Source: a virus
Direction: 5' to 3' (one strand)
DNA length: 53,203 nt
Virus record (IMG/VR): IMGVR_UViG_3300025096_000026
Location: 1 to 53,203 of that record
A model generated the notes under the pieces. It worked only from the letters and a program-made list of their open reading frames with translations, had not been told where the DNA came from and searched no databases. This document shows, one piece after another, positions 1 to 53,203 of this stretch. Both the position numbers and the translations under genes were made by a program. Numbering within the stretch: position 1 is the stretch's first letter; each line of letters starts with the position of its first letter.

Positions 1-530
1 GCAAAACTCCAAGCCCCAGTAGTAGTCCGAGCAGAGTTGTTAACGGGAGCACCCTCGGGACGCAGATCAGAAATATCAAGCCCAACGCCACAACGACGTT
101 TAAACAAGTTAGCAAGGTCTTTGCCAGCGTCCATAATGGACGAAACACTATCCTGTGGATTGTCGACAACCACACAGTTAGATAAAGATACATTAACATA
201 ATCATTTCCTATTCCCATCATCGGAGAGCCCTGCGGGACAACGTACTTAAAATCCTTTAGGTAAGAATAAATCTCTTTTTCTGTAAGGTGTGGGCCTGCT
301 CGATGAGCATAAGTGCTACCAGCTATAGGTCCTTTGCGCTCAGACTCAAACTTCTTTTCAATTTTAGCAAACTCTTTAGCAATACGCTTATGCATGTCGT
401 CCGGGGTTCTTTCCATAAAGTTTCCCTTTTTATCACGCAAACAATATTTTGTCATAAAGACATTCGTTGCCAGCTCATCTCCACCAAAGTATTCAAGAGT
501 GGCTTCTCTTACTACGCTTTCCTCAAACAT
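1..530 (-). CDS. Ribonucleotide reductase catalytic subunit, N-terminal part (cut by window edge)
   Basis: The first about 176 codons of a ribonucleotide reductase large chain, which makes deoxynucleotides for phage replication. The reading frame is open from the ATG at 530 to the window edge, so the C-terminus is missing. The N-terminus has the pattern LEYFGGDELA...KYCLRD...TPDDMHKRIAKEFA, followed by SNCVVVDNPQDS with one of the redox-active cysteines, then CGVGLDISDLRPEGAPVNNSA. The TPDDMHKR segment resembles adenosylcobalamin-dependent (class II, NrdJ-type) enzymes, but the class-defining C-terminal part is not visible. A GGAGGG ribosome site lies in the last codons of the helicase gene. 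One usual glycine of the GGVGLD motif is a cysteine here. Confidence 0.85.
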   Translation of the reverse strand, partial: MFEESVVREATLEYFGGDELATNVFMTKYCLRDKKGNFMERTPDDMHKRIAKEFAKIEKKFESERKGPIAGSTYAHRAGPHLTEKEIYSYLKDFKYVVPQGSPMMGIGNDYVNVSLSNCVVVDNPQDSVSSIMDAGKDLANLFKRRCGVGLDISDLRPEGAPVNNSARTTTGAWSF

Positions 531-532
531 GA

Positions 533-1912
533 TCACCCTCCACTATTCTTTTTAAATTTCTTATACTTCTCAACCAAATTTTCTTTTTGTTTCTTCACGC
601 TTACTTCCACGAGTTCATCTTCCTCGGAAGGTTCAAGCACCTTGATACATACATTAGACGTATCCATGAACAGCGGGAAGATTATGCCGTCTGGACCATT
701 GCGGTTTTTGGCCACGAAAAGACGCCCACTATTGGCGACCTTATCTTCGATCGTTCTTGAAATACTAAAGATAAAATCTGCCACGAAACATTTGTTAAAT
801 GCCTCGGAGATTGACTCCATCGTAATAACTTCTGCGTTAAGTCCAGACCGATTGGTCTGGGATGCTGTCCACACTGGGGCCTCGTACTCTGCTGCAATAC
901 CACGCAGCTCTTCATAAATAGATTCCAGTTCGGTTCTCTTCTCTTTAAGATAACGAACAGGGCGCAATAGATCTCCATAATCAATGATTATCATATCCAC
1001 TTCTATGTTCCGCATGCGCAATTTTTCTAAATGATTCCGGACGGTTTGGGTGCTTGCAGTTTTGGTCGGGTACTCCTTCACAATTAATTGGCCAGGGACA
1101 TCACTAACCTCTTCAAAAATCTTTTCTTTAAAAGAGGACAATGACTCAAGGGGAATCTTAGTGAGACACGAATCATACCGCGAAGCTACCACAGTATCCT
1201 GAAGTTCCAGAGTATAGTGTACTACCGTCTTCCCCTCCTTAAGGGCTTGTGTTCCCAGATGAACGAGTGCCATGGACTTTCCAGCCCCCGTCGGAGCGAT
1301 TACTACTCCCAACTCCTTCTGGCCTAGGCCTCCTTTGCACACGGCATCGATCAATTCCCAGCCGGTAGTGACGGGATTGCGGAATCGAGGTTTAAATCGT
1401 TCCTCAAAGTCGCGCTTATAATCATACCCCGTATCATTATCGACTCCAAGCTTGAGAGAGTCATTAATAACCTGAGAAATCTCATCGAAAGAAGAGTTCT
1501 GGAGTAACCCAATAGATTTAACCATCGCGGACTTGAGGTTTTGTTTCTTGCAAAAGTCCAAGGCTGTGTCTTTAATGTACTTTAAATCTGTGGGGTCCGA
1601 CACCTGGCTTCTCACGTAATACTCGCGTACCTGTTTGACTGTGAGTTCATTCTCACTATCCAACTCGGAACGTAAGATAGTCTTCATGATGTCCCGCGAG
1701 GGATGCACCTCATACTTCTTGCGATAAGCAAATACCTTATTCAAAAATAGTTTTAAATAATTTAACTCCAAAAAACCAACATCCAAGACTTCTTCAATCT
1801 GGTCTGCAAATGCACGGTCATCCAGAATCACCATGCACAACTTCTCTTGAAAAGATTTCCCGTATTTAGAGAAAGTAACGCCTTCTTTATTAAAATCCAC
1901 TGCTTCCCTCAC
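533..1912 (-). CDS. Replicative DNA helicase (DnaB / T4 gp41 family)
   Basis: Hexameric RecA-fold helicase that unwinds the replication fork. In 459 residues it has a helical N-terminal domain (about 1-165), a Walker A motif APTGAGKS at 206-213, a Walker B segment IIIDYGDLL at 308-316 and a sensor-like TASQTNRSG further on. This matches DnaB/gp41 domain order and length. The start is GTG with an AGGA site upstream; no well-placed ATG comes earlier. It lies 12 bases after the exonuclease gene, and its last codons hold the ribosome site of the reductase gene, so the three are probably co-transcribed. No primase was seen in this window. Confidence 0.93.
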   Translation of the reverse strand: MREAVDFNKEGVTFSKYGKSFQEKLCMVILDDRAFADQIEEVLDVGFLELNYLKLFLNKVFAYRKKYEVHPSRDIMKTILRSELDSENELTVKQVREYYVRSQVSDPTDLKYIKDTALDFCKKQNLKSAMVKSIGLLQNSSFDEISQVINDSLKLGVDNDTGYDYKRDFEERFKPRFRNPVTTGWELIDAVCKGGLGQKELGVVIAPTGAGKSMALVHLGTQALKEGKTVVHYTLELQDTVVASRYDSCLTKIPLESLSSFKEKIFEEVSDVPGQLIVKEYPTKTASTQTVRNHLEKLRMRNIEVDMIIIDYGDLLRPVRYLKEKRTELESIYEELRGIAAEYEAPVWTASQTNRSGLNAEVITMESISEAFNKCFVADFIFSISRTIEDKVANSGRLFVAKNRNGPDGIIFPLFMDTSNVCIKVLEPSEEDELVEVSVKKQKENLVEKYKKFKKNSGG

Positions 1913-1924
1913 GTTCTTATCCTA

Positions 1925-2890
1925 TCAATTTTTAAGCGCTTTGTCAAGACAAATGCGGTTCATTGTTGCGTGTAAATCGTCCCAATTAAATACCCCAAAG
2001 CCGTCTTGGTTCATCATACGAATAATCTCAGTTTTGTTGTAGTCGTATTCAAAATTTTCTAGGGTGTAATGCACTTTGTCTCGGCACTGCAATGAGAGCG
2101 ATGGGGCGTATAATTGCATCAACTTGTAGTTCTCTATAATTACATCTCTGTGGTCCAAAACGTTGATGAAAAACTTGGCTTTGGAGTCGGTCTCCACACA
2201 GAAATCGAAAATCTCCTGCAATGTCGCATCTTTATCTTCTCTCAAAAATTTAAAGTTTTTTGAAATACTTTTTAGGCCTGCGCGAGGAACTCCCCTCAGG
2301 TTGTCCGAAGGGTCGCCAGCAATGGCCCGCGCTACCGCAAAATTCCTAGGGTGAATATCAAAATCTTCTACAATGTTTAGCTTGTTATGCACCTTCTTTT
2401 GAATCGGGCGAAACAAAACTGTTTCGTCATCACACAGTTGGAGGAAATCCTTATCACTGGAGATGATGACCTTCTGCCAACCTCGAAAGTGTTGTAGCTG
2501 GGTGGCGTAGGCAATCACATCGTCTGCTTCTACCTCGTCAAACCTCAATTGAATGACGGGAAGCTCATTGAGATACTCCATCAAGCGCAACTGTTGCCAT
2601 GCCATGTTAGCCTGTTGTTGTTCCTGAGTCAAATCAGTCTGCCTATTGACCCGAATAGGCTTGCGCCCCTCTTTGTAATTCTTATTTTGCTCTCGCCTCT
2701 TACGGCTTCCGCCCGGGCCATCCCAGATGATCATCACCGTGTCCGGCTTGATGTCGCGGCAGAGCTTCTGTAAGATGCCTAGGAAGCCTTTTAAGCCACC
2801 GATGGGCTGTCCGTGAGTAGACAGGCTTGGGTTGACGATAAACGCCCTGAAGTAGGCGTTGAGAGCGTCAACGATCATAACTCGTTTCAT
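1925..2890 (-). CDS. 5'-3' exonuclease (FEN-1 / T4 RNase H type)
   Basis: Flap/5'-exonuclease expected to remove RNA primers and process Okazaki fragments. The metal-binding acids of the family are visible: D8 in IVDALNAYFRAF, D57 in IIWDGPGG, the EADD group at 121-124, SSDKD at 145-148, and GDPSDN at 192-197 leading into the helix-hairpin-helix segment GVPRAGLKS. The length of 321 residues is typical. The gene starts at ATG 2890 with an AGGGGA ribosome site and lies directly behind a near-consensus promoter (2912-2940). In T4 the equivalent enzyme works with gp32, which is also encoded here. Confidence 0.92.
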   Translation of the reverse strand: MKRVMIVDALNAYFRAFIVNPSLSTHGQPIGGLKGFLGILQKLCRDIKPDTVMIIWDGPGGSRKRREQNKNYKEGRKPIRVNRQTDLTQEQQQANMAWQQLRLMEYLNELPVIQLRFDEVEADDVIAYATQLQHFRGWQKVIISSDKDFLQLCDDETVLFRPIQKKVHNKLNIVEDFDIHPRNFAVARAIAGDPSDNLRGVPRAGLKSISKNFKFLREDKDATLQEIFDFCVETDSKAKFFINVLDHRDVIIENYKLMQLYAPSLSLQCRDKVHYTLENFEYDYNKTEIIRMMNQDGFGVFNWDDLHATMNRICLDKALKN

Positions 2891-2911
2891 GTGTATCCCC
2901 TAACACTATAG

Positions 2912-2940
2912 AGTATACGTTATACGGGGCTGGATGTCAA
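2912..2940 (-). promoter_or_regulatory. Sigma-70 type promoter for exonuclease, helicase and reductase genes
   Basis: On the minus strand TTGACA (2940-2935) and TATACT (2917-2912) are separated by exactly 17 bases, which is close to the ideal sigma-70 promoter. The -35 box overlaps the TGA stop of the small membrane protein gene upstream. Transcription would begin about 15 bases before the exonuclease ATG and give a short leader with TAGGGGATA. The same arrangement recurs before the SbcD-SbcC gene. Confidence 0.8.
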
Positions 2941-3131
2941 GCCTTCTTTTTACTTTGTTTCCAGTCGAGCCAGAAGCCGGCTGCCACCATCAGATGCATT
3001 AGGATGGATGCACCGTACTCCACTGCGGCATGATAGTTGACAAAGTGCAAATGCACATGGCCCAAAACCCAAAAAGGTATAGCCATTTGCTGACTATACC
3101 AGATTAGGAAGAACTTGATGAACTCTTTCAT
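2937..3131 (-). CDS. Small membrane protein of unknown function
   Basis: A 64-residue protein with two likely membrane segments: one around residues 5-28 (FIKFFLIWYSQQMAIPFWVLG) and one around 36-55 (VEYGASILMHLMVAAGFWL). It ends in a basic tail, KQSKKKA. Its ATG overlaps the uvsX stop as ATGA, so translation is probably coupled to uvsX. I do not recognise a family. A link to the membrane during replication or recombination is possible but only inferred from position. Confidence 0.7.
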   Translation of the reverse strand: MKEFIKFFLIWYSQQMAIPFWVLGHVHLHFVNYHAAVEYGASILMHLMVAAGFWLDWKQSKKKA

Positions 3132-4249
3132 TCTTTATCTACGTCGTAGAAATCTGCCGCGTTACCTTCGCGTACATCGAACTTACGAATGATCTCTTCA
3201 TCCATGATCTCGAACACTCGGTTCCTGAACTTCTCATCTTGAAGTTTAGAAACCCAATGAGCACTCTGGAACTTCTCTTCTTTTCCGTCCTTATGGACCA
3301 GCGCAAACCAGGCGCCTGCTTGCTTTAGATTGTCCGAGCCCTTGATGGCCTCCAACCAACTCTCTTGGTCTTGGATACCAACGTCGTCGGTGCCCCATAG
3401 GATCTTGAACGCACAGTTGCGTCCCTGTGTGCCGAAGCGAGACTTCTCCAGTTTAACCTTCACCTCGGAACCGATGCGGAAACCACTCTCATCCTCGATG
3501 AAAGCAGACTTCGCCTTACGCCCCGTCAGCCAGATGCGCAGAGAATACACATAGTGCATAGCCTTGCCGCCTGGAGTTATAAAGGGTGTCGTCATTGCGA
3601 CGATCCGTGCGTTCGGTCCCTGCGGAATATTGGTCTTTAACTGGTTAAGAACCAGGAAGGCAGACCTCGTATTCGCAATGGGGATGGTTAGTTTAGACAT
3701 TCCCTTTGAGAGAATGCGCGCCTTCATTGCCATCGTGGATTGGGGATTGAAGTCCCCCTCCACATCAGAGACGGTAGGAGTCAGAGCCAACGAATCCCAG
3801 ATAAACAGAGTTCTTTCGGCGCCTGATTTCAAGACGCTTTCCACTGTTTCTAAAACGTGTTCCACCGATTGGGCCTGGACATAGATCAGATCATCTAGAT
3901 TACATCCGGTTCGTTCCAGGAATCCTGGGTCAATCGCTGACTCTGAATCCATATATACCACCGTCATGCCCATCTTCTGGGCATTGGCTGCACACTGTGC
4001 GGCCATGAAAGACTTGCCGGTTGATTCAAGACCTGCAATCTCCGTGAACTTGCCAACTGGTATGCCGGCAAGTTGTCCGCGACAGACAATAGAATCCAAC
4101 CACCGCGAGCCGGTGGGGATCCATTCTTTTACCTCTGTAGGATTTGCTTCCTTCAGATTGTGGGCGACATTCACGCCCGATGTTTTATTGATTAAAGACC
4201 GTAGGCCGTCGATTGAAATCTTGCCTGCTTTGGATTTACTCTTTGCCAC
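3128..4249 (-). CDS. uvsX: RecA-family recombinase (T4 UvsX-like)
   Basis: Strand-exchange recombinase for recombination-dependent replication and repair. Walker A is GLESTGKS at residues 73-80, followed by VVYMDSESAID (the strand with the acidic switch residue), LFIWDSLALTP as Walker B, and FLVLNQLKTNIPQGPNA, which corresponds to the DNA-binding loop region. The length of 373 residues fits UvsX/RecA. The start is GTG at 4249 with a GGGAG site 6-10 bases upstream; this start overlaps the end of a 53-codon gene. T4 partners gp32 and gp46/47 also have homologues in this window. Confidence 0.92.
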   Translation of the reverse strand: MAKSKSKAGKISIDGLRSLINKTSGVNVAHNLKEANPTEVKEWIPTGSRWLDSIVCRGQLAGIPVGKFTEIAGLESTGKSFMAAQCAANAQKMGMTVVYMDSESAIDPGFLERTGCNLDDLIYVQAQSVEHVLETVESVLKSGAERTLFIWDSLALTPTVSDVEGDFNPQSTMAMKARILSKGMSKLTIPIANTRSAFLVLNQLKTNIPQGPNARIVAMTTPFITPGGKAMHYVYSLRIWLTGRKAKSAFIEDESGFRIGSEVKVKLEKSRFGTQGRNCAFKILWGTDDVGIQDQESWLEAIKGSDNLKQAGAWFALVHKDGKEEKFQSAHWVSKLQDEKFRNRVFEIMDEEIIRKFDVREGNAADFYDVDKE

Positions 4250-4397
4250 TTTGTGCTCCCTCTATTATCTCAACCCTAAGTTCATCTATTTCTCTGCATA
4301 CCCTATCTATACACATTTGGAGGTGTGCGATGTCAGTATACAATCGCCACATTATCCAAACTATGCTAAACCCCATTATAAAAATCAATAAACCCAT
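4236..4397 (-). CDS. 53-residue membrane protein overlapping the uvsX start
   Basis: A short reading frame from ATG 4397 to TAA 4236. Residues 2-18 (GLLIFIMGFSIVWIMWR) form a clear membrane segment, and the remainder (CIDRVCREIDELRVEIIEG) looks like an amphipathic or coiled-coil helix, giving a small anchored protein with a cytoplasmic helix. It begins 2 bases after the Smr gene stop and overlaps uvsX by 14 bases, which suits translational coupling. Its ribosome site is weak. No family recognised. It fills what would otherwise be a 150-base gap. Confidence 0.55.
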   Translation of the reverse strand: MGLLIFIMGFSIVWIMWRLYTDIAHLQMCIDRVCREIDELRVEIIEGAQSGKE

Positions 4398-4399
4398 GT

Positions 4400-4618
4400 C
4401 TAAATTTCTTGTTCCGTAACTATCAGCGAACCTTCGTTGACTAGCCGCTCATAGTGTGTATGATACCCCAACAATGTCACGGTGTCAACCACTATTTTTC
4501 TCATCGCATTGGATTTACCGGTGATAATACGTACGGGCAACTCGTGGTTGTAAATAAAACTATGCACGCTCTGTTGCACACGTTCGTATGTCTCACCATG
4601 TAAATCCAAAGTATCCAT
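4400..4618 (-). CDS. Smr-domain protein (small MutS-related domain)
   Basis: A stand-alone 72-residue Smr domain. The LDLHG motif is at residues 4-8, followed by SVHSFIYNHELPVRIITGKSNAMRKIV, which matches the family's conserved ITGKG stretch, and LGYH near the C-terminus. Smr domains are DNA or RNA endonuclease/binding modules found at the end of MutS2 and as single-domain proteins. Here it lies immediately upstream of uvsX and directly after the preceding gene (TAA then ATG), so a role in nucleic acid processing is reasonable, but its substrate is not shown by the sequence. Confidence 0.8.
   Translation of the reverse strand: MDTLDLHGETYERVQQSVHSFIYNHELPVRIITGKSNAMRKIVVDTVTLLGYHTHYERLVNEGSLIVTEQEI
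4460..4488 (-). promoter_or_regulatory. Probable promoter inside the Smr gene, upstream of uvsX
   Basis: TTGACA (4488-4483) and TATCAT (4465-4460) lie 17 bases apart on the minus strand. The -10 box has one mismatch. It would start transcripts about 55 bases before the 53-residue membrane protein gene and about 200 before uvsX. Confidence 0.5.
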
Positions 4619-5137
4619 TTACTTAAGTGTCAGGGTACCGGCGCTGGTCTCAACTGTGAGATCAAACACGCTAAGCGCGCTGTCGACAAACTCTGTACCA
4701 TTGCGCTCAGCCTGGGCGAACAGGTCACCCGCACGACAACGAACCGTCACCGAGATGTCGCAGCGGCCACGCTTGTAGTCATACTGCTGCGTGGAATATT
4801 CCAAGTCATATTCGTTATCATAAATGGTTTCAGTCAAAACTCCTTGAATGAAGTCTTCAAAAAACCCATCGCGCTCGTACTCTTCGAGTGCACCGTTATC
4901 GCGCATCTGAGTGAGGATGTCGCTTCCCTTCTCAGCAGAGCCCCACTGAGAGTATACCGGAATGCCGGATGCCAGCAGCCCTGCGAACCATTGAGCCGTG
5001 TCGGTTTCGGCTGCCGTTTCCTCAACGTGGCTTTCGTTGATGTGCCACACATCTGCTCCCTCGGTGTAGCTCACACTAACCAGTGCATCCTCACCAACAT
5101 TAAGATCTTGGAGCTTCTCAACAATATTATTACTCAT
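4619..5137 (-). CDS. Acidic protein of unknown function (172 residues)
   Basis: No family recognised. The protein is acidic, has no membrane segment, and looks like a folded alpha/beta protein: a helical middle (AQWFAGLLASGIPVYSQWG, then YERDGFFEDFIQGVLTETI) and a strand-rich C-terminus (CDISVTVRCRAGDLF, FDLTVETSAGTLTLK). ATG 5137 has an AAGGGA ribosome site. It follows the Hc1-like gene after a 71-base spacer that holds a hairpin (5167-5195) and ends directly at the Smr ATG. Confidence 0.75.
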   Translation of the reverse strand: MSNNIVEKLQDLNVGEDALVSVSYTEGADVWHINESHVEETAAETDTAQWFAGLLASGIPVYSQWGSAEKGSDILTQMRDNGALEEYERDGFFEDFIQGVLTETIYDNEYDLEYSTQQYDYKRGRCDISVTVRCRAGDLFAQAERNGTEFVDSALSVFDLTVETSAGTLTLK

Positions 5138-5166
5138 TTTAAATCCCTTCTTGTAGTGTAATAAAT

Positions 5167-5195
5167 TGAGGCATCTGTATCCCCATGCCTCCCTG
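5167..5195 (-). promoter_or_regulatory. Hairpin copy B, between Hc1-like gene and the 172-residue gene
   Basis: On the minus strand CAGG-GAGGCAT, a 10-base loop containing GGGGATACAG, then ATGCCTC-A, giving a 7-bp stem. It is a close copy of the element at 5415-5444 with compensating changes in the stem. It ends about 30 bases before the downstream ATG and is followed by AATTTATTA, so it could act as a weak terminator, a processing site or a translational element. Confidence 0.55.
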
Positions 5196-5208
5196 CGGCT
5201 GTCAGAGT

Positions 5209-5397
5209 TTAACCCGAATTTTTAGTCTCTTGGACCTCAACACGGAGTTCCTGCGCTAGCGTCTTTACTTCCTGCATGGTCTTACGAACACGCGTGCCAG
5301 CGGCGTTGTTGCCGTTGGTGAAGAACTTATCATGATCATCCCGAGTTTCCTCAAGTAGCGTAATCAGTTGTTCTAGACGATTAGTTTCAGTAGTCAT
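5209..5397 (-). CDS. Histone H1-like (Hc1 family) small DNA-binding protein
   Basis: A 62-residue protein whose centre, DKFFTNGNNAAGTRVRKTMQEVKTLAQELR, closely follows the N-terminal domain pattern of the bacterial Hc1 family (GNKAAGTRVRK..QELK.LAQE.R). Hc1 proteins bind and compact nucleic acid. This version lacks the long lysine-rich tail of chlamydial Hc1 and ends in QETKNSG. It sits between the SSB gene and an unknown gene, with a hairpin of the same design on either side. A role in organising phage or host DNA is inferred from the family. Confidence 0.75.
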   Translation of the reverse strand: MTTETNRLEQLITLLEETRDDHDKFFTNGNNAAGTRVRKTMQEVKTLAQELRVEVQETKNSG

Positions 5398-5414
5398 AAC
5401 TCTTCCTTTCTATG

Positions 5415-5444
5415 TGAGGCACCTGATAACCCTGTGCCTCCCTG
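5415..5444 (-). promoter_or_regulatory. Hairpin copy A, between SSB and Hc1-like genes
   Basis: On the minus strand CAGG-GAGGCAC, an 11-base loop AGGGTTATCAG, then GTGCCTC-A, giving a 7-bp stem that ends about 18 bases before the Hc1 ATG. Copy B at 5167-5195 has A-U where this has G-C at the loop-closing pair, so pairing is kept. The conserved flanks and loop core (GGG.TA.CAG) point to a specific RNA element rather than a simple terminator. Confidence 0.55.
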
Positions 5445-5456
5445 TGGGGGGGATAA

Positions 5457-6224
5457 TTAAAGAGCGCCAAGCTCTGCGAAAGCGGCATCAACAGCGTTAG
5501 CTTCGCCGTCCTTATTGCCATACTTTGTAGTCTCGCTGCTCACCGTCTCAGCGTCTTCGACCTGAGAATTAATAAACGTATCGAGAATTGCCTGTACATC
5601 GGCAGTCGTCTTTCGCTCAAACAATCCAGTAAAATCCGGGATGCTCTCTAGCAGCTCGGTACACTTTTCCGGAGTCATGTCCTCGCACAGCGAAGACGAA
5701 CGGCGCCGCGGGACAAGCTTCGTCTGCGGGAATGAGGCGCCCGGGGGCTTTCCATAGGTCATGGTAAGGTCGGTGCCAGTTTCGGTGTCCGTAATGTCGC
5801 CATACTCCGGGTTTAGAACCAGGTTGAGCAGGGACTCGTAAGCGGTTTTACCATAGCCCCACACACGAACACCCTTCTCTTCCTCACCGCGAACCATCAC
5901 GGGGCTGAAGAAACGCTGTCGCACGAACAAAGACTTAGCAGTCTTCTTGCTGTGGTCATCGTTGTTGTCGACGCCTTCGCGCCAGAGCTGTGAGGCGAAC
6001 TCACACACAGGGCATTCCTCCCCGTAGTTTCGTTTGGGACAGAGAAAACCGCCCTTCTCGATGTTGTAATGAAAGTGCATCTCCTTGAAGGGATCGCCGT
6101 CTGGTGTCGGCACGATGCGAATATCCTGGTCGCCGTCTTCTGGTCGCCAGAAAGTGTCGTTGGAGTTATTATCTCCACGCAGGGACGAGAGCTTCTCTCT
6201 CATCTTGTCTAAATTGATACCCAT
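5457..6224 (-). CDS. Single-stranded DNA-binding protein (T4 gp32-like)
   Basis: A 255-residue gp32-type SSB that coats single-stranded DNA in replication and recombination. The N-terminal part has DTFWRPEDGDQDIRIVPTPDGDPF, then a zinc-site pattern with H52, C62, C71 and C74 (T4 gp32 uses one His and three Cys with similar spacing). The core contains FVRQRFFSPVMVRGEEEKGVRVWGYGKTAYESLL, and the C-terminus is acidic, as expected for partner binding. ATG 6224 has a strong AAGGAG site. A promoter-like pair lies within the upstream gene at 6467-6494. Confidence 0.88.
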   Translation of the reverse strand: MGINLDKMREKLSSLRGDNNSNDTFWRPEDGDQDIRIVPTPDGDPFKEMHFHYNIEKGGFLCPKRNYGEECPVCEFASQLWREGVDNNDDHSKKTAKSLFVRQRFFSPVMVRGEEEKGVRVWGYGKTAYESLLNLVLNPEYGDITDTETGTDLTMTYGKPPGASFPQTKLVPRRRSSSLCEDMTPEKCTELLESIPDFTGLFERKTTADVQAILDTFINSQVEDAETVSSETTKYGNKDGEANAVDAAFAELGAL

Positions 6225-6257
6225 TTTTTATCTCCTTATAGTTGGGTTAAAGTACGA

Positions 6258-7109
6258 TCAGCCAATATCCTGATCGTCTAGTAGTTCACCATATGATTGT
6301 ACCATAGATGAATATTTAATGCAATAACAATATTTCTGATCATAGGTGGTTTGAAACACTCCATAAGAAACATTAATTTTATCATTCAGTTTTGATTTCA
6401 CGAACTCGGTAATGTTCCTAAACAATGATCCGTCCTCCCTCAGTTCAACCTCATTGATACCATAATAGTATACCACATCACGGGGTGTTGTCAAGTCATA
6501 AAACCACTTTTCATACCCTGTCTCCATGTCTAGGATTCCGAAAGTAGCAATCCGACTCACAGTTGAGGGTTTGATAAAGTTCCCCATTACTGGTTCTGAA
6601 TTTTTAAAAACGTTAATCATGTGCACCATGTTAACTATAGCCTGGTTGAGCACGTCATAATACCCCATTATGGGGATGTCGCCCAAGCCAGCAGAAAGGC
6701 GATTATTATCGACCAACCAAATCTCCTCCAAAGCGCCGGATCGCGCATATTCTTGCAGTACATTAGAAACAATTTTTTCTTGTATCTGTTGGGTCTCGCT
6801 GGCCAGCGACAGGTCGGACTGAATATACAACACTTTTATGGAATTATTTTGCAGCTGCTCTAAGAGGCGCAAAATACCCCCTGAAACCTTTCCTGCTCCG
6901 GAGGCGATTACAATCACTTCCTCATTAGAAAACTTTAGTTTCTTTTTAAGATTGGGAAAGTGAGCATCGTATTCCTCATGGTTGGCACGCTTACGAATAG
7001 TAATGTCTGAATCCTTCTCCGAGTCAATCCCCACCGTATCATACTGAGGGAATTTCGCGAATGCCCGGGCCAAATTACACCCAGCGGCACCTAGGCCAAT
7101 TATTTTCAT
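6258..7109 (-). CDS. Divergent tubulin/FtsZ-superfamily-like protein
   Basis: A 283-residue protein whose motif order resembles FtsZ/tubulin. It begins MKIIGLGAAGCNLARAF (FtsZ: VIGVGGGGGNAV), then YDTVGIDSE (NTD loop), IVIASGAGKVSGGILRLLEQL (position of the GGGTGTG loop), KVLYIQSDLSLASETQQIQ (after-loop strand and helix), and EEIWLVDNNRL (FtsZ IPNDKL) followed by a helix YDVLNQAIVNMVHMI. The Gly-rich loop is altered, and the usual catalytic N.D..D pattern of the T7 loop is not seen near GNFIKPSTVSRIATFG. It may be a tubulin fold with reduced GTPase activity. The ATG at 7109 overlaps the previous stop as ATGA; an in-frame GTG at 7124 is an alternative. Family assignment is by motif only. Confidence 0.55.
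   Translation of the reverse strand: MKIIGLGAAGCNLARAFAKFPQYDTVGIDSEKDSDITIRKRANHEEYDAHFPNLKKKLKFSNEEVIVIASGAGKVSGGILRLLEQLQNNSIKVLYIQSDLSLASETQQIQEKIVSNVLQEYARSGALEEIWLVDNNRLSAGLGDIPIMGYYDVLNQAIVNMVHMINVFKNSEPVMGNFIKPSTVSRIATFGILDMETGYEKWFYDLTTPRDVVYYYGINEVELREDGSLFRNITEFVKSKLNDKINVSYGVFQTTYDQKYCYCIKYSSMVQSYGELLDDQDIG
6467..6494 (-). promoter_or_regulatory. Probable internal promoter for SSB and downstream genes
   Basis: Within the tubulin-like gene, TTGACA (6494-6489) is followed after 16 bases by TATACT (6472-6467), the same hexamers as the promoters at 2912-2940 and 51737-51766. It would start transcripts about 235 bases before the SSB ATG and allow separate expression of SSB, which is usually needed in high amounts. 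Confidence 0.55.
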
Positions 7110-7423
7110 CCTTCTTCGACCCACTCCAAAATGTAGCCCATATCAAATCCGCCGCGAGTAATGCGCTTGGTGTGGGTCGCTGCCATGATCTCGCTATCTC
7201 TGATCCCCATGCGGTTGCACACGAAATGGAAGATCTCCATAATGTCTGCTGCTTCTTCGGCGCACGGGTTCTCCACGAACTCCTGTACTTCCTCTTGAAG
7301 CTTTCTCATGGCGTAATCTTTGAGGCGGATGCCCTTTACTTGGCACACCGCAAAATCCTTGCCGGCTTCGGTGATGATCTCGGGGATACGATCCCTTACT
7401 AGCTTCTGATAGATCTTTTTCAT
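7106..7423 (-). CDS. MazG-like nucleotide pyrophosphohydrolase
   Basis: A 105-residue protein starting MKKIYQKLVRDRIPEII, a typical opening of phosphoribosyl-ATP pyrophosphohydrolase-like/MazG-like proteins. The metal-binding acids EEVQE (44-48) and EEAAD (56-60) are in the expected all-alpha NTP-PPase arrangement. Such enzymes hydrolyse nucleoside triphosphates to the monophosphate and pyrophosphate; phage forms may adjust nucleotide or alarmone pools. The ATG at 7423 overlaps the previous stop as ATGA, which is why I prefer it over a longer in-frame start. Its own stop overlaps the tubulin-like start. Confidence 0.75.
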   Translation of the reverse strand: MKKIYQKLVRDRIPEIITEAGKDFAVCQVKGIRLKDYAMRKLQEEVQEFVENPCAEEAADIMEIFHFVCNRMGIRDSEIMAATHTKRITRGGFDMGYILEWVEEG

Positions 7424-7695
7424 CGTTGCTGCGTGTACCAATGATACCACGGCTTTGGCTGTGAGGGCTTTGGCTGTGGGGCCTTTACCTGGAATCGGAG
7501 GGGTGGGATATCCTCGAACATCCGCATCATTTCCTCCCGTGTCGGATGGGGCGCGTCGCGGAAACAAGGGGTGCTGTCGACCGAGATATCTGGGAAGCAG
7601 GGCATGCCCTCAAAGAAAGCCTCGCAGTCTTCAGCTTCGCGAGCCTTCCTCTTCTTATACTCCTCCATACTTATTACGTTGTCTTTATTGTTCAT
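7420..7695 (-). CDS. Unknown protein with proline-lysine-rich C-terminus
   Basis: A 91-residue protein, no family recognised. It begins MNNKDNVISMEEYKKRKARE, which is charged and helical, has two short CF segments (GMPCFPDISV, STPCFRD), and ends in a PKPSQPKPW repeat with several aromatics (WYHWYTQQR). The repeat is visible in the DNA as a GGCTTTGGCTGTG duplication. The start at 7695 is chosen because it overlaps the previous stop as ATGA; a longer frame exists upstream within the preceding gene. Confidence 0.6.
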   Translation of the reverse strand: MNNKDNVISMEEYKKRKAREAEDCEAFFEGMPCFPDISVDSTPCFRDAPHPTREEMMRMFEDIPPLRFQVKAPQPKPSQPKPWYHWYTQQR

Positions 7696-7961
7696 CGTTG
7701 CTTCTCCACTAGGCTCAGTCCCCTCAAGCGGTTCTTCTGGGGTTGGGCATCTTCTGCGGATGCCACGAGATATTCCCACAGATCCGCCATCGTTAAATCT
7801 TCAATGTCGCAGTTGTATGAGATCGCAGTTCTCTCGATGGCTTGCATGAGTCCGTCGGACACGAGTCCCGCGGCGCCATCAATGGTATAGGGCTGATACT
7901 TGCTTTTTACTTCCGGCACATGATAGCGGGATAAGCTTAAGTCTGGTTTGTCATATTTCAT
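7692..7961 (-). CDS. Unknown small protein after DNA polymerase
   Basis: An 89-residue soluble protein with no recognised domain. The N-terminus is MKYDKPDLSLSRYHVPEVKS, and the centre has a helical segment AAGLVSDGLMQAIERTA followed by DIEDLTMADLWEYLV. The ATG overlaps the polymerase stop (ATGA) and its stop overlaps the next ATG, so it is one link in a chain of four coupled genes. A promoter-like site lies about 60 bases upstream in the polymerase gene. Confidence 0.65.
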   Translation of the reverse strand: MKYDKPDLSLSRYHVPEVKSKYQPYTIDGAAGLVSDGLMQAIERTAISYNCDIEDLTMADLWEYLVASAEDAQPQKNRLRGLSLVEKQR

Positions 7962-9145
7962 AATTTTAATTCCTTCATTGCTCCGAGGTTCTTTCCGGCG
8001 GAGACGTTAACCTTGAACATATCATAACGCGTTTTCTTGAAGGTGTCAAGCAAATTTAAAATTTCATAGCGATCCTCTTCGGCGAGGTCGATATACACAG
8101 CGTCGTGAATAAGAAATGCGATGTTACTTTTTCTCCCCTTCAAAAGCTCGTAGACTTTATAAGCCTGCTCGTGCACCATGTCAATTGTGGTACTTTGAAC
8201 GATGTAATTGAGTGCATGGTGCTCGTCTACGTTCTCTATTATTCTACCATAATCTGTCTTAATTTTATAGCCATCCCAGTACTTATTTCGTACAAAATTC
8301 TTATCATAAAGGCGCTCTAAGTCCTTGTTTTCGTTGCGAGAATACAGCCACGCAAAAGTCTTTGTCTTTGCTTCTTCTCGGGTTAATGACCCTCCAAAAA
8401 CACTCTTCACATTCCAATCATGAATGTCATTTTGGGGCTGCTCTTGGCCAGAAAGGGCCAACAAAGTGCGCAACTCGGCGGCATTAAAATCAAACTCAAG
8501 AAACCAGTCATTTTGAGGCCGGAGACATTGACGAAACTCCCGATTCATCGTCAGAATTGGAAAAGTATTGGGAGCCGTCGCTAGCCGTCCCGTAATGGTC
8601 CCCCAGGGGTTATAATCACACACATGCTTAATGCTCCGCAAAGAGCGATGAAAGTTCTTACCCCGCACAGAACTCAAAAGGTGCTTAATTGGATCAATAG
8701 CCACGTTTAATGGGCGCTCTCGAATGTCAGCCACCATCTCTATTACATGATACATGTGTTCGTAATTCTCAGGACGCTCATAGGTCTCCAACACATGTTG
8801 AGTAATCCTATTTTTAGCATTCAAGTATTCAAAAAGAAAATATTCCGGCAATACATCATAAAAGCAATTAGATTCTAAAGAAAGGCACGATGTCTTGAAA
8901 GCTTTCAGACACGCTCTAAGGGTCTGCTTAATGTCACCCCACTCTTCCACCAACTCAGGCGGACAAACGTCTGTGAGGGTGGCTCCGTGGCTATAAATGC
9001 GTGCTATCTCATAGTGAGGGCCGCGCAAATGAGGTGAATACTCCCATGTGTCTCCCTGAAGGGGCAAATGAGGGGTAGAATGAATTTTGTTTTGGGCGAA
9101 AAACCCTACGCAATCTTTCTTGCGATCAAGAACCTGAAATAGCAA
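7958..9145 (-). CDS. DNA polymerase, family A, short form without exonuclease domain
   Basis: A 395-residue family A polymerase domain. The TGR motif (NPWGTITGRLATAPNTFPI) is at about 179-197, motif A is FDFNAAELR with D219, motif B is REEAKTKTFAWLYSR at 256-270, and motif C is IHDAVYID with H347 and D348. The usual HDE reads HDA, and no 3'-5' exonuclease motifs are seen in the first 170 residues, so proofreading would need a separate protein. Split family A polymerases are known in some distant T4-like phages such as Rhodothermus phage RM378. The start is TTG at 9145 with an AGGAAG site. Confidence 0.88.
   Translation of the reverse strand: MLFQVLDRKKDCVGFFAQNKIHSTPHLPLQGDTWEYSPHLRGPHYEIARIYSHGATLTDVCPPELVEEWGDIKQTLRACLKAFKTSCLSLESNCFYDVLPEYFLFEYLNAKNRITQHVLETYERPENYEHMYHVIEMVADIRERPLNVAIDPIKHLLSSVRGKNFHRSLRSIKHVCDYNPWGTITGRLATAPNTFPILTMNREFRQCLRPQNDWFLEFDFNAAELRTLLALSGQEQPQNDIHDWNVKSVFGGSLTREEAKTKTFAWLYSRNENKDLERLYDKNFVRNKYWDGYKIKTDYGRIIENVDEHHALNYIVQSTTIDMVHEQAYKVYELLKGRKSNIAFLIHDAVYIDLAEEDRYEILNLLDTFKKTRYDMFKVNVSAGKNLGAMKELKL
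8021..8049 (-). promoter_or_regulatory. Probable promoter at the 3' end of the polymerase gene
   Basis: TTGACA (8049-8044), 17 bases, TATGAT (8026-8021) on the minus strand. The expected start is about 50 bases before the 89-residue gene, so it could drive the small genes, the MazG-like and the tubulin-like gene. Confidence 0.5.
8156..8184 (-). promoter_or_regulatory. Possible second promoter inside the polymerase gene
   Basis: TTGACA (8184-8179), 17 bases, TATAAA (8161-8156) on the minus strand. It lies about 135 bases upstream of the site at 8021-8049 and could be a tandem promoter. The boxes also encode conserved polymerase sequence, so chance is possible. Confidence 0.35.
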
Positions 9146-9153
9146 TTGTCTTC

Positions 9154-10491
9154 CTAATAAAGTTGCCGCGCAGAAGCACGCTCTACCAGTATTCTACCAC
9201 CTGCGGCACGATTGTCAATAACTTTTGCATTTTTAAATTGTAAGTCGATTGCGCCGTTGCCATAAATGTAGTTCCTAAAGACACCATTAACAAAGTCGGC
9301 AACATTCTGGAGGGCCGTCATGGTTTTCACAGGGTGCACCTGATAAACCTCATAAGCTTGTACTTTGAGGCTGCTAATCTCCTTGGCCGTAAGAGGGCTC
9401 TGGATCTCAATTTGGCGCAAGTCAATGTAGAAATCAATTAAGGATTTGTGAGACAACATGTTGGCCGGCGCGGTGCCGTCTAATACTTGTGCTGGCTTAA
9501 GCATAAGAACCTCCCGTTGGGATGCTACGACGGTGCACTTCTCATCAATCGTCCCCTTTTCCTCATCATAGAAAGGTGCCGCTTTCACAAGCGTAGTGTA
9601 AGAATTAATTAATAAATTAACTAAGTCATCAAAATCCGTTTTATAGGTTCTATCATAAAAAGTATCAAAAAAGTTGTCACGAGAGATGCGGCGGCCGCTG
9701 GGAGTAACGTAATTTCCGAGGGCCACGAATTCGAAAGCCTGTGAAAAAAGATCCGCCGTCAAAACCCACGGGGCGTTCTTGTTCAACACAAACCCAAACT
9801 TTTTAGAGCACTGTCGATAAAACTCAAAATTAGGATCAGTAATAAAATCAGCGTATTTAATAGCATCTAGGCTCGGATCGGCGCCAGCGATCGCAATCGA
9901 GGCGCCAGTCGAGAACAGGCTGCAATGGGAAGTTAATAAATAGTTGGTTTTGGTGATGGGGATGTTGGCCGCGACATCTAGCAAGTAACGTTTGTAAAAT
10001 TTTAAAAATGATTCAAAATCTTTAATTTGTCTCTTTTCGGCGCCTTTTAAATTCCCCTTAAATGTGTTATAAAGGCCTTGTGTATAATTTGCATATTTGG
10101 CATTAGGCGAACGATAGGCACCCACCGCCTTTACATCCAAAAGATGTGGATTGCCAGACTTATTCACAGCACTCATCGCAACACCCTTCTTCATGTGAGT
10201 CGAAAACTTTTCAAATGCCGTCACCACAGCGTTTAAAGCCATTAAATTAGGGCCTTTGGCACTAGGAATGGGCACGAGATTAATCGTCGCCGGAACCACA
10301 GTATTTTGCGACCTGTCTATTCTACCATATAAGAACTTATCATACCATGTATCAAGCGGATCTGGTCGATCGGCAGGATAGATGTGCTCCTTATAAAGGA
10401 GGCGTTGATGAAATGTAGTTCGGGAACCCTTTCCGTTTGATCCCTGAGGATTTAAAAGATCTTCGGCTGTATACTGGTATGGAGTCGGCAT
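9154..10491 (-). CDS. Large unknown protein, probably structural
   Basis: A 445-residue protein with no recognised catalytic motif. It begins MPTPYQYTAEDLLNPQG and carries helical stretches such as AVVTAFEKFSTHMKKG and RQIKDFESFLKFYKRYLLDVAANIPI. The gene is packed against the 1586-residue baseplate gene (3-base gap) and ends just before the polymerase start. Position and composition suggest a virion or baseplate protein read through from the tail genes, but this is inference from context only. Confidence 0.7.
   Translation of the reverse strand: MPTPYQYTAEDLLNPQGSNGKGSRTTFHQRLLYKEHIYPADRPDPLDTWYDKFLYGRIDRSQNTVVPATINLVPIPSAKGPNLMALNAVVTAFEKFSTHMKKGVAMSAVNKSGNPHLLDVKAVGAYRSPNAKYANYTQGLYNTFKGNLKGAEKRQIKDFESFLKFYKRYLLDVAANIPITKTNYLLTSHCSLFSTGASIAIAGADPSLDAIKYADFITDPNFEFYRQCSKKFGFVLNKNAPWVLTADLFSQAFEFVALGNYVTPSGRRISRDNFFDTFYDRTYKTDFDDLVNLLINSYTTLVKAAPFYDEEKGTIDEKCTVVASQREVLMLKPAQVLDGTAPANMLSHKSLIDFYIDLRQIEIQSPLTAKEISSLKVQAYEVYQVHPVKTMTALQNVADFVNGVFRNYIYGNGAIDLQFKNAKVIDNRAAGGRILVERASARQLY
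9191..9218 (-). promoter_or_regulatory. Possible promoter for DNA polymerase
   Basis: TTGACA (9218-9213), 16 bases, TAGAAT (9196-9191) on the minus strand, located in the last codons of the 445-residue gene about 45 bases before the polymerase TTG start. It would separate polymerase expression from the tail genes upstream. Confidence 0.45.
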
Positions 10492-10494
10492 TGT

Positions 10495-13400
10495 CTATCT
10501 CCTGTTCGGGAGCCCTGTGCTGGTGCTTATCACAGTGCCCGCCTCGCCGCCAATACTCGCCCCTTCCTGCGCTAACGCCTGGTTCACGAGGCGCCCTGTG
10601 TCGACTTGCTCGTCGGTCAAAGTGGGGGGCTCCTCTACACCCGCCTCCTGGCGACTAGACTGATCCTCTAGGCCGACGCCGGTGGGAGGCTCTTCTTTAA
10701 CAAACCGGTTTCCGTCGTCTCCCCTTTCAAAGGTAGCGGGGTTGAGCTCTGGGCTAATTTCATAAGCAAGGGCCCCCACCTGAGTGCCCAGCGCAGTGTC
10801 GCCGATGGGTAACTCCTGTTGGAGAGCCGCTACCGTAACATTATAGCCGCTGGGGCCAATAGTATGGGATACGCCTGTGACCAAGAAATAGCCTCCTATG
10901 CCAAGTAAACGAGCAAGTTCGGGGTCGGTCCCCACCGCGCTTGGTTCGATGAATGTATACTGTCCATTTTTAAATAGTGTGTTTCCCACCATTTCCAGTT
11001 GCGCAGAAAATAGTTCTCGAAGCTGTTCGGCGCCGAGGTTGCCATACTTTTGAATTTTGGCCTCTCTCACATAAGGCTGGTCATAACGACTGAAGTTGAC
11101 TCGCTTGAGCAGACCTGCTGGGGCGCCAATGTAATTATGATAAATGCCATCCCGCAAATCGGCACGATATCCATCGCGGCCATGGCGCGCACTCGGTACC
11201 GAATCCGTCGAATATACAACGAGGGCCGATGTTAAATCGTACTTATTTTTATCTTCGGGGCGCATAGACTGAGGCGGTATAGAAGGAATGTCGTTATCGG
11301 GCTTAGTAGCGCCTATGTGCCCCGCAAGCTCATCAACGTCCACAGCGTACTCGGCGTAGCCCGGAAGTGGCCTTACCTTCGGCGCGCCGGAGTCGGAGTC
11401 TTTGTTATTAAAATGAATGATGCTCGTATCAAACCGAATGTCGTTAATAACATTCTCATTAAAGCAAGCGTGCTGCAGGGAATCCGTAATCAACTGGGCG
11501 CAGATATCCTTAATAAAGTGCATCAAATAATACGTGTTGCGCTGCTTCTTAATAACATTGTTTTTAAACCAAATGTTAAATTGATCAACTGAAACAGGAA
11601 TACTCCCGATGTTTATGCGCTTTTTAACAGTTTTTTGACTTATAATAAGACCACGGTTGCGGAGTTGTTGAACCACTTCTGTCACATCTACGCTATTAGC
11701 TCTCACCAGCTCCTCTGGCTTATCCAGCAAATGCAGAAGTAAAGGATTTATAACGTCTATTTGAGCGAGAAAAGTTAAATAGTTTGCCACCGCTCCCTTC
11801 CGGCTGGCTGACCCAATCGTTGCGTTATTCTCAATAATCGTATCGATCAAATCTCCTAAATAAAAATAAGGAATAAAAATGTTAGTATTCGCTCGAACGT
11901 TTTTCTCCCACTGTTCAGCTAATTTTTTCTCCCACTTATCCTTGTCCTCGGTGTCCTTCTCTTCTACAGATCGGATCACCATGTCAAGATCAGTATTGCC
12001 AACGTCCTTGTAATTCAACATCTCCCGGATCATAAAGCCTCGCTGTGTATAGTCAGCCATCATTCGTCGAGCTGCGCGGTCGGCGCGGACTTGGGGGTCA
12101 TCTTCCTCACTCAGAGGCGGCCTGAGCAATTCATTAGGGTCGACCTCAACTACATAAATCTTAGGGGCCACTTTGCAGGGCGCATTTATTCCGAAAGGAT
12201 CGTCGATTGTGGAGGGTCGACCATAAAGGCGTGACAAAAAACTCTTATATTTTTGTGACTTGTTGGCATTAATGATTTTTTTCTTTTCTTCTATCAACTT
12301 TTTAATCGATTTCTTTATCTCCTTAACGGCTGGGTTATCGCTAATATCACTAGCATCTGCTGCAGCTGCCTCCCGGATCGCAGTTTCCCTAATAGAGGTG
12401 ATGGTCGACTCCCGCTTTTTGATGCGACTGTTAAGGGTTTGAAGGCGACTCTTATATTTAACATCGTTGCTCCCAAGTATGTCTAATTTATTAGAAGTAA
12501 GCATTCCAGTGAGTGCGGCCTGATAATCAATAGAAAGAACAATGGAGCCATTTTCATTGAAAGTCAAATTATGTCGGACCTGCTGCAAATAGAGGGTAAT
12601 ACGTGTCGATTCGATGGCGCGCTCCAGCTGGGCCAACAAATTTGGTCTCGGCAGGTTGTTGGGGTTCTCCAGAGTATCCAGAAGAAGCTCTAAATTGGGT
12701 GGAGTGGCCCAGCCTGCCACAACTTTTATACGATAATCAGCGCCCTTGTAGGCCCGCGCCTCGGCAGCTTCAAGAGCTTTCTTCTCGGCATCGCTGAGGT
12801 GACTGTCTCCGTCTTCCAGGGCGTCCTCGTCAGTTTCTTTGCGCAGCTGTGATCGGGAAGAGAGCAACAAGTCTAAGGGATTTAGAAGGGGGCGGCCATA
12901 CTCATCTATTTGCCCCGCAACACGTCCACTAATTTCTGCGCTTGTTTTTTTATGGCGCCATGTGGCTGCGGAGCCTCGAAACAAGTCTTCCATGGTTTGA
13001 AAATAAAAATTCAAAGTAGCCGATATATTATTATCTACTTCGGCAGGCTGAACGCCATCTAACTGCCAGGTTAAAGACTGCAGGCCCCAGCCGCGAGGGC
13101 GACTCGCTGTCCCCAACATGATCGAAGGATCCTGAGGGTCTAGGAAATTAGGAATTGGCATCTCAGTTTGAACCACTGGGCGTAATGAAGAGTCTTCACC
13201 ATCATCTTCTTTTTCGTAATCTACTCGATAAATTTTAACGTAGGGTACGAGCATTCCATACACTGTCGGCGATAAGTTCAGCAATTGTTCAGCTGCATCA
13301 ATTCGGCCGCCGCTTTGCAATTTAGAAATAGTGGTTCCCGGGTCGCCACGCAAACGAATGAGATTATCATAGCCGCCGATTCGATTTTCACTTTCTTTGA

Positions 13401-15255
13401 GGTGACTAATGAGGTCGATGTTTTCCATCAAAAAGCATTGCATGTCAAGAGGCCGCAAGGTTTTATAATTAACTGCCTTTTTCTGGGCTTCCTCGCTGAG
13501 ATTATCAAACCTTTCCTCGGTGTCGCCGAGCACTCCTTCACGGCGCTGTGCTGGGGTTTTGTCTTTAAGCTTGCCGGCGCCAAAAGCATCTAAAATACGC
13601 TCCACGTCGCGCGCTAAGTTCTTCTCCCAACCCTCATCATACAGGGCGCCGCCCTCGTCCTTGAACAACAGATCAACATTGCCCCCCCACCGAAGTTCCA
13701 GGTACCTAAGTATTTGCACATGAAGGCCATGAAGCTCGTTGGTCTTAGCAACAAACCCCTCATACAATTCTCCCCAGGCAGCCTTAACGGCCTCTTTGGC
13801 GGCGTCGTAAGAAGTGTCTCTAAAAGAAGTCCGAAGCGCGTCGATGTCGACACCCTTTTGTCTAGCCGCCTCCCTATCGTCCTCATCCGCCTCAAGACTG
13901 TCCCAGGCGTCGTTATATTTCTTGGCTAAGGCATCCGACACCATGGTATCATACGGAAGAACCGGAAATTGATAAAGACGATGGGGCGTCCCACCACCAG
14001 GAACACCATCGATCTTCCGCAATCCGCTTCCGTCGGGCTGGTCGGTCTCTTTAGGATAGAACCAGTTGTCAGCCAACCAGGGACTGAAGACGCTCTCGCG
14101 CATTTGAAGCAAATTAAAGGGCTTCTGATTCAACAGACCACCTTCACTAAGCAGGGTGGTGGCGGCGTTGCCTATCGCATTGGCAGCGTCGCGCAACGCA
14201 TCCCAGTCAGCGACACCCTGATTTCCCAAAGCAAAAACATAATTTGGGTCTAACAAGTGTCCGCTGCGGCCGCTTCGCACTTCGACGTCATACCCGCGCT
14301 GGCCCACTTTATACTTTTCTCGTCCCATCTTTTGCAAATAGGGATGTTTACCTAGTACAACTGAGCGCTCAAAATCCATGTTGGTTGCAGTAAATAACCC
14401 GCCTACGCCGGAGGCGATGCCTGCTTCTCCGCTTAATTCAAACACACGATTCTCATTCGTGACGGCATTGCGATCGTGAAAGTCGGGATCGGCGCCGAGG
14501 GTGAGCCAGCCTTCCGCCAACCTGCCCAAGTTGGCCAGGGATGAATGGGTACCCTCCGGCATCTGAAGATTTTCAAAGTTATCGGGCACGTAGTCACTGA
14601 CTCCTCTCAGGCCGGTGGTCAATATGGGGTTTTGGATAAATTTCAGGTTCGCCGCGTCCTGGGCTCTATCTCTGTCTCCCTCAGTGGGGGCTCCCGTCCA
14701 GAACCTCTTTCCCCAGCCTTTTTCAAACCATTTTTGTGGATCAACTGTGACGTCAAGCGCGGTCGGGAGCTGGTATTGCATGTTATAACCGGTCAGCATG
14801 CCAAACCGTTTCATTGTTGTTTTTGAGGCTACAAAATTTGTATCCTCAGTAAGAAACTTAATAGCTTCTTCTTTGTTTTCAATCCCAGACGCGCCGCCGG
14901 CGGCGTCGTTAGTATCTGCGGCGAAGCGGGTGCCCCAGTCCTTGGTTGCCTCCTTAATACCATCTTTATATAACTCATCATAATGGTCTTTGAAATGCTC
15001 ATAAGCCTTCTCGAATCTTAGTGTGTCTTCATAAATTTTTAAGGCATGTTCTATGCCCTCGCTTAATTCAGGGGCTACTATCTCGTCTACACCAGCTGCG
15101 CCAGGGTTGATGGCCGGATCGCCGGATTCGGCAGCGAGCCGCTGCACCTCGACTATAAAATCGGCTTCGGAGAGAGCGCCGCTTTCCTGCTGCTGTACAA
15201 TACTGTTGGGGTTTCCAAGCGCTGCGGCTTTAAATTTGGCTTCCTGTAGAGTCAT
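10495..15255 (-). CDS. Very large baseplate/tail hub-like structural protein
   Basis: A 1586-residue protein, the longest in the window. The C-terminal region contains TFIEPSAVGTDPELARLLGIGGYFLVTGVSHTIG..YNVTVAALQQEL, the type of segment found near the end of phage baseplate hub proteins (late control D / gp27-like). A charged coiled-coil stretch (SRIKKRESTITSIRE, EIKKSIKKLIEEKKK) lies near residues 940-1000. Its neighbours are gp53-like, tube-initiator-like and tape-measure genes, which place it in the baseplate hub. No lysozyme or peptidase motif was recognised. It may combine several T4 baseplate functions in one chain. The ribosome site before ATG 15255 is weak. Confidence 0.65.
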   Translation of the reverse strand: MTLQEAKFKAAALGNPNSIVQQQESGALSEADFIVEVQRLAAESGDPAINPGAAGVDEIVAPELSEGIEHALKIYEDTLRFEKAYEHFKDHYDELYKDGIKEATKDWGTRFAADTNDAAGGASGIENKEEAIKFLTEDTNFVASKTTMKRFGMLTGYNMQYQLPTALDVTVDPQKWFEKGWGKRFWTGAPTEGDRDRAQDAANLKFIQNPILTTGLRGVSDYVPDNFENLQMPEGTHSSLANLGRLAEGWLTLGADPDFHDRNAVTNENRVFELSGEAGIASGVGGLFTATNMDFERSVVLGKHPYLQKMGREKYKVGQRGYDVEVRSGRSGHLLDPNYVFALGNQGVADWDALRDAANAIGNAATTLLSEGGLLNQKPFNLLQMRESVFSPWLADNWFYPKETDQPDGSGLRKIDGVPGGGTPHRLYQFPVLPYDTMVSDALAKKYNDAWDSLEADEDDREAARQKGVDIDALRTSFRDTSYDAAKEAVKAAWGELYEGFVAKTNELHGLHVQILRYLELRWGGNVDLLFKDEGGALYDEGWEKNLARDVERILDAFGAGKLKDKTPAQRREGVLGDTEERFDNLSEEAQKKAVNYKTLRPLDMQCFLMENIDLISHLKESENRIGGYDNLIRLRGDPGTTISKLQSGGRIDAAEQLLNLSPTVYGMLVPYVKIYRVDYEKEDDGEDSSLRPVVQTEMPIPNFLDPQDPSIMLGTASRPRGWGLQSLTWQLDGVQPAEVDNNISATLNFYFQTMEDLFRGSAATWRHKKTSAEISGRVAGQIDEYGRPLLNPLDLLLSSRSQLRKETDEDALEDGDSHLSDAEKKALEAAEARAYKGADYRIKVVAGWATPPNLELLLDTLENPNNLPRPNLLAQLERAIESTRITLYLQQVRHNLTFNENGSIVLSIDYQAALTGMLTSNKLDILGSNDVKYKSRLQTLNSRIKKRESTITSIRETAIREAAAADASDISDNPAVKEIKKSIKKLIEEKKKIINANKSQKYKSFLSRLYGRPSTIDDPFGINAPCKVAPKIYVVEVDPNELLRPPLSEEDDPQVRADRAARRMMADYTQRGFMIREMLNYKDVGNTDLDMVIRSVEEKDTEDKDKWEKKLAEQWEKNVRANTNIFIPYFYLGDLIDTIIENNATIGSASRKGAVANYLTFLAQIDVINPLLLHLLDKPEELVRANSVDVTEVVQQLRNRGLIISQKTVKKRINIGSIPVSVDQFNIWFKNNVIKKQRNTYYLMHFIKDICAQLITDSLQHACFNENVINDIRFDTSIIHFNNKDSDSGAPKVRPLPGYAEYAVDVDELAGHIGATKPDNDIPSIPPQSMRPEDKNKYDLTSALVVYSTDSVPSARHGRDGYRADLRDGIYHNYIGAPAGLLKRVNFSRYDQPYVREAKIQKYGNLGAEQLRELFSAQLEMVGNTLFKNGQYTFIEPSAVGTDPELARLLGIGGYFLVTGVSHTIGPSGYNVTVAALQQELPIGDTALGTQVGALAYEISPELNPATFERGDDGNRFVKEEPPTGVGLEDQSSRQEAGVEEPPTLTDEQVDTGRLVNQALAQEGASIGGEAGTVISTSTGLPNRR

Positions 15256-15259
15256 AGTT

Positions 15260-15598
15260 CTAGGTCTTTAACGTTCTTAGCACCCTATCAAGCGGAAGAG
15301 GTATCACAACCACATCTCCAATTGCCACCGATGCTTCAGTTGGCACTTGATTATAGAGCGCAATCACCCACCAATACTGAGCATTATTATAATACTTTAT
15401 GGCCAGTTTATAAAATTTATCTCCCACACTCCAAACGTGACGAATACGTGTGAGACCTGCGCGCTCGCGGGCGCTAGGAGTCATTAAAATAGGGGTGCCG
15501 TATTGACGAATGTAGGGGACGTCTCGATTTTCAAAAATCTCCTCGTAGATTTCGTTGGTATTCTTAAAAATTGTTTTATTACTATAGCGATTTCCCAT
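15260..15598 (-). CDS. Baseplate wedge protein, T4 gp53-like (LysM-type)
   Basis: A 112-residue protein with RHVWSVGDKFYKLAIKYYNNAQYWWVIALYNQVPTEASV, then GDVVVIPLPLDRVL, which is the LysM-like pattern of gp53 and gpX-type baseplate proteins (a tyrosine/tryptophan-rich helix followed by G..V.IP.P). gp53 joins wedges during baseplate assembly. ATG 15598 has a GAGGA site. It is packed between the 310-residue tube-initiator-like gene and the large hub gene. Confidence 0.7.
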   Translation of the reverse strand: MGNRYSNKTIFKNTNEIYEEIFENRDVPYIRQYGTPILMTPSARERAGLTRIRHVWSVGDKFYKLAIKYYNNAQYWWVIALYNQVPTEASVAIGDVVVIPLPLDRVLRTLKT

Positions 15599-15619
15599 TA
15601 TTTAATTCCTCTTTGCCCC

Positions 15620-16552
15620 TCACTCCCCGCAGGACCATGCGGGATTATTGGTCATCTCCATCTCGTTAGCACACCGTTCCGCCTCAGATCTCTGCAAGTT
15701 CTCTCTTGCGTCTATTTCGTCCTGCTCAATCTCGTCCTCAAATGAAGAATCTTCTCTCCTAGCGCGCCGTTCTTCGTCGTATTTAGCGCGGCTCTGGATC
15801 ACATCCTCAGGAACCGGGTTTACAAAAACATTAGGATAGCGAGCATCGATGAGCTTATCTCCGGAGAAAAGATAAGAGGTGGTCTTCGTAGGATCCGAAC
15901 CGGGGGCCGGAGCCCATCCCGGCAGATGAGTATGCAACACACTAAAAGAAAAGCCTAAGGAATAGGTCTTCGGATAATAATTCCGAACAGCTATCTGATC
16001 AGAATCAGTTGACTTCTCTCCATGCTCAATGATGCCGCCCGCAATGAAGCCACCATCGCCCACCTCTGGAGCATAAGTAACACCGCCATTTATGTACCCA
16101 ACAAGTTTCCCTTCAGGAAAAGAAGGATCAGCGTTAGAAGCCAAATTTGTCCATTTCATCGTTAAAAGAGGGGGCGCCTTTAAGGTATTTTGAATACTGC
16201 GTCCTCCCTGCTCAAACACGGGATACATAAACTTTATAAGACGTCGTAAATTTCCCATGTTATATGCGGCATGAGTTTTAGAATCATTCGGCACAGCGAA
16301 CTCTACACTTATAACTCGACGCGTCCCTTCAAACGTCGCCAAAGGATCCATTCTACCATACACGTTTTCTTCTGCCCACGTAGATGTGTAAGCATCACTA
16401 AAAGATGTAACCCATCCCTCAAATGTCACCTCTTTGTTGGTGGGGATATGGCCGATCACAATTGAGAAAAACTTCTTAGTGCGCCATTCGTCAGGTCGCT
16501 GAAGAGCCCAGTCGATCGCCGGAATATTGGGATTCTTAACTGTGATAGCCAT
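15620..16552 (-). CDS. Baseplate/tail-tube-initiator-like protein (gp48/gp54 type)
   Basis: A 310-residue structural protein. Its core has FEGWVTSFSDAYTSTWAEENVYGRMDPLATFEGTRRVISVEFAVP, a pattern found in myovirus baseplate proteins that cap the hub and nucleate the tail tube, followed by NLRRLIKFMYPVFEQ and PPLLTMKWTNL. The last 60 residues are charged and probably disordered or coiled (DEERRARREDSSFEDEIEQDE). Its place between tape measure and gp53-like genes supports this role. I cannot choose between the gp48 and gp54 equivalents. Confidence 0.6.
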   Translation of the reverse strand: MAITVKNPNIPAIDWALQRPDEWRTKKFFSIVIGHIPTNKEVTFEGWVTSFSDAYTSTWAEENVYGRMDPLATFEGTRRVISVEFAVPNDSKTHAAYNMGNLRRLIKFMYPVFEQGGRSIQNTLKAPPLLTMKWTNLASNADPSFPEGKLVGYINGGVTYAPEVGDGGFIAGGIIEHGEKSTDSDQIAVRNYYPKTYSLGFSFSVLHTHLPGWAPAPGSDPTKTTSYLFSGDKLIDARYPNVFVNPVPEDVIQSRAKYDEERRARREDSSFEDEIEQDEIDARENLQRSEAERCANEMEMTNNPAWSCGE

Positions 16553-16554
16553 TT

Positions 16555-18732
16555 TTATCTACCCCTCCCGCCAAAGGGACTGAAGAGAGCGTTTGACCCT
16601 TGACGTGTAACGGTCGTGCTGAAGTTGTTTCCGTCGTCGATCTTGATGTAAGTGTCTCCTTGATTCCCGGCAGCCATTTCTTTTAGAAACTTGGTCTGCT
16701 CGTTCAGCGACTTTTGCATTTCTTTGCGTCCTTGCACTTCCAAGCGCAAATCCTGGTGTGTTTGAACTATTGTCTGATCTGGGACTGTAAGTTTTTCCGA
16801 TCCAATTTCACTTACATTTATGCGGCGCATGCGGGGTGTTGAGCCAAACCGGTCGCCTACAGTTTGGTTAACGCCAGTTCCTTCAGAGAATCCGGCATAA
16901 CGCGTTGCGGCCATCTCTTGGGTATCGGTGTCAGCACCGACGGTAGCAGCAGCGATCCCGCCGCCGACAAGAGCACTCAAAGCGGCGTACATGGCAAGCG
17001 TGGCGCCACCCGTAAAGGGCGCGGCAATAAGAGCCGCAATGCCGCCGGCTATAAGTCCCATTTTAATAAATCGACCTAAGCCTGTCTCCGCCTTCCCTAG
17101 CCACTGCGCAAATGTACCCATAGCCTCTATAAGAGGAACAATTAAATTTTCTATAAGAGGACGGAAATCAACTGCTAACGCTTTCATAGCATTTTTTATT
17201 TGATCCATAATTTCTTGAGAATTGCGGGCTAACTCGGCCAACTCCTCTTGCTGGAGGGCTTGAAGCTTCATTTCGTCCGTGGACATCTTCATAAGGCGCC
17301 GGGCGTCACCAACCTTCATGCCCAAGGCCGCGGCCATAGCTTGTTGCTCAAATCGTCCCAGCGAGTCGAACTGTATTCCAGCGGCATCCACCGATTGGCG
17401 TAATAATTCTATCCGTTCGGCTTCAGAAGCATTCAGCATGTCGATCGAGTTAAGATACGGGCCACCCATTATAGCATTAAGGCGCCCGACCGACTTTGCC
17501 GCCGTATCAAATTGATCAAACTGCTGAGCGATTCCCATTAAATCACCAACTGCCAAGCCGGTTGCCTTAGCTTGCTTGGAAAGATCCTCAAAAACCTCTA
17601 TAGCTTGATCGCCGTACTTCGACAATTCAGTAATTGCGCCCGCAAAGTCGCTAGCCATTTGATCCATCGACACCCCTAAGGACTGCGCGTTTCCTGCCAA
17701 GCGCAACATTGTCTCATTCATTGAAGTGGGGCCCTGGCCTAAATTTCGAGATAATTGGTCCATAATTTTGGCGCTAGTTGCCATTTGAACCCCTTGCGTC
17801 TCTAAAAGTGTGGTCGTCTCGCTAAGGGTTTCACGCTCGGTTTGGTTTAGTTGAGTAAACTGAGAGAATGAGGTGTATAAGACGTTGTACGCCTTCGAGA
17901 CAGCTTCTGCGCTGATCCCGGCTGCAAAGTTGCGGCGCTCCATTGCGGCCATTTCGAGATTATATTCTTTTCCGGCGCCTGTTGCGCGTCGGAAAGAAGA
18001 AATGGCCTTATCCTGCTCTTTCATCAGCTGCTTTGTCGACTCCATAAATGTGTCAACAATCTTGGTAGCAAACGCCAATCCCATTGCTTTGCCGGCGGAG
18101 CCAAAAGCTTTTATCATGGACCCACTCTCGGCGCCGACATCGCCCATCTTTTTGCCCAAATTTAAAAGCTTTTCAGTAGTACCACCGGTCGTAAGATTGA
18201 GGCCAAACATTGACTGCCCTACTTGGGCAAGCTCCTTAGAGAGGCCCTCCTCGGCTCCCAGAGCCGCGGAGGCTTCTTTGGTCGCATCACTTAGGTCGTC
18301 GAGCGCGTTGTCCGCCTTCCGTTGGGCGTCAGCCAATCTAGTCGTATCGTCGCCGGCGGCTGCAAGGTCGTTTTTAAGCTCTTGGAGAATCTTTTTATAC
18401 TCTGTAGCATGCTTCGTCGCTTGCTGGATCTCCTCTGTTTTAAAAGCCTTGTCAATAGATTCTGTGAGGGACGAATAGCTCTTTTGGGTCTTATCAGCAG
18501 ACTTGCGGAGCTCAATAAGTCTTTTATCTAACTTCTCTATCTCTCTTTGCGCTTCGGCGGTCGTCATTCCCGCAAACAGATCACCAGACTGGCCGCGGTG
18601 TGCGGGAGAGGGAGAGTCAGGGGCCGCACCTTGCTGGTTCTCCCGCCCGCGTCTGGATCGGCGGTGTTCAGCGGCCAACTCCTTTAAAAGGTCATTAAGT
18701 TTCGAAACTGTTTCATCAGTTAAATTACTCAC
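16555..18732 (-). CDS. Tail tape measure protein
   Basis: A 725-residue protein with the features of a tape measure: a charged helical N-terminus (SKLNDLLKELAAEHRRSRRG, AQREIEKLDKRLIELRKSADK), long Ala-rich helices, and hydrophobic helices at about 555-600 (GLIAGGIAALIAAPFTGG, AALSALVGGGIAAATVG) that are typical of the part thought to enter the host membrane. It is encoded after the gp26-like chaperone region and before the baseplate genes, the usual position. The start is GTG 18732 with a GGAG site. The T4 counterpart by role is gp29. Confidence 0.82.
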   Translation of the reverse strand: MSNLTDETVSKLNDLLKELAAEHRRSRRGRENQQGAAPDSPSPAHRGQSGDLFAGMTTAEAQREIEKLDKRLIELRKSADKTQKSYSSLTESIDKAFKTEEIQQATKHATEYKKILQELKNDLAAAGDDTTRLADAQRKADNALDDLSDATKEASAALGAEEGLSKELAQVGQSMFGLNLTTGGTTEKLLNLGKKMGDVGAESGSMIKAFGSAGKAMGLAFATKIVDTFMESTKQLMKEQDKAISSFRRATGAGKEYNLEMAAMERRNFAAGISAEAVSKAYNVLYTSFSQFTQLNQTERETLSETTTLLETQGVQMATSAKIMDQLSRNLGQGPTSMNETMLRLAGNAQSLGVSMDQMASDFAGAITELSKYGDQAIEVFEDLSKQAKATGLAVGDLMGIAQQFDQFDTAAKSVGRLNAIMGGPYLNSIDMLNASEAERIELLRQSVDAAGIQFDSLGRFEQQAMAAALGMKVGDARRLMKMSTDEMKLQALQQEELAELARNSQEIMDQIKNAMKALAVDFRPLIENLIVPLIEAMGTFAQWLGKAETGLGRFIKMGLIAGGIAALIAAPFTGGATLAMYAALSALVGGGIAAATVGADTDTQEMAATRYAGFSEGTGVNQTVGDRFGSTPRMRRINVSEIGSEKLTVPDQTIVQTHQDLRLEVQGRKEMQKSLNEQTKFLKEMAAGNQGDTYIKIDDGNNFSTTVTRQGSNALFSPFGGRGR

Positions 18733-18743
18733 TTAAAGATCTC

Positions 18744-19070
18744 CTAATGAGTAAACGGCCAACGTAGGCCAGTTTCAAATTCAAATTGTTTGACAGCGGC
18801 ATCGAGCTGATAACGAGAGGCCATTGTCTGAGCATCGCCAAGACCATGCTTCAAATATGAATCCATGTATCTTTTTTCTCGTTGTAAGGCGGTAAAAAAA
18901 GACATAATCTGAGATTGATCCCCCGACATCGAAACTTTTAGGTCTGGGGCGCGTCCACCATAAAGACTTTGCATTAAAAAATGCACGTCAGACGCGAACT
19001 TACTGTACACGTTTTCACACAGAGGTGTGGTGTCTCTTTGATCTAACAATAAATGAATGTTTTTCGACAT
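18744..19070 (-). CDS. Unknown small tail protein
   Basis: A 108-residue soluble protein with no recognised family. It is mostly helical (VYSKFASDVHFLMQSLYGG, SQIMSFFTALQREKRYMDSYLK) and ends FEFETGLRWPFTH. It lies between the gp26-like frameshift gene pair and the tape measure gene, a place where tail assembly factors are usually encoded, so a role in tail assembly is likely but inferred. Confidence 0.7.
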   Translation of the reverse strand: MSKNIHLLLDQRDTTPLCENVYSKFASDVHFLMQSLYGGRAPDLKVSMSGDQSQIMSFFTALQREKRYMDSYLKHGLGDAQTMASRYQLDAAVKQFEFETGLRWPFTH

Positions 19071-19115
19071 GTCGGCCCCAACAAAGTAATTAGTTCATCA
19101 ACCAAAAAGGTGAAT

Positions 19116-19301
19116 CTATTTGCGATTCACCGCTTCATCAAACTGTTTAGCTTCCCGCTCAAACTCTTTAATTATTCTTTCCACAAACCATCGTCTTAAT
19201 TGGATAGGTAAATTATAGGCCTCAAAAAAGGACCAACCTCCATGATGTTTGAGAAGAAACAATTCTTCGTAAACGGCAGCCTGATAATTAGATGCTAGGC
19301 C
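19116..19301 (-). CDS. Frameshift extension of the gp26-like protein (61 codons)
   Basis: An open frame of 61 codons that overlaps the end of the gp26-like gene in the +1 (equivalently -2) frame and ends at TAG 19116. It has no ATG or GTG start near its beginning, yet the translation looks like a real helical protein: YEELFLLKHHGGWSFFEAYNLP, then IQLRRWFVERIIKEFEREAK. The frames meet at a run of seven T (19308-19302). A +1 slip gives a fusion of about 344 residues and a -2 slip one of 345. This is the classical arrangement of tail assembly chaperones just upstream of a tape measure gene. Confidence 0.6.
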   Translation of the reverse strand, partial: GLASNYQAAVYEELFLLKHHGGWSFFEAYNLPIQLRRWFVERIIKEFEREAKQFDEAVNRK

Positions 19302-20151
19302 AAAAAAAGTCTGCCGTCAACGGCATTACCACCTTTCCACTATGAGAACAGGTCTCGCACGTAAACTCGTGGTTTAGGTCTACGTCTGGTTTAATAAGAT
19401 CATATGCCTTACGGAGGTACCGGGCATCTTTGGTTGGCATAAACGTTGCAAATTTCTTCAGCATTGCAGCGTCGGTCACTCCATTAACAGATACGAGCAC
19501 TGCTTTAAGCAAATCGGTACTGCGTGAGTCAGGGAGATTCATTTTCTTATTGCGCGCCGTCTCGGCTGATAATTTAGACTCCATTCCAGCAGTTAAAAGT
19601 CGCACTTCAGCAATTACCTGTGTAGTAGGAAGCGTAAATGTAAATGTGCCGCCCTCTGTGGCTGTTACCTCTTCGGGTAGTTCCTCGGCGGTCTTCAGTG
19701 TTAATGATTCTAGATCGAATGTGGCCTCGGAAGCATTCGCACAAGCCGGACACGTAATGGTTGTCTCATATTCGGAGCCAAAACCCGTAATGCGCGAGGC
19801 GATGACTAAAGCATTTTTATCTCCGACCAAAAATGCGCCCAAATCAAGACCCTTATCTACTAATAAAGACTGCAATAAGCGGTCGATGGCAAGACCTTTT
19901 CGAAGAAGCGACTCGCTGGTGAGAATGTCTTCCTCCTTGGCCGTCATGTGACGAATTTCAACAGTTTCCACCCCAGCGAGGGGACTATCTTCAGTATAAA
20001 AACGTCCTTTGCTCGGTAAATCTACAAATTCTGTAGGAGTAACAAATGAAAAAATGTCTGTAGGGGAAGAGGTAGCTGCAAGTGGGGCGCTAGATGAGTT
20101 ATCTTCAGGTACGGGCGCCCTCGTCCGTTCTGAATTTCTTTTTCGGGCCAT
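19288..20151 (-). CDS. T4 gp26-like baseplate hub / tail assembly chaperone-type protein
   Basis: A 287-residue protein of the T4 gp26 family, recognised from FVDLPSKGRFYTEDSPLAGVETVEIRHMTAKEEDILTSESLLRKG, DRLLQSLLVDKGLDLGAFLVGDKNALVIASRI and two Cys pairs (CPAC near 137, CETC near 268) that could bind zinc. The first 35 residues are a low-complexity extension. It ends DFFWPSI just after a seven-T run where a second frame opens. It lies between tube and tape measure genes, so it probably supplies the tail assembly chaperone pair, with a minor longer frameshift product. Confidence 0.75.
   Translation of the reverse strand: MARKRNSERTRAPVPEDNSSSAPLAATSSPTDIFSFVTPTEFVDLPSKGRFYTEDSPLAGVETVEIRHMTAKEEDILTSESLLRKGLAIDRLLQSLLVDKGLDLGAFLVGDKNALVIASRITGFGSEYETTITCPACANASEATFDLESLTLKTAEELPEEVTATEGGTFTFTLPTTQVIAEVRLLTAGMESKLSAETARNKKMNLPDSRSTDLLKAVLVSVNGVTDAAMLKKFATFMPTKDARYLRKAYDLIKPDVDLNHEFTCETCSHSGKVVMPLTADFFWPSI
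19302..19308 (-). promoter_or_regulatory. Candidate programmed frameshift site (run of seven T)
   Basis: In the minus-strand message the gp26-like frame reads GAC TTT TTT TGG; a +1 slip on TTT, or a -2 slip, leads to GGC CTA GCA and the 61-codon extension. The upstream TGA in the new frame is only seven codons away, so the extension can hardly be expressed any other way. Confidence 0.55.
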
Positions 20152-20174
20152 TAATTACCTTCTTTCTGGCTCCT

Positions 20175-20750
20175 CTAGACTCCGGTCGCAAATTTAACGG
20201 CGGGGCCAGAAGTGTATACAGCATAATCATACTTCATTGTGATCGTAACATTAAGTAATTCTGTATCTTGATCGTAATTTAAATCACCAAATGTAGCGCT
20301 TTTAACCCAACCATTGATAAGTTGCCATTCGCCAACGAGACCGCCTTCGCCATTAACCTCTTGAATTGTTACAATCCCAAGCTCGTTAAGAGCGTCTTTT
20401 TTATTAACGGTACCGGGGGCCTGGCCCGCCAATACCACGTTTTCCTGAATGTCCGGACGCAAATAGCCCATACCAGCCAATGCGTTGATTAAAAGCTGAT
20501 TACTATCGGGATTGATAGCATTAACTATAACCATAGTAACGTCGCCCCACTCTACAGATCCCGGATAATAATACGTATTACCCAAGAACTTATGGGATGC
20601 TTCGCCCACTGTATAGCTCGGCTTGGTAACCGACTTAGCCAGGTACTTTGCGTATGTGAACGCTTCGTCGGGATCAACAAGTCCCGGAATGTCTAAGATA
20701 AATCTATGTGCTCGTTTAGGCTCCGATAAAGCGCTGGTCCAAAATGGCAT
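20175..20750 (-). CDS. Tail tube protein (T4 gp19-like)
   Basis: A 191-residue tube subunit. The opening FWTSALSEPKRAHRFILDIPG and the segments YLAKSVTKPSYTVGEASHKFLGNTYYYPGSVEWGDVTMVIVNAINPD and ITMKYDYAVY match gp19-type proteins, which stack as hexamers inside the sheath. ATG 20750 has an AAGGAG site. It is encoded directly after the sheath gene, separated by a hairpin, as in T4. Confidence 0.88.
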   Translation of the reverse strand: MPFWTSALSEPKRAHRFILDIPGLVDPDEAFTYAKYLAKSVTKPSYTVGEASHKFLGNTYYYPGSVEWGDVTMVIVNAINPDSNQLLINALAGMGYLRPDIQENVVLAGQAPGTVNKKDALNELGIVTIQEVNGEGGLVGEWQLINGWVKSATFGDLNYDQDTELLNVTITMKYDYAVYTSGPAVKFATGV

Positions 20751-20778
20751 TGTATGGTGTCTCCTTATAAGTCCTAAG

Positions 20779-20786
20779 TTATATAG
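20779..20786 (-). promoter_or_regulatory. CTATWTA motif before the tube gene
   Basis: CTATATAA on the minus strand, immediately after the hairpin 20787-20810 and about 30 bases before the tube ATG. One of six similar sites in structural-gene spacers; candidate late promoter element or terminator tail. Confidence 0.3.
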
Positions 20787-20810
20787 TGTGGGAGATTAAA
20801 ACCTCCCACA
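20787..20810 (-). terminator. Hairpin after the sheath gene
   Basis: Perfect 8-bp stem TGTGGGAG / CTCCCACA with an 8-base loop, starting 3 bases after the sheath stop codon. The following sequence CTATATAAC is only moderately T-rich, so it may be a partial terminator or an mRNA-stabilising hairpin between two highly expressed genes. Confidence 0.6.
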
Positions 20811-20813
20811 TTA

Positions 20814-23744
20814 TTAATCATCAAATGACGCTCCGGTACGTGTGATGTTAAAGTCGATAGCAATATATTCAATTGCACGAGTCGGCTTCAAGAAAATCTT
20901 AGCATACATGATGTTACGATCCACCAAATCCGGGGTAGTCGTTGTCTCATCAAGAACCAACTTGTAGTCCGAAAGGCCAAAGTTTGTCTTCACATCAGCC
21001 AAGATAGGCGTAACCAGAGAAACAAAGCGTGTCCATGTTGTCTGAACATTAGGATCAAACAAGAGGGTTGCAGCCACCTGAGAAATACGCTTCTTGAGGA
21101 AGATCATCAAGCGTCGCACGTTAATGCGATCCAACGCGGAAGGTGTAATCTGCAGCGTCTTCTGGCCAAAGATCACTATGCCTTCTGCGGGGAACTTAGC
21201 AATCGGATTAATGTTGGCTGCATAAAGATCATCTCGGTCCTTACGACGTAACTGGTGAGATACGTCCTGAACAGGGATTCCTGCCGCGCCCTCGGTAAGT
21301 CCGCCGCGGTTAAAGCCGGCCGGAGCAAACCAAACCTGGGTTTTCTTCTGAGAGCTTGAGAAAGTTCCCAGGGCAGCAACAGACGGGGGTAACCAAACCA
21401 TCGTACCATTGATACTATCGCGGCAACGGAGCCACGGATAGAAGGTACACGCATATGACGTGTTCAGTGCGCGGTCGCGCAATGTCTTAATAATACTGTT
21501 TAATTCACTAGCAGTGTTGTTTCTAGCGTAAGTCGTGCTTTCGGCCCGAGGGCGGAAGCCGCCTTCAAGGTCAATAATTGCCAGGGCATCTGCACGATCT
21601 TCGCACACATTAATTAACTGGTTTGTCAACCCAGACTGCTTCAGACCTGGAATGGTGGCGAGATTCATTTCTACCACCTCAGGATCAGCCACAGCGTCAA
21701 TTGACTGACGTACTGAATTAAAGATGTAACTATTCGCGTCGGTGGGACTGTCGGGGAAGGCCGAGTTGCGGAACGGATCCAACTCTCGAATATCTAGACC
21801 GTCAAAGCCGGCGTACAACGGAACCGTGAAGCGGTCGAAACCCGCATCCAGAACGCCAGAAATTGCACCGTTAACACAAGTAAGAGAAGTTCCCAGAGCA
21901 TGAGAGCCCGAAACCCACGTTCCATCAGAACCACTAACGTCGTCCAGAGTAAAGAACATGCTTAACTCGCTTACCCCAGCGACAGCACCGCCGAACATAT
22001 CCCCGACCATACCTCCGCGAGGACGCAGCAAGTCGATGTTAGACGCATCAAAAGTGGTGGAACCTGCCGTACGACTGGTTTGCATACCGAAGTAAGCATC
22101 AGTCTTATTGGTGAGGTTGCCATCGCTCGCATTAACGCGCAGTTCGGGCGCCGGATAAAGAATCGATGCGCTCAGGAAGGAGCCGCTAAAGATGAACACA
22201 GACCCGCTGTTATAATGCACTGTCGCATCGTTAATCAGATCCACAGGGCGACCCGAGCCGCTGACGCCGCCGGCCGAACCGGTAATCCAGTTGCCAGTCG
22301 CTCTCACTCCAGCTTCCACTGCGAGACCATCGCCTAGGCTTCCTGATTCATCGAGATATTTTACCATACCCTTAAATCCAAAAGGTAACAGCGCAGGGTT
22401 GTCCCCAACCACTTCTTGATTCATCTCAACGCGGATGTAGTCAGAAACATTACCCCATTCGCCTTCTTGCACATAACGACGCTCGGTAGCATTCCATGAC
22501 AGGTATTTATCGCCAATCTTGCGCGCAACATAGTTAACCGATTCAGGGTTAAGATTCAAATCATTGAACTGCTCCACCACTTGAACGACATTATCGGAGT
22601 CGCGCAGGGAACGAACAACCAAGGAGAAAGTACCATAATCATTAGATTCATTAGTAGGCGCCTTGATGTCTTGAATCGAAACCTTGAGGTTACGATTAGA
22701 CCAGTCGCCCGGCTCATTAAGAGCAACAACCTTGAACAAGGAGGGCATCGCCTGCACATCAAAACTATTAGCCGAGGTGGCACGCTGGGCGACGTCGCAT
22801 CCAATAATCTGAGGTGTTTGTGCGGACTGGAGGGCACTCCGGAAATCGTTACCGGTATTACTATTGGTTGTGTTTTTGAGGTTAACAATGGCGGCATAGG
22901 TTTCACCGGCGGTACCACTTAAATTGGCTTTAAGGTGCCTATCAAAACTCTCTCCAAGCCACACATTACTTTCGTTGTCGACCAAAGAACTATTAGTACG
23001 AGCAGGAGTGGTGTTGAAAACCTTGCGTAAATATTTGGTACTTGAAACATTAAAGTTAAAATCGGTCGTAAGTGAATTACTGTTACCATCAACATTATCG
23101 ATAACCATCTTAAAATTATAAGCACTCCCGTTATCTTTAACAATAAGGTTGGCCCCCTGGTGGTTGTCACCATCGGCCCAGACAGTCGGAGTTGGAGATG
23201 CGGGCACTGATGCGGTCGCAGACATCATCACTGTGCCACTTAAATTTAAGATAGTGCTAGAATCGGTAGTATAAAATACTGCCGCCAGGACACCCTGCAA
23301 TGAGCCGGTTCCATAAACCGCCCAATCCTCTGGTTCAAAGACCACAAGTCCCCACGCGTTACCATTGCTGCCGCCATCCCAGCCAGCTTGACTGCCGGCG
23401 GCAGAGGTTGCGGCGCCATCTTGAGAGCCTAAAAGTCGAATGTAAGTTAAAGGAGAACTGTTGCGCAGGTAGGCCTGAGCTGCATAAACACCATACGTCG
23501 GAGCGGTTACGTTCCAACTACCAAGGCGCCATACATCGCCATTAGCGTTGCCTGGGGACGGATTACCGAAAATTTGCACAAATTCGGAAAAAGAGTCCAC
23601 CGTCACGGGCCGTAGGGCGGGCCCTGATTCTGCCCTTCCAATGACAACCGGACCGATGCCGGCCGGAGATGCAGGAACTTGGGAGTTATCTATCTCATTT
23701 ACGAAAACTCCGGGCGATACAAACTTATAATTTTTAATTGACAT
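20814..23744 (-). CDS. Tail sheath protein (T4 gp18-like), enlarged
   Basis: A 976-residue contractile sheath subunit. The N-terminus YKFVSPGVFVNEIDNSQVPASPAGIGPVVIGRAESGPALRPV and the C-terminal part (DVKTNFGLSDYKLVLDETTTTPD, RNIMYAKIFLKPTRAIEYIAIDFNITRTG) are typical of sheath proteins that interlock through their termini. T4 gp18 has 659 residues, so there are about 300 extra, mostly Gly/Ser/Asn-rich beta-type segments between residues about 110 and 640. These are probably surface domains on the tail. The start ATG 23744 has a GGAG site. Confidence 0.9.
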   Translation of the reverse strand: MSIKNYKFVSPGVFVNEIDNSQVPASPAGIGPVVIGRAESGPALRPVTVDSFSEFVQIFGNPSPGNANGDVWRLGSWNVTAPTYGVYAAQAYLRNSSPLTYIRLLGSQDGAATSAAGSQAGWDGGSNGNAWGLVVFEPEDWAVYGTGSLQGVLAAVFYTTDSSTILNLSGTVMMSATASVPASPTPTVWADGDNHQGANLIVKDNGSAYNFKMVIDNVDGNSNSLTTDFNFNVSSTKYLRKVFNTTPARTNSSLVDNESNVWLGESFDRHLKANLSGTAGETYAAIVNLKNTTNSNTGNDFRSALQSAQTPQIIGCDVAQRATSANSFDVQAMPSLFKVVALNEPGDWSNRNLKVSIQDIKAPTNESNDYGTFSLVVRSLRDSDNVVQVVEQFNDLNLNPESVNYVARKIGDKYLSWNATERRYVQEGEWGNVSDYIRVEMNQEVVGDNPALLPFGFKGMVKYLDESGSLGDGLAVEAGVRATGNWITGSAGGVSGSGRPVDLINDATVHYNSGSVFIFSGSFLSASILYPAPELRVNASDGNLTNKTDAYFGMQTSRTAGSTTFDASNIDLLRPRGGMVGDMFGGAVAGVSELSMFFTLDDVSGSDGTWVSGSHALGTSLTCVNGAISGVLDAGFDRFTVPLYAGFDGLDIRELDPFRNSAFPDSPTDANSYIFNSVRQSIDAVADPEVVEMNLATIPGLKQSGLTNQLINVCEDRADALAIIDLEGGFRPRAESTTYARNNTASELNSIIKTLRDRALNTSYACTFYPWLRCRDSINGTMVWLPPSVAALGTFSSSQKKTQVWFAPAGFNRGGLTEGAAGIPVQDVSHQLRRKDRDDLYAANINPIAKFPAEGIVIFGQKTLQITPSALDRINVRRLMIFLKKRISQVAATLLFDPNVQTTWTRFVSLVTPILADVKTNFGLSDYKLVLDETTTTPDLVDRNIMYAKIFLKPTRAIEYIAIDFNITRTGASFDD

Positions 23745-23777
23745 TCGTTTTAATCTCCTAAACGTGGGATATCGTTA

Positions 23778-23785
23778 TTAAATAG
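23778..23785 (-). promoter_or_regulatory. CTATWTA motif before the sheath gene
   Basis: CTATTTAA on the minus strand, about 35 bases before the sheath ATG in a 63-base spacer. One of six similar sites in structural-gene spacers. Confidence 0.3.
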
Positions 23786-23807
23786 TATTGGCATGGCGCA
23801 ATAGAAT

Positions 23808-24758
23808 CTAATCTCTATAAAATCCCCCCTTAATATTATCGGGTATATCCCCAAAAATCACCTTTTCGCGGGAAAGTTTAAATTCTACAGCATTTTGACG
23901 CTTCACAATGACCGGCTTCTCCTGGTTATCGCCTTCGCCAATTAAATATCCCAGAACCTGGATGTTGACTGTCTGTGCATAATTTCGCCTTTCCATTCCC
24001 ATGTCGCTCACATTTGATCCGTTGTTAAAAGAGCCGTCAATAAAAACTTCATAAAAATGATTTTCATAATTAATGCGAGCAGGCATGCGAGAGTTGCCAG
24101 GTACCGTAATAAAAGGTCGGAGCATCTCATTCATTTGTTGCTGGTACTCAGAGCGGAGCGTAATTTCATAATTAACAGTTACCCACGTCGGGATAGGCAT
24201 TGAAATAGTTTCATAAACAGTGCGCTGGGTTGACATGTTGCGCTTATTTGAATTTTTCATCTTCCCTGCAACATTCTTATTGGGACCATAGGATCGCGCC
24301 GCATATGCATTTTGGAACTCTGACGTTTTCTTTTGATTTATTTGCCGGGCGACTGTAATAACACCCCCTTGAGCATCCGGAATAGCATAGAGATTGGCGT
24401 ACACGGTGCCTTTCATGTTGGGATCCTTGTTTACAGATGCTCGATCAACAGTGATCAAAGGCAATTCTAAAAATTGTTCGGCATTATATCTTTCCTTGGC
24501 CTCGTCTCCCTTTATCTGATAGGAGCGCTCTGCGCTGACCCATAAAACCGGAACTTTTCGAAACCCTTCATTGCTTACGGCAGAAATGTTAAGGTCTTCA
24601 TTAATAAACCTCATCATAGCGCGGTCGATTGTTTCCAAACTAGACGGCATTATTTCTATTTCTTGAAGTTTGCCTTCTACCTCTTTGTCGCCGACATAAT
24701 CAAATTCAGAAGCTTTAGTATCAAGAATCTGTTGCTGTGTTCTTTTGCTGCGCGCCAT
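23808..24758 (-). CDS. Tail completion / sheath terminator protein (T4 gp15-like)
   Basis: A 316-residue protein. Its middle, PTWVTVNYEITLRSEYQQQMNEMLRPFITVPGNSR, matches the gp15 pattern (P..I.YELSIFTRYEDDMFQIVEQILPYF), and the last third (RRNYAQTVNIQVLGYLIG) resembles the strand-rich end of gp15. The N-terminal part RKVPVLWVSAERSYQIKGD fits gp15's VPITYASKEHF. gp15 caps the finished sheath and joins it to the neck. It is encoded between gp13-like and sheath genes, which agrees with that role. Confidence 0.65.
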   Translation of the reverse strand: MARSKRTQQQILDTKASEFDYVGDKEVEGKLQEIEIMPSSLETIDRAMMRFINEDLNISAVSNEGFRKVPVLWVSAERSYQIKGDEAKERYNAEQFLELPLITVDRASVNKDPNMKGTVYANLYAIPDAQGGVITVARQINQKKTSEFQNAYAARSYGPNKNVAGKMKNSNKRNMSTQRTVYETISMPIPTWVTVNYEITLRSEYQQQMNEMLRPFITVPGNSRMPARINYENHFYEVFIDGSFNNGSNVSDMGMERRNYAQTVNIQVLGYLIGEGDNQEKPVIVKRQNAVEFKLSREKVIFGDIPDNIKGGFYRD

Positions 24759-24773
24759 TGTTTATGTTCTCCG

Positions 24774-26054
24774 TTATCCTACGAAGATGCCGGCGGGAAC
24801 ATTTTGTAAGACTTTGGCAGTAGAGTCTTGCATAGTAGAATCGGTGGACGCCATTTCAGAGTAGGTGAGCTCATCCAATGTGGCTTTGAGCTCTTCTCGC
24901 AGGCCGTCTTGTTCGGCTTTAGCTTGGGCCAGAAGGTCAGCCGCATTCAGTGTAACACTCTCACCTGGAATGGGAACCGTAGAAAACTTGCCGCGCACTT
25001 GGCCCAAAATCTCCTTAGTGAGAGCGAGCGCAAACCGACGGATCCACTGCTTACCTATGGCATTAATGTTCTCATAAGGTAGATTCTGGAAAGGAAGGGT
25101 ATTCATGTTGTTAATACCTTCGATGCCGCTCTTGGGCTGTCCTGTTCCATCTTCCCATGGTTTAAATTGATTTTCAATTGTAAATTCAACCCAAAACTTC
25201 TCCGGGCTTGTAGAGTCCGGTTGCGGAAAAAGACGCAATTGATTGTTTTTTAGCTCATATGAATAATGCGAAATACGCGTCCAAATAGCATCTTCGTATG
25301 CTTGAGCCTGAAGCTTGTTTTGCCAAGTGGGAACGATTTCAAAGGTTGAATCATCTGCATATTGTCCATAAGTACGCAGATTACCGACCACCGAAAAGCC
25401 TCCATAATAGCCATAGAAGCGCCACATTGCTCGGGGCGTTTTAAAATAAACCCTTCGAATCACCACTCGCTTATCATCCACTTCCCCATAATAATTCAAG
25501 GTTCCTGTGTTATTTATATTCGCAGAAGAGGCTGAGATGATTGATTGCAGGTCATAATCCTGTTGTTCTGCAATCCGATCAATAGATGCCGAATAAATGG
25601 GAAGTGTGCCCCCGAGGCCCGTTTCTGTAATGGAGCGTTCGGATACGCGGCGAGCGAAGCCATAATCAAACCGAGGATACCTTAAGCTTACATCGGTTCC
25701 TGCCAATGGATCTGTACTTAGAATTTGACCATCTTGGTCAAAAGATGCTGTTTGGGCGCCCATCAGTGACGAAAGTGAGTTTTTGCTCTGATGGATGTTC
25801 AAGATGTAAGAATATTCTAATACTGCTTCTTCATAGGCCGCATAAACATTTCCTTCGGCCAACTCGATGTCGAGCACATCTCCGCCCAGCTTCTTATATG
25901 TATAGGCAACCTGATCGGAGGCGCCGGAGAGAAAGGCATCTGATCCCGCATAAATACCAAACGGCAACGTAGCAGCGACATTTAAAACAGAACCGGTGGA
26001 TGTTAAAACATTTGAATTTGTTGTAGATGATGGATTAAGATTAGGGATTGCCAT
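24774..26054 (-). CDS. Neck / head completion protein (T4 gp13-like)
   Basis: A 426-residue protein. The C-terminal segment IGKQWIRRFALALTKEILGQVRGKFSTVPIPGESVTLNAADLLAQAKAE closely follows the conserved region of gp13 in T4-like and cyanophage genomes (W..RYALA.AKEI.GRIRGKF..IPIPGG.VTLDG..LL). gp13 helps join head and tail. It is encoded directly after the major capsid gene and its terminator. The start ATG 26054 has a GAGG site. Confidence 0.75.
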   Translation of the reverse strand: MAIPNLNPSSTTNSNVLTSTGSVLNVAATLPFGIYAGSDAFLSGASDQVAYTYKKLGGDVLDIELAEGNVYAAYEEAVLEYSYILNIHQSKNSLSSLMGAQTASFDQDGQILSTDPLAGTDVSLRYPRFDYGFARRVSERSITETGLGGTLPIYSASIDRIAEQQDYDLQSIISASSANINNTGTLNYYGEVDDKRVVIRRVYFKTPRAMWRFYGYYGGFSVVGNLRTYGQYADDSTFEIVPTWQNKLQAQAYEDAIWTRISHYSYELKNNQLRLFPQPDSTSPEKFWVEFTIENQFKPWEDGTGQPKSGIEGINNMNTLPFQNLPYENINAIGKQWIRRFALALTKEILGQVRGKFSTVPIPGESVTLNAADLLAQAKAEQDGLREELKATLDELTYSEMASTDSTMQDSTAKVLQNVPAGIFVG

Positions 26055-26078
26055 TAAAGTGCCTCGATTATACTATTA

Positions 26079-26086
26079 CTAAATAG
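26079..26086 (-). promoter_or_regulatory. CTATWTA motif before the gp13-like gene
   Basis: CTATTTAG on the minus strand, directly after the capsid terminator hairpin and about 25 bases before the gp13-like ATG, followed by AGTATAAT. It could serve as the terminator tail, as a promoter element, or both. Confidence 0.3.
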
Positions 26087-26116
26087 AAAGCCCCGCCTCA
26101 AAAGAGACGGGGCTTT
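26087..26116 (-). terminator. Intrinsic terminator after the major capsid gene
   Basis: Stem AAAGCCCCGYCTC with its complement around a short TTTT/AAAA loop, 28 bases after the capsid stop codon, followed on the minus strand by TTTCTATTTA. It is GC-rich and nearly symmetrical, so it could work in either direction. A terminator or 3' stabiliser after gp23 is expected because that mRNA is very abundant. Confidence 0.8.
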
Positions 26117-26144
26117 AACTATTTTGACCTTACGTCAGGTATGA

Positions 26145-27890
26145 CTAGTCATTCATGTCGCGAACGATCACGAGACCATACATATCTGGACGCACCATCT
26201 TCTTGGCGTAACGGGTCATGACACCCTTGCGAGGTACGAAGTCCTCGACGCCGAAGATAGTAGGCGTGGTCTGCAGCGGCACATAAGGTGCGTACACATA
26301 GCCACTCTCAAGGAAGCTACTTCCACGTCGGCCCACAAGGAGCAGATTACGCGGGAAGTAAGGATCGACGATAACGTCGAACTTCTTCGAAAGCGAACCA
26401 ACCTTAACAGCACCCGCGTCGCCGCGGTCGCTATCAGCAGTCACATTGGCACGGAAGCCAGCCGTGAACTCAAGGATGTTGGCAACTTCAGGTGAACACA
26501 CCACGAAGTTAGCAGCACCACGGAGAGTCTTGCGGTGGATCTGTGCGGAGACGTCATTGATGGTCTCAATGAGAGTCTCATACCACTCACTCACGTTACC
26601 CGTGAAGTCTGGCGTAGTGGACGAACCAATTTCTGCACCAGTTTCGCGATTAACGAAGCGACCAGCAGCGCGGGACCAGTAACGAACGCCAGCGGTTGCG
26701 CCGCGGACGAGGTCGTCAAGGATCTCACGATCGATCTCAAGGGCGATCTGCTCAGACAGAATCTGAGTAAGTTCGACCTCGGCATCAAGGTTGTGGTAGG
26801 CGTTAAGATCTTGTCCCAACTCCGGGGTCCACTTGGCCTTGAGCTTCTTAGTGATCGCGGTGACGGCCACCGAGTCGACCTTGATGTCGATCTCAGGGAT
26901 TCGCTCACTGCCTTCCAGTCCCCACGTCGTGGATGCAGCCACCGAACCAACGGCGCCTCCAGCCTGGAAGCGGTCAACAGACGGGAATGACAACGGATGT
27001 GTCTGGCCCGGGTGACCGTCAATGGTACCCTGCTCGATCGACGAAGTCAACACAGCAGCAGTACTGGAACCCAAGAAACCAACGATAACGTTGTTATCGC
27101 GGTCCGATCCGGAGAACTGAGTCAAACGACGCAGCTGCGAACCAGAAACAGTGCTTGTGTCAAAAGTAAGAGCAATCAAATCATCATAGTTAAACTGAGT
27201 ATTCGAAATCGTACCCGTCAGCTCTGTGCGCTGAAGTTCATAGAACGCCACAACAGACGAACCAGACGTAAGGCCCGGATCATACTGGCAGAGACGATCC
27301 AGAGTTGCATCACCATTACCATAAGTACCCTTCTGCAGCGGAGTAACCTTAGCAGAAAGATTAAAGTTAATATTGGTTGATCCAGTTGGAGAGGAGAAAC
27401 CGTTGTTAAGAGCATACGGTCCACGCTCTGCCCAAACGCCCGTCAGCGTAATGCCGCCGGTGATTTGGGAACCAACTTCGTCGCCACCATAAATCGACTC
27501 ATCAGCAATGTTGCCGAGGCGCGATGTAATAGTGTCGTTTGGTCCTAGATTTGGCGAATACACGAAATCCAGGAAGAAGATGAGGCCACTGGGGAGACTC
27601 ATCGGCTGAACGCTAACGAGATCGTTGGCGATCAGATTGCCGAAAACACGGCGAACGAGGGGGAATGCGACAGCCGCAAAGCCCTCAACGTCGCCAGCAG
27701 CCATGCTGGACGACTCACGGAGTAGCTCTTTTGCTTGGTTCTCAAGCAATCGGGCCATACCGTTCCGATTGGCATCATCGCCGATACCTTCTAAAAGGCC
27801 CGTCTGTTCCCATTTGGAAATCAGAGCAGAACCTTCCGCAGAAAGGTCACGATTGACAATACCTTCGGTTAATTTTTGTACAATAGACAT
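26145..27890 (-). CDS. Major capsid protein (T4 gp23-like)
   Basis: A 581-residue precursor of the main head protein. It has the gp23 opening (ALISKWEQTGLLEGI...ARLLENQAKELLRESSSM), the segment AFPLVRRVFGNLIANDLVSVQPMSLPSGLIFFLDF, and the C-terminal PYVPLQTTPTIFGVEDFVPRKGVMTRYAKKMVRPDMYGLVIVRDM. A propeptide is expected to be removed by the gp21-type protease after an L/I-x-E site; LRE near residue 58 is a candidate. T4 gp23 has 521 residues, so there is a modest insertion. ATG 27890 has a strong AGGAGG site. Confidence 0.95.
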   Translation of the reverse strand: MSIVQKLTEGIVNRDLSAEGSALISKWEQTGLLEGIGDDANRNGMARLLENQAKELLRESSSMAAGDVEGFAAVAFPLVRRVFGNLIANDLVSVQPMSLPSGLIFFLDFVYSPNLGPNDTITSRLGNIADESIYGGDEVGSQITGGITLTGVWAERGPYALNNGFSSPTGSTNINFNLSAKVTPLQKGTYGNGDATLDRLCQYDPGLTSGSSVVAFYELQRTELTGTISNTQFNYDDLIALTFDTSTVSGSQLRRLTQFSGSDRDNNVIVGFLGSSTAAVLTSSIEQGTIDGHPGQTHPLSFPSVDRFQAGGAVGSVAASTTWGLEGSERIPEIDIKVDSVAVTAITKKLKAKWTPELGQDLNAYHNLDAEVELTQILSEQIALEIDREILDDLVRGATAGVRYWSRAAGRFVNRETGAEIGSSTTPDFTGNVSEWYETLIETINDVSAQIHRKTLRGAANFVVCSPEVANILEFTAGFRANVTADSDRGDAGAVKVGSLSKKFDVIVDPYFPRNLLLVGRRGSSFLESGYVYAPYVPLQTTPTIFGVEDFVPRKGVMTRYAKKMVRPDMYGLVIVRDMND

Positions 27891-27917
27891 TTTGTATAAC
27901 CTCCTAGTATGTTATTG

Positions 27918-29072
27918 TTATTTATTCAAACCTGCTAAACGCAGCATACGATCCATCTTAGGATCGCGTTTTGCCGTGTTGTTTTTCTTAGAATTGATCA
28001 AAAGCGATGTAGGTCTCTGAACTGCTTCACGAAGTGTCTGTGGGCGTACACGGGGATCAGCCGTTGCCCCCACTGCGTTTTGAATTGTTTCATAGATCAT
28101 ACTTGCTTCTTCAACAGAAGTGGCGGATTGAACAGCTTCGACAATTTGATTTTTTTGTCGCTCATTCAAGGAGGCGCTGCTAAGTGCCTTGTTTTGATAA
28201 ACAAGCTTGGCGTTTTCCAAGTTCAGCTGAGTCAGCTGAGTCTTGGATTCAGTTAAAAGGGCATATAGCTCTTTTAGTGATTCTTTAAGTTCAACGACGC
28301 GGGACTCCTCCAGCGTGTCGTCGGGCACCACATCAGGTGCCGTTGATGCATCTTCTTCGATTTCTTCTTCTTCTTCCAGGTGAGCACCCTGGGCCTTGGC
28401 CATGGCATCGTTGTTGGCTTGCTCAATGCTGTTGTCGGCAGAGTTAATAGATGACCATCCCTGTGGTCGAGGGACCATGTCAACAACCAGATCTTCAATA
28501 AGATCGGCCAGCATTTCTTCAGTAAGATTGATGTCTTCGTCTTCTTCTAGATTTTTCATCGCTGCATGCGACTCCTCTTCGGCAGCCGCTGAGCCAGCGT
28601 CGGTGGTATGAGTCATGTCAACGGCGGTTTCGCCAGCTTCTTCGCCCCCGGCGCTCTCAGATTCGCCCGGATCTAGAAAAGTGGTGTCATCATCCACCCC
28701 TTCACTCAACTCCTCCGCTACTTCAGTTGCAACCATTAACGAAGCAGGATCAATTTCTTCCTGATCGATGCGCTCTTTGAGGGCATCAAAATCAATTTCC
28801 ACTAAATCCGCCTCTTCTGGGGCACCCAATTCTTCAGTCTGAAAAGCATAGGGAACATCTTCAGTAAAAGTAGCATCGGCTGCCGCAACAGCAGAGGCCT
28901 CTGGGTCCTCCAGACCCAGGCCGAGATCAAGCTCGTCCTGTTCTAAAAGGGTGTCGAGGGCGCCCTTAACCTCGGCCGAATACTTCTCTAATACAGCATT
29001 TTCGGCGTTTTTAAGTGCGGCTTCCTTAAGGGCTTTAGCGTCAACAATCGCTTCTTCTAACAGTGAAGACAT
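27918..29072 (-). CDS. Prohead core scaffold protein (T4 gp22-like position)
   Basis: A 384-residue, strongly acidic, helical protein directly upstream of the capsid gene, where T4 encodes its main scaffold gp22. The N-terminus SSLLEEAIVDAKALKEAALKNAE and the coiled-coil ESLKELYALLTESKTQLTQLNLENAKL fit a core protein. The C-terminus (MLRLAGLNK) is similar to that of the 334-residue protein encoded at 35990-36994. I chose the ATG at 29072 because it has a GGAG site 7 bases upstream; an in-frame ATG ten codons earlier lacks one. Confidence 0.75.
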   Translation of the reverse strand: MSSLLEEAIVDAKALKEAALKNAENAVLEKYSAEVKGALDTLLEQDELDLGLGLEDPEASAVAAADATFTEDVPYAFQTEELGAPEEADLVEIDFDALKERIDQEEIDPASLMVATEVAEELSEGVDDDTTFLDPGESESAGGEEAGETAVDMTHTTDAGSAAAEEESHAAMKNLEEDEDINLTEEMLADLIEDLVVDMVPRPQGWSSINSADNSIEQANNDAMAKAQGAHLEEEEEIEEDASTAPDVVPDDTLEESRVVELKESLKELYALLTESKTQLTQLNLENAKLVYQNKALSSASLNERQKNQIVEAVQSATSVEEASMIYETIQNAVGATADPRVRPQTLREAVQRPTSLLINSKKNNTAKRDPKMDRMLRLAGLNK

Positions 29073-29104
29073 AGAATTACTCCAAATCTGACATCGCGTC
29101 AAAA

Positions 29105-29112
29105 ATAAATAG
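29105..29112 (-). promoter_or_regulatory. CTATWTA motif before the scaffold gene
   Basis: CTATTTAT on the minus strand, about 32 bases before the scaffold ATG in the spacer after the fibre gene. One of six similar sites. Confidence 0.3.
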
Positions 29113-29144
29113 TTCGTAAGATGAGGAAATGACTAATAGATGTA

Positions 29145-31553
29145 TTATTCGTAATTTGTAAGTACGCCATTAAGCTTAATATTTTCAATGCAAGTCCGGG
29201 TGGCCATGGTCGAGGCATCGGCACCAGTTTTATAAATGGCAAACATTCCCACCAAGTGACCATTACCAGCTATATCTACACTTACACCAGAAGTATACAA
29301 ATCTGTCCAACTATCGCCATGATCATCGCTATATCTGTATTTCACGGTATCATCTATTACCTCGACTCGAAATAGCCTGTCTTCCGAGAAATCTACCTGG
29401 GCCCGGGCGGTACTTCTTTCGGTACCAGATTCATATACCAAGTAATAGGGAGCCGTTTGTCCGCCCTCGTAACAGTACAGTGCATAATCTATCTCCGTAT
29501 AATTATTAGATGCCGCGGGGTTGCTTCCAGTATACGCCAACCCTATCATGTAGTAATCCCCAGTTAACTGGTCAGCGGTAGGCATAAACTCAATATATCC
29601 ACTACTGCCATCAGTTATCTCAGCGAGAGTAACGGCGCCACTATCCCAACCATACCCTGTATTTGTCCTTATAAATCCACTTCTCTGTCCGATCCCATAA
29701 ACAGTGGTATATGTGGTATTGGTGCGATTTGCAGCCACTTTGGCATTACTATCAATATTAGTAGTAATAGTACCCGCGACCTGCAAACCATTGGTCAGCG
29801 TGTAGGAGAGTCCATCGGTGTTTGATATAGTCATGTCATAGGACCCAGTTTGGGCTGATGCCGTGAGCACCAAACTTAAACTCACTGGACTGTTAAATGT
29901 TAGTGTACCAGCTGAATGCCCGTCTGTGTCAAACTGACTATCAAAGCTAACCGTACTTCCATCCGTAAAGCCATAACCATCTATGTCAATGCTCCCCGTC
30001 GTACTCATCAGGCGCTTATAAGTATCAGCGGACCCATGAGCGGACCCACTAACCCAAGGATCATGAATTGCAGTTGCCACGCCGGTTAATGTAGAGCCGT
30101 CGCCATAGAAGGCAGACGCAGAAACATTCACAGAAGCCGATACGTTGCCGGCAATTGTTAGCTCGTGGTCCTCGGTAGAACTCGGAGCATAGCAGATTCC
30201 GACTTTATCGAATTCTGCGCATGTTCTAATAAGATTTACTTGATTTTCGCCGCCCACCTTTAAATCAATATCAAGCGCGCCATGATTAATAATCATTTTG
30301 TCTTGGCTTCCTTCTTCTATTTTTATAAATGTTCTACCACCAGCAGCTAAACTGATTGTGTCATCTTCAAGTCTAATGAACGTGTCGGCATCCCCATTAT
30401 GATAGAGGTACTCGTCAAATCCGGCGTTTCCGGCTACGTCGAGAGTATAGTCCGGTGATGAAGTGCCTATGCCTACTCGGTTTGAGCCCGTAGCAAACAG
30501 TACGGTCGTACCCTCGGTGGTGTCGGCTCGGAAGATTTGTCCGTCGTCGGATGAAGAAAGATGAAGAAGGGCGTCCGGGTGATTGCTTCCCGCAATACTT
30601 GCGCCGGCACCAATACCTACATAGCCGAGTGCGTCGGCTTGGTCTGAGATTACAAAGCGGTATCCGGGTATACCGCCAGTGCTATCATCAAAGATAGTGA
30701 ACCCATACGCGTCAGATCCCATAGAATAAGCTCGATAGTTAGTAGCATTAAACTGTATGAGGGCATTATCAGCGCCTTCGATGTCGAGCTGCCTGCTGGG
30801 GCTAGCAGTGCCGATGCCGACGTTGCCGTCGCCGCAGACAACGAAAACGTCATCATTGCTGTCCGAATTGGTATAGAATAGATTGTCGCTGTCGCTTCCG
30901 GAAACATGTATCCGTCCCTTGGTATTGGCGGCAGACATGGATGGGAGGCTGAGATCACCGTCGGTGCTTAAACTCATTTTCCAATACGTATTGTCGGTAC
31001 CCCAGGAGATCGCGTCGTAGGAGACGAGGTGGAGATCGCCGCCCTGGGAGAGGATGTTCATGCCGCCGCCGGTCATACCAATGATTTCAGTGCCATTGGT
31101 GCCTTCGATATAAAGTGTAGCAATTCCGCTGGACTCATTAGTCTTTAATACCAAATCTGTTGCATAAAGGGCACGACTAGAACTGATGGCGCCATCGACG
31201 ACCAAGGGGATACCCGAGCCCGACACGGTTACGACGGAGCCATCATAAACAAACCCAGAGTCGCCGCCCGTACTACCGCCATCATTATATTGAACGTTTG
31301 TGTCGGATCCGGCTGGGGATGCTGTGGCTGTGATGTTTTCCAGATTCGAGCCGTCGCCATAGAAAGCTGATGCCGATAGGTTGTGGGAGGAGCTAATCTC
31401 ATTAGTAGACCCAGAGATCGCCATGCACAGTTCGCCGCCGGCCACAAAACCTATGGCGTCCTCAGACCAATCTAAATAAGTGTTTCCCTGGGCATCATCT
31501 TCATTATAGATGTCCCCACGATTAACGGACCCAGTTGCAAATTTGTATGCCAT
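29145..31553 (-). CDS. Fibre protein with repeated modules (802 residues)
   Basis: A large beta-rich fibre. It opens MAYKFATGSVNRGDIY and has two copies of the SASAFYGDGS.L module (about residues 60 and 480) and several VGIGT.SP..LD repeats (for example GNVGIGTASPSRQLDIEG), typical of trimeric phage fibres. The C-terminal 250 residues resemble a jelly-roll or lectin-like domain (SDDHGDSWTDLYTSG, GNGHLVGMFAIYKTG) that could bind a receptor. It is encoded inside the head gene cluster, so it may be a head or neck fibre. ATG 31553 has no clear ribosome site; a CTATTTATAG sequence lies immediately upstream. Confidence 0.75.
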   Translation of the reverse strand: MAYKFATGSVNRGDIYNEDDAQGNTYLDWSEDAIGFVAGGELCMAISGSTNEISSSHNLSASAFYGDGSNLENITATASPAGSDTNVQYNDGGSTGGDSGFVYDGSVVTVSGSGIPLVVDGAISSSRALYATDLVLKTNESSGIATLYIEGTNGTEIIGMTGGGMNILSQGGDLHLVSYDAISWGTDNTYWKMSLSTDGDLSLPSMSAANTKGRIHVSGSDSDNLFYTNSDSNDDVFVVCGDGNVGIGTASPSRQLDIEGADNALIQFNATNYRAYSMGSDAYGFTIFDDSTGGIPGYRFVISDQADALGYVGIGAGASIAGSNHPDALLHLSSSDDGQIFRADTTEGTTVLFATGSNRVGIGTSSPDYTLDVAGNAGFDEYLYHNGDADTFIRLEDDTISLAAGGRTFIKIEEGSQDKMIINHGALDIDLKVGGENQVNLIRTCAEFDKVGICYAPSSTEDHELTIAGNVSASVNVSASAFYGDGSTLTGVATAIHDPWVSGSAHGSADTYKRLMSTTGSIDIDGYGFTDGSTVSFDSQFDTDGHSAGTLTFNSPVSLSLVLTASAQTGSYDMTISNTDGLSYTLTNGLQVAGTITTNIDSNAKVAANRTNTTYTTVYGIGQRSGFIRTNTGYGWDSGAVTLAEITDGSSGYIEFMPTADQLTGDYYMIGLAYTGSNPAASNNYTEIDYALYCYEGGQTAPYYLVYESGTERSTARAQVDFSEDRLFRVEVIDDTVKYRYSDDHGDSWTDLYTSGVSVDIAGNGHLVGMFAIYKTGADASTMATRTCIENIKLNGVLTNYE

Positions 31554-31556
31554 GCT

Positions 31557-31564
31557 ATAAATAG
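31557..31564 (-). promoter_or_regulatory. CTATWTA motif at the fibre start
   Basis: CTATTTAT on the minus strand, only three bases before the fibre ATG at 31553 and after the terminator 31581-31609. One of six similar sites. If it is a -10-like element the mRNA would start inside the gene, which argues for another role at this copy. Confidence 0.25.
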
Positions 31565-31580
31565 AACCCAGAACACAAAA

Positions 31581-31609
31581 GGGTGGGTATCCCGAAAGAT
31601 ACCCACCCC
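31581..31609 (-). terminator. Intrinsic terminator after the 474-residue fibre gene
   Basis: Perfect 11-bp stem GGGTGGGTATC / GATACCCACCC with a 7-base or smaller loop around TTTCGG, followed on the minus strand by TTTTGTGTT. This is the clearest intrinsic terminator in the window. Confidence 0.85.
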
Positions 31610-31651
31610 AGTTTGTATAGCTATCTCCGAAGAGAAGCTAGAATTGTCTTC

Positions 31652-33076
31652 TTAGAAGATGTGCCAGTCATCAGTACCCGAATCATAGACCAGAGTAATA
31701 GCAGCACCAGCACTGTCAAGAGTGACGGTGGATTCACCATCAATGTCCTTACCACCATTCTTACTTACAATGACGTCGTTAGCCATAGCAGCAGAACGCT
31801 TAATTGCAAGCCAGTCACCATGGACCGGAGCGGCAGGCAAGTTAACAGTAGTTTCAGCACTACCGTTAATAACCAAATAGCTAGACGTCAAGGACGCCAA
31901 AACCGTGGTTACGCCGGCAGCCGGATTCTCAAGACCAGTATAGCGTACGCCACTAGCCATGAAAGCACTTCCCGACATCTGAACAAAATCAGTAACAGCA
32001 TTACCAAGTAACGTCACTCCCGTAGAAGTGAGGTTGGTCGCAGTAATTGCGGCTGCCGAGGCAGCACCAATGGGAGTTCCGTCAATAGCACCGCCATCAA
32101 CGTTAATGTTGGTGATTGCCTGGTTGTTAGCATCAAGTGCGGCGCCCAGAGTTGTAGCTCTGAGGTCATCAATGTATGCAACACCGTCAATGTACAGGTC
32201 CTTCCATTCTTTGGTGGAAGAGCCAAGGTCAATAACACCATCGTTGCTCGGAACAAAGTTAGCACCCACACCACCACTGAGACTAAACTCGTAGTTAGCG
32301 TTGATGTGCATACCGTTCTGATCCATCACAACATTTCCTTGCAAGAAATCAGCAGTGGAAGCGTTAACATCCAGATTGGCACCACTGACTGTGGTGGCAA
32401 TAAGCGTAGCGCTTGAATCAATAGTAACATCACCATTCGAGGCAATAGTGATTGCATCGTCGGTAGTTACAACACCAATCGTCGCACCATCCTGAAGCAG
32501 AAGCTTCTGTCCGGCGATCTGACCAGAACCAGAAATGGTTCCTAGGTTTGCCGCGTTGCGGCTCGAATCAACAATGTTTGTGCCGTTAACGTCGACACCA
32601 GTTGCGCCGTCGATCTTACCACTTACATCAACCGAAGCACCCGTAAAGGCGCCAGCTTCCGATAACGCACCATTCTGCGCCGACCAAGACGCAACATTAA
32701 GCGCACCGGAGCCCGAGAGCAAGCCGCTGCTCGGATTAAAGGTGAGAAGTGCATTGCTCGGGTTAGTAGAACCATCACTAGTTGCCACAGCAATGGCAGC
32801 GCCGTCAGAGCTAGCCGTCTGAGACATGACAAGCATCAAGTCCAAGTTTGCACCAGATCCCGTAACATCAACACTGTCAGACGAAATGCCTGTCAGGTTA
32901 GAACCATCACCGTAAAGAGTGGTAGCACGCATATCATCAGCCCAAACCGTTGCAGGGCGGTTACCGGTGGTACCAATTGTAGACTCACTGTCCGTTCCGA
33001 ACAAAAGATCGAAAGGTCCATTGAGTGTTAAGTTACCGGATAGAGCAGCCGCTCCATCCTGAAATTTATAAGCCAT
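31652..33076 (-). CDS. Fibre / virion surface protein (474 residues)
   Basis: A Gly/Ser/Ala/Thr-rich beta-type structural protein that shares its first residues (MAYKF) with the neighbouring 802-residue fibre. It contains one LYGDGSNLTGI module near residue 50 and a C-terminal domain with VNLPAAPVHGDWLAIKRSAA, IDGESTVTL and a final DDWHIF, which matches the end of the 500-residue neck-fibre protein (LPAAAGFTDGQTFVFKD, IDGVTGVRI, AWYIY). The start at 33076 has a perfect AGGAGG site; a longer in-frame start 10 codons earlier has none. Confidence 0.75.
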   Translation of the reverse strand: MAYKFQDGAAALSGNLTLNGPFDLLFGTDSESTIGTTGNRPATVWADDMRATTLYGDGSNLTGISSDSVDVTGSGANLDLMLVMSQTASSDGAAIAVATSDGSTNPSNALLTFNPSSGLLSGSGALNVASWSAQNGALSEAGAFTGASVDVSGKIDGATGVDVNGTNIVDSSRNAANLGTISGSGQIAGQKLLLQDGATIGVVTTDDAITIASNGDVTIDSSATLIATTVSGANLDVNASTADFLQGNVVMDQNGMHINANYEFSLSGGVGANFVPSNDGVIDLGSSTKEWKDLYIDGVAYIDDLRATTLGAALDANNQAITNINVDGGAIDGTPIGAASAAAITATNLTSTGVTLLGNAVTDFVQMSGSAFMASGVRYTGLENPAAGVTTVLASLTSSYLVINGSAETTVNLPAAPVHGDWLAIKRSAAMANDVIVSKNGGKDIDGESTVTLDSAGAAITLVYDSGTDDWHIF

Positions 33077-33077
33077 T

Positions 33078-33155
33078 TTAAATCCTCCTATAGATTGTGT
33101 TGGCAAAACGGGTAATTATACGATTAGCGTTTAGAGCATCACGCGCGGACTCCAT
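33078..33155 (-). CDS. Possible 25-codon ORF in the spacer before the 474-residue fibre
   Basis: The longest non-coding stretch here (33077-33269, 193 bases) holds only this short frame, MESARDALNANRIITRFANT and five more residues, whose stop lies within the fibre's ribosome site. It has a poor ribosome site and may be chance. The same spacer contains GTATAAT near 33115 on the minus strand without a matching -35 box. Nothing else was seen in it. Confidence 0.2.
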   Translation of the reverse strand: MESARDALNANRIITRFANTIYRRI

Positions 33156-33269
33156 CCTAGGAGGGGCAGATAAAGCAAAAACCCAAATTCACATCCGTTT
33201 TATGTATCAATTAGTCATCCCACGACGAAAAAGGCAAACTAAAATAAGTTTTTCAAAGAAAGTTACAAA

Positions 33270-34772
33270 TTAATAGATATACCAAGCACTTACCCCATCC
33301 GTATAAATATTTATCGAACCGTAATTACTCCCTATCCGAACGCCCGTCACTCCGTCAATAGTGTCAGGAGATGTTGGCGAGATAATAATGTTATTAGAAG
33401 AAGCATTTCCCCCCTCATCTTTAAACACAAAAGTTTGTCCGTCAGTAAAGCCAGCCGCGGCTGGTAACGTGTGGGTCACCGTGTTGGATGTAGTATCTGA
33501 GCCTACAAAATAATCCGTTGTCAGCAACGTATAAGTGGCTGCAGATACCAATGTACGCTGGTGTATAAGCGCCCCCGATAGGTGCGTAGATCCCGACACA
33601 TAGAGTTGTGAAGATGGGCTAGTGGTTCCCCCCACATTTAGGCTACTAGTGGTATAGGCATTGCTAGCATCAAGAACACTAAACACGCTGTCGGCGGCCG
33701 AAATTCCTGTTAATTTAGAGCCATCGCCATAAAACGACGAAGCTGAGACATTCACACTAGCCGACAGAGACCCGCTGATAGATACAGTATGATCGGGTGT
33801 ATTGCTGGTACCAAACGACACGCTGCTCGTAGTATAGGCTGCAGTGGCCGTAAGGGTAGAAAACACGCTATCGGTGGCTGAGATTCCTGATAATTTAGAC
33901 CCATCGCCATAAAACGCAGAGGCCGATATATTAACGGAGGCACTCATGTCACCCGTTAAAGACAAAGTATCGCTAGCAGTTAAAAATAAAAGCGCAGAGC
34001 TTCCGCTAAAGGAGCCCGCCGATGAATGAAATTGCAAAGAGCCAGTTGGGCCGGTCGCATTCGTGCCTGCAGCCGAAATTGTAAGGGCACTCATGCGACC
34101 ACCATCCGTCAATGTAATGCCGGTGCCGGCGGCCAAATAACGACCATTAACTAATTTAGTATTTCGAGTTAACGTAATGTAATCAGCATCAACCGGAGGA
34201 TAGGGAGCACTTCGAGGTTCCGGTGCTGTAGAGCCATCAACGGTATCAACGGCTGTGTCGACCGGACGCGTGATTCCCGGCATCACCTGAAAGTTGCCGG
34301 CTCGGGCTTGAACGCAGTCGGCGGTTATTTGAAACTTATGCTCAACTTGACCAAAGTAGTAGCGTGTATCGTTGTAGGTTCGTACAATTTCATAAAACCT
34401 CTCCCCATATTGAATGAAGTCGCCCACGCGGACGTAAAGGTTTTGATCGGCTGTCAGGCGTTTGCGGTGAAAATTAACAGTTAATTTTTCTTCATACTCA
34501 TAACCGTATCGATCATTGGTCTGCTCATTCTCAACGGTAACATATGCGAACACACGAACCGGAGGGAGCGACACCTTTTCAATCGCTTCACCATAAATGT
34601 CACTGAAATTAGAATCTTCGATGCTTATTGGATAATAAGCAATAGTCTGTCCGACGACGCGTTCGGCCAACTCATCGTTGACCTGTTTTACTAAATCCCG
34701 CTCTTTTTGGCCGAAGAACATCGGCGCGGGCGGGTTAACAGGTTGCGACCACTTATTTTTAGGATCAGCCAT
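33270..34772 (-). CDS. Neck protein (T4 gp14-like) fused to fibre modules
   Basis: A 500-residue fusion. Residues 1 to about 175 match neck protein gp14: FFGQKERDLVKQVNDELAERVVGQTIAYYPIS, EAIEKVSLPPVRVFAYVTVE, then VRVGDFIQYGERFYEIVRTYNDTRYYFGQVEHKFQITADC. From about 190 onward it is a fibre: GTGITLTDGGRMSALTISAAG, two copies of ISAS.FYGDGSKL.GI, and a C-terminal domain ending AWYIY shared with the 474-residue fibre. gp14 forms part of the neck in T4, where the whiskers are separate proteins; here neck and fibre seem joined. The ATG has a GGGGAGG site. Confidence 0.65.
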   Translation of the reverse strand: MADPKNKWSQPVNPPAPMFFGQKERDLVKQVNDELAERVVGQTIAYYPISIEDSNFSDIYGEAIEKVSLPPVRVFAYVTVENEQTNDRYGYEYEEKLTVNFHRKRLTADQNLYVRVGDFIQYGERFYEIVRTYNDTRYYFGQVEHKFQITADCVQARAGNFQVMPGITRPVDTAVDTVDGSTAPEPRSAPYPPVDADYITLTRNTKLVNGRYLAAGTGITLTDGGRMSALTISAAGTNATGPTGSLQFHSSAGSFSGSSALLFLTASDTLSLTGDMSASVNISASAFYGDGSKLSGISATDSVFSTLTATAAYTTSSVSFGTSNTPDHTVSISGSLSASVNVSASSFYGDGSKLTGISAADSVFSVLDASNAYTTSSLNVGGTTSPSSQLYVSGSTHLSGALIHQRTLVSAATYTLLTTDYFVGSDTTSNTVTHTLPAAAGFTDGQTFVFKDEGGNASSNNIIISPTSPDTIDGVTGVRIGSNYGSINIYTDGVSAWYIY

Positions 34773-34875
34773 TTAGTGGCCCTCCCCAAAAGCCTTCACA
34801 TTTATGTAGTTGCGAATTCTCTTTTAAGAATGCCTCGTATGCCATTTGTCGCCATAGCCCCAACCACGGCTCCTC

Positions 34876-35274
34876 CTAGCCTACGCCGGATGAGCCAGAC
34901 CAGTTCGAACCTTCGGGAGAGTTGGCCGTATTGTTGATGGTATCGGTATTAATTCCTGTTAAACCTGCAATCACGTCAACATCGGACGCACCACTGAGAT
35001 AAAGTTCAGTTAATTTAACTTCCCAAATTTGACTGGTAGATCCGCTAGTGATCGTAAAATAGTTATCGTTTGCACCAGCAGTAACACCGTTGGCTGAAAA
35101 GCCTACTTTGACCGCGCTCGCGGTGTTGTTCTTAACTTGCACCCACTTAGTCACGTAGGGAAATCCCACAACCGTGGTGCTGCTAGCGTCAATACCGCCC
35201 TTGGCAAACGGTTTACCAGAAACCTGGTAAGATCCCACGTTCTGTAATCCTACCGTATAATTAAAATGTGACAT
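34876..35274 (-). CDS. Small virion surface-type protein, unknown
   Basis: A 132-residue beta-rich protein: NYTVGLQNVGSYQVSGKPFAKGGID, PYVTKWVQVKNNTASAVKVGFSANGV, NYFTITSGSTSQIWEVKLTELYLSG, then a Ser/Asn-rich end. The alternation of strands and short loops suggests a decoration or spike-like virion protein. It is encoded between S21 and the neck-fibre gene. ATG 35274 has a GGAGA site behind a CTATTTAATAG sequence. No family could be named. Confidence 0.65.
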   Translation of the reverse strand: MSHFNYTVGLQNVGSYQVSGKPFAKGGIDASSTTVVGFPYVTKWVQVKNNTASAVKVGFSANGVTAGANDNYFTITSGSTSQIWEVKLTELYLSGASDVDVIAGLTGINTDTINNTANSPEGSNWSGSSGVG

Positions 35275-35291
35275 GTTTCTTTCTCCGTCTA

Positions 35292-35299
35292 TTAAATAG
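35292..35299 (-). promoter_or_regulatory. CTATWTA motif before the 132-residue gene
   Basis: CTATTTAATAG on the minus strand, about 18 bases before ATG 35274 and just after the hairpin at the end of the S21 gene. One of six similar sites. Confidence 0.3.
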
Positions 35300-35302
35300 C
35301 AC

Positions 35303-35333
35303 GCTAAATGCTGTTTTATCTAAACAATTTAGC
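35303..35333 (-). terminator. Hairpin spanning the S21 stop codon
   Basis: GCTAAAT / ATTTAGC outer stem of 7 bp with an inner TGTTT / AAACA stem and an AGATA loop that contains the TAA stop of the S21 gene. It is followed by GTGCTATTTAATAG rather than a T run. It could be a weak terminator or a structure controlling S21 or downstream expression. Confidence 0.45.
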
Positions 35334-35537
35334 ATCCTTTTTCCTTTGTAGCTTTTGTTTCTCGCGAACAGCCTTCTGGTGTTTAATTTTTCTTTTCACG
35401 CTAGGCTTTATATAATAACTCGTTTTTTCTCTATAAATCTCTAGGACGCGTTCCTTTTTGCATTTTTTACTAAAGCGGCGAATAAGTCGTTCACTAGACT
35501 CTCCGCGCCTCAATTCAACCGCCACATTCGTTGCCAT
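35316..35537 (-). CDS. rpsU: Ribosomal protein bS21 homologue
   Basis: A 73-residue basic protein with the bS21 pattern: VAVELRRGESSERLIRRFSKKCKKERVLEIYREKTSYYIKPSVKRKIKH, followed by a lysine/arginine-rich helix (AVREKQKLQRKKDAKLF). The length is that of cellular S21. bS21 binds the small subunit near the mRNA exit and affects start-site selection; phage-encoded S21 has been reported from several cultivated and environmental phages and is thought to replace the host copy. It is encoded among late structural genes with an AGGTGA ribosome site. Confidence 0.9.
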   Translation of the reverse strand: MATNVAVELRRGESSERLIRRFSKKCKKERVLEIYREKTSYYIKPSVKRKIKHQKAVREKQKLQRKKDAKLFR

Positions 35538-35540
35538 GGC

Positions 35541-35993
35541 TCACCTACTTTCTTTCTTTGCTATTTCATTGAGATGAACATCCCAATGCCGTTTGGCGCC
35601 ATTGAAGAGGCCCGAAATGTCCACCCCGGCGTCGCTTGGGGCCACTCCACTCAAAGGGGCTGCCTGTTGTCCTGGAGATCCTTGGGCCGGGGCGGGCGTC
35701 GTTCCCTCGAACAAGTCCACGCCGTTAAAGCCGTCGCCGCCGATGGCCGCCATTAATTTTGCTTTATGCTGTTTTAGGCTATCACTCTGCTCAGTTGTGA
35801 ATGCATTCCGTCTAAGACGCTCCACCATTGGATCTCCTTGCGGTGGCGCGCTGGCCACCACTTGCGGTGGGGATGAAACTCCTTTGGTTACTTCGGATAT
35901 AATTCCAGATAAAATCCCTTCCTCAAAAATGACTTCTTTGATACACTCTTTAATAAGAGGCTTTAAAATTTTCTTCAATTCTGTTTTTTTCAT
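35541..35993 (-). CDS. Unknown virion-associated protein with amphipathic leader
   Basis: A 150-residue protein. The N-terminus KKTELKKILKPLIKECIKEVIFEE is an amphipathic Lys/Ile/Leu/Glu helix similar in style to the leaders of the four proteins at 51779-53202. The rest is Pro/Gly/Ala-rich and probably flexible (SSPPQVVASAPPQGDP, TTPAPAQGSPGQQAAPLSG), with a short helical end (AKRHWDVHLNEIAKKESR). The ATG overlaps the upstream stop (ATGA). Location between prohead genes and S21 suggests a head protein. Confidence 0.65.
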   Translation of the reverse strand: MKKTELKKILKPLIKECIKEVIFEEGILSGIISEVTKGVSSPPQVVASAPPQGDPMVERLRRNAFTTEQSDSLKQHKAKLMAAIGGDGFNGVDLFEGTTPAPAQGSPGQQAAPLSGVAPSDAGVDISGLFNGAKRHWDVHLNEIAKKESR

Positions 35994-36994
35994 TGTATAC
36001 CTGCTAATACTTTCATGCGTCTGACGACACCTTCATTAATTTCTATTCTCCCTGTAGGGGTTGGCGCCATAATTTCTTCGCCCTTTGGAACAATTTCGAT
36101 ACGCACCGGCTTTCTAAGTGGCTCCTCTTCGTCAGGCAACGAAGGTACCGCAAGTGCCTTTACAAATGTCTTAATACGATCCATGATGGTGCGTTCCTTG
36201 GCTTGCGCTACTTTCGTTCTTAACAAATCAACAAGACCCAAAAGCATTTCGGTATCGTTAGCGTCCACCAGGCCAGCAACCCCGACTGTGCGCAAGACCA
36301 GGTCAATAGCGGGCCCTTCGACTACATTATCTGGAATAATGTCAATTCCCAGCTGATTGTCGTAGTCATTTAGCGTCGTGATAAACCCGGCGCCGGGTAA
36401 GTCAGTGGCTTTATAATTGAGTGCCTCATCCAGCTCTTTGAGGGCATCATCCGGTAACAGCGCAACCATAATGTCTGCTTGCGTATTAAGATTAGAATCA
36501 CGAATCAATAAAGTTAATTTATCAACAAGCTGTTCGTCAAGGCCTGGGAACTTGTCTAAAATTTCCATGTCGGGGAGCTGTCGAATCAGGTCGACCATAT
36601 CACGCCGAATCTCTAGAGAGTCGCCAGGCGCTTCTTTCCGAGCGAGCTGCATGATTTCATAAACTCTTCCAAAATTTGCGGCCACGTATTCGTCAGATAA
36701 ACACTTAGGAGGGAGCGAGAGAGCAATGTCCACTATATCTAGAAACATCTCCTCCATAGGCAGGATTATCGAGGTGTTATTAGAAATAGCACTTCCAACT
36801 TTTATTATGTCTTCAGTAAGAATAAGGGCGGCTTCAACAATAGCAAGCACGCATTCTCGGTTTTCTTCACCAACTATCGTCATCAGCCAGCGATGCAGCC
36901 TGGACCTTCCCTGCTGGACGCCGGCTTCAACTGACTGTGTGACGGCGCTTTTCAGACTCCTCGTCCCTTCTGTAAGACCACCGGAAGCACTCAC
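35990..36994 (-). CDS. Helical protein of the head gene cluster, unknown
   Basis: A 334-residue protein, mostly helical (EENRECVLAIVEAALILTEDIIKVG, SLEIRRDMVDLIRQLPDMEILDKF), with no recognised domain. The C-terminus VVRRMKVLAGIQ resembles the end of the gp22-like scaffold (RMLRLAGLNK). It is encoded directly after the prohead protease and coupled to the next gene by ATGA. A role in the prohead core or inner head is plausible from position and tail motif. The start is GTG 36994. Confidence 0.65.
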   Translation of the reverse strand: MSASGGLTEGTRSLKSAVTQSVEAGVQQGRSRLHRWLMTIVGEENRECVLAIVEAALILTEDIIKVGSAISNNTSIILPMEEMFLDIVDIALSLPPKCLSDEYVAANFGRVYEIMQLARKEAPGDSLEIRRDMVDLIRQLPDMEILDKFPGLDEQLVDKLTLLIRDSNLNTQADIMVALLPDDALKELDEALNYKATDLPGAGFITTLNDYDNQLGIDIIPDNVVEGPAIDLVLRTVGVAGLVDANDTEMLLGLVDLLRTKVAQAKERTIMDRIKTFVKALAVPSLPDEEEPLRKPVRIEIVPKGEEIMAPTPTGRIEINEGVVRRMKVLAGIQ

Positions 36995-36999
36995 TCTGC

Positions 37000-37599
37000 T
37001 TATTCTCCCACAATGTCGTTTAATAAATTAATTATTTTGTTTTTCTTTTCAACGTGCTCGTTCATGAGCTTGTTTTCGCTAAGTCCCATAAAGGCGCCGG
37101 GTGTCGACGGCTCCGAAACGATATCGAAGCAGATGAGTTGAAAGTCATCTTCAACGATTGTTTGTCCTTGCCGCTCAGTGACCGACCCCATTCCACGAGA
37201 AGAGATACCGATCTTAACACCAGCATCCACTAGCGAACGCAGGATTTGCCCTGCGGGAGTGTCCAACACCTTGCACTTACCCATAACCGTCATGCCATCC
37301 ATCCATATATCTGTAACCATATGCGAGACATTAACAAGATTAATGATTGAAGAGTCAGGGTGGTCAAGTTCGCCCAGGGCGCGGTTGTCGTCGACAATAC
37401 TCTTATATCGATCTACTTCTCGCCGCAAGACACCTTCAGGGTATACGCGCTTGTTGCCATTTTCAGTGTTGCACTTCTGCATGGGACCTGTGATAAACAT
37501 GGCCCCTTCCCGAACCATCCTCTTCTCGGCTTCAGTCAGAAGATCCTGACAGACACCGCCTTCGCATAGTTCATAAAATTCTCGGAGAAGTTGGGGCAT
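37000..37599 (-). CDS. Prohead core protease (T4 gp21-like)
   Basis: A 199-residue serine protease that matures the prohead by cutting capsid and core proteins after L/I-x-E sites. The gp21 signature is clear: ITGPMQKCNTENGNKRVYP, LGELDHP with catalytic H80, and VKIGISSRGMGSV with the catalytic serine at 133-134, followed by FDIVSEPSTPGAFM. The length fits gp21 (about 210). It is encoded with portal, core and scaffold genes in T4 order. Confidence 0.92.
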   Translation of the reverse strand: MPQLLREFYELCEGGVCQDLLTEAEKRMVREGAMFITGPMQKCNTENGNKRVYPEGVLRREVDRYKSIVDDNRALGELDHPDSSIINLVNVSHMVTDIWMDGMTVMGKCKVLDTPAGQILRSLVDAGVKIGISSRGMGSVTERQGQTIVEDDFQLICFDIVSEPSTPGAFMGLSENKLMNEHVEKKNKIINLLNDIVGE

Positions 37600-37602
37600 A
37601 AT

Positions 37603-37908
37603 TTATTCCTCTTCCGCGGCGGGCTCTCCCATGGGGCCGCTGCCACTAAAGCCGCCTTCGGGGGGAGGCCCATCGGGGGCGCCCATGACTTGGTCAATTG
37701 CATCTCTGGCCGCGGCCATTCCCGCAGCAAACGCCTCTTCGGGAGAAAGCTGACTGATGTCATCAACATGAACCTCTGTGCCTGGGGCGCTAATATCAAT
37801 TGCTTCGCCATCCATTTCGCCGCATTCGTCAAGCTCCTCGCCACGATTCACTGTCTCGTTTAAGAAGTATCTTGGGTCTATTCTTTTTACATTTTTTCTG
37901 CGTGCCAT
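37603..37908 (-). CDS. Prohead core-like small acidic protein
   Basis: A 101-residue acidic protein with a basic start RRKNVKRIDPRYFLNETVNR and an Asp/Glu/Gly/Pro-rich remainder (DDISQLSPEEAFAAGMAAARDAIDQVMG). FLNE at residues 15-18 fits the L/I-x-E consensus of gp21-type proteases. In T4 the genes between portal and protease encode small core proteins gp67 and gp68; this gene has the same place, so a prohead core role is likely, though sequence similarity is not evident. Confidence 0.6.
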   Translation of the reverse strand: MARRKNVKRIDPRYFLNETVNRGEELDECGEMDGEAIDISAPGTEVHVDDISQLSPEEAFAAGMAAARDAIDQVMGAPDGPPPEGGFSGSGPMGEPAAEEE

Positions 37909-37929
37909 TATATTATTCCTTTAAAGTAG

Positions 37930-37980
37930 TCAACTGCCCGAGCAGCATCGTCGAACTGGTTGGATCATCCATTTTTTCAT
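37930..37980 (-). CDS. Possible 16-codon leader peptide
   Basis: A very short frame starting ATG AAA AAA TGG at 37980, overlapping the previous stop as ATGA and preceded by a strong AAGGAGGTGA ribosome site 9 bases upstream. It encodes MKKWMIQPVRRCCSGS. A second frame of 19 codons (37913-37972) overlaps it. The strong site with no longer gene behind it is odd: a remnant, a leader peptide, or coupling to the core gene at 37908. Confidence 0.3.
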   Translation of the reverse strand: MKKWMIQPVRRCCSGS

Positions 37981-38297
37981 GATTGCTCACCTCCTTTGTG
38001 GACCACACGGATCCCGTAATCCTCGACCAACATACTCAAAAAGTATGATGTTCCAGCACTAATGCAACCGCACATGAACGCTGTCATGGGCTGATTGCTA
38101 AAACTAAATAGTTCTGTATAGGGACTTACGCCCCATAGAAACACACCAACCCAAAATCCCATGCACAGATGGCAATGGAATAAGCGGCCAAAGCCCCACA
38201 TTGATTTACAAGGTGGGCGGATCTTATTAAAGATGTGTCCGTGTATAATGATAAATGTCATGCCGTATGCGGCAAGTATAAAATGTAATAGTTCCAT
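37977..38297 (-). CDS. Membrane protein, DUF1360-like
   Basis: A 106-residue protein with three likely membrane segments (LLHFILAAYGMTFIIIHGHIF, CMGFWVGVFLWGVS, TAFMCGCISAGTSYFLSMLV) and a characteristic GRLFHCHLCMGFWVG motif with two cysteines, as in the DUF1360 family of small phage and bacterial membrane proteins. Its function is unknown. It is encoded between prohead core genes, which is an unusual place for a membrane protein. Confidence 0.65.
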   Translation of the reverse strand: MELLHFILAAYGMTFIIIHGHIFNKIRPPCKSMWGFGRLFHCHLCMGFWVGVFLWGVSPYTELFSFSNQPMTAFMCGCISAGTSYFLSMLVEDYGIRVVHKGGEQS

Positions 38298-38310
38298 TAA
38301 TTCTTCTTTT

Positions 38311-38937
38311 CTATATGTTGTCCGGCATATCGACAGTGCGGCCTTTGTTGTTATCCCGTAAATACTCTTCTAGTTCTGCTGTTATATCCCAATCAGGATC
38401 AATAGGCTCGCCGGGGGCTTTTTTGCCGATGGCCGCGATTATAAATTTTATAAATTCCTTTTCAACGTCCCCGTCGAGCATACGCGCAACATGATCGTCC
38501 ATATCCAATTTAGATATATTGCCTCCCGGTCGCTCCTCGTCGTCGACCTGATACATTTTCAAAATAAAGTCTGCACTACTGTTAGCTCTTGCGAAGATCT
38601 TTTTAGCGGAGCTAAGACCAGGAATTTCACCAGTTAATACATCGAAAAAAGCTTTTCTATTTTTATATTGTATTCCACAATTAAGTGTTGCCAATAAGTC
38701 TCCCCACGTTTCAAGATCCCCTTGCCTTGATAACAGCTCTGGAAATTTTTTCTCACAATAATCTTGTTGAAGTGTGGCATCCATTTTATCAAATCCTTTA
38801 GCAAGTTTGTTTCTAACGTTTCCCAACATGCCGATGGCCTTATCGCGCATAGATTGCGGCGGAGCGGGTGGATTGGGCGGATTCTGTTCTTGCAAAAACT
38901 CGCGCCACCCTTCCATTATGAGCTTCATCTCACTCAT
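38311..38937 (-). CDS. Probable internal head protein with capsid-targeting-like leader
   Basis: A 208-residue protein starting MSEMKLIMEGWREFLQEQ, then a Pro/Asn linker (NPPNPPAPPQS) and a helical domain (DKAIGMLGNVRNKLAKGFDKMDATLQQDYCEKKFPELL). The leader resembles the T4 capsid-targeting sequences of internal proteins, which end in L/I-x-E; FLQE would be the cut site for the protease encoded at 37000-37599. It lies in the portal-protease interval. No enzyme domain recognised. Confidence 0.6.
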   Translation of the reverse strand: MSEMKLIMEGWREFLQEQNPPNPPAPPQSMRDKAIGMLGNVRNKLAKGFDKMDATLQQDYCEKKFPELLSRQGDLETWGDLLATLNCGIQYKNRKAFFDVLTGEIPGLSSAKKIFARANSSADFILKMYQVDDEERPGGNISKLDMDDHVARMLDGDVEKEFIKFIIAAIGKKAPGEPIDPDWDITAELEEYLRDNNKGRTVDMPDNI

Positions 38938-38940
38938 GGA

Positions 38941-39447
38941 TTAATACCTATTTCTGAGTGGGTAGTAGTAGTAGCCAGGACGCATCGAGCCCTTCTCGGC
39001 ATACTGGGGTACCTCGCCGTATTCGGTGGAATTGCGGTCAGAGGGGTGGGTATACATGTCTTCGAGTTCTTGCTCGTACTGATCGGCGACGTGCTCGTGG
39101 GCCGCCTCATAGTTAAGAAATTCACTAATAACCAAAACAGTAGCCTGTAATGAATTAATTTGTTCATTTTCAAAAATGGCGCCCTCTAGGGAGCGAAAAA
39201 GATTGCCCCCCTGAACGCTCGCACGATCCACAACGCCCTTCGATGCCAGCAACTCAAACAAACGACTCTGATAATCATATACATCGTCCGATGCTAACGA
39301 TTTTGGAAAAGTGACCACCTTCATTTGATCTGGAACTATTGCTATGTCAATCTTGGTATGATCCATGATGAGCAGAGAACCGTCCAACGCTCGTCGAGCG
39401 TTTAGCTCCACGGTCATCTGGGGGCCACCTACTTTGATTTTAATCAT
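38941..39447 (-). CDS. Unknown protein of the head cluster (168 residues)
   Basis: No family recognised. It begins with a strand-rich region (MIKIKVGGPQMTVELNARRALDGSLLIMDHTKIDIAIVP), has a helical middle (DYQSRLFELLASKGVVDR, QATVLVISEFLNYEAAHEHVADQYEQELEDMY), and ends in a tyrosine-rich tail PGYYYYPLRNRY. It overlaps the upstream gene by 8 bases. Because it is located just after the portal genes, a head or packaging accessory role is possible. Confidence 0.7.
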   Translation of the reverse strand: MIKIKVGGPQMTVELNARRALDGSLLIMDHTKIDIAIVPDQMKVVTFPKSLASDDVYDYQSRLFELLASKGVVDRASVQGGNLFRSLEGAIFENEQINSLQATVLVISEFLNYEAAHEHVADQYEQELEDMYTHPSDRNSTEYGEVPQYAEKGSMRPGYYYYPLRNRY

Positions 39448-40252
39448 TGGGACGCAATTCCTTTACAAGTTCCTGTGTCTTCAGCACCTTACTAAGGTCG
39501 GCCTCAGTGAAGTCGCGCTTACGAAATTCTTCTAAATAGGCTAGAACTTCCTGTGATTTTTTAACAATCAAGGGCTCAAAATCGGGATCCTCGGTCCGCT
39601 CAATCACCCCCTTAAGTCGGGATAACTCTTCGTTAAGATAAAGTCGCAACTCAAACCCATCATCGGCAAAGCTCGTGATGTATCTATTCAATAAATCTTT
39701 TTGTTCTTTTAAGAGGGAGTGATATTTGTTGTTAAACTTTTGGATAAAAGAGTTGTATGTGATGCTATCTAATGCTTCTAAGCGTTCCGATAGAGCATTT
39801 TCATTTATGCTGCTCATCCTATCAACCACAGCTTGCTCAAATAAAACACGCTTTTTCACACTAGTTTTATTGGTAAAGATAGCATTAACAGACGCCAAAG
39901 ACTTAAAATTGGGCACAAAAGTGCTCCATATTTCTTGACCCAAATTCTTATTCATTGCTGAAATTAATTTAGACTGTGTGTCAAACAATGCATTTTCATC
40001 TAATTGTGCGTACGCTACTTTGGTCTCGTGCAGGAGTCTCTCGGCAATCTTGGGCTGAGTGTTGGTGGTTTCTAGTAAAATGCGATAAAGATCTAACTCT
40101 TGTGCTAAGAGCTTGCCGGGCGTAAAAAATTCCTTAAGAATCGGCATGATTTCGTTTTTTCGATCGAGATTCTTCTCAACAATGGCCTTAGTAAAGGCTC
40201 GCGTTAATGTTTCATAAATAAATGCTGTATTGCGCTTCTTGTTATGTTTCAT
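39440..40252 (-). CDS. Helical protein following the portal gene, unknown
   Basis: A 270-residue, highly charged helical protein: RNTAFIYETLTRAFTKAIVEKNLDRKNEIMPILKEFF, then HSLLKEQKDLLNRYITSFADDGFELRLYLNEELSRLKGVIER. Coiled-coil is likely in the last 100 residues. It overlaps the portal gene by 11 bases at its start and the next gene by 8, so it is coupled to head assembly genes. I do not recognise a T4 counterpart; a core or portal-vertex protein is the simplest guess. Confidence 0.7.
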   Translation of the reverse strand: MKHNKKRNTAFIYETLTRAFTKAIVEKNLDRKNEIMPILKEFFTPGKLLAQELDLYRILLETTNTQPKIAERLLHETKVAYAQLDENALFDTQSKLISAMNKNLGQEIWSTFVPNFKSLASVNAIFTNKTSVKKRVLFEQAVVDRMSSINENALSERLEALDSITYNSFIQKFNNKYHSLLKEQKDLLNRYITSFADDGFELRLYLNEELSRLKGVIERTEDPDFEPLIVKKSQEVLAYLEEFRKRDFTEADLSKVLKTQELVKELRPND

Positions 40253-42155
40253 CCTTTTCCGCCTCTTTCTTCTCTAATTGTTCTACAAGTCTTCGAACTT
40301 GCACAGTATTTTCAACCAAGCGAGTTTCATTCTTGTTATAAATAGATTCCTTTCGACGTTTCGAACCATATCCCAGTGATGCAGCACTCATGTCGCCCAA
40401 CGGATTACCCATACCAGAACCAGCATTTTGACGATAAGTGTTGGTCTCGGGTCCTAACGAACTCCTGGTCTCCCGACGGAAGGGGCCCCCATAGGTCCTC
40501 CCATCACGCGGACCATCATCACGCCGGCCGGGTGCCGTAAGGAGCGCAGTATCATCTGCGGCTTCGGCATCTGCACCGAGGTCACCCGCCTCTGCGCCAC
40601 CAAGATCACCCAGGTCACCACCCAGGTCACCCTCGTCCCCCAGGTCTCCCAAATCATCCAGATCCCCTAGACCACCTCCGGCTTCATCAGCGGCGGCCTG
40701 CTCGGTGACCGATTCTAGTGCTTGCTGATACTTACGATCATAAAAGGATTCACGTTGATTACGCAAGAACTCCTCATCAGAAAGACCAAGAATGTTGCTG
40801 GCGATCCAACGCTTGCTGTAGGTGCCCTCCGGAACACTTCCGGCGGTATCGAATTTGGTTCGCAAGTATTCTAAAGTTTGCAACTCAGCCAAACGAGAAG
40901 GGTTGTTTAACGACAAATCAAAACTTATAAGATCCTCGCCGCGGAAGCCAAGAGTGTATAAGTGAACAACTGCTACTTTTTCTAGCTCCGTAATAAAGGG
41001 TCGCTGCAGCCTCTGAATGGTGCGTGCAAACCGGATGTCTTTCTGGGCTAATGTTGTTTTATCTTCCGTGTCCCCCTCAAGATTTGTCAAATAAGATTGA
41101 GGAATCTTAATCGCCGAGAACAGTTTATCGCGCATGTATTTCACATCTTCGATGTCGTCCAAAGATTTAGCTCCCGGAAGTGAAGTGATGTCAGAACCGA
41201 TGCCACCTCGCATGGGAATAAAGTAGTCTTCTTCAAGCGACAAAGGATTGTAACGAAGGTCGACGCGGCCCGTAGTAGCATCAACCAGAGCATTTCTCTT
41301 CATCTCACTTTTAACTTTCTCCATGTACTGCGCAACATCATTTGGCGGAATGTTGCCCACATCAATTTTGAATACTCGACGCTCCGGAGCGCGAACAACG
41401 CGGTAGGCAATCATCGCATCTTCTAGGAGCGTGAGCTGGCGCCATATGCGGCGAGCAGGGTCAAAGACCGAAGTGCCGTAAGGGGCATGCCTATCGTTTC
41501 CTAAGACACGAAAATGTGCAATCTGCCAGTTCTCAAAAGTCATTCCGGCACCATTCCACTGATATTGAATATAATTGGGATTTGTGGGGTCTTGCCCCTC
41601 CAATCTCTCCACCTCCGTATTGGGGAGGCCGATAAGAGAAGTCACTCCCAGGTTCTCGTCTACATCGAGATACATAAAGAGATCCCCGTATTTACACATC
41701 GAGCGGCTCCAACCAAATGCATTAGCCTCGATGTTTAAAACATCATAAAACAGAGAAGTTAAAATAGTTTTAATTTCCAGATTCATGCATGAAATGTTAA
41801 GAAGCCGGTCAAACTCATTTGAAGTAGTCATCTCATCTGCATAAATGTCAAGGGCCGCGGCAAGCTCCGGTGTGTATTCCATCTGTTCGAAGTCAATATA
41901 TCTCTCAGCCCTGTTTTGGTTACGGAAGGCGGCCGAGGTCAACATGTTGAAATTTTGCGACATGTTGTTGTCGGAACGACGGAATTCCTGACCACTCATA
42001 GAGCGGAATCTATAACGGTATTTATCTAAATCATTCCGGCGCTCCTGATGGGCTAGCTGCGCCCGATAATTAATAATCGGGCCCGAGAGTAATCGCGTGA
42101 GCCTCCTAAATAAAGGCGCTCCTGGGTTTCTGGGGTTTCTTTCGTTTTTGGCCAT
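40242..42155 (-). CDS. Portal protein (T4 gp20-like) with acidic repeat
   Basis: A 637-residue portal, the ring at the special head vertex through which DNA passes. Typical segments are FEQMEYTPELAAALDIYADEMTT, LRVVRAPERRVFKIDVGNIPPNDVAQYM, YNPLSLEEDYFIPMRGG and KIPQSYLTNLEGDTEDKTTLAQKDIRFARTIQRLQ. It is longer than T4 gp20 (524) because of a C-terminal extension: residues about 493-539 are a low-complexity repeat of GDLGD units, followed by a basic, probably flexible end. It starts 2 bases after the terminase stop. Confidence 0.93.
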   Translation of the reverse strand: MAKNERNPRNPGAPLFRRLTRLLSGPIINYRAQLAHQERRNDLDKYRYRFRSMSGQEFRRSDNNMSQNFNMLTSAAFRNQNRAERYIDFEQMEYTPELAAALDIYADEMTTSNEFDRLLNISCMNLEIKTILTSLFYDVLNIEANAFGWSRSMCKYGDLFMYLDVDENLGVTSLIGLPNTEVERLEGQDPTNPNYIQYQWNGAGMTFENWQIAHFRVLGNDRHAPYGTSVFDPARRIWRQLTLLEDAMIAYRVVRAPERRVFKIDVGNIPPNDVAQYMEKVKSEMKRNALVDATTGRVDLRYNPLSLEEDYFIPMRGGIGSDITSLPGAKSLDDIEDVKYMRDKLFSAIKIPQSYLTNLEGDTEDKTTLAQKDIRFARTIQRLQRPFITELEKVAVVHLYTLGFRGEDLISFDLSLNNPSRLAELQTLEYLRTKFDTAGSVPEGTYSKRWIASNILGLSDEEFLRNQRESFYDRKYQQALESVTEQAAADEAGGGLGDLDDLGDLGDEGDLGGDLGDLGGAEAGDLGADAEAADDTALLTAPGRRDDGPRDGRTYGGPFRRETRSSLGPETNTYRQNAGSGMGNPLGDMSAASLGYGSKRRKESIYNKNETRLVENTVQVRRLVEQLEKKEAEKDET

Positions 42156-42157
42156 TT

Positions 42158-43744
42158 TTATCCTTTAATCAATCCTAAATATTGCTCGTTAAAGCTTTGT
42201 CCTTCGCTAGTCCTCTGAGATTCTTTGGTAGTTTGATGTTCTCGCATACCGGGTATCGTGGTTGAAATCCTTGTATCGGAGGTTGAAATCGATGACAAAA
42301 ACTGTTTACTGTATTCCACATTTTTCTGATTCTCAACAATCACCGTATCTCTTACCCAGCATCCAATTGCGAAGGACATAACCAAGTCGTCATTATAACT
42401 ACGCATTGCCTGAGGTCTTCCCGCTTGCCAAATAAAAGTTTTCATTTCTGAAAGCAGACGGTTAGAGTTAATCTTAATTAGTTTGTTTCTCATAAACTCT
42501 TCCATCTTGGCGACGATAAGAGGCCTCGTTTTAGATGAGGTCGTAAAGCCTGGTATAACATTAGTTTGCCATTGAGCCGAGACAGGGTCGACGTATTGAT
42601 GGTCTCCTTTGGAAGAATGATATAGATTAGGATACCCTTTATCCAACAATTTTTTAAGTACTGCAAAGCCTATGTTATTATTTTCTATAACCAGCATAGG
42701 ATTTCCATACTCGCCAGCAACGCTCCACAAGATCTCTGCAAATTCATCAGGTGTAGGCTTGCCAACGTATTCAGCCACTACCTCCATTGTTTCTAGTTCA
42801 AAAACGTGAAAGGCGCTGTTGTCTTTCCCGTCGCCCCGGGCGACATCAGCACAAATCAAATGAGCCTTTTCAGGATTGAAGTGTTTCCAAATCCAATAAT
42901 TACGGTCGAACCCAGTACGATATTCAGGTGTCACTACTCTTTCTAAATACCATTGAATGTCATCGGGATGAATAACAGTCTCCCCTGAGACATTAAAGTT
43001 GCACTCCAATTCTTGAGCAATTTGTCGTTTCGACATGTTGCGCGTCTCTTTATCAAACCAAGCCTTGTCTCTATCTGGATGGGTGTCCCACATAAGAGTG
43101 GTCATATAAAAGTCGTTTGTTCCAGCCTCGGCTTCGACACAATTTTGATGGAACCAGTTGCCTACGCCGTTGGGAGTAGAGAGAGCAATGCAGCGACCAC
43201 CAGTAGACAGGGTGGGATACAACGCAGTCCAAAGCTCATCTAGTTTTTCAACGTGAGCAGCCTCATCAATCACCAACAAAGAAAGGGCCTCAGATCGGCC
43301 GGCGTCGCCCGATGTCGAAGAGCCCTTAATTTGTGACCCGTTTGAAAGTTCAAATGATGTACGATTGTCGACAGTAATAGACGCAATTTGCATCCACTGT
43401 GGGAGGTTCTTAATGATGGCTTTGACTTTTTTGACCAGGTTGGTGGCTGTCTGCAGTTTTGTCGCAACCACCAAAATGTTTTTATCTCGATGAAACAACA
43501 TCAGCCAACTAACATAAGCTGCTGTAATCGTAGAGATTCCCAGCTGCCGCGCCTTGAGAATAATGTTAAACCGATAATCGGTATAGTCTTTTAGAAGCTG
43601 CTCCTGATAATCATACGCCCTGAACGGAATCGTTCCCCTTTGAGGGTGGGAGATGCGGGCATAATTGGTTGTAAAATAAACCGGGTCTTTGCCCGCCTTG
43701 ACAATCTCTTTTAAAACTTCTTCTTTGGTGAGTACGTCGGGCAT
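42158..43744 (-). CDS. Large terminase subunit (T4 gp17-like)
   Basis: A 528-residue DNA packaging motor. The ATPase has the Walker A variant LKARQLGIST at 63-72, Walker B LLVIDEAAHV with D160-E161, and a coupling ALSTPNG motif. The nuclease domain has ICADVARGDGKDNS with D300, LVIENNNIG with E354, and a later YNDDLVMSFAI with the third acid. The length is slightly below T4 gp17 (610). It is encoded just before the portal gene. A small terminase was not identified with confidence. Confidence 0.95.
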   Translation of the reverse strand: MPDVLTKEEVLKEIVKAGKDPVYFTTNYARISHPQRGTIPFRAYDYQEQLLKDYTDYRFNIILKARQLGISTITAAYVSWLMLFHRDKNILVVATKLQTATNLVKKVKAIIKNLPQWMQIASITVDNRTSFELSNGSQIKGSSTSGDAGRSEALSLLVIDEAAHVEKLDELWTALYPTLSTGGRCIALSTPNGVGNWFHQNCVEAEAGTNDFYMTTLMWDTHPDRDKAWFDKETRNMSKRQIAQELECNFNVSGETVIHPDDIQWYLERVVTPEYRTGFDRNYWIWKHFNPEKAHLICADVARGDGKDNSAFHVFELETMEVVAEYVGKPTPDEFAEILWSVAGEYGNPMLVIENNNIGFAVLKKLLDKGYPNLYHSSKGDHQYVDPVSAQWQTNVIPGFTTSSKTRPLIVAKMEEFMRNKLIKINSNRLLSEMKTFIWQAGRPQAMRSYNDDLVMSFAIGCWVRDTVIVENQKNVEYSKQFLSSISTSDTRISTTIPGMREHQTTKESQRTSEGQSFNEQYLGLIKG

Positions 43745-43760
43745 GACATTTGTTGCTTAC

Positions 43761-44309
43761 CTATCGAGTATCATTTTTAGGTCGACCCTTTGGGCCCAAA
43801 GAAAGCCAGTTGCGAATTGAGTCATCAAGCTTTCGATTTGGTTCCTCAGCATCTCCACCAGTACCAGGAAGGCCTGTGGGGGCCATGCCGCCAATACGAT
43901 AATCACAGTGAGCGAGACAGTCTGTGCGGTAATTTGATAACCTATCCACTCGAATGTGGTGCTCCCCCTCAAGGGTTAATGAAAGGGTGTTGCCAGTAAT
44001 GGCTTTGTATTCTTTCTTTAAGAACTTAACAATGTCTTTAAGTTGGGCAACAATCGTGTCTTCAAAATCATTCTTTTGAACATCCTTGATTAAAACTTCT
44101 GCTTGGTATTTTATTCTCAACAACGGGCCATGAAAGGACACCTTAAATCCATCCATAACTCGACGATCATTAATAAAATCGCCGTCTTCGCGCTTTAGGC
44201 CCGGGCTTCGTGCTTTGCCGTCGGCCGACAGAGATTCGTCGTGCGACCCATCATAGGCGTTAGCGGCTGCTTGATTAATTCCTTGAATGATTTCGTATAC
44301 TGTTGCCAT
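43761..44309 (-). CDS. Unknown protein next to terminase (182 residues)
   Basis: Begins MATVYEIIQGINQAAANAYDG, followed by charged and Gly-rich sequence, GFKVSFHGPLLRIKYQAEVLIKDVQK, a helical FEDTIVAQLKDIVKFLKKEYKAITG, and a flexible end. No domain recognised. I chose the ATG at 44309, 1 base after the previous stop and with a GGAAG site, rather than an in-frame start 30 codons earlier inside the upstream gene. Position before the large terminase makes it a candidate packaging accessory or small terminase, without motif support. Confidence 0.65.
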   Translation of the reverse strand: MATVYEIIQGINQAAANAYDGSHDESLSADGKARSPGLKREDGDFINDRRVMDGFKVSFHGPLLRIKYQAEVLIKDVQKNDFEDTIVAQLKDIVKFLKKEYKAITGNTLSLTLEGEHHIRVDRLSNYRTDCLAHCDYRIGGMAPTGLPGTGGDAEEPNRKLDDSIRNWLSLGPKGRPKNDTR

Positions 44310-44310
44310 G

Positions 44311-44697
44311 TTATTCTTCCTTGTCGGGTCTCCAACCGGATTCCCATCTTTCTTCTCTTCCCTCAATCCACTGCACATAACATTTAAAGCAAGCTTCAAA
44401 CTTACTCATGTACAAATCATCACGAGGATGAAAAGAATAAATAGAACATATAGGACAGGTCCTATTGTGATCTCTAATAAGTAGTTTTTTATTTATTAAA
44501 AATCCGTCTTCTTCTACTTTGTCTTGAGTTTCAGCTAATTTGGCAAACTTACGTTGCTCTTCTCGGGATTGAACAATGTAATCTTTCTCTTTGGTGTCGT
44601 CCCAAAATCGACGAGGATTATTAATTGCTTCTTCGCCATATTTCTGGGCGATTGCCTTCTCAAGTTTGGGAATGTAATTAGCATCTTTTTCAGTCAT
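44311..44697 (-). CDS. Zinc-ribbon-like protein, unknown
   Basis: A 128-residue protein: a helical start EKDANYIPKLEKAIAQKYGEEAI, then RRFWDDTKEKDYIVQSREEQRKFAKLAE, and a C-terminal metal-site pattern CPICSIYSFHPRDDLYMSKFEACFKCY (two C-x2-C pairs) followed by WIEGREERWESGWRP. The two Cys pairs probably bind zinc. The ATG at 44697 is preferred because the earlier in-frame start lies inside the preceding gene. Function unknown; located in the terminase leader genes. Confidence 0.65.
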   Translation of the reverse strand: MTEKDANYIPKLEKAIAQKYGEEAINNPRRFWDDTKEKDYIVQSREEQRKFAKLAETQDKVEEDGFLINKKLLIRDHNRTCPICSIYSFHPRDDLYMSKFEACFKCYVQWIEGREERWESGWRPDKEE

Positions 44698-44914
44698 CGG
44701 CAACATCATCCAGATAGGGCTTAAGAGCATCCGCCAGTAAAGCCAAGAGGCGGGGGCTGCTTACAATAGCTTCAAGAACCGAAGGAGTGAAGGCAAGAGC
44801 TTCTCTATCTGCCCCATCCGTCCCTTGATCGGTGTATGAAGCATCGCTCCACGCATCTAGATCAATGTTCTTGTCTTCCAAAATAATATTTCGTATCGTG
44901 TCCAATATCGTCAT
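44690..44914 (-). CDS. Small acidic protein, unknown
   Basis: A 74-residue acidic helical protein: MTILDTIRNIILEDKNIDLDAW, then FTPSVLEAIVSSPRLLALLADALKPYLDDVADD. The first 12 residues, IRNIILED, again have an I/L-x-E pattern near an amphipathic start. It overlaps the zinc-ribbon gene by 8 bases and follows the tail fibre gene after a 37-base spacer. No family recognised. Confidence 0.6.
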   Translation of the reverse strand: MTILDTIRNIILEDKNIDLDAWSDASYTDQGTDGADREALAFTPSVLEAIVSSPRLLALLADALKPYLDDVADD

Positions 44915-44951
44915 TGTTTTTATATCCTTTCTTTATGCTCGCGTATCATGA

Positions 44952-46502
44952 TCACGGCTCTGCTTGTGTATCAAAGTTAATTGCACCGAAGGATACCCAA
45001 TCGCCTACCGCGGGTGTGGAGGGGTATTCGATCGTCACTTTGCCGTCGGTCTGGACATCGGCGCGCCCGTGAACGTAGGTGACGGAAGCGTCATAATATT
45101 GTACGCTAAATATCAGTCTATTAGCGGGTCGATACCCGGCGGGCAATGTAAAGACGAGATCGGCGGTGCCGCTGGTTTTTTTCGCCATCCCACGGATATG
45201 AATGAACCCCAGGCTATCTTTCATATATGACACGCCAAGGTAGCCGACACTATAATCTGCCCAGCCGGTTCCGTAAGCTACAGCAGTCCAAGCTTCCTGT
45301 GCATCGCTTGCATCGAATTTGCCAGCTGAATCCAGAGTCATATAGTTAGTGTTATTAATTCTAAAATAGACATCTCCGCCGGTGGCGGCATTCAGAAAGG
45401 TAGATCCACCGGTGCTCTGAATTATAGCATATTCGCCGGCGGCTGTCGCGTCAACATGACTGAACCATGCATAGTCACTATACCCTCCTCCGTAGCCTAC
45501 CCGGGCTCTTCCTATATCAGCATAAGTATCGCTGTCCGGACTGATTGCAACTGTCCCATCTGATTCAATTGACATTCTTTCAGTAAGTGTTGTCCCGCTG
45601 TCGGCGCATGTCCAAAAGCGGATCGCGCCAGGATGTGAAGATGCATCGGTCCACGTACCAGTACCGACCTCTCCTGTTATCGTTGCAGCTGAATAATAAG
45701 TTCCATTATCCGTCTCGGTTGCATCGAAAAGAATTTCACCCAAGCTTTCACCAGCCTGGATAACAGTATCATCATATCTTTCAAATCTGATCTCTCCGGC
45801 ATTATCGACAGTTCCATTCTTGCTCTCAAGTTTTAATTGGGGCAGCTGATTGCTGGTGGGTGTCAGTGTGGTGGTGGCTGCTTGAATTGTGACAGTATCG
45901 CTGTAAGCGTCACCAAGGGTGGTGTTACCATCAACCGTCAAAGCACCCCCCACATCTAGGGTAGAGCCATTCCACGTAAAATTTGAGTCGCCCTCAATGG
46001 TAGTAGAATTGGTCCAAATAGCTATTTCATTGTCAGCTGGTGTTCCTGAGGCGGCGACCAAGGTGCTTCCCCAAACACGGGAATCGATTTCGTCGGTTGC
46101 AACTGAGGTCCCATCACATATCAGTACCGTATTATCGGTGCCGGTCATCGATGCGACATTTGTTAAAGTTATGTTTGTGGCGTTAATTGTTACTGTATCA
46201 TTAGAGGCGTTGCCGAGAGTAGTATCTCCCGTAATGCTAGCATCGCCCGTAACAGTAAGCGTCGACCCGTCAAAAGTCAGGTTTGATTCAACAGTTGCCT
46301 CGTCGGCATCCTTATAGGTAGCAACGCCGTTTGCGGTTGAGCCGTACCACTCGATGCCTCCTCCTCCGTCAACATTTGTTAAATTGGCGCCGTCGCCATA
46401 AAATGCAGACGCAGAAATGTTAGTAGAGGCCGATAAATTAGTAAGGTTATCCGCTATGAACTCAAGCAGCGCGCCTTTGGAAACAAATATACTATCACTC
46501 AC
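44952..46502 (-). CDS. Tail fibre protein (516 residues)
   Basis: A beta-rich fibre. It starts SDSIFVSKGALLEFIADNLTNLSASTNISASAFYGDGANLTNV, carrying the same module as the head-cluster fibres, then VTGDASITGDTTLGNASNDTVTI repeats. The C-terminal region YLGVSYMKDSLGFIHIRGMAKKTSG, LPAGYRPANRLIF and GKVTIEYPSTPAVGDWVSFGAINF resembles tail-fibre tip domains that contact the receptor. The start is GTG 46502, overlapping the spanin-like gene by 8 bases. Linkage to lysis genes is common for adsorption proteins. Confidence 0.75.
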   Translation of the reverse strand: MSDSIFVSKGALLEFIADNLTNLSASTNISASAFYGDGANLTNVDGGGGIEWYGSTANGVATYKDADEATVESNLTFDGSTLTVTGDASITGDTTLGNASNDTVTINATNITLTNVASMTGTDNTVLICDGTSVATDEIDSRVWGSTLVAASGTPADNEIAIWTNSTTIEGDSNFTWNGSTLDVGGALTVDGNTTLGDAYSDTVTIQAATTTLTPTSNQLPQLKLESKNGTVDNAGEIRFERYDDTVIQAGESLGEILFDATETDNGTYYSAATITGEVGTGTWTDASSHPGAIRFWTCADSGTTLTERMSIESDGTVAISPDSDTYADIGRARVGYGGGYSDYAWFSHVDATAAGEYAIIQSTGGSTFLNAATGGDVYFRINNTNYMTLDSAGKFDASDAQEAWTAVAYGTGWADYSVGYLGVSYMKDSLGFIHIRGMAKKTSGTADLVFTLPAGYRPANRLIFSVQYYDASVTYVHGRADVQTDGKVTIEYPSTPAVGDWVSFGAINFDTQAEP

Positions 46503-46977
46503 TCTTCACAATCTCCGTCGATAGAGCAAAGATCCCCAGAGACGAAAGAGTACCAATACCAAATCCCAAAGCAACCAGCCATGGTTCCTTGGTGGGATTT
46601 TGTTTCAGAATAAGCTTTTCAAGGCGATCGTTTTCGGCCGCTTTTAAAATCATCATAGATTCATAGCGATCTTTCCAGGATTGAATTTCGATGTCTTTAT
46701 AATCCAATTGAAGCTGCATTCGTTCTCCTTGCATGTGAAGTTCGTAGCTAATTCGAAGTTCACACTCTGCATCTTCAAATTTTTTGTCCACTGCAATCTT
46801 AGACGCAGCCTCATAAGTCATCAGGATTCCGTCGAATGGGGCGGCTTCGCCTGCCTTAATCGGGGTGACGTCATAAGCTTCTTCTGTGGAGGATTCGCCC
46901 TCTGCGCCTGTAGCTAGAGCTGCGCCCGGACAAACCAGGGCGGCTGCCAGATAAAGGGATACAATCTTCTTAACCAT
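46495..46977 (-). CDS. Exported coiled-coil protein with C-terminal membrane anchor, spanin-like
   Basis: A 160-residue protein with a signal peptide (KKIVSLYLAAALVCPGAALA, with cleavage likely after ALA), a periplasmic helical part (ECELRISYELHMQGERMQLQLDYKDIEIQSWKDRYESMMILKAAENDRLEKL), and a C-terminal membrane segment (WLVALGFGIGTLSSLGIFAL). This topology can bridge the periplasm and recalls spanins, but no clear lipobox is seen (ALVC has V before C). Overlaps both neighbours, within a holin-containing group. The spanin role is inferred. Confidence 0.55.
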   Translation of the reverse strand: MVKKIVSLYLAAALVCPGAALATGAEGESSTEEAYDVTPIKAGEAAPFDGILMTYEAASKIAVDKKFEDAECELRISYELHMQGERMQLQLDYKDIEIQSWKDRYESMMILKAAENDRLEKLILKQNPTKEPWLVALGFGIGTLSSLGIFALSTEIVKSE

Positions 46978-47386
46978 GTTTTAGTCCAAATGCTTCTGCT
47001 AATTCTTTTGCTAGCTTCTCAGGATCATTATAGCTCTCATCTACTAATCTTTTAAGCTCGGCCTTTTTGGACCTGTCGAGTTTCTCGCCGCGGGCGGCGA
47101 ACTCCTCTTCTACTTGTGCTAATCTCTTGTTGTGTTCTGACAATCTTTTGTTCTTTTCTTTTGTTTCTGTGGCGTGAATTTCTTCTAGAGCGTTCATCTC
47201 CGCATCGTGAGCGTCCTTCTTGGATTCTAATAAATCCAATACCGCGCCCAAGAATGCACCGTTTCGTGTGAGAGCGCCGATGAGGGCTGCAACAAAAAAG
47301 AGTAAGCCCATGACGATTACCCACCAAAACCTTTTAGCTAAAAGCCAAGCTTTTTTGACTTTCATCTTGAGCCCTAAAAGTTTCAC
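46970..47386 (-). CDS. Membrane-anchored coiled-coil protein of the lysis group
   Basis: A 138-residue protein with a basic start, one membrane segment (FWWVIVMGLLFFVAALIGAL), and a long charged coiled coil (DAEMNALEEIHATETKEKNKRLSEHNKRLAQVEEEFAARGEKLDRSKKAELKRLVDES). N-in topology with a periplasmic helix is that of an inner-membrane spanin (Rz-like), though it lacks sequence similarity I can name. The start GTG shares a base with the stop of the holin-like gene, and its end overlaps the next ATG. Confidence 0.55.
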   Translation of the reverse strand: MKLLGLKMKVKKAWLLAKRFWWVIVMGLLFFVAALIGALTRNGAFLGAVLDLLESKKDAHDAEMNALEEIHATETKEKNKRLSEHNKRLAQVEEEFAARGEKLDRSKKAELKRLVDESYNDPEKLAKELAEAFGLKHG

Positions 47387-47571
47387 TAGTCAACCCCTTT
47401 TAGGCGGGCGACCATGTCTACCACTCCCTGAGTGCCAATGTAAACTACTGTGATCATTGTCCAATCTTCCGAGGCCAGGTCGGCGAACGCCAATAAACCG
47501 GTTGCAGTAATCCATGCTAAAAGCTTACGAGATACAAACTTATTAAGTACCTTGTCTAGTATATGTCTCAT
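47386..47571 (-). CDS. Holin-like small membrane protein
   Basis: A 61-residue protein MRHILDKVLNKFVSRK followed by two membrane segments (LLAWITATGLLAFADLA and WTMITVVYIGTQGVVDMV) and a short charged end. Size, two segments and the YIGTQGVVD motif are typical of small phage holins that open the inner membrane at lysis. The ATG at 47571 has an AAGGAG site; the longer frame upstream overlaps the divergent J-domain gene. No endolysin was found in the window. Confidence 0.6.
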   Translation of the reverse strand: MRHILDKVLNKFVSRKLLAWITATGLLAFADLASEDWTMITVVYIGTQGVVDMVARLKGVD

Positions 47572-47613
47572 ACGTTTAAACTCCTTCTCTATAATTAGGA
47601 TGGAAACCAAAGT

Positions 47614-48348
47614 ATGTCTAAGCAACTTAAGTTCAAATTTAAAAAAACCCTGAAAAAAGCAGAGTTTGTGCATGCTGACTTGGAGTATCATCAAGAACTT
47701 ATTTCAGAAGCTAAACAGCTTTTTAACGATGAAATTTCAGCTCTTATCGCCAAGTTACCCGCCGAAGACCAAGCAAAACTTAAAGCCGAAATAGAGAGGC
47801 AGCATCTCAAAAACCTGCAGGCCCACCAGGAAGCGGCGGAGCGGGCGGACCGCGCAGGGCAGATTGAAGAAGAAGTTGCTCAGTTTATCAATGGCGACTG
47901 TACTGCTTTAGCCATAATAGAAGATCCCCACGATGACCCTGCTGATACCCCTAAGCCAGAGAAAGTTAAATCTATAGAATTAAAAAAACTATTTCGTAAA
48001 ATCGCTGAGCAAACTCACCCAGACAAGGTGAGGGCGAACGGATTTTCAGAAAAGGAAATCAGCCGGCTGGAACGGGTCTTCAAAAAGGCTTTGCAAGCCT
48101 ATACAGATAACAACTGGTATCTACTATATTCTATTGCCCACGAACTTGACCTTTCGATAGACAACGCCACGCAAACCCACATTGATTGGGTAGAAGAAGA
48201 CATTCGTAACACTTTAGGGGCTATAGCACAAATTGCAAATTTGGTTGCATGGGGGTGGTACATCGGCAATGAGAAGGCTAAACTGCAAGCAGTTCGTTAT
48301 TACTTTGAAACATTTTATAATTTCCACCATCCTGATCTACAATCTTAA
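47614..48348 (+). CDS. J-domain (DnaJ-like) co-chaperone
   Basis: The only convincing plus-strand gene. 244 residues: a charged helical N-terminal half (about 20-90) and a J-domain-like core, SIELKKLFRKIAEQTHPDKVRANGFSEKEISRLERVFKKALQAY, with HPD at 135-137. J-domains stimulate DnaK ATPase and deliver clients, so the protein may recruit host DnaK to a phage protein. It lacks the Gly/Phe and zinc regions of full DnaJ. It is divergent from the holin-like gene (42-base gap) and its end overlaps the opposite-strand gene at 48278. Confidence 0.75.
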   Translation: MSKQLKFKFKKTLKKAEFVHADLEYHQELISEAKQLFNDEISALIAKLPAEDQAKLKAEIERQHLKNLQAHQEAAERADRAGQIEEEVAQFINGDCTALAIIEDPHDDPADTPKPEKVKSIELKKLFRKIAEQTHPDKVRANGFSEKEISRLERVFKKALQAYTDNNWYLLYSIAHELDLSIDNATQTHIDWVEEDIRNTLGAIAQIANLVAWGWYIGNEKAKLQAVRYYFETFYNFHHPDLQS

Positions 48349-48595
48349 AATCAAAGTTGGGCCATATGAGCAACTGATCTTCTATGTATTCAACTATCTC
48401 AGGCTCGGACTCAAACCCCTCGGCATACTGCATTTGGTTTATGGGAAAGTAATGCCACTCTAGCCATTGATAGTAAAACCTCTGAAATTCTTCCCTGTAG
48501 GTGCCGGGGCGCAAGCGGCGCTTAGCATAATACCTAACTGGTAGGGGTACTGTTACCTCATTGGGTAACTCTTGCAAAGCCTCCGTTTTTGTCAA
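48278..48595 (-). CDS. Unknown protein overlapping the J-domain gene end
   Basis: Up to 105 residues, no family recognised. It is rich in aromatics: YREEFQRFYYQWLEWHYFPINQMQYAEGF, then IVEYIEDQLLIWPNFDFKIV. The start is uncertain: TTG 48595 and TTG 48577 are in frame, the second just after a GGAGG, and there is no ATG nearby. It overlaps the SbcD-SbcC gene by up to 38 bases and is antisense to the last 71 bases of the J-domain gene. Confidence 0.55.
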   Translation of the reverse strand: MTKTEALQELPNEVTVPLPVRYYAKRRLRPGTYREEFQRFYYQWLEWHYFPINQMQYAEGFESEPEIVEYIEDQLLIWPNFDFKIVDQDGGNYKMFQSNNELLAV

Positions 48596-51500
48596 TTGAG
48601 ATCTCCAAATCTACGATGTCTTTCAACGAATCCACATGCGAAATCAGAATAACTGTTTTGAAATACATCTTAATTAGCTGGAGGATCCTGATGAACCCCT
48701 CCATGTTCTCGGCATCCAAAGCAGTTCCGGGCTCATCCAGAATAAAAATGTTGCCCTTGGGAAGTGACGACACGGACAATAGCGCCAGGCGAATTGCCAT
48801 GGCAGCAACGGTTTTCTCTGCGCCAGAACCCATCTCGATAGGCCGAGGGTCATGTTTGGGGTGCTTGATGAGGATGTCCAGCTTGCGGCCATCCTCTTGA
48901 AAGAAAGCATCAAAATCAACAATGTTAGATAAAACCTTGGCTATCTCTCCATTGATAACTGGCAACCGCTTTTTGATAATGTCATAAGCAATCCCATTAG
49001 AGTGAGTACATCGCATGAATAAATCATACGCCGCATATTCCTCTCGTATCTCATCAAGTTCTTTTCTCTTCTCTTTCAGGTCTTCAACTTTCTGCTCCAT
49101 TGAGCCTAGCTGGCGATGGTGCAAATTAATGCTTTCTTCGGTGTCGGTAATCTCGGACTGAAGTTCTAAAATCTTTTTGTCGACCTCGGTGCGCGAGTTG
49201 ATGAGTTTCTCAATGTTTTTGATTAAATCCTTTTTCTCTTCATACAAATTAATCTTCTCGTTGGTTGCGCGGAGGTTATCGCGGTATCCCTTAATCTTTG
49301 CATAGAGTTTCTCAATAGAAACTTTGTTATCGCGCTTCTCAATCTCGATGTTATTCTTTTGAATGATGTTATCATTATAGTTCTCGATCAAGCTGATCAT
49401 CTCAACAGAATTAACTGAGATAACTTTTGTTTTGTAATTCTTTGCCTCTTCGATTCTTTCTATAATCTCGATCTCTAGCGCGGGCAATTCAGTAGTGGCC
49501 ACGTTTGCATCATGGATAAACTGACAGGTGGGGTATTTATTGCCACAAGGTACTTCATCAAGAAGCTCAATCTTCTTAAACATCGCTTTATAGTCGTTAT
49601 CCATAAGGCGCGCCTTATTAACAGTATCCTCGTATTTCTGCTTAAATTCATCATAATCTTGCTTCTGAGCCAAGAGATCTTCAATGTCAATGGTTGTGAG
49701 AAAATCATCATACTCTTTAAGTTTTTCGTCATAATTCTCGTTCTCTTGCTTAAGCTCCACAATATTAACGTCAGTACTGTCAATCTTGCTTTCTAAGATA
49801 GCCCGGGTCTCTAGCAGATTCTTGATGTCCAATCGTTCTGCTGGAATGGAATCAATCTGTGTCGTTAAATCGGATTGCTCCGATGACGCGTCCGACAAAA
49901 GTGACCTTAATTGTTCACAACTCTCAACCTCTTGATCTAGAACCTTCTGTGCTTCGTCTCGCTGAACTTCTGCGATCGCGATGTTATTACTATAGTCAAC
50001 GTCGCCGACGCGGCGAAGCACTGCTTTTAAGTCCCCACTGTCCTCGTGAGCTAGTTTAAACTTTTTCTCAAAGATGTCTAAATCTAAGAACTTAGCAAGG
50101 ATTTCCTTCCGACGAGTAGAACCCTCCTTAATGAACGACAAACTATCGAGCTGACTGGACATAGAGGTCAACAGGAAGTCTTCTACTGTGCCAAAACGCT
50201 TTCGAATATGAGCATCCGTCTCGTTACGAGTAGTGCCATTGAGACTCGTTTCTTCGCCCACTGCGGGGTCTAGGCCGCTAAAGTCTAAAAACGTGCGCGC
50301 TTCGTTGGTCACTTCGCCCTTAAGTTTCTTTACATATTTCTCCGACTGACGCTCAATGGTATAAGTCTTGTCTCCAACCTGCAACTCTAAGCGCCCCATG
50401 CAGTCTTTCTTATTTTGGTTAATAATGTTATAATTCTTGCGTTCATTCTTTGAGGTGGTGTTAAACATGGTATACAATAATCCATCAATAATGCTGGACT
50501 TTCCGGAGAAATTCTTGCCGAAGATGCCCACGATACCGTTCAAATTCGTAAAATCTACACTGTTTCCCTCGCCATAATTGAATAGGTTGTCCCACTCAAA
50601 CTTGTTGAGGTTCCAATTCACGTTACGTGCAACTTCCTCGGTCTCCTCAATCTTGGAGTTGTACTTTCGATTGAGTTCGAATACGCGCTCAAGCATCTGC
50701 TCGGGGGGCTGGTAATCAACTAAGTACTCACGGATGAGGTCTTCTTGGACTCCTTTGTCTCGAAGGTTTTCCACCTTGAAGCCGGTGCCAATCTCCACAG
50801 TGCCGCGTTCTCCAGCAGCTCTGTTAAGAAATGTAATACTCTCGGGCTTGAAGCGATGCTTGGCTACCTCGACAGCCTTGCGCATGACGTCAAGCGGAAG
50901 ATTGTTATTACTCACAAGACGCAACCGCGAGGTAGGAGGAATTTTTGTTCCCCTTGGCATTCGCCCCTTTGGCGTGAGTTCTATTGTTACGAATGGTTTG
51001 GGATTAAGCAAAACATGGTGACTCACGCGAAATTCGTTTTTGTCTTCAATTTCCCAAATCAAAAATCCCTTATCATTTGTCTCGCCATGATTCTGTTGAA
51101 CGGTTGAACCGCAATACCTCACGCGGCCCTCGGCGTCTAGGATTTGATTTGTCTTGTGAATGTCGCCAAGTAATGCATAGTCGTGACCGGCGAAGACGCC
51201 GATGTCGTGATCACCGTGAGTCATCACCCAGCCGGTGTCGGTTTTGACACCAGACACAGAGCCGTGATAAAGTGCGATGTTGATTCGTGAGTTGTCGCTT
51301 GGTGCGACCCAGTTGTCTTCATCAAATACAGATAGCACATTGAGTGCGAGATCCGGCTCTAGAACAGTTTCTCCAGCGTTCTTGAGCAGATGTAGGTCCG
51401 GGAGGTTCAGAGCCTTCACAATGGGCGACAGGGCGTCCTGACGGGTACTGTTCTTCAGGTTGCCGTCGTGGTTGCCTAAGATGATGTAAGTTGGTGCGAT

Positions 51501-51710
51501 TTTCGCTAGATTTGAAAAGAAGTCGGAGCAAAGCTCAACGAACTCTGGTGAAATCTGTGTCTTGGTGTGGGCGATGTCGCCGCAGTGAACAATGTAGTCC
51601 ACGTTTTCTTTTCGTAGTGTTTCGTAAAGTTGTTCAAATACCTTCTTGTATTCGTAATGAAATTTTAAATTCTTTATGTGCGTGTCCGCAAGGTGTGCTA
51701 TTTTATACAC
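48558..51710 (-). CDS. Fused SbcD-SbcC / Mre11-Rad50 (T4 gp47-gp46) nuclease-ATPase
   Basis: A single 1050-residue chain. Residues 1-340 are an SbcD/Mre11-type phosphoesterase: LADTH (D9, H11), HCGDIAH (D45), LGNHD (N80, H81), H149, and GVFAGHDYALLGDIH (H176, H185). From about 375 it is SbcC/Rad50: GIVGIFGKNFSGKSS (Walker A 398-405), long coiled coils around a PCGNKYPTC hook near 722-729, the signature EMGSGAEKT near 960, and Walker B IFILDEPGTALD near 988. In T4 these are two genes, 46 and 47, that resect DNA ends for recombination with UvsX. The start is GTG 51710, behind a near-consensus promoter. Confidence 0.93.
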   Translation of the reverse strand: MYKIAHLADTHIKNLKFHYEYKKVFEQLYETLRKENVDYIVHCGDIAHTKTQISPEFVELCSDFFSNLAKIAPTYIILGNHDGNLKNSTRQDALSPIVKALNLPDLHLLKNAGETVLEPDLALNVLSVFDEDNWVAPSDNSRINIALYHGSVSGVKTDTGWVMTHGDHDIGVFAGHDYALLGDIHKTNQILDAEGRVRYCGSTVQQNHGETNDKGFLIWEIEDKNEFRVSHHVLLNPKPFVTIELTPKGRMPRGTKIPPTSRLRLVSNNNLPLDVMRKAVEVAKHRFKPESITFLNRAAGERGTVEIGTGFKVENLRDKGVQEDLIREYLVDYQPPEQMLERVFELNRKYNSKIEETEEVARNVNWNLNKFEWDNLFNYGEGNSVDFTNLNGIVGIFGKNFSGKSSIIDGLLYTMFNTTSKNERKNYNIINQNKKDCMGRLELQVGDKTYTIERQSEKYVKKLKGEVTNEARTFLDFSGLDPAVGEETSLNGTTRNETDAHIRKRFGTVEDFLLTSMSSQLDSLSFIKEGSTRRKEILAKFLDLDIFEKKFKLAHEDSGDLKAVLRRVGDVDYSNNIAIAEVQRDEAQKVLDQEVESCEQLRSLLSDASSEQSDLTTQIDSIPAERLDIKNLLETRAILESKIDSTDVNIVELKQENENYDEKLKEYDDFLTTIDIEDLLAQKQDYDEFKQKYEDTVNKARLMDNDYKAMFKKIELLDEVPCGNKYPTCQFIHDANVATTELPALEIEIIERIEEAKNYKTKVISVNSVEMISLIENYNDNIIQKNNIEIEKRDNKVSIEKLYAKIKGYRDNLRATNEKINLYEEKKDLIKNIEKLINSRTEVDKKILELQSEITDTEESINLHHRQLGSMEQKVEDLKEKRKELDEIREEYAAYDLFMRCTHSNGIAYDIIKKRLPVINGEIAKVLSNIVDFDAFFQEDGRKLDILIKHPKHDPRPIEMGSGAEKTVAAMAIRLALLSVSSLPKGNIFILDEPGTALDAENMEGFIRILQLIKMYFKTVILISHVDSLKDIVDLEISIDKNGGFARVTQ

Positions 51711-51736
51711 GTAGTTATCCCCTAGTCTATGATACT

Positions 51737-51766
51737 AGTATACAGGATGTGCAGAGGGTGTGTCAA
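51737..51766 (-). promoter_or_regulatory. Sigma-70 type promoter for the SbcD-SbcC gene
   Basis: TTGACA (51766-51761), 18 bases, TATACT (51742-51737) on the minus strand. The leader carries TAGGGGATAAC before the GTG start and is similar to the leader behind the promoter at 2912-2940. It fills the 68-base spacer between the leader-family gene and SbcD-SbcC. Confidence 0.75.
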
Positions 51767-51778
51767 GGATTATTTTTA

Positions 51779-52108
51779 TTATTTCCTGAGTGTGGGTTCC
51801 ATCCACTCTTCTGTGTCGACCTTAAGAATGTCGAAATCAAAGTCAGCGTTTTGGCGGAAATCTTTAATAAGATCCATAAGTTTATCGCCGGTTCGGATAT
51901 CTTTCATCGCAAATCTGCTCTTCTCGATGAGGTCATCATATAATTCTTGAGACAATGATCCCTCAGCGCGCGAGCGTCTTAAGGCATTGGCGAAAGCTGC
52001 TCCCCAAGCGTCCTTACTGGGGAGACCTACGACGGGGCGCGAGTCATCAAAAGACCGCGTGATCTCTTCCTTGATAATCTGTCGTAGTTTTGCTTTTGAG
52101 ATCTTCAT
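51779..52108 (-). CDS. Leader-family small protein 4 (109 residues)
   Basis: The most diverged of four proteins sharing the leader: MKISKAKLRQIIKEEITRSF. The body is unlike the others: PSKDAWGAAFANALRRSRAEGSLSQELYDDLIEKSRFAMKDI, then DFDFDILKVDTEEWMEPTLRK. No domain recognised. It is the last gene before the SbcD-SbcC promoter. The leader contains I-K-E, which fits gp21-type cleavage. Confidence 0.7.
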   Translation of the reverse strand: MKISKAKLRQIIKEEITRSFDDSRPVVGLPSKDAWGAAFANALRRSRAEGSLSQELYDDLIEKSRFAMKDIRTGDKLMDLIKDFRQNADFDFDILKVDTEEWMEPTLRK

Positions 52109-52112
52109 TTTA

Positions 52113-52394
52113 TTATTTCATGCCATAGAGAGCATAGATGCCGGCTTCATTGCTTTCGAGTCCAAGCTCTATCAAGTGCTGTTTGATTGCCTCGTACTCG
52201 CCCGGGATTCCATTGGACTCTAAATAGTTACTGAATTTTTCACTCATTGCATGTAGGGGGCGTAAAATGGTAAGCGCTTCAGCGGACGGACCAGAGGGTT
52301 CATCTTCTGGTACTTCTGGGTATTGTTCTATGTCTGCCGTATACTCAAGCTCTTCTCTAATAATTTCTTTGAGTCTTTGTTTAGTGATTTTCAT
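52113..52394 (-). CDS. Leader-family small protein 3 (93 residues)
   Basis: Starts MKITKQRLKEIIREELEY, then an acidic Pro/Glu linker (QYPEVPEDEPSGPS) and a helical end (ALTILRPLHAMSEKFSNYLESNGIPGEYEAIKQHLIELGLESNEAG). No domain recognised. The leader is nearly identical to those at 52430 and 52948 also at DNA level, while the bodies are unrelated, as if one 5' cassette had been joined to different proteins. Confidence 0.7.
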   Translation of the reverse strand: MKITKQRLKEIIREELEYTADIEQYPEVPEDEPSGPSAEALTILRPLHAMSEKFSNYLESNGIPGEYEAIKQHLIELGLESNEAGIYALYGMK

Positions 52395-52429
52395 TGTTAA
52401 TCTTCCTCCGGAGGATCATCGCGATCCGG

Positions 52430-52846
52430 TCACTTCTCTCCCTCTTCCAGATCGCGCCAGCGACCTGTTTTAAGCCCTCGGCGAAGTCTGTCCACCTTTT
52501 TATCCGTGGGAGCGCTCACCTTTACGGTTTGTGCGGAATCGTCGTCACGCAGGAGTGACTTTAGAGGAATAATTTCGACCAAGCCGAGGGCCTCTTCCTT
52601 TAACCTGCTTTGAACGTCCATTGCGCGATCAATATCTTCAAAACGCTTGGCCATCTCGGGATCTTTTACGGTGTCCGCACTCCAGTTCCCGCGGCCTTTG
52701 CGAGTCAATTGGAGCAAGTAATCGCTGGTGCCATCAAACCGAAGCACAAAAGGTTTCTGCTCCGGCTTTAATTTGAAACCCTCCCACTCCCACTTCGTAA
52801 GCTCTTCTTTGATAATCTCTTTGAGCCTTTGTTTAGTGAGCTTCAC
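52430..52846 (-). CDS. Leader-family small protein 2 (138 residues)
   Basis: Starts MKLTKQRLKEIIKEELTKWE, followed by a folded-looking body: GFKLKPEQKPFVLRFDGTSDYLLQLTRKGRGNWSADTV, a helix PEMAKRFEDIDRAMDVQSRLKEEALG, and a basic end. No family recognised. The start is GTG 52846, which overlaps the stop of the cysteine-rich gene as GTGA with a GAGGA site upstream. Confidence 0.7.
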   Translation of the reverse strand: MKLTKQRLKEIIKEELTKWEWEGFKLKPEQKPFVLRFDGTSDYLLQLTRKGRGNWSADTVKDPEMAKRFEDIDRAMDVQSRLKEEALGLVEIIPLKSLLRDDDSAQTVKVSAPTDKKVDRLRRGLKTGRWRDLEEGEK

Positions 52847-52944
52847 TTACAACATTCCTCATTCACACAGCTGCAACAACCACAGCAACAACAACAATGT
52901 TTATTGTTAAATAAGTTTGCTAATTTATGTAAGATATTTTTCAT
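52843..52944 (-). CDS. Cysteine-rich 33-residue protein
   Basis: A short gene from ATG 52944 to TGA 52843. The N-terminal half KNILHKLANLFNNKH is a basic amphipathic helix; the second half is CCCCCGCCSCVNEECCK with ten cysteines in 17 residues. It fits exactly between two leader-family genes, 3 bases after one stop and overlapping the next GTG start. The cluster could bind metal or be lipid-modified or disulfide-linked; none of these is shown. No family recognised. Confidence 0.6.
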   Translation of the reverse strand: MKNILHKLANLFNNKHCCCCCGCCSCVNEECCK

Positions 52945-52947
52945 TTG

Positions 52948-53202
52948 TCATTCACTCCTTTTAATTTTTACTTCACTCTCCAACAAAGCCTTCGTTTCCT
53001 CTAAGGCACTGATTGCCTCACGAACTTGGGGATGTTGTTCCAAATTGCGAAATGCAGCCTTCTGGATTTTTTGACGTAACTGATCGGCCAAGTCGGCAAG
53101 TGCCGTTATATCATTAAGCAATGCGCCGGGGCTGATGTCATCGTCTTCCTTAAGTAGCTCTTCCTTGATAATCTCTTTGAGTCTTTGTTTGGTGATTTTC
53201 AT
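52948..53202 (-). CDS. Leader-family small protein 1 (84 residues)
   Basis: Starts MKITKQRLKEIIKEELLKED, then DISPGALLNDITALADLADQLRQKIQKAAFRNLEQHPQVREAISALEETKALLESEV, a continuous helical or coiled-coil body. No domain recognised. The ATG lies one base inside the window edge, so its promoter and ribosome site are not visible. First of four consecutive genes with the same leader. Confidence 0.7.
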   Translation of the reverse strand: MKITKQRLKEIIKEELLKEDDDISPGALLNDITALADLADQLRQKIQKAAFRNLEQHPQVREAISALEETKALLESEVKIKRSE

Positions 53203-53203
53203 T

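Follow-up and report, generated by a model that had tools for sequence, protein, structure and literature searches.

A leader peptide shared by unrelated small proteins of a T4-like phage is a probable capsid-targeting propeptide

In phage T4, a short N-terminal capsid-targeting sequence (CTS), which gp21 removes, takes the internal proteins and Alt into the prohead core; Alt is an ADP-ribosyltransferase packaged in the head. In the T4 record, the N-termini read MKTYQEFIAE|A for IPII and IPIII, MKTFKEF...TITE|A for IPI, MAKINELLRE|S for gp24, and MELITELFDE for Alt, where the cut positions marked on IPI, IPII, IPIII, and gp24 are those of the T4 literature. The CTS is 10-19 residues long and brings unrelated proteins into the core (PMC9026906, PMC3012670). 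The first 10 residues of IPIII suffice, with residues 4 and 7 mattering for targeting and residues 8 and 10 for processing (PMC9026906), and the T4 internal proteins are diverse defense proteins whose sole common part is the CTS (PMC3012670). The head proteins of the giant phages SPN3US and phiKZ also carry N-terminal propeptides, removed after x-x-E by a diverged gp21 relative, and two SPN3US proteins, gp53 and gp54, have an identical 15-residue N-terminus but are otherwise diverged (PMC5694885).

The window studied here, the whole 53,203-base stretch of an IMG/VR-type virus record, has the gene set of a T4-like contractile-tailed phage, with nearly all genes on the minus strand. They include a gene for the large terminase (42158-43744) and, on that strand, genes for the portal protein gp20 (40242..42155; phrog_213, E 6.6e-75), a homolog of the T4 head maturation protease gp21 (37000..37599; phrog_207, E 8.1e-58), and the major capsid protein gp23 (26145..27890; phrog_138, E 2.5e-72), whose N-terminal propeptide ends in KELLRE|SSS at a site conserved in relatives. 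Directly upstream of gp23, also on the minus strand, lies a probable gp22-like scaffold gene (27918..29102), judged by position and by its acidic, LxE-rich product, which likely starts at the methionine of MSSLLEEA. Genes for a head-tail adaptor, tail sheath, tail tube, and hub are followed by those for UvsX, a DnaB-like helicase, an exonuclease, and a DNA polymerase. The tail sheath (20814-23744, minus strand) has 976 aa; its T4 counterpart, gp18, is shorter, with 659 codons in the record of that phage. Among cultured phages, the nearest gp21 proteins belong to Flavobacterium phage immuto, Methylophilales phage Melnitz, and cyanophages and are only about 43% identical, so the collection searched contains no close cultured member of this phage group; the phage is probably marine, judging by these relatives.

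A sequence-only reading of the window had drawn attention to four minus-strand open reading frames between 51779 and 53202, said to start with a common 16-residue leader, MK[IL][TS]KxxL[KR][EQ]II[KR]EE, and to diverge completely behind it. All four are real open frames and begin as claimed. Protein A (52948..53202, 84 aa; leader DNA at 53158-53202) starts with MKITKQRLKEIIKEE followed by LLKE|DDD, protein B (52430..52846, 138 aa, GTG start) with MKLTKQRLKEIIKEE, protein C (52113..52394, 93 aa) with MKITKQRLKEIIREE, and protein D (51779..52108, 109 aa) with MKISKAKLRQIIKEE. Their tails have no mutual BLAST matches, in line with the reported divergence. The length of the leader was refined to 15 conserved residues plus one hydrophobic residue, and in relatives the conservation often reaches an L-x-E at residues 17-22. 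The near identity of the leader DNA in three of the genes was confirmed: their first 45 bases agree at 38-40 of 45 positions (31-35 of 45 against the fourth gene), and the 45-base blocks flanking the leader DNA agree at 7-20 of 45, which is about chance. A six-frame motif scan found the leader nowhere else in the window.

None of the four proteins had a Pfam or PHROG match above threshold. Relatives of their tails were found in related records: the tail of A matches the C-terminal part of L005:10001-10498 with 87.5% identity over 56 aa, C has relatives in L002 (94%) and L003 (60%), and D has one in L002 (95%). The structural model of B is of poor quality (mean pLDDT 47, low confidence), with the leader modeled as a separate helix. 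Protein B and proteins of L005, L035, L016, and L010, whose middles differ, end in a common block, RLxxGxxTGRWxx, restricted to leader proteins within the locus set examined. Between genes A and B lies a 33-aa open reading frame (52843-52944, minus strand), MKNILHKLANLFNNKHCCCCCGCCSCVNEECCK, that is extremely Cys-rich. Directly downstream of the array, after a strong sigma-70-like site (51766-51737, minus strand; TTGACA, 18 nt, TATACT, 11/12), comes the gene for a fused gp47/gp46 (SbcD/SbcC) recombination nuclease (48558-51710, minus strand, 1050 aa), and the site suggests that the nuclease may be transcribed separately and early. Open frames of similar length (1040-1078 aa) stand at the match to this family in several related records.

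We collected further examples of this leader, termed class 1, by means of a protein search, a gp21 search, and a degenerate pattern of the leader DNA. The first scan gave at least 355 distinct proteins in at least 234 unrelated tail clusters and the second brought these numbers to at least 377 and at least 253, so that the proposed check, a search for the leader on other proteins of related phages, was borne out on a large scale. The consensus is MKITKxQLKQIIKEEL. In each of 36 long related records, the DNA pattern had one to nine exact matches, which within a record all lay on the same strand, and a reversed control pattern had none in the same records, which shows that the leader is not a chance occurrence. 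Among 84,980 cellular genomes (257 Gb), a single match was found, L354, binned with an Opitutia MAG; its leader genes of classes 1 and 2, which stand in a row, mark it as a phage contig itself. By tblastn with the leader or the whole protein, these leaders turned up in no cultured phage, a weak negative, as queries of 20-30 residues are insensitive, and none of the papers searched was found to describe them. The leader proteins are small (median 108 aa), and their tails are mostly acidic (median pI 5.1); in the window, A, C, and D have pI values of 4.2-4.9 and B of 8.9.

Behind the class-1 leader, a motif of the type cut by gp21 is concentrated in a narrow zone. [LIV]xE starts at residues 16-25 in 170 of the 234 clusters, compared with 21-40 for later 10-residue bins, and with a small residue following, [LIV]xE[AGS], the counts are 65 of 234 against 2-8. 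When residues 16-45 were permuted within each protein (2000 trials), LxE[AGS] occurred 13 times on average and at most 28 times, whereas 71 sites were observed in 247 clusters, a 5.5-fold excess; LxD, LxQ, and LxK were not enriched behind the leader. The commonest position is L20-x-E22. At the position of the T4 gp23 cut (FLTE|A), the gp23 proteins of the group read E-L-[LI]-[RK]-E|[AS] or Q-L-L-K-E|A. As this site and the one behind the leader are alike, the specificity that we infer for the gp21 of the group, L-x-E before a small residue, equals the motif behind the leader, and the gp21 of the window is a candidate enzyme for leader removal. The [LI]-x-E at the leader end in relatives is a predicted cleavage site. 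For the window, the sequence-only reading had pointed to an L-K-E and an I-K-E in the leader itself. One site, I-[KR]-E|E inside the leader, is common to A-D and is the sole candidate in B, C, and D; a canonical site behind the leader is found in A only (LKE|D). At the gp23 site, no protein of the group was seen with E in the P1' position.

Two further leader classes emerged from a search for relatives of the tails that lack the class-1 leader. Class 2, MKLIMENWRKFLxE, is found on at least 191 proteins in at least 118 tail clusters, and class 3, MARRKNVKRIDPRYFLxE, on at least 66 proteins in at least 43; LxE[AGS] stands no more than about 15 residues behind the class-3 leader in 19 cases, against 3 further on. 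The window has one gene of each on the minus strand: a class-2 gene between the portal and gp21 genes (38311..38937, 208 aa, beginning MSEMKLIMEGWREFLQEQ) and a class-3 gene directly upstream of gp21 (37603..37908, 101 aa, beginning MARRKNVKRIDPRYFLNETVNRGEELDE). Both sit in the head module, in the slot of the T4 core proteins gp67 and gp68. Just downstream of gp21, the product of 35541-35993 (minus strand), starting with MKKTELKKILKPLIKECIKEVIFEEG, has a basic amphipathic N-terminus that ends in an IFEE|G-like site and is possibly a fourth type of leader. In related phages, leader genes of different classes are packed together in tight arrays, with a median gap of 7.5 nt, and neither the late promoter (TATAAATA) nor sigma-70 motifs were enriched upstream of them. 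Fifteen tail clusters have more than one leader class. In the cleanest pair, L026:9396-9788 and L027:9592-9999, the proteins are 88% identical over 113 residues, but one begins with MKLIMENWKKFINEE and the other with MKITKQRLNEIIKEELQRTLSE, with the junction near the LxE. Such a natural exchange of leaders on one cargo supports the idea that the leader alone may be enough to send a foreign protein into the head.

The leader genes are also linked to head genes by occurrence and position. A gp21 gene is present in 34 of the 57 long records that carry a leader of class 1 or 2, and in 20 of the 21 leader records that are 130 kb or longer. Among the 23 leader records without gp21, 21 also lack gp23 and the other two have it near a contig edge, so these records look like fragments that lack the head module. 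In 20 of the 24 class-1 records with gp21, one or more leader genes lie upstream of gp21 on its strand and within about 16 kb, either adjoining it or at a distance of 0.5-16 kb. At 36 of 74 gp21 loci, the gene that ends no more than 80 nt upstream of gp21 has a leader of class 1 or class 3, and at 28 of 74 related loci a class-3 gene ends within that distance. The association of gp21 with the leaders could come in part from common descent inside one T4-like clade.

In 145 class-1 tails scanned, known domains were very rare, with single members matching LRR, FliG_C, PG_binding_1, or endolysin. Class-2 tails include NUDIX, Zeta-toxin and AAA_33 kinase, guanylate kinase, acetyltransferase, HD, DnaJ, C5 DNA methylase, M23 and M74 peptidase, and LysM domains. 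The model of a four-member class-2 family (pLDDT 66) had KptA/Tpt1 and DarT as its best structural matches, and this family has a predicted ADP-ribosyltransferase-like fold, KptA/Tpt1 and DarT being members of the NAD-using ADP-ribosyltransferase superfamily. The phage contig binned into the Opitutia MAG encodes another class-2 leader protein (L354:3854-5239, 461 aa, MEKFIEDWRRYLVE), a putative R-S-E ADP-ribosyltransferase by the motifs FRG, SSCSS, and EDE as judged by eye; it had no Pfam or PHROG match, and its C-terminal part had no relevant match among PDB sequences. The ADP-ribosyltransferase-like proteins, Zeta-toxin-like kinases, NUDIX hydrolases, DNA methylase, and murein peptidases among the relatives are all candidate effectors.

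These features resemble the T4 system in several respects. As with the CTS of IPI, IPII, IPIII, and Alt, a short N-terminal leader stands on unrelated small proteins in a phage with gp21, and T4 cuts after [LI]-x-E, where cleavage is predicted here from sequence. The pattern h-x-E-h-h-x-E of the T4 propeptides (YQEFIAE, INELLRE, ITELFDE) also fits LKEIIKE or LKQIIKE of class 1 and WREFLQE of class 2, but the pattern is loose, and the likeness to the T4 CTS (MKTYQEFIAE) is one of pattern that falls short of significant sequence identity, for class 1 in particular; WREFLQE of class 2 comes closest, and the class-3 leader resembles T4 less than the other two. The T4 IPI site (ITE|A) lies some residues behind the leader, as in most relatives here, and the cargo family with a predicted ADP-ribosyltransferase-like fold recalls Alt. 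However, the leader sequences differ from those of T4, at least three unrelated classes occur in one phage group and are mixed in its gene arrays, the set of cargos is far larger, and the tails are mostly acidic, whereas the T4 internal proteins are basic. The propeptides of T4 gp24 (MAKINELLRE|S) and gp23 (FLTE|A) are similar to the predicted cut of gp23 in this group at ELLRE|A/S, but they belong to shell proteins encoded by single genes, and those leaders are not interchangeable. The giant phages share with this system the removal of N-terminal propeptides by a gp21-type protease and, in gp53 and gp54, a shared 15-residue N-terminus; they differ in that their propeptides are mostly longer than 100 residues, their motif is AxE/SxE, and paralogs are few, as opposed to the hundreds of unrelated cargos found here.

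We think, with good confidence, that the class-1 leader is a capsid-targeting propeptide of the T4 type, as the sequence-only reading had proposed. The predictions of this proposal that sequence can address have come out in its favor: gp21 is encoded by the phage, LxE[AGS] is enriched, the gp23 site is alike, head genes are near, and leaders are exchanged. As an amphipathic helix (hydrophobic at I3, L8, I11, I12, and L16, charged elsewhere), the leader would bind the prohead core during assembly, so that anything fused behind it would become part of the prohead. The gp21-type protease would then cut after [LIV]-x-E, either at I12-x-E14 within the leader or, in most relatives, at an L-x-E at residues 17-25, and free the cargo inside the head. 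As leader and cargo are separate modules, unrelated genes gain or swap leaders. The four proteins of the window would then be small head cargo comparable to T4 IPI-IPIII, entering the host along with the DNA; that they stay in the head and are then injected is somewhat likelier than not. Once delivered, the cargo would probably act on host defense or takeover.

Other explanations have to be weighed against capsid targeting. The leader proteins may belong to the prohead core or scaffold, like T4 gp67, gp68, and gp22, and be degraded after incorporation. The class-2 and class-3 genes occupy the gp67/gp68 slot between portal and gp21, and some leader proteins encoded beside gp21 are rich in Lys and Ala and keep their position among relatives. 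Their tails are, however, extremely diverse (at least 253, 118, and 43 clusters for classes 1, 2, and 3), class-2 domains such as NUDIX, kinase, DNA methylase, murein peptidase, HD, and ADP-ribosyltransferase-like are unlike a degraded scaffold, and LxE[AGS] is enriched just behind the leader and not along the chain, so we regard this reading as rather unlikely. It also seems unlikely, and we place it lower, that the leader is a docking tag for another phage or host assembly, such as the tail, a replication compartment, a membrane, or a protease adaptor, with the LxE excess otherwise caused. Class-2 cargo does include enzymes that are usually pictured as cytoplasmic, and the assignment of the leader to the capsid is based on sequence; yet the precise enrichment of LxE[AGS], the match to the gp23 site, the gene positions, and the co-occurrence with gp21 point to the head, and the leader is charged, unlike a signal peptide.

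A quite different possibility is that the shared stretch matters as DNA, as a translation start enhancer, a recombination site, or a promoter, or is the trace of a recent duplication. The leader DNA identity in the window (31-40 of 45) would fit, as would the slightly greater likeness of leader DNA within loci than between them (0.80 versus 0.73). But genes with unrelated tails differ on average at 6.4 of 14 third codon positions and at 2.0 second positions, the similarity begins at the start codon with no conservation upstream, and the tails bear no sign of duplication, which makes this explanation very improbable. We rejected a DNA-level element on the third-position variation and the lack of upstream conservation. 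With third positions differing three times as often as second ones and residues swapped as S/T, K/R, and E/Q, selection acts on the leader peptide.

From a biological perspective, the capsid-targeting reading leads to a broader proposal, which to us could as well hold as fail: that a large, mostly uncultured T4-like group uses a modular delivery code in which at least three exchangeable leaders load many effectors per virion for injection. What is added to a known kind of system is the leader families, their interchangeability, and their scale. Should the leaders indeed serve in capsid targeting, the products of hundreds of uncharacterized phage genes could be predicted to be injected, each with a mature N-terminus that is predicted too, and proteins could be loaded into phage heads by means of new, exchangeable tags. 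What is known of which proteins phages inject, and how these are chosen, comes only from T4 and a few giant phages; if the leaders work as proposed, this question would become testable in metagenomes, from which injected effectors could be read directly.
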